Source: a virus. Taken from it: DNA of 22,949 bases. The DNA is taken from IMG/VR virus record IMGVR_UViG_3300034121_000465, positions 1 to 22,949 of that record. The stretch is one strand, 5' to 3'. Made by a program: the position numbers and the translations under genes. Each line of letters opens with the position of its first letter. The first letter of the stretch is position 1. The notes beneath the pieces are model-generated. The model saw nothing but the letters and a program-made list of their open reading frames with translations, did no database searches and was not told the origin of the DNA. This document shows positions 1 to 22,949 of the stretch, piece after piece.

Positions 1-564
1 GCCTGACCAACAGTCGTGGTTGCCCCCCACAAGATACAGCCACCGAACGCGCGCAACGAACCACTCGACCATGCGCAGCGCATCGGCCGCCGTTGTGCCC
101 TGCGAGGCATACAGCCGCGCCAGGCGTCCAATCCAATTGTTGTGCAGATCGCCCACGTTGGCCGCGAACAGGCCCTCGGTCTGGTCGATCAGTTCCAGAT
201 GACGCAGCAGCGTCGGCCAGTCGCACCCGTCGTCGTCAACGTGCGGATCGCCCATGTGCAGGATGCCATACGGCCCGTCGATCCGCACGCGCACGGGGAC
301 AAGCTCACGCGCCTCGCGTGCCTCGGCTTTGCGCTCAAACGCCGACGCGCGACGGGCGATCAGTTCCTCAATCGGCTCGTCGCTCGACGGCAACGGGGAA
401 ACGGCAAACGCAGGCGGCTGCATCCGCAGTCCGGCCTTGTAATGCCTGTCCAGCGTGCTCCACGGCATGCCCATAGCCTTGGCCGCCGCTTGCACAGTGC
501 CGTGGCGCTTTACGGCATCTAGGGCGCTTTGCGCGGCTGCTGGCGGGATTGGGTGCTGCGCCAT
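1..564 (-). CDS. HTH-metallophosphoesterase protein, C-terminus cut by window edge
   Basis: Reading on the minus strand from the ATG at 564 gives 188 open codons to the window edge, so the C-terminus is missing. Residues about 13-45 look like a helix-turn-helix (TVQAAAKAMGMPWSTLDRHY). Residues 101-184 carry the calcineurin-like metallophosphoesterase motifs in order: GDPH with D106 and H108, VGDLHN with D139, and GGNHD with N182 and H183. The family uses these residues to bind two metal ions and hydrolyse phosphodiester or phosphomonoester bonds. The start overlaps the stop of the upstream small membrane protein gene as ATGA, suggesting translational coupling. The role in the phage is unknown: it could be a nuclease or cyclic-nucleotide phosphodiesterase, and the HTH suggests DNA binding. 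The fold call is confident; the substrate is not known. Confidence 0.8.
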   Translation of the reverse strand, partial: MAQHPIPPAAAQSALDAVKRHGTVQAAAKAMGMPWSTLDRHYKAGLRMQPPAFAVSPLPSSDEPIEELIARRASAFERKAEAREARELVPVRVRIDGPYGILHMGDPHVDDDGCDWPTLLRHLELIDQTEGLFAANVGDLHNNWIGRLARLYASQGTTAADALRMVEWFVARVRWLYLVGGNHDCWSG

Positions 565-764
565 CAACCGTGCCCCTTGATGGCCTGCCACACATAGACG
601 CCCAGCCCGACAACGCCCGTAAGACTTCCGGCGCCGAGCCACCGAGCCGCCGCGAACCACCCGCGTTGCTCGGCAAGCTGTTCCTTGATTTCCGCCATGT
701 CGCCGCGCAGCGCGCGGAGGTCGTTGATGACCTGATCGAACTCACGTTCGGTTGGTGGTGACAT
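564..764 (-). CDS. small holin/XhlA-like membrane protein
   Basis: This is a 66-residue protein from the ATG at 764. An in-frame ATG at 785 would add seven residues, but an AGGT element sits six bases before the 764 start, so the shorter form is preferred. Residues about 6-36 are charged and heptad-like (DQVINDLRALRGDMAEIKEQLAEQ), followed by one glycine-rich hydrophobic helix (about 43-62) and a short charged tail. This coiled-coil-then-single-membrane-helix layout is that of XhlA-type holin accessory proteins and some short phage holins. Those are known to help the endolysin cross the inner membrane. No endolysin gene is adjacent within the window, so the lysis role is inference. It could also be a membrane-anchored tail or host-takeover protein. 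Confidence 0.55.
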   Translation of the reverse strand: MSPPTEREFDQVINDLRALRGDMAEIKEQLAEQRGWFAAARWLGAGSLTGVVGLGVYVWQAIKGHG

Positions 765-798
765 TACGCGACCTCGCGATTGCATGGGGTCAAAGACA

Positions 799-849
799 TC
801 ACGCCGGCCGCACGCCGATCAGCGCAATTCGCTGTTCCTCGGCCGTCAT
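799..849 (-). pseudogene. 16-codon mini-ORF, probable remnant of a small phage gene
   Basis: The tailspike stop codon at 849-851 overlaps an ATG at 849 (ATGA). The ORF that follows encodes MTAEEQRIALIGVRPA and then TGA. By eye the first eight or nine residues resemble the start of small phage proteins beginning MT(A/P)EEQRIAIAEACG, annotated as phage ABA-sandwich domain proteins, and the resemblance then stops. I read it as a truncated remnant that keeps only the coupled start. It could equally be a chance mini-ORF or a short coupling peptide that carries ribosomes toward the next gene, which begins 34 bases further on. Confidence 0.3.
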
Positions 850-3368
850 CAGTCCACCTCATATCCAACAATGGGGATACCTGCGGTCGAGATTACCGGC
901 GTGAGCGACGCGCCCGTCAGATCAAGCGCCGCGATGTCGTTCGCGAACGTCTGCGCTATGGAGAAGCCGACTACGGGGTCGTTGAAGGCTTGCAGCGACG
1001 TGGCGGCGCCGACCATCTCGGCCAGCGTCGTATCCGCGCCCGCCAGATGCCGCAGCGTCGGCATCGTGCCCGTCCAAACCGTGCCGACCCAATACAGCCA
1101 CGGGTCAAGCCGCACGACTGCGGCCGGCGTCCATACCTGCGTGGAGTTGTTGGACGATGACGCAGCGCCAGTGTTGCCGGCAATGACGGGAAGCCCGGTC
1201 GGCATACCTGTGGCGTTGGCGCGCCAAAGCCCGACCTTGCCGGAACTCCCGGCGCCGCCGGTGACGGTCCGCGTGTAGAGCAGTGCAATCGTCGCGTGCC
1301 ACGGCAGCGCCGCCGGGTACAGGTACAGCGTATCGGCAGCGCCAACGGCCGAGGTCGCCGCGACAGGATAGCCGCCCAACGGGTAGTAGGCGTTGCGCCT
1401 CGGCTGCGGGCGGGTCACGCTGCGAACCATGCCCGGCGGAATGTCGTAGCTGTTCGGCCCGATCAGCGTCGGGCGACGCTGACCTACCGTGCCGAGGTTG
1501 ATGCAGTCCTCTGCGACATTGTAGTCCGAGCCGGTTTCTTCCTCGATCACCGCGCGATAGTCGGTCGAGACCAGCCGCTGCATCCGCGTGCCAGTCGTCG
1601 GCGAATAGACTTGCAGCGTTGATGCGCCAGCAACCGGCGCCGCGCTCCAAGCCGAAGCCAGCGTCGCAATCCGCGTGCCGCTGTCGTAAGCTGTGATCCT
1701 GATGCGCTGGCCCGATCCGGTGCCGGCGGTAATCGCAGCGTCAGCACCGACGACACGCCCGGCGAAGTCGCCGATGCTGGTAGGCAGCACAACCTGATTA
1801 CTGGCGGCGCCGGCCTGCGATGGGGCAACGACACCCGCCAGGCCAAGCAGCATCAGCGGCGTAAGCTGCACCACCGTCACCGCACCGTGGCCCGCGTTGA
1901 CGGTGCCGCCTACCTCGTCCTTGACGATGCAGTCGCGCGCCCCCGCCAGAAGGACCATGTAGGTCCCGTAATTATCCACATCCGTCGTGCCGTCGATCTC
2001 ATACGCGCCGACCGTCTGCGTGCGGTTCGGGCCGATGACGATGTTCTCTGCGCCATCCAGCCGGACGTTGACGCTGCACCCGTCGAAGGTGTTCGCCTCG
2101 ATGATCCCGCCGCGGCAAAACTGGCCGGCGGTGGACGTGCATGTGACGCCGATCACACAGTTGACGTACCGGTTGCCGCGAACCGTCCATCCCGAATGAC
2201 CGCGCGCGAATTTCAGGCCGAAGAAACAGTTGATGAAGGTGCAGCCTTCAAGGATCACCGTGACGCTGTCCGGCTGACCCGCAATGTCCGAGAAGTAGAT
2301 GCCGAGGTCCCGCGCACCCTGGAATGTGCAGTTGCGGATAATGATCGTCGTGAAGCCCGCACCAGCGAACAGCAGGCTATCGCCGCCCGCCGTCTGCCAG
2401 TGGTCGCCCGCGATGAAGCGAACATCCTCGACCAGCAACGTGCGGCCGAGGCGGATATAGGCGCCTTCCGTGCCGCTGAAAGCGCGGATGCGGAGGCCGT
2501 CGCAGCCCGAGCTTGTGCCGGGATTGGCCGGCGGGAAATTGGCAGCGAGCGGAACGACGGTCGAGTTCTTCACGTCCGTCAGATCGAACACGCCACCGCG
2601 CCAGGTGATGTCAACGCCGTCCGGATAGTCGGCAAGCGCGTCCTCATCGACATCGATGCCGAAAAGCGTGTTGTCCAACCCATCCGAGTGAAACCGTGCA
2701 TTGATGGCGCATTGCACGTCGAGATGCCCCGTGATCGTGGACAGCACGCCGCCCGCATCCGGTCCGGCCTCGGCAATGAGATAGTCACCGTCAGGGAAGA
2801 ACAGCCGGCCGCCGTCGGTCAGCAGGGCCGTGATTGCGTCGGTATCATCAACCTCGCCGTCACCCGCGACGTCGAAGGCTGGCGCATGCCGGCGCGCATC
2901 AGACAAATGCGCGGCGACGGTGCGGGATGACCCGCCGGCGGGCTGGTAGCCGATATGCTGCGCGCCCAGTACTGGGTTGGGGCCGGGAATGCCGTTGACC
3001 GACGCGACGGCATTGGGGCCAACAACGGCCGGCGCGGGCGTCGCGGACTGCATTGAAAACCGCTGCGCCCTAACTTCGATGTCGTCCAGTTCGCTGCTCG
3101 GGATGGCCGTCCAGATGCCCGCCTGATCCGGCGTCAACGTCGTGTAATAGACGCCCTCGCTTTGCCGCGTCAGCGTCAACGCGGGCGACAGGACTTCGCC
3201 GTCAGCCTGATAGATTACGACGCCAATAGTTTCGTCGTCGCTCGGCGCCTGCGTCAGCGCGTCCACAACATCTATCCAGATCGGCACGTCGCTCCCGAGG
3301 TCGAAGGATTGAATTGAGTTGCTGGCACGCGCGCCAAAGCGCACGCGCGCGACAAGCGCGTCGGGCAT
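849..3368 (-). CDS. tailspike with right-handed beta-helix (pectate-lyase-like) domain
   Basis: An 839-residue protein at the end of the tail gene cluster. Residues 1 to about 110 form a beta-rich N-terminal domain that likely attaches to the virion. Residues about 165-178 (FDVAGDGEVDDTDA) match the opening of the pectate_lyase_3 superfamily, followed to about residue 480 by repeated short strands typical of a parallel beta-helix (IIIRNCTFQ, VILEGCTFINC, GIIEANTFDGC, NIVIGPNRTQ). The last 180 or so residues form a separate beta domain rich in W, Y, L, G and T that may bind the receptor or trimerise. Beta-helical tailspikes bind and often cleave surface polysaccharide or lipopolysaccharide. 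The start has GGAG seven bases upstream, and the upstream gene stops 15 bases before it. Substrate and catalytic residues cannot be assigned from sequence alone. Confidence 0.8.
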   Translation of the reverse strand: MPDALVARVRFGARASNSIQSFDLGSDVPIWIDVVDALTQAPSDDETIGVVIYQADGEVLSPALTLTRQSEGVYYTTLTPDQAGIWTAIPSSELDDIEVRAQRFSMQSATPAPAVVGPNAVASVNGIPGPNPVLGAQHIGYQPAGGSSRTVAAHLSDARRHAPAFDVAGDGEVDDTDAITALLTDGGRLFFPDGDYLIAEAGPDAGGVLSTITGHLDVQCAINARFHSDGLDNTLFGIDVDEDALADYPDGVDITWRGGVFDLTDVKNSTVVPLAANFPPANPGTSSGCDGLRIRAFSGTEGAYIRLGRTLLVEDVRFIAGDHWQTAGGDSLLFAGAGFTTIIIRNCTFQGARDLGIYFSDIAGQPDSVTVILEGCTFINCFFGLKFARGHSGWTVRGNRYVNCVIGVTCTSTAGQFCRGGIIEANTFDGCSVNVRLDGAENIVIGPNRTQTVGAYEIDGTTDVDNYGTYMVLLAGARDCIVKDEVGGTVNAGHGAVTVVQLTPLMLLGLAGVVAPSQAGAASNQVVLPTSIGDFAGRVVGADAAITAGTGSGQRIRITAYDSGTRIATLASAWSAAPVAGASTLQVYSPTTGTRMQRLVSTDYRAVIEEETGSDYNVAEDCINLGTVGQRRPTLIGPNSYDIPPGMVRSVTRPQPRRNAYYPLGGYPVAATSAVGAADTLYLYPAALPWHATIALLYTRTVTGGAGSSGKVGLWRANATGMPTGLPVIAGNTGAASSSNNSTQVWTPAAVVRLDPWLYWVGTVWTGTMPTLRHLAGADTTLAEMVGAATSLQAFNDPVVGFSIAQTFANDIAALDLTGASLTPVISTAGIPIVGYEVD

Positions 3369-3383
3369 CAGTTTTCTCCGGTA

Positions 3384-4775
3384 TCAGGAGGCTAGAAGCG
3401 CGGCGGCCTCGGCGGCGCTCGGCCAGAAGTCGTAGAAGTCCGCAGTGAGCGCGCCGTTCATTGGCAGCGTTCCGGCGGCGTTGGCGTGCCCAAGCACAGC
3501 GCGCGATATACCCAACGGCATGGCAATCGTCGCGCTGCTGACACCACCAACCGAAGTGCCGAACCGGACGCCGCCGGGCGACCACGCGAGCAGCGCCGCG
3601 AAAGGCGATCCGGCGACAAAAGAACCGGATGGCGTCAGCGTCGCCGTTGTGGTGCCACCGGACACAACAAGCGCCTCCGGTTGCAGCCCGCCAGCAGGAA
3701 CCCGCGCTACGACGCGGAAGTTATCTGTGGCGTTGTCGAGTTGCAGTAAGCCCAGCGCCGTAGCGCCCGCCGCCGCGTCGTAGATGCCACGGATGACGAT
3801 GCACCCACGGCGCGGGAACTCGCCAGGGGTCCAGATCGGGACATCAACCGCCATCGAAGTTGCCGCCAGCGCGCCAACCGCCGGAAGCAAAGGCGCGGGG
3901 GGCGTCAGTAGAGCAACTTGCGCCACACCAAGACGGATGCGCGTTGATATGACGGAGGCCACCGTTGCCGCGTAGCGCAGGCGCGGCAGAAGGAAGGTGA
4001 CGCCGGTCGGCATCGTGCGGCTCACTGAAACCCGCTGCCACGCCGCGCCGGGCGTCACGGTTGATCCCGTGTGGTCGGTCGGCGACCCGCTGACGGCATA
4101 CAGGCGGTGCGTGATGGTAAGGCCTGCCGTCGCGTGCGGAAAACCGGGCTCCTGCATGTAGAAGAACGACCCGCTCCACGCCTCACCAGCCACGACAGGC
4201 AGGGATGTCGTCGCCTCGAAGTTGAGCGCGCCGCCTGTCGTCGCCGTGGATGTGCCGGCGATCTGGATGGTCACGTAGTCGATGCCCGAATCCGTGCCGG
4301 TGTCCACAATGGTCAGCGTCAGCCCATTCGACCCCGTGCCGCCACCACCAACGGACCAGTTGGTCGGCAAGGTGGATGGCGCCACCGCACCAGCCCCGCG
4401 CGGGTTGCGAATGCTGTTCGATCCGACCCCATCAATCCGCAGCGCCCGCGTTGGGTGCGAGAAGCGCGGCAAGTTCTGCCCGACTTCTGACCATGCGGTG
4501 TCAGTCGCCTGCATCAGCGCCGTTGCGGTGCTGGCGGTATGCGCCCGCGTCACGGCAACATCTGCGTCGAGAGCATCGGCCGCGACGAGCGGCAACGGCG
4601 CCGTGGTCGTCAGCCCGCCAGGCGCCCGCGCCGTCATCGTGACCAGCACAACGGCAGCGCGCGGCGATCCAGCATCGACCAGAACAGGACGCTCAAGCGC
4701 GCCCGCCTCGACGGCGTAGTCCGGCAGGCTTGCTTCGGGCAAGTAGCCATACGGGAACAGCGCGGCGTCAAGCAT
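3384..4775 (-). CDS. tail appendage protein with lectin-like beta-sandwich
   Basis: The ATG at 4775 is chosen over an in-frame TTG at 4778 because the neighbouring paralogous N-terminus begins with the same MLDAA. The product is 463 residues. After the shared N-terminal peptide (see findings) comes a region with TRAHTASTATALMQ and NLPRFSHPTRALRIDGVGSNSIRNP. This resembles the conserved segment of phage structural proteins that usually reads TRASSATYVD...TPRFDYDP...LLVE...RTN. A carbohydrate-binding or jelly-roll-like segment (about 140-280: IQIAGTSTATTGGALNFEATTS, then GAAWQRVSVSRT) and a C-terminal beta domain with WTPGEFPRRGCIVIRG follow. Such modules decorate tail fibres and often bind glycans. 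The start overlaps the previous stop as TGATG. Exact role is unknown; a minor tail or receptor-binding protein is the best inference. Confidence 0.65.
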   Translation of the reverse strand: MLDAALFPYGYLPEASLPDYAVEAGALERPVLVDAGSPRAAVVLVTMTARAPGGLTTTAPLPLVAADALDADVAVTRAHTASTATALMQATDTAWSEVGQNLPRFSHPTRALRIDGVGSNSIRNPRGAGAVAPSTLPTNWSVGGGGTGSNGLTLTIVDTGTDSGIDYVTIQIAGTSTATTGGALNFEATTSLPVVAGEAWSGSFFYMQEPGFPHATAGLTITHRLYAVSGSPTDHTGSTVTPGAAWQRVSVSRTMPTGVTFLLPRLRYAATVASVISTRIRLGVAQVALLTPPAPLLPAVGALAATSMAVDVPIWTPGEFPRRGCIVIRGIYDAAAGATALGLLQLDNATDNFRVVARVPAGGLQPEALVVSGGTTTATLTPSGSFVAGSPFAALLAWSPGGVRFGTSVGGVSSATIAMPLGISRAVLGHANAAGTLPMNGALTADFYDFWPSAAEAAALLAS

Positions 4776-5575
4776 CAAGCGCGCTCGGCGATCTGAAAGC
4801 TAAACTGCGCGCGCTGCGGCCGGTTGTAGGAGAAGCCGACATCCTCGCCGGGCCGCGTCAACGCGCCGTAGATGGATCGGCGGTTTAGCTCTGCCGCTGA
4901 AAGGTCGGTGTCCGGTATCCACAGCACATCATCGGACGGATGCACCGCGTCCAGCACAGCGCGCAGCGTGCCATCGTATTCGGATGCCAGGATGCTCGGG
5001 ACCGTCACGCGCGCATATCGCGCGTTCACCAGTCCGGCTAGACGATGCTCGGTGCGCGTGAAGGGGTTGCGGTCCAAGATGCCGGACGGCAAGCGCCCCT
5101 CGACCATGCCGAGGCCGGGACGGATTGCGAAACGGAAGGTCTCGAAAACCGCGATGTTGCCGATATCCAGCACGGCGGCGCAGTTGGTAAAACGAAACCA
5201 GACATAGCGCGCGGACAGGTCGGCGCTGCGGAGGATGGTGATCTGCCCGCGCGTGGCGTCCGGCGTCGTGGCCGTGGCGTCAATGGAGTAGTCGAACGAC
5301 GCGACGGTTGGGTCCACTTCGCTGGTGCGGAAGCGCAGCGTCTCGGCGCCCGTCAGAGTGCTGTTGACTAGCGCCATCGCGCCGAGCGTGCGAACGGCGC
5401 CGAGGTCAACGATGAACTGCACGGTATTGACGCCGTTCGGGATGAACCGCGCGCGGAGACCGGGTTGCGGGTCGAACAGGTTTTCGGTCGGCATCCCGCT
5501 TTCGTTGGTGCCGGTCCACATGGACACAGATGCGCCGTCACGCATCCAGTCACGCCAGCCGATTGCGCCTGCCAT
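4775..5575 (-). CDS. tail protein with F5/8-type (discoidin-like) domain
   Basis: A 266-residue protein. Residues about 14-150 read like a galactose-binding/discoidin-like beta-sandwich: SMWTGTNESGMPTENLFD, VQFIVDLGAVRTLGAMALVN and YVWFRFTN are the usual strands of that fold. The C-terminal part (about 160-266), with DDVLWIPDTDLSAAELNRRSIYGAL and a YNRPQRAQFSF ending, resembles by eye a domain found in tail proteins of alphaproteobacterial phages. It lies between the probable tail hub gene, which stops three bases before its ATG, and the lectin-like appendage gene, which overlaps its stop. A structural part of the tail tip is likely; whether the sandwich binds sugar or only protein partners is not visible. 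Confidence 0.65.
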   Translation of the reverse strand: MAGAIGWRDWMRDGASVSMWTGTNESGMPTENLFDPQPGLRARFIPNGVNTVQFIVDLGAVRTLGAMALVNSTLTGAETLRFRTSEVDPTVASFDYSIDATATTPDATRGQITILRSADLSARYVWFRFTNCAAVLDIGNIAVFETFRFAIRPGLGMVEGRLPSGILDRNPFTRTEHRLAGLVNARYARVTVPSILASEYDGTLRAVLDAVHPSDDVLWIPDTDLSAAELNRRSIYGALTRPGEDVGFSYNRPQRAQFSFQIAERA

Positions 5576-5578
5576 GGG

Positions 5579-7150
5579 CTAGCCCCCGCTTCCGACCAGC
5601 GTCACCGTTATTCGGCGCCGCTGCTGATCCTCGCGCATCGCGACCACGACGCCGGTAAAGCCCGCATCCAGACCATATCCGGGATAGGTAATGCATCCTA
5701 CGTCGCCCATGTTCAGCACATGCAGGTAGCGATCTGTCGTGATCGAAACCGCCCGCGCGCCACCCTCAAGCCATGTGCCGATGATCTCTGCCCGCGCCTG
5801 CGCCGCCGTTTCGTCCGCATAGACGGCAGGCAGTCGCAACACGCGCGCTTGCGCGACACGCTGCGATATCAACCCTGACGTGTAGATTGCTACAGGCGAC
5901 ACGCCATCAACGAGGCGCTGCCACAGGTCGCTGTCGGCGCCGGCTGCGATGTCAGAAATAGGCGCAGCGTTCGCGCCCCAACCGACTTGAACCTCATACG
6001 GCGCCGGGGCCAACAGGTCCGGCAGCGACACAGGCTCAGGCTCCGCGACCACGCCAGACGCGGGGATGTCGAACTGCATCGTTTGGTCGGACGTGAACGG
6101 GTCGAACAGCCGCATCTTGCCCGCCCGGTCGCCGCACAGCACGGCGCCGCAACCGCCAAGCACACGCTGCACGGCGTCGAGCGTGCGGGTATCCGTGGCG
6201 CCCTGATAGAACCCAACCTCGCCCGGCAAGTCAGCCTCGGCGAACAGCCACGACGTAGCGTCGCGATCCGCGCTCACCATCTGCGGCCCGAGCGTGCTGC
6301 ACAGCGCCCAAATGATCGCAGGAACCGTGTTAGGAAAACCGTCCGCTTCGCCGCGCACGCCGCACGTCACCGAACCGTCTGGCGTCGATCCAAGTTGGAA
6401 CACGCCTAGCGCCGGATAGTCGCGGAACTCGGACACGCCCGGCGCCGTGATGGTCGGCGTCTGCTCTACGCCACGGATGCGCACCGCGTCATGGGCGACA
6501 ACGGCGCGCCAATGGGTCTGGAACGTCGGCAACGCGCCGTCGCCTAGGTCCACATCGCCGAGGTAGACGGGAGCCACGTTGAACACGCGCCCCATGCAGA
6601 CCGGCATGGGCCGATCCGCCAGCGCCGCCGAGCCTTGCAAGCCCCCTGCCCCGCTGTAGCGGAGAGGCTGTAGGGCGTCCTCAAGGCGCGCCGTGGGATC
6701 GGTAAGGGAAACCCGCGCCCGACGCCCTGCAAGCCTCTCCACGCGCCGCACAGTGCCGCGCCAGGCCAGCACGGTATCGCGCAACGGCGTGCCAAAGTCT
6801 GACGCGCGCGGGTCCAGCACTGCGGCGACGCGGATTTCAACGTCTCGACCGTCTGCTGTGCTATAGCGCGCGAGGTCTGCCGACCAGTTGTCTTGATCGG
6901 CAACGACCAGTTCCGCCGCCGTCAGCGCCACCACGCCGCCAACGCCAATGCCGCCGAGAATGTCTTGCGCAACCTCGACATCGCCAAGGATGCGCGGAGG
7001 CCACGCGGTTGACGGTGGCTCGTCAACCGTATCCGAGTGCCACGCCGCCGTGGCGAAGCGGAGCGAGGTTTCGGCCTGATCCTCGATGGCCCATGCCGGC
7101 AGGGTCGCTTCCGGCAGGTAGCCATACGGAAAGAAGGCCGCGTCGAGCAT
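5579..7150 (-). CDS. probable tail-tip hub protein
   Basis: A 523-residue protein that starts in a TGATG overlap with the upstream gene. It begins with the peptide MLDAAFFPYGYLPEATLP, shared with the gene at 3384. The body includes GRDVEIRVAAVLDP and TVLAWRGTVRRVERLAGRRARVSLTDPTARLEDALQP, a pattern seen in phage tail-tip and hub-like proteins. Later come repeated beta-rich modules and a C-terminal SITTDRYLHVLNMGDVGCITYPGYGLDAGFTGVVV stretch of the kind found at the ends of hub domains. Position after the tape measure and before adhesion-type proteins fits a hub onto which the tip is built. No enzymatic motif is recognised. Function is inferred from context and general resemblance, not from a firm family match. 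Confidence 0.55.
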   Translation of the reverse strand: MLDAAFFPYGYLPEATLPAWAIEDQAETSLRFATAAWHSDTVDEPPSTAWPPRILGDVEVAQDILGGIGVGGVVALTAAELVVADQDNWSADLARYSTADGRDVEIRVAAVLDPRASDFGTPLRDTVLAWRGTVRRVERLAGRRARVSLTDPTARLEDALQPLRYSGAGGLQGSAALADRPMPVCMGRVFNVAPVYLGDVDLGDGALPTFQTHWRAVVAHDAVRIRGVEQTPTITAPGVSEFRDYPALGVFQLGSTPDGSVTCGVRGEADGFPNTVPAIIWALCSTLGPQMVSADRDATSWLFAEADLPGEVGFYQGATDTRTLDAVQRVLGGCGAVLCGDRAGKMRLFDPFTSDQTMQFDIPASGVVAEPEPVSLPDLLAPAPYEVQVGWGANAAPISDIAAGADSDLWQRLVDGVSPVAIYTSGLISQRVAQARVLRLPAVYADETAAQARAEIIGTWLEGGARAVSITTDRYLHVLNMGDVGCITYPGYGLDAGFTGVVVAMREDQQRRRITVTLVGSGG

Positions 7151-8253
7151 CAGATGCGCCGCGCGTAGAGGCTGACGAAGCCGCCCGCCACAAAGTTGCC
7201 GCTGGACGGCAGCACGCGAACTGCATTGACGGCCCCCAACACGGCACGGTTTCCGCCGAGCGTCCCGATACCCGCCAGTGCGCCGCCGCTATCCGTCCAC
7301 TTTGACCCGACATTGTAGAGCTGCGCGCCGAAGGCGCCGTCGCCCGGGAACAGGTCCGCGCTGCCATAGACCGGCGTGTTGGCCGCGCCGGTGATGGTCA
7401 GCAGCATCGCGGTCCCGGCATCCGCCCCGGTATTGGCGCTGGAGGCGCCGGCCGTCGCGCTCCAGGCACGGTCATAATTGCCCGCGCTGGAGGCGAAGGT
7501 CGCACCGCCATCGACCGAGGTACGCAGCAGCAGCGCAGCTGCGCTGCCGAGCGTCAGCGCGAATTCCAGCCGGTAGAGCATCACGGTGGACGGCAGGGCG
7601 AAATCAATATTGCCGACAGCCGTGCCGGCGATAGTGCGGACCAACGCCTGGCTAGGCAGCGCCGTATGGCTCCAGCCGGTGCCGGTGCTGAAGATCTCCA
7701 TGGTCTCGCCAGAAAGGAGGATCTGCGCAGTGGCAACGCCGACCAACTCCGACGCATTACCATCCACCGTCAGCCAGGCCCCGGATGATCCGCTGTTGCG
7801 AATCATGTAGCCAACGCCGACAGGCACGGTTGCCGCCGCCGGCAAGGTCAGCGTCGTCGCGGCCGAGCCTGTGAAATCCAGGATCGAGCCGAGGTCAACC
7901 AACGCGGCCGTCGCGGTGGTCGTGAAGCCGAGCGTCTGCCGTTGGCCTGGGAACGACACAAGCTGCACGTCCTTGCGCCCGGCAGAGAACGACACGGCGG
8001 CAGTCGTGCCGAGATGGTTGGCAAGGATCGTCGGGCGCGTGAGCGTGCCAGGATTGGCGCCGTTGTGGACGCCAACGCCAATCTCCCACTGCGCGGACCC
8101 TTCCAGCGAGGCGCGATAGCCGACAGCCGTCGAGACGCTGCCGGTAGCGGTCGCGATGGGGCGGAACTCGGCGGATGACGTGCCAAGCGTCAACGTGCCG
8201 GTGCCGGCGGTGTCCGTGTATTGCTTGGTCAGGAAGGCGAGAGGAAGGGGCAT
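7150..8253 (-). CDS. tail fibre-like structural protein
   Basis: A 367-residue protein directly downstream of the tape measure, with AGGAG five bases before its ATG. Residues about 48-100 (RASLEGSAQWEIGVGVHNGANPGTLTRPTIL, then VSFSAGRKDV) match a module common in phage tail fibre and particle proteins, which usually reads YEVGxGTY...LxRTTVLxSSN...VxFxAGTKxV. The rest is alanine-, glycine- and threonine-rich with alternating hydrophobic residues, consistent with beta-structure. No membrane segment or catalytic motif is seen. It probably contributes to the tail tip or a side fibre. The gene directly after it starts in its stop codon. Confidence 0.65.
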   Translation of the reverse strand: MPLPLAFLTKQYTDTAGTGTLTLGTSSAEFRPIATATGSVSTAVGYRASLEGSAQWEIGVGVHNGANPGTLTRPTILANHLGTTAAVSFSAGRKDVQLVSFPGQRQTLGFTTTATAALVDLGSILDFTGSAATTLTLPAAATVPVGVGYMIRNSGSSGAWLTVDGNASELVGVATAQILLSGETMEIFSTGTGWSHTALPSQALVRTIAGTAVGNIDFALPSTVMLYRLEFALTLGSAAALLLRTSVDGGATFASSAGNYDRAWSATAGASSANTGADAGTAMLLTITGAANTPVYGSADLFPGDGAFGAQLYNVGSKWTDSGGALAGIGTLGGNRAVLGAVNAVRVLPSSGNFVAGGFVSLYARRI

Positions 8254-8261
8254 GGCGGCTC

Positions 8262-11200
8262 CTAAGCAGCAGCAGGCAGCAAGCGCGGCATCATCGCGGC
8301 AATCAGCGCGTTCAACCGGCCTACTTCCGTCTTGAGGTCGTTGATGACGCCCCGGCTGTCCGTGGCGTAGATGGCTGCCTCGACGTTGGTCGTTGCGTCG
8401 ATCAGGCTGGAAAGGCCGGCTGCGTCGGCGCCTGGCGCAGCGCGGCGCAGCGTGTCGGACGTGCTGTTGACGAGCGCCGCATAGCTGGCGCTGGTGCCCT
8501 CGACATCGCGAACCACCGGCAACGCGGACTGCACAACGCGGGCATACTCCGCGATCTCGGCATCGGTGGCGCCGTCCGCGAATGCACGCCCCGCCGCCGT
8601 GATGGACGCTCGCGCAGCCGCAGCGCGCGCGGCAGGGCTAAGGCCGCCAAGCCCGCCGAAGGACAGGCTCTCGAAAAGCCCGCGCGCCGTGCTGTTGCCG
8701 CTGGCCGTGACGCCGGTTGCTGCCGCAGCCTGCCGCGTGATGTTGGCACGCTCAAGCGCCTGCACCTGTTGCAACCGGTCAACCTGCGTCGCCGTGTCGC
8801 CAGCCTGCGAACCGAGTTCCGTCAACGCATCGCGGAGCGCGGTGACTTGCTGCGCAGCGCCAAGGTCGAAGTCGAGCAGCGCGGCTTCTGTGTCCATGCC
8901 CACGGCGCGGAAATACCGGGACGTGATGCCGCCTTGCAGCGCGCCAATCTGCTGGTTCTGCGCGTCGATCAGTTCCTGTTGCTGCTTGCGCTGCGCCGTC
9001 GAAAGGTTGTCGGTTGCCAAGCCAAGATCGCGCGCGCGGATGATGGCGGCGCTGAACGTGTCGTTAACCGCCTTCATGGCGGTATCGAATTGCGTCGCCG
9101 GTTCCGCCGTGGAACCAAGCACCTCATAGACACTTGTGACCCAAGCCGCCGCTTCGACAGCAGATGACACGGAGGTCATGCCGCTGATAGCGCGCATGAC
9201 GTTATCGTTGGCGCTCACAAGGTCGGCCGCGTCGTTGGAGAACGCGGCGAGCGCGCCGGCAATGTCGCGCGGGTTGTCGGACTGCCCCGAGCCGAGCGCG
9301 CCAGCTAGACCGCCTTCGCCGGAAACCTCACGGAACCGCAGGCCAGAGGCGGATAGCTGCGCGTTGAGTTGCGCGGCCTGCTGGCGTGCCTGCGCCAGCA
9401 CAGCTTCGCGCGCGCCGTCCTGCTCGCCCTTGCCGCTGTACCCCGAGACTTCGACCTGGCCTTGCGCGTTGATGCGCAACAGCGCGTCGCCACCTTCAAA
9501 GCCTTTGCCGGGGCCAATCAGCCCGCCAAGCAGCCCGCCGCCAGCGCCGCCGAGCAGCCCGCCAGCAAGCGTGCCAATGCCGGGGATAATGCTGCCGATC
9601 AGCGCGCCGGCCAGGGCGCCGCCGCCCGACCCGAGCATGCCGTTCGTCTGGCGCGCGGGGCTGGTCGCCGTTAGCGCGGACAGCATCGACCCGAGCGCGA
9701 AACCGCCACCGACGCCGCCAAGCGCGCCGCCGATGCTGATCGGGTTCGACGCGAAGCTGTGCGTCGTGCCGATGCCGAACAGGCTACCGCCCTGCGTCAG
9801 CCCAACGCTTTCAGCCAAGCCGCCAAAGCCGCCGCCGGGGAGGAAGCTAGTCAGGCCGCTAAGGATGCCGGCGCCCGAACCCGCGCCGCTCGTGGCGCCA
9901 GTGAAGCCGACAGCGCCAGCCAGTTCGCGAACAAGCGGCTGCATGACCGTGAGCGAAAGCGCCTCAACCGCCGCGCGCCGCAGGATCGAACCGAAACCGG
10001 AGGCGAGCGACTGAAACACGCTCTCGCCACGAACCGCGCCGGCTTCTAAGGCGTTGAAGGTCACATCAGCGAGGCTGTCGCCAAACCGCTGCACCGTCGC
10101 GTCAAGGCGGCGCGCGTTGGCGTCTGCCTCGCGCTGCACTTCGGTCGCGAGGCGTTCCGCTGCGCGCCGTTCGTTCGCCGCGTTGCGATCCGTGATGGTC
10201 TGAATACCAGACATCGGAAACACGGTCTGGTTGGGATTGTCCGCTTGCTCGTAGACAATCGCCTCACGAACCTGACGCAGCCCGGAGGCCGCGCGCGGGG
10301 CGCTATCGGCCAGCCGGCGCAAGGCTTCGTCGCGCTCACGGTCGGCGGCGGCGCGGAGGCGCTGCGCCTCGGCTTCGTCAATGCCGCCCTGCGTCGTGCC
10401 GCGCGCAAGTTGTTCGCCAATCGCAGCAACGGCGCGCGCATGGGTCTCGCGAACGCCGCGCTCACGGTCGTAGGCAGTGCGCAGGGACGCAAGGCCATCA
10501 TCCGCCTGCCGGCGTTGGTTCGTCGCTGCGCGTTCCGCAGCCTGCGCACGCTCGTATTCCGCGCGCGATGCGCCTTCGCGCTCAAGGTTGATGCGGTTTA
10601 GGATCGCCGCTTCAAGAATTTCGTTCTCGCGGGCAACCTGCGCTTGCAGTTCCGCGACGCGGGCTTCCTGCGTGCCGGCCGCCGCCGCCTGCAACCCGCC
10701 TTGGATGCTGCCGCGCCGCGTACCGTTGCGAATGCCCGGCTCGAACAGATTGAGTTGCTGTTCCAGCACACGAAGGCGCGATTGAGACGCGGCTTCGTCA
10801 GCGCGGGCATCCTCAATCGGCGTGCGACCGAGGCCGGCAGAACGCCGAACACCATCAACGGCGGAAGCTGCGGCATTGACGGCGCGCGCGATGGCCTGCG
10901 AAAGCCCTAGCGCCTTATCCAAATCGGCAGCGAACCGCGTCATCGCGGCCCCAAGCGTCTCAAACGCCCGGCCCATCGTGGGCGGCAGCTTCTCGAACTC
11001 GGCGTTGATCTGCTCACCAGCGCGCAGCAAGGCCGGCAACACGCGGTCGGCCGTCAACTGGCCTTCCGAACCCATCTTGCGGAGTTCGCCAACGCTAACG
11101 CCCAACTCGCGCGCCAGCGCAACGGCGAGGTTGGGCATGTTCTCAAGCAGCGAGCGCAGTTCGTCGCCCTGCAACACGCCGGACGCCAGCGCCTGCGCCA

Positions 11201-11789
11201 ACTGGCCAGCAGCGGCGCTCGCTTCCTGTCCGGACGAACCCGCTACCAGCGCCGCGCGCTGTAGGGTCGCGACAAGCTGCAACGCCTGTTCGTTGGTGCC
11301 GCCGACTTCGCGCGTTGCAATCGAGAACCGCTGAAACGCGCCCGCCGTCTCCGCGACACTGACGCCGGTTTGCAGGCTGATCCGATAGAGCCGGTCGTAG
11401 ATGTCAACCGCCGACTGCACCGAACCCGTCGCGCTGGCCAGCCGGCCTAGCGTCGCCGTCATCTCGTCGCCGGCACGCGCAACGCTGGTCGCGGCTAGAG
11501 CAATGCCACCAAGGCCAGCAGCCGCAGCCGCGCCTGCCACGCCGAGAGAGGACAACCCCGCGCCAATGGGGCCTAGGCGGCTTCCCATGGCTTCCAAAGA
11601 CCGCGTTACGTCTTGCGTAACCGTCCCCACCGCCGAGAGGCTGCCGCCCCTCTGGGCGGCGCGCATAGCCGCCGCATCCAGCTTCTTGAGCGCGCTTTCG
11701 CCAACGTCGCCCATGGCGAGCAGGTCACGGCGCAACTGGTCCGCGCCGTTGACGCTCAGTGAAAGGGTAATGGCCCGCGAACCACTCAT
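8262..11789 (-). CDS. tape measure protein
   Basis: The longest gene in the window, 1175 residues. The tape-measure N-terminal domain covers about 78-260 (DEMTATLGRLASATGS, GVSVAETAGAFQRFS, then GVLQGDELRSLLENMPNLAVALARELGVSVGELRKM). A hydrophobic segment at about 78-103 is preceded by charged helix. A long alanine-, arginine- and glutamate-rich helical region follows, then a glycine-rich hydrophobic stretch (FLPGGGFGGLAESVG through LAGGLLGGAGGGLLGGLIGPG) and helical C-terminus. Tape measures span the tail tube, set tail length and are ejected with DNA. At about 0.15 nm per residue the tail would be near 170 nm if uncleaved, an estimate from the family rule. AGGGGAGG lies six bases upstream of the ATG. 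Confidence 0.95.
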   Translation of the reverse strand: MSGSRAITLSLSVNGADQLRRDLLAMGDVGESALKKLDAAAMRAAQRGGSLSAVGTVTQDVTRSLEAMGSRLGPIGAGLSSLGVAGAAAAAGLGGIALAATSVARAGDEMTATLGRLASATGSVQSAVDIYDRLYRISLQTGVSVAETAGAFQRFSIATREVGGTNEQALQLVATLQRAALVAGSSGQEASAAAGQLAQALASGVLQGDELRSLLENMPNLAVALARELGVSVGELRKMGSEGQLTADRVLPALLRAGEQINAEFEKLPPTMGRAFETLGAAMTRFAADLDKALGLSQAIARAVNAAASAVDGVRRSAGLGRTPIEDARADEAASQSRLRVLEQQLNLFEPGIRNGTRRGSIQGGLQAAAAGTQEARVAELQAQVARENEILEAAILNRINLEREGASRAEYERAQAAERAATNQRRQADDGLASLRTAYDRERGVRETHARAVAAIGEQLARGTTQGGIDEAEAQRLRAAADRERDEALRRLADSAPRAASGLRQVREAIVYEQADNPNQTVFPMSGIQTITDRNAANERRAAERLATEVQREADANARRLDATVQRFGDSLADVTFNALEAGAVRGESVFQSLASGFGSILRRAAVEALSLTVMQPLVRELAGAVGFTGATSGAGSGAGILSGLTSFLPGGGFGGLAESVGLTQGGSLFGIGTTHSFASNPISIGGALGGVGGGFALGSMLSALTATSPARQTNGMLGSGGGALAGALIGSIIPGIGTLAGGLLGGAGGGLLGGLIGPGKGFEGGDALLRINAQGQVEVSGYSGKGEQDGAREAVLAQARQQAAQLNAQLSASGLRFREVSGEGGLAGALGSGQSDNPRDIAGALAAFSNDAADLVSANDNVMRAISGMTSVSSAVEAAAWVTSVYEVLGSTAEPATQFDTAMKAVNDTFSAAIIRARDLGLATDNLSTAQRKQQQELIDAQNQQIGALQGGITSRYFRAVGMDTEAALLDFDLGAAQQVTALRDALTELGSQAGDTATQVDRLQQVQALERANITRQAAAATGVTASGNSTARGLFESLSFGGLGGLSPAARAAAARASITAAGRAFADGATDAEIAEYARVVQSALPVVRDVEGTSASYAALVNSTSDTLRRAAPGADAAGLSSLIDATTNVEAAIYATDSRGVINDLKTEVGRLNALIAAMMPRLLPAAA

Positions 11790-11822
11790 GCGCCGCCTCC
11801 CCTCTCGATACGAAACGTGATG

Positions 11823-12577
11823 TCAGTCTTCCGGCTTGCGCTCAGACGCCCCAAGCCGGACGCCCTGCGCCGCAGCCGCCACCAGCGAGGCCGCTAGAGG
11901 CGCCTGGACGCCTTGCGCCCGCGCCATGGCTAGTGCCCCCGCAACGTCGAGTTCCGCGCCCGCCATGCCGCCCCGTAGGCACGCCATGACGGCACTCAGG
12001 ACGGCAGCGCCGTCCGGTGTCTCAGGCGCGTTGACTACAGCGGGGCAGGAGCCGCATCGCTCTTGGCTTTGCCCTTCGACGCCGGGCCAGCGGGGGGCGC
12101 CGGGGCACCCCGTGCAGCCTCGCTCGCCTCCGGAGAGGCGCCAGCGGAGGAGGCTGCGGAGTCGTTTCCCTCCGCGACCTGTTCCGCCAGGCTGCGGCCA
12201 TAGGCGGTGCGGAACGCCGGGCCGAGGTCCGGATGTTCGGCCATGGCTTCCGTAGCCGCCGGCGTCACCGGCAGCGGTTGGCCGTCATCCCCGTTGATGC
12301 CTTCCCACCGCTTGATAGCGTAGCGAGCGAGCGCGGAGATGTAGAACTGCGCGAACTGCCCATCCAGCCAAGCCGCGTTGGCGCCGTTCGGGCCGAGCGG
12401 GTCCATGGGATGGCCGGTCTTCTCTGCCGCCTCGGCTTCCACGATTAGCGCCGCCGTGCGCTTCTGCGCCTCGGCCTGCGCTGCGGAGTTGATGACGGTC
12501 GTGAGCGGCCGAACTTCGACCTTCACGCCGTAAGGCAGCACCAGCCATTGCGGCTGGCGGTTGAGGTTGAGCTTCAT
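11823..12577 (-). CDS. tail assembly chaperone GT, predicted -1 frameshift product
   Basis: Predicted fusion of 251 residues: the first 138 codons of the G gene, a -1 slip on GGGAAAC at 12170-12164, then 113 codons in the -1 frame to the TGA at 11823-11825. The -1 frame has no stop between the slip site and that TGA. Past the G stop the extra frame reads like real protein (DGAAVLSAVMACLRGGMAGAELDVAGALAMARAQGVQAPLAASL), and its nearest ATG (11987) would give only 54 residues and cut into that coding-like part. In lambda-like siphophages the G and GT products bind the tape measure and tail tube during assembly, and GT is made by exactly this slip. The stretch right after the slip is unusually rich in R, C and W, as expected of a dual-coded linker. 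Confidence 0.75.
12035..12577 (-). CDS. tail assembly chaperone G
   Basis: A 180-residue protein between tail tube and tape measure genes, the usual place for the G chaperone. It opens with MKLNLNRQPQWLVLPYGVKVEVRPLTT, a beta-hairpin-like start typical of phage tail assembly chaperones, followed by helices (INSAAQAEAQKRTAALIVEAEAAEK, WLDGQFAQFYISALARYAIKRW) that include a small domain ending at about residue 138. The last 42 residues are an A/S/P/G/K linker and overlap the frameshifted T reading frame. AAGGA lies about ten bases before the ATG. The 0-frame stop is the TAG at 12035-12037. The role comes from position, length and the accompanying frameshift signal more than from a sharp sequence motif. 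Confidence 0.8.
   Translation of the reverse strand: MKLNLNRQPQWLVLPYGVKVEVRPLTTVINSAAQAEAQKRTAALIVEAEAAEKTGHPMDPLGPNGANAAWLDGQFAQFYISALARYAIKRWEGINGDDGQPLPVTPAATEAMAEHPDLGPAFRTAYGRSLAEQVAEGNDSAASSAGASPEASEAARGAPAPPAGPASKGKAKSDAAPAPL
12114..12170 (-). promoter_or_regulatory. -1 programmed ribosomal frameshift signal
   Basis: GGGAAAC at 12170-12164 is a canonical X-XXY-YYZ heptamer and lies in the correct phase (GAG GGA AAC, codons 137-138). It is one base different from lambda's GGGAAAG. A six-nucleotide spacer (12163-12158) leads to an 8-bp stem, GCAGCCTC (12157-12150) with GAGGCTGC (12121-12114). This encloses a 6-bp hairpin, CGCCTC (12140-12135) and GAGGCG (12130-12125), with a TCCG loop of the stable UNCG type. 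Slip site, spacing and structure together match known G/GT signals. Confidence 0.75.
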
Positions 12578-12591
12578 GGCTGGGGTTGTCC

Positions 12592-13557
12592 TTACGAAGC
12601 CGAGTAGGACGCGATCTGGTTTTTGACGGTGGCCTGCATGACGCCCGTGGACGAATGCGGCCCCGCGACCCAGCGGAAGGTCTGCGTGATGCCACGCGGC
12701 CCGCTGATCGGCGCGCCCTGAGGCGTGATGTAAGTCCGGCCGAAGTTGAAGACGATTGACGTGTTGGCGTCGATGGTCCAGCCGTAGGTGATGGCGGCCG
12801 GCGACTGCGTGGCAACCGCCGCATCGTAGAGCGTGATGGTCTCAAACCGCGACGTGAACGTCCCGGACGCCGCAGCAAGGCCAAAGTCGATGTCTTCCAT
12901 GAGGTAGTCGCCACGCACGGCGGCAACCATCTCCATGTCGTTGGTAAAGGTGAAGTCGCACGACGTGATGCCGGCGAGCGTCGATCCGCTGCGGGTCAAC
13001 ACGCCCTGCGCGTTGAAGTAGCGCGCGAAGGACGTGACAACCGCCGTGCCCGCGCCCGTGCTGGCATTGGAAACCTGAGACAGCCCCATCAGGCCAACCG
13101 TCGCCTGCGCGGCGCCGTCCGGGCCGAGCGACACGCGAAGCGTGTTCGCGCGGACGCCAGCGGTGCGGATGAAAGCGTCGGTCGCAAGGTCCGCGTGCGC
13201 CACTTCCATGGAGTTGGACGGCAGCGCCGCAGATCCGGACGTGAAGACGTGCGTGTAGTTGGTGCTGCCCGAAGTGGACGGCGCGCCGCACAGCAGCCGC
13301 ATCCACCGCGCGAAATGCACCGTGTCCAGCGGAACCACAACGTCGCCCTCGACGCGGATCAGGCCGAAGAACGGATCTGCGCTGTCGCGGTTTGCGACGG
13401 CAGAGAGCAGCGCGTCTTGATCCAGGCCCTGCGTCTTGCTCATGTTGATCGAGAAGAAGGGCACTTGGTTGTAGTTCACCGACCCAACGAACGTGCCGGC
13501 GGTGACTTCGGGATACATGCGCAGCTTTGCATTGCTGCCTTGAGCTACGACGCCCAT
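12592..13557 (-). CDS. tail tube (major tail) protein
   Basis: A 321-residue protein with the pattern of the phage tail tube family: an N-terminal segment MGVVAQGSNAKLRMYPEVTAGTF, then VPFFSINMSKTQGLDQDALLSAVANRDSADPFFGLIRVEGDVVVPLD, and a C-terminal beta-rich domain ending QATVKNQIASYSAS. Tube proteins stack as hexameric rings around the tape measure to form the DNA channel. Position between the tail terminator and the G chaperone fits. AGGAG is ten bases upstream of the ATG. Length and composition are normal for the family, and no extra Ig-like domain is seen. Confidence 0.85.
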   Translation of the reverse strand: MGVVAQGSNAKLRMYPEVTAGTFVGSVNYNQVPFFSINMSKTQGLDQDALLSAVANRDSADPFFGLIRVEGDVVVPLDTVHFARWMRLLCGAPSTSGSTNYTHVFTSGSAALPSNSMEVAHADLATDAFIRTAGVRANTLRVSLGPDGAAQATVGLMGLSQVSNASTGAGTAVVTSFARYFNAQGVLTRSGSTLAGITSCDFTFTNDMEMVAAVRGDYLMEDIDFGLAAASGTFTSRFETITLYDAAVATQSPAAITYGWTIDANTSIVFNFGRTYITPQGAPISGPRGITQTFRWVAGPHSSTGVMQATVKNQIASYSAS

Positions 13558-13598
13558 TGCCTGCTACTCCTGATTGTTGGGGTTGCGGCAGGGCCGCG

Positions 13599-14045
13599 TT
13601 ACGGGTTGTCCGTGTAGTAGGACCACGAGAAAACGAACGTCGTCGCGCCATACGCGCGGTTATAGATCGGCGCATCCGGCGCGCCGTCGTAGATGCCCCG
13701 GCCGTACTGCGCCGCGTCTGGCGTCCAGCCGATCAACGACGCGAACAGCGCATCCCTCGCGTTCAACAGCCGCTCGCTTGCATCCTGCCCGGTCTGGTCG
13801 GTCGTGCCGCTCACGATGACGGTGATCGAGAACGTCGTCTCAATCTGGTCGCTCATCGTGTCTAGCTCTTGGTCGTCGGCCGGCGCATCGCCTTCCCACA
13901 CGACATAGGCGCAAGGCACGGCAAGCCCAGCCTTCGCCTCGACCAGCTTATCAAGCGCATCGTCGCGCCCAATCAGCCCGGCAACACGCGTGCTGAAGAA
14001 CGTGCAATCCGTCCGCAGCCGCTCAATGATCGCAGCGGGGCGCAT
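13599..14045 (-). CDS. tail terminator (gp37/gpU-type) protein
   Basis: A 148-residue protein between the gp10-type neck protein and the tail tube. It has an N-terminal helical part (IIERLRTDCTFFSTRVAGLIGRDDALDKL) and a strand PCAYVVWEGDAPADD. A central beta-strand TFSITVIVSGTTDQTGQDASERLLNARDALFASLIGWTPD and a final strand TTFVFSWSYYTDNP complete the alpha-beta pattern seen in tail terminators of the Mu gp37/lambda gpU kind. These cap the finished tube and dock it on the head. The start overlaps the gp10-type stop as TAATG. Confidence 0.65.
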   Translation of the reverse strand: MRPAAIIERLRTDCTFFSTRVAGLIGRDDALDKLVEAKAGLAVPCAYVVWEGDAPADDQELDTMSDQIETTFSITVIVSGTTDQTGQDASERLLNARDALFASLIGWTPDAAQYGRGIYDGAPDAPIYNRAYGATTFVFSWSYYTDNP

Positions 14046-14659
14046 TACCGTCCGAACCCTGCAACGGCGGCAGCAACCCGCGCCTCAAGGTCTCGCGTCA
14101 ACCGAGCCTGCAACGGCGTAAACACAGGACGAGGCGCCAGCGAGCCGGCAGACGCACGCGCAACCGCGCGCTGCTTCCGCGACTTGCCGTTGACCAGCTT
14201 CGCGCGGCGCGTCACGCGCGGCTTGGTGCCAAACTCCAAAAAGTGCCGATAGAACGCCGTCCCGCGATCCGCAAACACGCGCGCCGAGAAGGCATTGCCA
14301 CGCCCGCCGACCTTGGTTCGGATGGCGCGGAGCATTGTGCCCGTAGCAACCGCAGGAGCCTCGCCAGGCGCCGAGGCGGTGTAGTTGGCTACGCTTGCCC
14401 GCGCCGCCGCTACAACCCGCCCTGTGCGCGTCTGGTTGCCAATGGTGACGGTCTTCCGTACTTGCTTATAGACTGAACGCCCCGCGCGCTTGGCGTAACG
14501 GCGGCCCTTCTTGCTGGATCGCAGTTCGCCGAGCAGCTTCGTCCGATACTCGCGCGCGAGGTCGCGGATGGACTGCCGGATCGCCTGATCCAGCTTTCCC
14601 TGCGCAATCTTGAGGTCAAGGAACGCCGTGCGGCCGGCGGTAATGCGCATGTCGATCAT
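14045..14659 (-). CDS. HK97 gp10-family head-tail/neck protein
   Basis: A 204-residue basic protein with the family's landmarks: SAPGEAPAVATGTMLRAIRTKVGG in the middle, then AFYRHFLEFGTKPR and RPVFTPLQARLTRDLEARVAAAV at the end. HK97 gp10-type proteins take part in joining head and tail. The N-terminus is a long charged helix with KKGRRYAKRAGRS, more basic than usual. The start forms an ATGA overlap with the head-closure gene, and the stop overlaps the tail terminator start. The family call is strong; the exact position in the neck is inferred. Confidence 0.8.
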   Translation of the reverse strand: MIDMRITAGRTAFLDLKIAQGKLDQAIRQSIRDLAREYRTKLLGELRSSKKGRRYAKRAGRSVYKQVRKTVTIGNQTRTGRVVAAARASVANYTASAPGEAPAVATGTMLRAIRTKVGGRGNAFSARVFADRGTAFYRHFLEFGTKPRVTRRAKLVNGKSRKQRAVARASAGSLAPRPVFTPLQARLTRDLEARVAAAVAGFGR

Positions 14660-14988
14660 GCCACAACCTCCGGCGCCAGTTCCGTCGCGAACACGTCGAG
14701 ATAGCGCCGCCGGTTGTCGGGATCGCGAACGCCCCGGACAATCCAGCGCCGCCCGCCTTCCGCGCTCACATGGTCAAAGTCAGTCCGCGCGCGCCACCGA
14801 ATGCGGATGACGTGCGTCGCCGCGTCGCTGGTCTGCAACGCCTCGGCATAGGCGCCCTCGCGGACGCCGCGCAACTCGCCCCACACATTCTCAACGACCG
14901 TGTAGGTAACGGTCATCCCCGTTGCGCCAGTCGGCGCCTGCGCCTGCGCCTCAAGCGTCAGGTAGTCGCGAAGCCGGCCGGCGGGCAT
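14656..14988 (-). CDS. head-tail adaptor (head closure) protein
   Basis: A 110-residue protein. It shows the head-tail joining family pattern: an N-terminal MPAGRLRDYLTLEAQAQ that introduces a beta-barrel, VENVWGELRGVREGAYAEALQ, then THVIRIRWRARTDFDHV and RRWIVRGVRDPDNRRRYLDVFATEL. Members such as SPP1 gp16 close the packaged head and contact the tail. It starts one base after the connector gene stop with no strong Shine-Dalgarno sequence, suggesting coupled translation. Confidence 0.85.
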   Translation of the reverse strand: MPAGRLRDYLTLEAQAQAPTGATGMTVTYTVVENVWGELRGVREGAYAEALQTSDAATHVIRIRWRARTDFDHVSAEGGRRWIVRGVRDPDNRRRYLDVFATELAPEVVA

Positions 14989-14989
14989 A

Positions 14990-15580
14990 CTAGATGGTCC
15001 ACACGCGGTAAGGATCGAGCAGCCGCTTTACCGCCGGAATTTCCGTCAACGGACGTTCCGCCGAAGCCTCGCGGTTTTCGTACAACTCGCCCACAATCAG
15101 AAGCATCGCCGCACGCAGGGCCGCCGGGACGTTCGCCGCGCTCACATAGCCCGCCGAGAACGTCACCCGCACGGCGTCAACCGTGTCCGGCTGCGTTTCC
15201 GGCCAGTTCTCGCCGTATGCCGGTGCCAGGTAGCCCGGCTGCGCGTGCGCACCCGATGGCGTCGCCACCTGATACAGCGCGCCCGAAATCGTCTCCGCTT
15301 CGCCGTCCGCGTTCGTTATGGCAAGCGCCGTCACGGACACGAGCGGCGGCTTCGGCAGCATGATCGGACCGTTGTCCGCCGGAAACTCAGGCATCGTGAT
15401 CTGCCAGGTCTGCGGCATCAGGACGCGCCCCGTGTGCGCCTCGACGCTCTCGCGCGCGGCCTGCAAATACGCCGCGATGATCGCCGCGTCGGTGCCATCG
15501 ACAGGCGCGCGAATATGCGCCTGCACGTCCGTGAGCGAGACAGGCTCGCTCGTGGGCGCGGTGATTAGCCGAAGGTCCAT
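14990..15580 (-). CDS. gp6-like head-tail connector protein
   Basis: A 196-residue protein from the ATG at 15580. A longer in-frame reading to 15682 is rejected because its first 34 residues are arginine-rich and read like a frame shadow of the upstream gene. The sequence MDLRLITAPTSEPVSLTDVQAHIRAP, then AAIIAAYLQAARESVEAHTGRVLMPQTW and a C-terminal ALRAAMLLIVGELYENREA, matches the helical gp6-type connector (phiE125 gp8/HK97 gp6-like) that sits under the portal. No clear Shine-Dalgarno sequence precedes the start; a strong hairpin is there instead (see separate entry). Confidence 0.8.
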   Translation of the reverse strand: MDLRLITAPTSEPVSLTDVQAHIRAPVDGTDAAIIAAYLQAARESVEAHTGRVLMPQTWQITMPEFPADNGPIMLPKPPLVSVTALAITNADGEAETISGALYQVATPSGAHAQPGYLAPAYGENWPETQPDTVDAVRVTFSAGYVSAANVPAALRAAMLLIVGELYENREASAERPLTEIPAVKRLLDPYRVWTI

Positions 15581-15588
15581 GATGGTGC

Positions 15589-15612
15589 GGAGGCGGCCCG
15601 AAAGCCGCCCCC
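15589..15612 (-). other. stem-loop just upstream of connector start
   Basis: In the 40-base gap, GGGGGCGGC (15612-15604) pairs with GCCGCCTCC (15597-15589) around the loop TTTCGG. That is nine pairs with one G-U wobble. It ends eight bases before the connector ATG and has no following T-run, so it is not a terminator. It occupies the place where a ribosome binding site would be expected. Confidence 0.5.
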
Positions 15613-15620
15613 TACTCCCG

Positions 15621-16049
15621 TCAGATCGGCGGGTTGGCGGTCGGCAGGATCGCCGGATTGGCCAGCAGCGCGATAGCCGCAACGAAGATGTTGCCGCTGT
15701 CGTTGCCGCTCGGCGTGATCGTCAGCCGCACATATCGCTTGGTGCCGCTGTAGCCGATCTTGCGGGTTTCCGTGTCGTCGGCGAAGGTGAAGCCGGCGAG
15801 CGCATAGGTGCCCACCAGATCGGCCGCCGCGACGGCATTGGACCCGCTCATGCCGCTATCGTCGCTTTCGTCCATCGTAACGGCGAAAGTCGCGTTCGCG
15901 TCGGTGTTCGTGCCCGTCACGATCAGCCACGTCAGGCTGTCATAGCCCTTCGTGTCGATGATGCTGGAAACGATGGCTGTGTTGTCGGTCCGCGCCGCAA
16001 CCGGCGGGATCGCCGAAAGCGGGTGGATGTTGTTCATCATGTCGCGCAT
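15621..16049 (-). CDS. conserved phage head protein, function unknown
   Basis: A 142-residue, beta-rich, acidic protein. Its layout is familiar by eye from HK97-like phages of alphaproteobacteria: an opening MRDMMNNIHPLSAIPPVAARTDNTAIVSSIID, a central DSLTWLIVTGTNTDANATFAV and a late KIGYSGTKRYVRLTITPSGNDSG. It is always small and near the capsid gene. I infer a possible capsid decoration or head-completion role from size, composition and location only. GGAG stands ten bases before the ATG, just after the T-run of a terminator. If that terminator is efficient, this gene and all genes after it are expressed less than the capsid gene. Confidence 0.6.
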   Translation of the reverse strand: MRDMMNNIHPLSAIPPVAARTDNTAIVSSIIDTKGYDSLTWLIVTGTNTDANATFAVTMDESDDSGMSGSNAVAAADLVGTYALAGFTFADDTETRKIGYSGTKRYVRLTITPSGNDSGNIFVAAIALLANPAILPTANPPI

Positions 16050-16063
16050 TTGAAACTCACTCC

Positions 16064-16083
16064 AAAAACTCCGCTTGCGGAGT
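16064..16083 (-). terminator. intrinsic terminator after HNH gene
   Basis: In the transcript the stem ACTCCG (16083-16078) pairs with CGGAGT (16073-16068), loop CAAG, and continues into five T residues (16068-16064). It lies between the HNH stop and the next gene, inside an otherwise gapless structural operon. A further small hairpin, GCGCC (16102-16098) and GGCGC (16093-16089) with a GCGA (GNRA) loop, lies just upstream. Confidence 0.65.
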
Positions 16084-16121
16084 GGTTAGCGCCTCGCGGC
16101 GCCGGGAACGCGGCGACCTTT

Positions 16122-16952
16122 TTACGGGTCGAGCGCCGCGAGTAGTGTGTCGGGATACTGCTCCAAAATGCGGCGCGCCCATGCGACAAGATCGGCGGGA
16201 CGTTGGCCGCTCGGTTGGGCAGTAACCCATAGCTCTAAATTCTCTGGCCGGTTGTCTGACCGGATGCCGTTTTTGTGGTGGACGCTTTCCGTAGGCAGGA
16301 GCGTGCGCCCGATTTTTTCAGCCATTACTGCGCGGTGCTCGTAAACCCGGCTCGTCGTGCCGGCTTTCTGCGCGTGCGATTTATCTGTCCAGTAGATATA
16401 GCCATTTTGATCAATAAGCTTGCCGCCAATATTCTGGCGCCGCAACACTAACCCGCCACGCTCAGGTGAGCCGTGTTTCATTAATCTAGCGTAATGGGCC
16501 GCACAGTAACCCCGCGCTATAGCGTAATGCCGACATTCGGCGACATCACAGTGACGCTTATTTTGCTGCTCCCTCCAAGAACGGCGCATTGGGCCGCCCC
16601 CGTTGGGGACGCCGTATTTTTTTTGGCGGTAGTAATGCGCGCAGCAATATCCTCGCGCTAGAATTGGCTTCCCGCAATCATCAACATTGCAAGGAGCAAC
16701 ACCAGTTTTAGCTGTTCGCGGCTCGGCTTTGGTCGGTCTGGAAGCCTCGATACTTCCACCACGGCGGAACCGCCGATAGTGCATATTACAAAGGCCGCGC
16801 CTTATGTCGCCGACCGACCCACACCCTGAAACGGAGCAAGCGCGGCTGTTTTGCGGCGACAACCGGCCAACATATTCAGGTGTCGTTGTGTCTTCGCACA
16901 CAAAGACGCTCAGGCGAGACGCGCTCGCCTGAGTTTCCTGCGCCAGCGACAT
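16122..16952 (-). CDS. HNH endonuclease with three zinc-finger-like repeats
   Basis: A 276-residue protein inserted directly after the capsid gene. Three repeats have the form C-x4-C-x9/10-C-x2-H: C39/C44/C55/H58, C88/C93/C103/H106 and C135/C140/C150/H153, each followed by an aromatic and basic residues (HYRRFRRGG, HYYRQKKYG, HYARLMKHG). They are likely DNA-binding zinc ribbons. The HNH domain follows: RVYEHRAVMAEKIGR at about 203-217, then SVHHKNGIRSDNRPENLELW at about 223-242. Base composition is visibly more AT-rich than neighbouring genes, including a run of eight A's (16624-16617). The ATG at 16952 is uncertain: the first 36 codons overlap a 10-bp perfect hairpin and lack conserved features. 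Likely a freestanding homing-type nuclease acting on DNA near the capsid gene. Confidence 0.8.
   Translation of the reverse strand: MSLAQETQASASRLSVFVCEDTTTPEYVGRLSPQNSRACSVSGCGSVGDIRRGLCNMHYRRFRRGGSIEASRPTKAEPRTAKTGVAPCNVDDCGKPILARGYCCAHYYRQKKYGVPNGGGPMRRSWREQQNKRHCDVAECRHYAIARGYCAAHYARLMKHGSPERGGLVLRRQNIGGKLIDQNGYIYWTDKSHAQKAGTTSRVYEHRAVMAEKIGRTLLPTESVHHKNGIRSDNRPENLELWVTAQPSGQRPADLVAWARRILEQYPDTLLAALDP
16909..16933 (-). terminator. perfect 10-bp stem-loop after capsid gene
   Basis: CTCAGGCGAG (16933-16924) pairs exactly with CTCGCCTGAG (16918-16909) around CGCGT, 30 bases past the capsid stop. A weak T-rich stretch (CGTCTTTGTG) follows, so it could act as a leaky terminator or transcript-stabilising hairpin. 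It lies within the annotated first codons of the HNH gene. Confidence 0.45.
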
Positions 16953-16962
16953 AAAGCCGCTA

Positions 16963-18264
16963 TTAGCTCCCGAACTTCAGGAGCTTAATTGCCTCGAAAT
17001 TAACCACGCCTCCACCCACACGCTTCCTGAACTTGAAGAAAACGTAAGGATAAGACGTGTACGGATCGCGCAGCACCGACAGGCCGATGCGGTCCACGAT
17101 CTGGTAGCCCTCGCGGAAGTCACCGAACGCCATCGACAGGCTCCCGGTGCCGAGCGCCGGCATGTCCTCGGCTTCCACCACCGGGAAGCCCAGCAGCGAG
17201 GAAGGCTGCCCCGCCGTCGCCGCCGGCTGCCAGATGAAGTTGCCCTGCCCGTCCTTGAGCTTGCGGGCTGCGCCCAGCACGGCGCGGTTGGTCATCCAGC
17301 GCGCATTGCCGCGATACGCGGCCTTGAGCGCGTAGATGACGCTGATCAGGTCGTCCACCGGGTTGGTGTCACCGGAGCGCGTGCGGAAAGCGCCGTTGGC
17401 GCCGGTCGCGATGTGTTCCAGTTGGCCCCAGGTCCGGGTCGCATCGGCGGTCGCGGCGGTCGTGTAGTCCGTGAAGCCACGCGGCTTGCTGATGCCGTTG
17501 CCGGACACAAAGGCGGTGTTTTCGCCGCGCGCAATGCGGTCGGCAGACTTCATCGCCAGCCACGCCTCAAGGTCGAGGCGCGCGTCTTCCAACACCTTCT
17601 GCGTGGCGCTCACGACGGACACAGCCTCGTGGACCGGGATGGACCACTTGCCAAGCTGCGCCGAGGTGTTCTCGCTGCGCGTGCCGGTCTCGCCCACCCA
17701 GGCAAAGCCGTTCTCGCCGAGGTCGGCCAGCCCTTCCACGGTGTCGGTGCCGATGGACATGACCGACGCAACCTGCCGCATGGGCGAGGTCTCGTAGATG
17801 CGCGACACGATGCGGCCGGTCGTGTCCGGCGTCACCAGATAGCCGCCGTCCGGATCGCTGCCGACGCTCATCGCCTTCGCCTCGGCATCGCCGGGGCGCG
17901 TGGTGCGGAGCGGACCCTTCATGCCGTACAGCGCGGCCTTGTAGGCGCGCAGGTCATCGACGTTGACCACGTTGCCGGTCTGCTCGCCGAACGCCTTGGC
18001 GGTCTTGGTCTCGATCTCGTCGGCCGGGCCGCCCGCCAGGTTGAGGCGGTTCGACTTGGCTTCCAGTTCGTCGGCGCGCTTGGTCGCGGCCTTGATGTCG
18101 TCGGCCACCTTGTCGAGCGCCGCGTTGATGCGGTCCAGCTTGTCGTTGGTGACGACATCGCCCTTCATCCGCTTCACCTCGGCGTCGAGGTCATTCACGG
18201 TGGACTTGAAGGCAGCGAAGGTCTCGCCCTGCTTTTCGAGCAGAGCCTTGATCTCGGGTTCCAT
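16963..18264 (-). CDS. HK97-type major capsid protein
   Basis: The ATG at 18264 is chosen over an in-frame TTG at 18270 because AGAGGA sits six bases before the ATG and would touch the TTG. The product is 433 residues. Residues 1 to about 75 are charged coiled coil (the delta, scaffold-like domain: IKALLEKQGETFAAFKSTVND through AATKRADELEAKSNRL). At about 131 the sequence changes to MSVGSDPDGGYLVTPDTTGRI, where this family is normally cleaved, leaving roughly 300 residues. The HK97 fold follows: IVSRIYETSPMRQVASVMSIGTD, SAQLGKWSIPVHEAVSVVSATQKVLEDA, TNRAVLGAARKLKDGQGNFIW, LLGFPVVEAEDMPAL and the final YPYVFFKFRKRVGGGVVNFEAIKLLKF. It builds the head shell; no separate scaffold gene is present. 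The protease gene is directly upstream. Confidence 0.95.
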   Translation of the reverse strand: MEPEIKALLEKQGETFAAFKSTVNDLDAEVKRMKGDVVTNDKLDRINAALDKVADDIKAATKRADELEAKSNRLNLAGGPADEIETKTAKAFGEQTGNVVNVDDLRAYKAALYGMKGPLRTTRPGDAEAKAMSVGSDPDGGYLVTPDTTGRIVSRIYETSPMRQVASVMSIGTDTVEGLADLGENGFAWVGETGTRSENTSAQLGKWSIPVHEAVSVVSATQKVLEDARLDLEAWLAMKSADRIARGENTAFVSGNGISKPRGFTDYTTAATADATRTWGQLEHIATGANGAFRTRSGDTNPVDDLISVIYALKAAYRGNARWMTNRAVLGAARKLKDGQGNFIWQPAATAGQPSSLLGFPVVEAEDMPALGTGSLSMAFGDFREGYQIVDRIGLSVLRDPYTSYPYVFFKFRKRVGGGVVNFEAIKLLKFGS

Positions 18265-18270
18265 AGTCAA

Positions 18271-18276
18271 TCCTCT
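18271..18276 (-). promoter_or_regulatory. ribosome binding site of capsid gene
   Basis: AGAGGA six bases before the ATG at 18264. It decides between this start and the nearer TTG, and it overlaps the protease stop codon by one base. Confidence 0.6.
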
Positions 18277-18932
18277 CAGGACAGGGTTGCGATGTTCCGG
18301 CGAAGCAATTCCGCCAGTTCCGCCGCGCCCGCCTCGTCCCGAGGGGTCGTTTCCGGCTCTCCGTCCTCACGACGGAGCCACGTCTTGAAGACGGACACGG
18401 CGCGCTTGCGCTCGGTCTGGGAAAGCCCTGCGTCACGCAGAGCGTCTTCAATTTCCCGGATTTCACCACCCGTCAGCGACTTCACGGAAGTCACACGCGC
18501 CGCCTCATTCATCGGGAACGGCACAAGGGAGATTTCAAAAAGGTCCAGTTCCTTCAACAGCCGCGCGCGACGGCGCCCATCGTAGGCATCCGACTTGACG
18601 CGGTAGCCAATCGACAGGCCATCCAGCGCACCGGCCTTGAGGTCGATGTGCGCTTCCTTGCCGATGGCCTTCTCGACCAGCAGCCGCCCGCGCACTTTGA
18701 GGCCGTGTTCGTCCTCGACCATCTCATCCCACACGCCAACCCGCTTGGTCGGATCGTGGTCCGCGAGCATCTTAATGCCCTTGGCGCCGCGTTCGCGGAG
18801 CGTCTTCGTGAAGGCGCCAGGCTCCACAATGTCGCCGCCGCCATCGCGGTTGCCGAAAACAGAAGCGTAGCCCTCAAACGCGCCGTCTTCGTTCAGCGCC
18901 TTCAAGTCTAAGGCGAAGTCAAGCCGCTGCAT
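18276..18932 (-). CDS. prohead (HK97-type) protease
   Basis: A 218-residue protein from the ATG at 18932, chosen because GGAGG lies eight bases upstream; starts at 18947 and 18995 lack this. It overlaps the portal stop by 14 bases. The S78/U35-type herpesvirus-like protease fold is shown by FEGYASVFGNRDGGGDIVEPGAF, the catalytic histidine in KMLADHDP (H59), the catalytic serine in ALDGLSIGYR (S107) and the strand LFEISLVPFPMN (about 131-142). It cleaves the capsid N-terminal domain after assembly. The C-terminal 60 or so residues are charged and arginine-rich. Order portal-protease-capsid is that of HK97. Confidence 0.92.
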   Translation of the reverse strand: MQRLDFALDLKALNEDGAFEGYASVFGNRDGGGDIVEPGAFTKTLRERGAKGIKMLADHDPTKRVGVWDEMVEDEHGLKVRGRLLVEKAIGKEAHIDLKAGALDGLSIGYRVKSDAYDGRRRARLLKELDLFEISLVPFPMNEAARVTSVKSLTGGEIREIEDALRDAGLSQTERKRAVSVFKTWLRREDGEPETTPRDEAGAAELAELLRRNIATLS

Positions 18933-20124
18933 CAACTGCGCCTCCATCCGCCGTAGTAGTTTGCGGGGGTTTTGGCAGGTCGTCGCCGCCTGCAATCCAA
19001 TCTAGGCCGTCTTCCTCTCGCGCCTCGTTCGGCGTCATCCATGCCGGCGATCCACCCGAACCGAGCGCCCGCGACAGATACTCCGCGCGATCCTTGGCGG
19101 CGCCGCGCATGAGGCCCTTGAGGTCGAAGCGGATGTCGATGTCGGTCTCGTCGCCAAGCAACGCGCGCTCTGCCGACTGCTCGATCCGCGTCGCCCATGG
19201 CGTGATCGTGTGGACCACATGCGCGATGAACATCTGCTCGGCGCTGGCATAGGTCGAGGTCTTATCGGAGTAGCCCGCCATCATCGGGATTACCCGCAGC
19301 GCGCGGCAGATTTCCTCCACCTGATGCTTGCGCGTCTCAAGGTGCTGCGCGTCAACGCCGCTCATTGTCTGTTGCAGCCACTTCGCCGCGCGATCCATCA
19401 CTAGCGGCTTGCCGCCGTTGTCAGACCCAGAATAGTGCTTCGCGATCCACCGGCTTAGTTGCTCGTGCTGCGGTTCCGTCAACGCGCCATCGACCGACCA
19501 GACGCCGCTAGGCCGCACGCCGTTCTTGTGCAGCCGCGCGTGTGCTTCCTCGGTCGCCAGCGCCAGGCCGATTGCCTCGCGCGCCAGCTTGATAGCCTCC
19601 AAGCCCATCCAGCTATTCCACGACGGGCCGCGAAGGTGCCACACGTCGCCGGTCGTCAGGATCGGCGAGCGCCCGTCATCCCATGTGATCTGGTAGGTAA
19701 GACTCATGTCCGGCTTGCGATCCACCAGAACCTTGCCCGGCTCGATGGGGATCAACTCGCGAACTTCGCCGCGAACCCGGTTCACGTAGACAAAGGCATT
19801 GCCGCACAGCACCAGATGGAACAGCAGCGTTTCGCGGAACTCGAAGCTGGTCTGCCACGGGTTAGGCTGCCGCGCGAGCAGCGACAGCAACGGATGCGAC
19901 AACAACGGCACGCGCCGCCCCGTCCCCGCGTCGATGCGATAGAACTTGATAGGAACCTGCGCCACGCCCTCCGCAATGGCGCGCGCGCAGGCCAGCACCG
20001 TCGCCACTTCAAGCGCGCGGCTGGTGTTGATCTGAACGCCAGTCTTGCTTTCCGGCCACGTCGAGAACTCGGGAAGGCTCTGGATGCCCGCCTTTCGAGA
20101 GAACAGGCGGCTAAACAACCCCAT
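18919..20124 (-). CDS. phage portal protein (HK97 family)
   Basis: The ATG at 20124 is chosen over the one at 20142 because AGGAGG lies six bases before it. The product is 401 residues and begins MGLFSRLFSRKAG. HK97-family portal landmarks follow: ALEVATVLACARAIAEGVAQVPIKFYR, LLARQPNPWQTSFEFRETLLFHLVLCGNAFVYVNR, GDVWHLRGPSWNSWMGLEAIKLAREAIGLALATEEAHARLHKNG, then RKHQVEEICRALRVIPMMAGYSDKTSTYASAEQMFIAHVVHTITPWATRIEQ. The dodecameric portal is the DNA entry and exit channel of the head. The terminase stop TAG forms part of its ribosome binding site, a sign of coupled expression. Confidence 0.95.
   Translation of the reverse strand: MGLFSRLFSRKAGIQSLPEFSTWPESKTGVQINTSRALEVATVLACARAIAEGVAQVPIKFYRIDAGTGRRVPLLSHPLLSLLARQPNPWQTSFEFRETLLFHLVLCGNAFVYVNRVRGEVRELIPIEPGKVLVDRKPDMSLTYQITWDDGRSPILTTGDVWHLRGPSWNSWMGLEAIKLAREAIGLALATEEAHARLHKNGVRPSGVWSVDGALTEPQHEQLSRWIAKHYSGSDNGGKPLVMDRAAKWLQQTMSGVDAQHLETRKHQVEEICRALRVIPMMAGYSDKTSTYASAEQMFIAHVVHTITPWATRIEQSAERALLGDETDIDIRFDLKGLMRGAAKDRAEYLSRALGSGGSPAWMTPNEAREEDGLDWIAGGDDLPKPPQTTTADGGAVDAAA
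18941..18945 (-). promoter_or_regulatory. ribosome binding site of protease gene
   Basis: GGAGG eight bases before the ATG at 18932, within the portal coding region. It fixes the protease start 63 bases inside the longest possible reading frame. Confidence 0.6.
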
Positions 20125-20130
20125 TCGCCG

Positions 20131-20136
20131 CCTCCT
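20131..20136 (-). promoter_or_regulatory. ribosome binding site of portal gene
   Basis: AGGAGG six bases before the ATG at 20124, overlapping the terminase stop codon by two bases. It supports the start at 20124 over 20142. Confidence 0.65.
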
Positions 20137-21796
20137 ACGCATCAACTTCCCAGAAGGAACGGCCGGAAGCAGCCGGTTGCAAACTCATCAGATGCACCGC
20201 GTTGAACAGCGCCATCAGCGGATCAATCTTCGCCGTGCCGCTGGCCTGCTTTGTAATCAGGATTGAATTGCCTCGCGGCTCGACCTTGGCGTTGCCGACC
20301 GACCACGCCATCAACGCCTGCCCAGCATGCACGAACGCGCCCTCGGCTAGCTTGCGCTCTGCCGTCTTGATCGCGCCGCCCAACCGCCAGCCCTGCGACA
20401 CCGCCGCAACCTGCTCGCCTTCGATCCCTGCTTCCGTCAGCGCATCAAGGATCGCGCCGATACCCGCCGGGTCCAAGCCGATGCCGTGCTTTTCAGGCAG
20501 CAAGCCCGCGTCGCGCACAGCGCAAACAATCTCGACCACCTCAGCGATATCGTCGCCCATGCGATCAACCAGCCGCAGGTCGCCGGCAACCGCGAAGTCG
20601 CGCAGTTTCGGCGCCTCGCTCTGCCGACGCTTCAACACCACCGGGTGCGCCCAGGCCCGCCCCCAATGGAGCCACGCCCGCGTCTCGCGGCAACGGCCCA
20701 GCACCGCCAAGCCTAGCAAGTCGTCCAGCCCGCCGCCGTCGATGCCGACAACGGCCACCTCGGCGCGCGCTAGCAGCGCGTCCAGGGTCAACGTCTTGTC
20801 GCCGGCATCCTGCCAGTAGTCGGCGCCGGCCCATCGGTCGGACAGAAGGGCAAGGCCGATTTCAACGTTGAGGTGCTGCGAAGCCCAGCGCCGCAGTTCG
20901 CCGTCGCCGGCCTCCTTCGCCGCGTGGTAGTCGCTGACAAGCCTATCCACAGTGATAGAAAGGCCGTTGTTCGGCGTGACCAGCGGCCAGTTTGCCGCGT
21001 CCTGCCAATCCATCCCTTCCGGGAACTCGTACAGCACAGGCAGAAGCGGCGCAGATATGCGCCCGTCCCTGACTGCTCGCGCCTTCATCAACTCTGAGCG
21101 GAACACGCCGGCAGGCGGGCGCTCTGATTGCGTGGTGATCGTGACCAAAAAGGCTTCCGGCTGCGAGATAAGCCCGCCGCGCAACTGCCCGATAACCCTG
21201 TCCGCATCAGGCGAGTTCGCCACAACGTGGATTTCGTCAAGCAGTACGCCTGCCGGCTTAGACCCCGTGACCACCTTTGGGTCAAACGACTTGACCTTCA
21301 GAAAGGCGCCAGTCGGACGATAAGTGATCTTCTTCAAGTGCGGCTGCGGATAGAACTTCGCGGCCAGCACTTCATCCGCCTCTACCATACCCAAGGCTTG
21401 GCGGTAGGCGAGGTCAGCAACCTCCTGCGTCGGTGCGACCAGCAGAAATTCCGCGCGAGGCCGCTTGTTCATCAGCACTGCGGTAATCATGAGCGCCGCA
21501 GAATAGGTCGTCTTGGACGACTTCTTCGGCGCGAGGATGAAGGCTTCCTGAATATGCCTGATGTTCGACACAGGGTTATGAGAGCCGAACAGCGCGGCAA
21601 CGATATCGCGGAACCAATCGCCACCGGCGGTCGCCAGTTCCGGCTGCCCCACAACGTCTGGCAGCCGTAGCTTGTTGAAAACCCCAACCGCGCGCGCGGC
21701 CTCAGCCTTGTTCAGCGGAAGTGACGGAACAAGCGAGCGTCCCGACCTAATCCTATCCGCCCAGTCGCGGCAGCTTGTATCCCAATTCTCCGCCAT
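20135..21796 (-). CDS. terminase large subunit
   Basis: A 553-residue protein with GGAG five bases before its ATG. The N-terminal ATPase domain has a deviant Walker A, ILAPKKSSKTTYS (about 87-99), a hydrophobic strand FLLVAPTQEVADLAY and Walker B VLLDE (184-188), followed by the coupling motif TITTQSE (219-225). The C-terminal nuclease domain has VVGIDGGGLDD (D353 as first metal ligand) and GIGLDPAGIG further on. Length is normal for the Terminase_1/HK97 family. It pumps DNA through the portal using ATP and cuts the concatemer. The HNH gene before it ends 17 bases upstream. Confidence 0.93.
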   Translation of the reverse strand: MAENWDTSCRDWADRIRSGRSLVPSLPLNKAEAARAVGVFNKLRLPDVVGQPELATAGGDWFRDIVAALFGSHNPVSNIRHIQEAFILAPKKSSKTTYSAALMITAVLMNKRPRAEFLLVAPTQEVADLAYRQALGMVEADEVLAAKFYPQPHLKKITYRPTGAFLKVKSFDPKVVTGSKPAGVLLDEIHVVANSPDADRVIGQLRGGLISQPEAFLVTITTQSERPPAGVFRSELMKARAVRDGRISAPLLPVLYEFPEGMDWQDAANWPLVTPNNGLSITVDRLVSDYHAAKEAGDGELRRWASQHLNVEIGLALLSDRWAGADYWQDAGDKTLTLDALLARAEVAVVGIDGGGLDDLLGLAVLGRCRETRAWLHWGRAWAHPVVLKRRQSEAPKLRDFAVAGDLRLVDRMGDDIAEVVEIVCAVRDAGLLPEKHGIGLDPAGIGAILDALTEAGIEGEQVAAVSQGWRLGGAIKTAERKLAEGAFVHAGQALMAWSVGNAKVEPRGNSILITKQASGTAKIDPLMALFNAVHLMSLQPAASGRSFWEVDA

Positions 21797-21813
21797 GGGG
21801 TCTCCACGACGGA

Positions 21814-22482
21814 TCAGAGCAGCGTTAGCCGCTTCCCGCCCTTGGATTGGTTGTCCTTAGCCCACATCGGCCGCAGGTTTGGAAGCCCCCAGCACACCTT
21901 AAAGTCGGCATCCTCGGCAGTCTCAATGCGAAACGCCGAGACGGGAACGATGTGGTCGATGTGTATCTCGCCACGGAATACTGCGGCCCATGTCATCCCG
22001 CGCGTAAATTGGCGCTCGATGTGCGTTTTAAGGGATGCTGCGCTATAACCAAGCAGCGATTCAGTTGTGCGCCCCGCCTTCCCCGTTAGCATCATCCTCA
22101 GCCGGCTACTGACGCGGCACTTAAGACGGAACGCCGCATCGGCGGCGCGCCTGTCGCGCATCCTCCTAGCTTCAGACGCCCTTGCGTGGTCGATATTTTT
22201 TGCGCGCCACTTCGCGACATACTGCGTCGATGGGTTATCCGCCCGGTAGCCATCGTTATAGGACTTCACGTAGTCCTTATTGGCGTCACGCCAAGCTTTC
22301 TGGCGGGCCTTCTGGTCCGGCCGCCCCCTACGCTCTGCGTCATCAGCTCTTTTGCACTGACGGCAGAACGGATGAAGCCCAAACCTACCAAGCTTATGAG
22401 GAGAAAAAGCATCCAAGGTCGCAGCCTTGGCCACGCCGCACTTGGTGCAGACCTTCGTCTGCCCTATCATCTCGTCAGCCAT
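21814..22482 (-). CDS. HNH endonuclease between terminase genes
   Basis: A 222-residue protein. The N-terminal zinc ribbon has C12-x2-C15 and C40-x2-C43. A long basic, helical middle follows (about 44-130). Then come LLGYSAASLKTHIERQFTRGMTW and the HNH core EIHIDHIVPVSAF (H174, D176, H177) with CWGLPNLRPMWAKDNQSKGG (N202, N211). In HK97 a small HNH protein next to the terminase helps cos cleavage, so a packaging role is possible. The extra zinc ribbon, its place inserted between small and large terminase genes, and the hairpin-promoter leader before it also fit a freestanding homing endonuclease. The ribosome binding site is weak (GGATGAGAG nearby). Confidence 0.85.
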   Translation of the reverse strand: MADEMIGQTKVCTKCGVAKAATLDAFSPHKLGRFGLHPFCRQCKRADDAERRGRPDQKARQKAWRDANKDYVKSYNDGYRADNPSTQYVAKWRAKNIDHARASEARRMRDRRAADAAFRLKCRVSSRLRMMLTGKAGRTTESLLGYSAASLKTHIERQFTRGMTWAAVFRGEIHIDHIVPVSAFRIETAEDADFKVCWGLPNLRPMWAKDNQSKGGKRLTLL

Positions 22483-22511
22483 TCCGCGCTCTCATCCAGC
22501 GTTGGTGGTCA

Positions 22512-22547
22512 GGGCCGGTTGAGGTGTTGGAAGCACCTCGCCGGCCC
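22512..22547 (-). other. long stem-loop in HNH gene leader
   Basis: GGGCCGG (22547-22541) pairs with CCGGCCC (22518-22512), and GAGGTG (22539-22534) pairs with CACCTC (22526-22521), with a 1/2-base internal bulge and a 7-base loop. That makes 13 perfect pairs in the 91-base gap between the small terminase gene and the HNH gene. It has no T-run in the minus-strand direction. In the opposite direction it is followed by GAATTTATTCT. Confidence 0.75.
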
Positions 22548-22553
22548 GAATTT

Positions 22554-22562
22554 ATTCTAGCA
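22554..22562 (-). promoter_or_regulatory. possible extended -10 promoter for HNH gene
   Basis: TGCTAGAAT matches the extended -10 form TGnTATAAT with one mismatch. The expected start point, about seven bases on, is the first base of the 13-bp stem at 22547, so the transcript would begin with that hairpin. The -35 region is poor (CTGCAA at 17 bases). This is a single-site match only. Confidence 0.35.
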
Positions 22563-22573
22563 CCGATCCGGCG

Positions 22574-22897
22574 CTATTGCAGTAGAGTTTCCCAACTTGT
22601 GCCGCGCTCCGCTGTCTCTGCGGCGCGATCGCGCTGCTGCTTCTTCCCGCCCTCGGCCGCCTCTGCTTTGGCATGGACGTAGGGCGCGGCGGCCTGCGCC
22701 ATCCGGTCACGCCGCTCAGTCTCCGCGCCTTCGTCATTCAATACGCCGAGCATGTATTCCAGCGGCGTCAAACGGCACACCTTGGCAGCGGCGCGGATAT
22801 CGCGCGCTGCCTCGACGGTCGGTTTAGGCTCCTTTTTTGGCCGCCCCGCGCCGAGCCGTGCGCCACCAGTACCCGGCCGCGCGCCCCCTCTCGGCAT
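22574..22897 (-). CDS. probable terminase small subunit
   Basis: A 107-residue protein from the ATG at 22897, which has AGGAGG eight bases upstream; the ATG pair at 22924-22919 lacks such a site. It opens MPRGGARPGTGGARLGAGRPKKEP, the glycine/arginine/proline-rich AT-hook-like start of many small terminase subunits. TPLEYMLGVLNDEGAETERRDRMAQAAAPYVHAK follows. The same order is familiar from phage proteins encoded immediately before large terminases. The small subunit recognises the packaging site and loads the large subunit. Family-level call is by eye; some databases label such proteins only as hypothetical. Confidence 0.7.
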   Translation of the reverse strand: MPRGGARPGTGGARLGAGRPKKEPKPTVEAARDIRAAAKVCRLTPLEYMLGVLNDEGAETERRDRMAQAAAPYVHAKAEAAEGGKKQQRDRAAETAERGTSWETLLQ

Positions 22898-22905
22898 TGG
22901 TGAAA

Positions 22906-22911
22906 CCTCCT
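22906..22911 (-). promoter_or_regulatory. ribosome binding site of small terminase gene
   Basis: AGGAGG eight bases before the ATG at 22897. It supports this start over the in-frame ATGs at 22924 and 22921. Confidence 0.6.
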
Positions 22912-22949
22912 CGAAAATCATCAAACAGGGCAGAAAACCCCTGCGTGCG

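Follow-up and report, generated by a model that had tools for sequence, protein, structure and literature searches.

A conserved -1 reading frame with paired cysteines joined to tail-chaperone gene G at a slippery heptamer in an IMG/VR phage contig

Gene G and the reading frames at its end

The stretch of DNA analysed here (the window) comprises the 22,949 nucleotides of the IMG/VR virus record IMGVR_UViG_3300034121_000465 and carries a tail module on its minus strand, in the order capsid gene (16966-18270), tail terminator (13602-14045), tail tube protein (12592-13557; PF18906 Phage_tube_2, E 1.1e-33), gene G (12035-12577) and tape measure protein (8262-11789; PF20155 TMP_3, E 3.4e-52). Gene G encodes a tail assembly chaperone of 180 aa when translated without frameshifting and is, by its match to phrog_313 ('Tail assembly chaperone', E 5.3e-7), a homologue of known tail chaperones. 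Its placement between the tail tube and tape measure genes is that of G/GT genes, and these neighbours are consistent with a tail chaperone of the lambda type. Further upstream, between the capsid and head-tail genes, a 276-aa open reading frame (16122-16952) has a translation resembling an HNH-type homing endonuclease (GRTLLPTESVHHKNGIRSDNRPENLELW).

The G frame opens at ATG 12577 and, close to its end, runs through the slippery heptamer GGGAAAC (12164-12170, minus strand), which direct reading places in the phase G_GGA_AAC, with GGA and AAC as G codons 137 and 138. This in-phase X_XXY_YYZ heptamer leads into an open -1 frame, here called T (11823-12170, minus strand), which would be read after slippage and which continues from 12164 without interruption for 113 codons after AAA to the TGA at 11825-11823. 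A 6-nt spacer, GACTCC (12158-12163, minus strand), separates the slip site from a nested RNA stem (12114-12157, minus strand) that is presumed to stimulate frameshifting. It consists of an 8-bp outer stem, in which GCAGCCTC (12157-12150) pairs with GAGGCTGC (12121-12114), an additional 3-bp stem, and an inner 6-bp hairpin with a UNCG-type loop, CGCCTC-UCCG-GAGGCG (12140-12125). Heptamer, spacer, nested stem and open -1 frame had all been described in the initial annotation, whose coordinates and counts proved correct on re-reading. Its statement that T is hidden from gene callers also holds, since the single usable ATG of the -1 frame (11987) would yield just 54 aa. The tail of G and the N-terminal part of T are encoded together over 43 codons (12035-12163, minus strand), an overlap that had been called unusually long; this is loosely true against a median of 30 codons in 153 distinct relatives (range 1-62), but about 7% of these have overlaps of 43 codons or more.

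A conserved -1 frame joined to G at the heptamer

Searches of a phage collection by tblastn with G or T of the window, and of genome contigs with the tape measure protein, gave no match, and relatives were instead found through the tail tube protein. Downstream of the matched tube genes, the Rhodobacter phages RcKemmy, RcMeacham and RcKvothe carry the identical GGGAAAC together with an annotated joined GT product, while Synechococcus phage Sc-Yong805-1 has AAAAAAA and an AT-rich human-gut phage contig has AAAAAAC. From the heptamer onward, the -1 frames of these phages share, with small variations, the pattern [GK]KR[IL]xxLxxWH[FW]xxG...CxxC...CxxCP. Scans of IMG/VR with alignments of these frames returned 303 and at least 471 relatives, and the same kind of scan of bacterial genomes returned 43; judged by title, almost all belong to Alphaproteobacteria. 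Several of the loci (L001, L002, L004, L005 and L007) are copies identical to the window across the region and therefore carry no evolutionary signal. The nearest relatives of the window T are L142 (57% identical) and L143 (45%), and L142 shares with the window a long spacing between the cysteine pairs.

The heptamer had been predicted to be conserved in related phages, and an X_XXY_YYZ heptamer was indeed found at the homologous place in 196 of the 197 loci examined, as AAAAAAC (165), GGGAAAC (29), AAAAAAG (1) or AAAAAAA (1). The sole non-canonical site, an imperfect AGAAAAC in L204 (2498-2504), may be a sequencing artefact or a site at which slippage is reduced. No Shine-Dalgarno-like enrichment was seen directly upstream of the heptamer in the relatives.

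Homology of T extends over its whole length. A profile built from 69 phage T frames, with the window left out, gave one significant match among the six frames of the window, namely to the -1 frame from the heptamer lysine (E 4.5e-11), and the N- and C-terminal halves of the profile, used separately, each placed this frame first (E 1.1e-4 and 5.5e-4). Together with the retention of the heptamer, this match bears out the earlier reading of the locus as a lambda-like G/GT -1 cassette.

Selection was assessed from substitutions between relatives whose overlap spans 30 codons, compared as 21 independent pairs. Within the overlap, 47.5% of substitutions are synonymous in the T (-1) frame, compared with 22.6% expected, whereas in the G (0) frame the proportion is 19.1% against 30.5% expected. 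The flanking controls behave as single coding frames, with G constrained upstream of the heptamer (57.5% vs. 24.7% expected) and T constrained downstream (59.5% vs. 25.4%), the latter being the purifying selection on the -1 frame that had been anticipated. Because the loci had been retrieved by peptides inside the overlap, the count was repeated outside those residues, with the same direction for T (36.7% vs. 26.4% and 50.0% vs. 24.2%) and for G (19.4% vs. 30.6% and 17.4% vs. 30.0%). The window itself agrees: aligned with L142 over the overlap, the T frame scores 119, compared with a maximum of 55 in 500 shuffles, whereas the G frame scores 33, against a shuffled mean of 29.6 and a maximum of 50; the same test with L143 gives 103 for T and 46 for G. 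Moreover, in 7 of the 153 distinct relatives G stops one codon past the heptamer while T is intact. Judged from sequence comparison, substitutions in the overlaps of relatives thus preserve the T frame and not the G tail, and the early stops of G together with the conservation of T identify the G tail, rather than the start of T, as the unconstrained reading. These comparisons establish that the -1 frame is conserved, is under selection and is linked to G through a slippery heptamer.

The region downstream of the heptamer also folds more stably than expected. In the window, the 60 nt past the heptamer have a minimum free energy of -35.3 kcal/mol (z -2.44; equalled in 4 of 200 shuffles), and the folding of the first 56 nt is equalled by 1.25% of the 56-nt windows of the module. 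Across 152 relatives, 56-nt segments starting 5 nt past the heptamer have a mean z of -2.05, compared with -0.11 in upstream controls and -0.01 further downstream. Most relatives form a 13-bp stem with a 6-nt loop that begins 7 nt past the heptamer, with 93.2% of cells paired. Covariation in this stem is weak (both sides changed in 2 of 13 pairs, a level reached by 26 of 500 shuffles) because the codons that form it are conserved, and synonymous codon choice was used instead. At stem position Leu7, CTG is used in 0 of 44 cases against a background of 47%; at Ala6, GCG is used in 0 of 40 against 42%; and at Gly14, GGG is used in 33 of 40 against 21%. Codon choice is thus a stronger sign of the hairpin than covariation. 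As the conserved peptide ALAEWHFGGG is encoded by the codons that contain the stem, the RNA may account for part of the peptide conservation, and amino-acid and hairpin constraints overlap in the same codons of the T family. A subgroup among L144-L218 (e.g., L152 and L164) has W-S in place of W-H after the slip site, and its hairpin loop changes from UGGCAC to UGGUCC with the stem kept. The 13-bp hairpin of the family is absent from the window, which has the different nested stem described above at nearly the same distance from the heptamer. Its nearest relatives fold moderately to weakly (L142, z -1.28; L143, z 0.14), which makes the stimulator in the subgroup of the window less certain than the heptamer.

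Cysteine module, DUF7697 and predicted fold

The post-slip stretch of T contains a C-x2-C-x16-C-x2-C(P) module (12045-12116, minus strand), a putative zinc knuckle whose cysteine codons start at 12116, 12107, 12056 and 12047. Numbered in the window from the first codon of the heptamer, the residues invariant in 62 diverse T sequences, the window included, are K2, W10, G15, all four cysteines (C19, C22, C39 and C42) and D75, and the consensus after the slip site is [GK]KRLxxLxxWxxxGG...CxxC...CxxCP. The approximately 40 post-slip codons had been interpreted as a functionally relaxed linker rich in arginine, cysteine and tryptophan; they hold instead this conserved module, and it is the G tail read over the same bases that is free of constraint. 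From the conservation of its sequence, the post-slip stretch is the start of a cysteine-rich domain missed by current protein-family databases. By pattern, its four candidate ligands in CxxC pairs correspond to those of a zinc knuckle or zinc ribbon, and the module is probably a knuckle that binds one zinc ion.

Beyond the cysteines, T of RcKemmy matches the Pfam family DUF7697 (PF24752) with an E-value of 2.9e-16. A second relative matches the family at 1.6e-15, and PHROG 11212 covers the same C-terminal part of T in relatives (E 4.4e-16). Both families are listed as of unknown function, and their models, of 52 and 55 positions, begin downstream of the cysteines, most likely because gene callers overlook the cysteine module, encoded as it is within the overlap with G. 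The corresponding part of the window T (11880-11951, minus strand) reaches E 0.024 and 15 bits against DUF7697, under the cut-off of 27; the curated model covers the C-terminal half only, and the fuller 69-sequence profile does detect the window T. An independent sample was obtained by searching 190 genomes with DUF7697 alone, the model of which includes neither heptamer nor cysteines. Of eight new loci, seven have an in-phase heptamer followed by K-R and the cysteine pattern; the eighth, L227, has a broken frame. A search of NCBIfam gave no match.

AlphaFold models of T from the window (pLDDT 86, pTM 0.78) and from L136 (pLDDT 92.9, pTM 0.85) contain a helix starting at the slip site, a cysteine loop and a helical domain, with the loop between the cysteine pairs predicted at low confidence in the window model. 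Comparison of the fold with the PDB gave insignificant matches, as did comparison of the T sequence with solved chains; given this result and the low-confidence cysteine loop, metal binding is without structural support. Among named viral proteins, the best fold matches come from the tape measure chaperones of Serratia phage Scapp (probability 0.91), Klebsiella phage Solomon (0.57) and Enterobacter phage F20 (0.54), a likeness that is suggestive only at E-values of 0.37-1.0.

Identity of T and alternative readings

The locus is very probably the G/GT tail-chaperone gene pair of an alphaproteobacterial-type siphophage, in which GT arises by a -1 slip and T comprises a helix, the cysteine module and DUF7697. 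We infer the occurrence and rate of slippage, the binding of zinc and the partner of T. Most ribosomes would produce the 180-aa G, while a minority would slip back one base at G_GGA_AAC, aided by the stem 6 nt downstream, and produce a GT of about 251 aa composed of 138 G residues and 113 T residues. T would begin at the slip site with the basic helix KRLRSLLRW, continue through the CxxC...CxxCP module, probably around one zinc ion, and end in the small helical DUF7697 domain. On the lambda model, coating of the tape measure protein would fall to the G part and recruitment of tail tube protein to the T part.

Frameshifting of this kind has long been known, and annotated GT homologues exist in Rhodobacter phages. 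In lambda, the overlap between G and T spans a few codons, compared with 43 in the window. The lambda pair likewise has a -1 slip close to the end of G, a low-abundance G-T fusion and the order tube, G, T, tape measure; its slip site is GGGAAAG rather than GGGAAAC, and no cysteine-pair module is described for lambda in the papers found, whereas the window T opens with one. In lambda, gpG as well as gpGT attaches to the tape measure protein, and the T portion makes the contact with the tail tube subunit (PMC5009743). A point against the frameshift reading is that, in the same review, AAC as the second slip codon is reported to shift less readily than AAG in E. coli. The closest annotated counterparts are chaperones 15/16 of the Rhodobacter capsulatus phage cluster RcC (RcKemmy and relatives), with homologous G and T, the same GGGAAAC and a joined product; they differ from the window in that their overlap spans 31 codons, their cysteine pairs are closely spaced and their hairpin region is canonical, and the cysteine module is not annotated as such in the RcC phage record. 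T proteins of the DUF1799/PHROG 680 type and the T1-like tape measure chaperone of phage F20 resemble T in operon position and weakly in profile, but the F20 T frame has no CxxC pairs. In L231 (approximately 1501-1719), a DUF1799-type T frame likewise has an in-phase AAAAAAC but lacks the paired cysteines beyond it, which suggests that the module is confined to the DUF7697 branch.

Two other readings concern the start of T. If the post-slip stretch were a relaxed linker, with functional T beginning only past 12035, its R/C/W-rich composition would be readily understood, as would the finding that GC content at the three codon positions fails to distinguish G from T in the overlap of the window. 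The invariant residues, however, begin at the heptamer itself (K2, W10, G15 and the cysteines), T is under selection inside the overlap, and the T alignments of the nearest relatives run through the post-slip stretch, leaving this reading with hardly any probability. Alternatively, T could be a separate 54-residue protein started at ATG 11987, the outcome that the initial annotation had named as refuting a frameshift, or could be made by reinitiation after the G stop at 12035, with the heptamer incidental. An in-frame ATG is present at 11987, and some annotated relatives give T as a short ORF starting downstream, but the nearest relatives do not retain this start: L142 has no methionine there and several T frames have none at all, so that separate translation from this codon is improbable. 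Since the conserved cysteine module lies upstream of the ATG and the heptamer is almost universally kept, this account as a whole is very unlikely.

A third reading accepts the frameshift and assigns the cysteines to disulphides, an iron-sulphur site or a structural role without metal. It draws on weak Pfam matches, below cut-off, to both an Fe-S family and a zinc-ribbon family, and on the absence of a structural match for T. Two CxxC pairs at variable spacing, the second followed by proline, in a reducing cytoplasm are nevertheless the usual pattern of zinc knuckles, and we regard a non-zinc role as the less likely alternative. A more far-reaching proposal, which we hold tentatively and consider somewhat doubtful as a whole, is that a single stretch of about 100 nt serves three purposes, as the unconstrained tail of G, as a zinc-binding domain after the slip and as the hairpin that causes the slip, making GT metal-dependent. 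If true, the metal site would occur only in the rare GT fusion and never in G, with the consequence that tail initiation might in principle respond to the supply of zinc, and the triple-use stretch would be shared by a large family whose phages and prophages are mostly alphaproteobacterial.

DUF7697 and PHROG 11212 gain a likely identity as the T half of GT, and the paired cysteines suggest a possible metal requirement for the GT chaperones of this branch. An incomplete library of literature on tail chaperones with zinc and on DUF7697 yielded no description of the cysteine module; in the databases and literature searched there was no trace of a module hidden in the overlap or of a link between DUF7697/PHROG 11212 and GT, an absence that is not proof of novelty. 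The cysteine module marks the DUF7697-type T family. Annotation of T is now feasible for several hundred contigs of phages, with at least 471 relatives confirmed by a single scan.

Two further observations concern the tail operons of relatives. The tail tube protein of L008 (2992-3930; OP858991) is labelled as the site-specific tyrosine recombinase XerD, probably a misannotation since it aligns to the tube protein of the window with an E-value of 8e-42. In the gut phage contig loci L012 (approximately 4005-6296) and L016 (MT836000), extra ORFs lie between the tail tube gene and G/T, named from reading their translations as thioredoxin-like, CcdA-like, ArsR-type and permease-like; they may be a cargo insert in the tail operon or the result of an assembly join.

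Follow-up and report, generated by a model that had tools for sequence, protein, structure and literature searches.

Hairpins kept in place behind the capsid gene and its neighbor in a viral head-tail gene row, and a weaker hairpin that may hide a translation start

In the puf operon of Rhodobacter, an intercistronic hairpin acts as a 3′-end stabilizer or processing boundary. Several phage systems are closer to the locus studied here and are described below from excerpts of the papers cited. Behind gene 10 of T7 lies Tphi, an inefficient terminator (PMC3276506). In phage L, which is P22-like, a terminator is predicted in the late operon at the end of the procapsid module; the operon is thought to have a single promoter, and partial termination is named as one possible role, the roles being stated to be unknown (PMC8022706). 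In T4, a weak terminator lies in the 5′ end of the mobE frame and about 30 percent of transcripts end there, while for I-TevI, soc, and other genes a stem pairs with the late-gene Shine-Dalgarno sequence (PMC2988022). Translating ribosomes can suppress termination close to a stop codon: an E. coli terminator located 5 bp past the stop gave less than 10 percent termination, and one located 28 bp past it about 90 percent (PMC4824070).

The window analyzed here, a virus record of 22,949 bases, carries the terminase, portal, protease, capsid, HNH, X, and connector genes on its minus strand, as well as the head-completion, tail terminator, tail tube, and tape measure genes. The major capsid protein gene (HK97-type, positions 16963 to 18270; Pfam Phage_capsid, E 2.4e-80) is followed by an HNH endonuclease gene (16122 to 16952; Pfam HNH_3, E 1.1e-8) and by a gene of 142 amino acids, here termed gene X (15621 to 16049; PHROG 5707), which has a beta-rich model and is the usual neighbor of the capsid gene in relatives. 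A sequence-only reading of this DNA had placed an intrinsic terminator at 16064 to 16102, behind the HNH gene, and had suggested that it either arrived with that gene or keeps capsid message more abundant than tail message. The setting it described was borne out. Where at least 11 downstream head and tail genes had been claimed, 13 non-overlapping minus-strand frames of more than 100 amino acids were selected from the frame list, and in line with the claim that no promoter is obvious after the site, a scan covering the sigma-70-like type found none on either strand of 8000 to 22949, with 2.0 expected. A second endonuclease gene (endonuclease VII-like, PHROG 1035) was noted on the minus strand at 21814 to 22482, between the small and large terminase genes.

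On the minus strand, 16064 to 16102 consists of a hairpin A, five bases, a hairpin B, and a run of five T. Hairpin A (16089 to 16102), upstream of hairpin B, has a 5-bp stem and a GCGA tetraloop (-9.2 kcal/mol). Hairpin B (16068 to 16083), the terminator of the sequence-only reading, has a 6-bp stem with a CAAG loop and begins 38 nt past the HNH stop. Both lie in a 72-nt gap that separates the HNH frame, ending at 16122, from the next ATG, that of gene X, at 16049. The claimed stem and T run are therefore present behind the HNH gene, though weak: only four of the six base pairs of hairpin B are G-C, its energy is -7.4 kcal/mol, and the first T of the run (16064 to 16068) is also the last paired base of the stem, so that the full stem is followed by four T and then GGAG. 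The scan tool passed over hairpin B, for which counting the sixth pair leaves only four T. In 8000 to 22949, a simple scan gave 8 terminator-like sites versus 11.9 in shuffles, i.e., no excess. A plus-strand terminator-like site at 16100 to 16115 was considered as the feature and was rejected because the head and tail genes are on the opposite strand. An Rfam search of 14900 to 17200 gave nothing over the gathering score, the sole match to E 1 being RsmW on the plus strand at E 0.3.

The frequency of such a structure was estimated from shuffled sequences. A hairpin at least as stable as B with at least four T in the next five bases appeared in 40 of 2,000 dinucleotide shuffles of the 72-nt gap, and the whole minus strand held 2 sites like hairpin B with its T run against 1.2 expected; hairpin B thus beats chance locally but is nothing unusual on a strand of 23 kb. 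The 39-nt stretch 16064 to 16102 folds at -18.4, a value reached by 2 of 300 shuffles, and unusual stability was not found for the whole 72-nt gap (74 of 300 shuffles as low).

The surroundings of gene X offer hairpin B another partner. The Shine-Dalgarno region of gene X, GGAGTGAG (16056 to 16063, minus strand), lies 7 nt ahead of the ATG, and CACUCCG, which forms the 5′ arm of hairpin B, can pair with its GGAGUG at -10.5; over the same 28 nt, hairpin B gives -8.0. This competing stem (CACUCC with GGAGUG, 16058 to 16084, minus strand) had an equilibrium probability of 0.71 to 0.98 in six contexts, versus 0.02 to 0.29 for hairpin B, and was preferred in all six. The Shine-Dalgarno region is paired in the predicted fold, with an unpaired probability of 0.004 to 0.066 at 37 C over the same number of contexts; the value of 0.004, obtained in the 102-nt context, was also reached in 6 of 400 sequences with a shuffled upstream part. 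Among the matches listed, 1 of 103 relatives had a Shine-Dalgarno region as closed as that of the window, and the median unpaired probability in relatives was 0.337. The masking fold is an equilibrium prediction made without ribosomes, and the evidence on hairpin B comes from one virus; among the relatives listed, it was not found outside this virus and near-identical contigs.

These predictions suggest that the hairpin at 16064 may hide the start of gene X as much as it stops transcription. During transcription, the short hairpin and its U's would cause slight termination; hairpin B completes first in the emerging RNA, and it could therefore have a kinetic role as a weak terminator. After polymerase passage, its 5′ arm would re-pair with the gene X Shine-Dalgarno region, lowering initiation on X, translational masking being here a reading of predicted folds. 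Taken further, the CACUCCG arm might act as a two-state RNA switch, forming either a leaky terminator hairpin or the stem that hides the Shine-Dalgarno region, such that read-through messages would be damped in translation and the dose of a putative capsid accessory protein would be reset after HNH insertion. On the folding models, this last scheme is a long shot. That hairpin B is instead a functionless chance structure in the G+C-rich gap left by HNH insertion is possible, if on the whole doubtful. A chance fold is made likelier because GGAGT occurs twice beside the Shine-Dalgarno region, and it would agree with the ordinary stability of the whole gap, the near-expected number of such sites on the minus strand, the lack of excess terminator-like sites in 8000 to 22949, and the restriction of hairpin B to one virus among the relatives listed, but the two shuffle results, 40 of 2,000 for the hairpin with its T run and 6 of 400 for the masking, argue against it.

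The identity of gene X was approached by structure and sequence comparison. An AlphaFold model built from 19 sequences (pLDDT 77.7) gave, among the best 50 PDB matches listed, weak and beta-rich hits with query TM of at most 0.51 and 8 to 16 percent identity, and none of these 50 was a phage head decoration protein. The best 50 BFVD matches listed were mostly uncharacterized or unnamed viral proteins, the top one being an uncharacterized phage protein with query TM 0.75, and a search of PDB sequences gave nothing below E 0.07. One GenBank record labels a homologue “capsid protein.” As neither structure nor sequence gave a telling match, gene X is regarded as a putative capsid accessory protein gene from its position.

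To place the locus among relatives, loci were gathered from viral contigs (at least 80 for X, 23 for the capsid protein, and at least 80 for HNH), and further X loci were taken from named bacterial genomes (at least 80) and from viral contigs (at least 80 more), with some loci repeated. Hosts in the named-genome set of X relatives were mostly alphaproteobacteria. On reading the gaps, G+C-rich hairpins were seen between the capsid gene and X in most relatives listed. For counting, a strong hairpin was defined by a dG of -10 or lower together with a shuffle P of 0.05 or lower, and only non-redundant gaps of 35 to 160 nt were scored; 30 of 161 non-redundant capsid-gene ends had gaps outside this range. 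Gene ends of relatives were taken from tblastn, and ends were dropped when the C-terminus was uncovered, no stop was nearby, or no next start with a Shine-Dalgarno sequence followed (capsid 25, X 50, portal 50, protease 64, terminase 32, connector 31, others 4). Seven loci that are copies of the window virus were left out of the count.

Among the matches listed, 103 of the 131 gaps that follow the capsid gene contained a strong hairpin, as did 81 of the 100 that follow X. The other gene ends, a small control set, together had one in 9 of 43 gaps (portal 3/15, protease 6/19, terminase 0/3, connector 0/5, tail terminator 0/1), and each of the two positions differed from these 43 gaps with a Fisher P of about 1e-11. 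A first pass with fewer loci had given 41 of 46 for capsid, 30 of 34 for X, and 4 of 22 for the others; in that pass, median gaps behind the terminase, portal, protease, and connector genes were 0 to 17 nt. Most other gene ends have no room for a hairpin, and the presence of a gap therefore itself belongs to the pattern.

Nine loci (L034, L187, L189, L273, L290, L292, L310, L316, and L319) carry a changed gene order, with the connector gene between the capsid gene and X. The hairpin stayed behind the capsid gene in seven of the nine (five of six by distinct sequence), and none was found in the gap between connector and X at any of the nine. The element therefore goes with the capsid gene's 3′ end rather than with the beginning of X. 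Covariation on aligned gaps was not found for either the capsid-end hairpins (28 same, 4 one-sided, 9 two-sided, and 41 broken cells) or the X-end hairpins (60 same, 7 one-sided, 5 two-sided, and 9 broken), with three clusters of at least three members per gene end, of which the largest (25) did not align; it was dropped as evidence because the hairpin sequences are too divergent to align.

The bases following the stems were then compared with their surroundings. Behind capsid-end hairpins, T made up 42, 47, and 50 percent of the first three bases 3′ of the stem and 17 to 20 percent of bases 12 to 14, while G made up 4 to 9 percent at the first four. In the eight bases after the stem, T averaged 3.29, where the remainder of the gap predicts 1.46; for X-end hairpins, the two values were 2.77 and 1.52. 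The excess was directional: comparing T after the stem with A before it (eight bases each) gave 43 up and 14 down at the capsid end (P 5e-5, n = 75, the number of the 103 hairpins with room on both sides) and 33 up and 16 down at the X end (P 0.001, n = 64). This T excess fits terminators with degraded U tracts, and on these sequence features the family elements can fairly be read as leaky terminators within the operon. At least four T in the next eight bases were found for just 42 of 103 capsid-end and 28 of 81 X-end hairpins, and many family hairpins would therefore be poor as canonical terminators. The remaining 61 of the 103 capsid-end hairpins, among the matches listed, and the strong stems near the stop codon are what would be expected if the family hairpins were mainly 3′-end stabilizers or processing boundaries, guarding capsid and X message after cleavage. 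That explanation is rather unlikely, as stabilization alone does not predict a T excess that is directional and fades with distance from the stem. Capsid-end hairpins begin a median of 13 nt past the stop codon (upper quartile 20 nt). Ribosomes can suppress termination at such a spacing, which counts against a terminator role, and capsid translation may itself tune these hairpins.

Both family elements have counterparts in the window, on the minus strand. A 10-bp hairpin at 16909 to 16933 (-17.1), behind the capsid gene and inside the 5′ end of the HNH frame, matches the capsid-end hairpin, and one at 15589 to 15612 (-18.3), behind gene X, matches the X-end hairpin; hairpin B is an extra, weaker structure behind the HNH gene. 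The likely connector start, an ATG at 15578 to 15580 (minus strand), has no evident Shine-Dalgarno sequence, and the X-end hairpin stops 8 nt before it. The 16909 to 16933 hairpin lies 29 nt past the capsid stop at 16963 and has four T in the next eight bases, and the 71 nt around it fold with a z of -4.4. Its spacing exceeds the upper quartile of relatives; at least 28 nt was found in 12 of 103 (among the matches listed). If the first ATG of the HNH frame is used, the hairpin coincides with codons 7 to 15, and this location inside a frame speaks against a leaky terminator there, though 29 nt separate it from the stop.

With a stronger hairpin already behind the capsid gene, hairpin B and its T run are unlikely to be the operon's working attenuator, lowering tail relative to capsid message. 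The low count in gap shuffles, the lack of an evident downstream promoter in the sigma-70-like scan, and a distance from the HNH stop that would suffice with respect to ribosomes, going by the excerpt of PMC4824070, would suit that role, but the stem is weak and is followed by four T and GGAG, the competing Shine-Dalgarno fold is preferred, and hairpin B is absent from the other lineages listed. The attenuator proposed by the sequence-only reading is supported in kind, in that relatives keep capsid-end and X-end hairpins with a T-rich 3′ side, and not in detail: the family element is already found at 16909 to 16933, ahead of most of the HNH gene, and the hairpin at 16064 is weaker, was seen among the relatives listed in this virus and near-identical contigs only, and competes with a Shine-Dalgarno stem. 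Capsid-favoring attenuation fits the family, and the element carrying it would most likely be 16909 to 16933, with 15589 to 15612 behind X. At 16064, a weak terminator or masking of a translation start is likelier, on the folding models, than the main capsid/tail attenuator. Comparison with relatives lacking the HNH gene showed that a hairpin here needs no such gene.

The proposal that hairpin B and the HNH gene arrived together in one mobile cassette was examined in loci carrying HNH genes. Of 83 loci in which HNH was matched (among the matches listed, with window copies included), 30 had it immediately following a capsid gene; after five further duplicate loci were removed, 24 other non-redundant capsid-adjacent HNH genes were available. 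Among these, again in the matches listed, the stretch between the capsid stop and the HNH core folded with z of -2 or lower in 18 of 24; no folded stretch was found there in L106, L107, and L147 (z 0.2 to 0.6), and the window virus gave -1.5 because just 40 nt were folded. Behind HNH, the next gene was less than 30 nt away or overlapping in 14 of 24. At least 30 nt was available in 10 of 24, with z of -2 or lower in 5 of the 10 and a run of four T only in L108, where a 7-bp stem and five T follow an HNH gene that itself lies behind the capsid gene. Structure before HNH is thus usual and a T-run hairpin after it is not. L106 and L107, the nearest HNH relatives listed, have the gene at the same capsid-X junction, and there its stop runs into the next Shine-Dalgarno sequence. 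Alignments of the window HNH with these two closest homologues listed begin at residue 28, and the L106 frame starts at the residue equivalent to 28, directly after a stop codon. L108 and the five folded gaps speak for joint arrival, yet with 14 of 24 HNH genes lacking such a gap, L106 and L107 included, the proposal finds little support and is improbable.

Other structures were seen near endonuclease genes. Long stems between the capsid stop and HNH in L108 (2932 to 2942), L109 (2933 to 2943), and L139 (2890 to 2900) have a common tip, TGCTGGWAACA, differ in their other sequence, and have no Rfam match. In L151 (534 to 583) and L172 (2730 to 3000), hairpins that resemble the T4 endonuclease hairpins seem, by eye, to enclose the HNH Shine-Dalgarno sequence or start codon. 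At five loci, an int-alpA RNA (Rfam RF02996, scoring above the gathering threshold) immediately precedes genes that resemble homing endonucleases, an HNH gene in L161 (2889 to 2956) and, by eye, GIY-YIG-like frames in L189 (4464 to 4528), L292 (4466 to 4530), L316 (4472 to 4537), and L345 (1501 to 1567). The longest frame begins 14 to 19 nt past this RNA in 7 of 15 loci, several such frames not being endonucleases; the RNA may be a leader controlling the following gene.

Taken together, the strong capsid-end and X-end hairpins have, on sequence grounds, about an even chance of being leaky terminators and/or 3′-end stabilizers, with hairpin B as a further weak element. Phages of this kind have strong hairpins at the 3′ ends of both the capsid gene and X within one long head-tail gene row, and leaky termination, 3′ stabilization, or both would yield more capsid and X message than tail message. 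In the window virus, the HNH gene sits between the capsid gene, with its hairpin at 16909 to 16933, and gene X. The hairpin at 16064 would terminate weakly at best, and its main effect may be masking of the gene X start; by itself, it is of minor importance. Predicted terminators inside late operons have been described, with roles stated to be unknown in the phage L excerpt (PMC8022706). Here, the position of two such elements is conserved, although their sequence is not, across 103 and 81 non-redundant loci among the matches listed. Since place is kept at two gene ends of the head module and the capsid-end hairpin tracks its gene when gene order changes, the idea that these elements set capsid-to-tail dosage is directly testable in cultured hosts. 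In the excerpts available from the literature searched on hairpins and terminators behind capsid genes, no description of the capsid-end and X-end pair was found, nor was the pair described in those on KP34-like phages, phiCbK, AchV4, phage K, the actinophage capsid, or Rhodobacter RNase E.

Compared with the described systems, as far as the excerpts go, the family hairpins, including 16909 to 16933, share with Tphi of T7 and T3 a location among the structural genes, as a stem-loop that follows the capsid gene. The window hairpin is strong, stands close to the capsid stop, and has counterparts in relatives without HNH, whereas hairpin B does not adjoin the capsid gene, the HNH gene intervening. 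Tphi differs in working on the phage's own RNA polymerase and in its stem of 15 to 17 bp, while the hairpins here are predicted terminators. Phage L belongs to another phage group, and its excerpt concerns one site, with no comparison over many relatives (PMC8022706). T4 mobE, likewise a free-standing HNH gene flanked by two others, has its hairpin within the 5′ end of the frame, which recalls 16909 to 16933; it differs in having a promoter after mobE before the next gene, whereas no sigma-70-like promoter was found in the scanned part of the window, and 16909 to 16933 matches an element that relatives carry without an HNH gene. The pairing predicted for gene X is that of the T4 hairpins that sequester Shine-Dalgarno sequences. 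For I-TevI, relief comes via a late promoter, whereas the sigma-70-like scan found none here, and unlike in the T4 hairpins, the masking arm of this virus can, in the predicted folds, also form a terminator-like hairpin.
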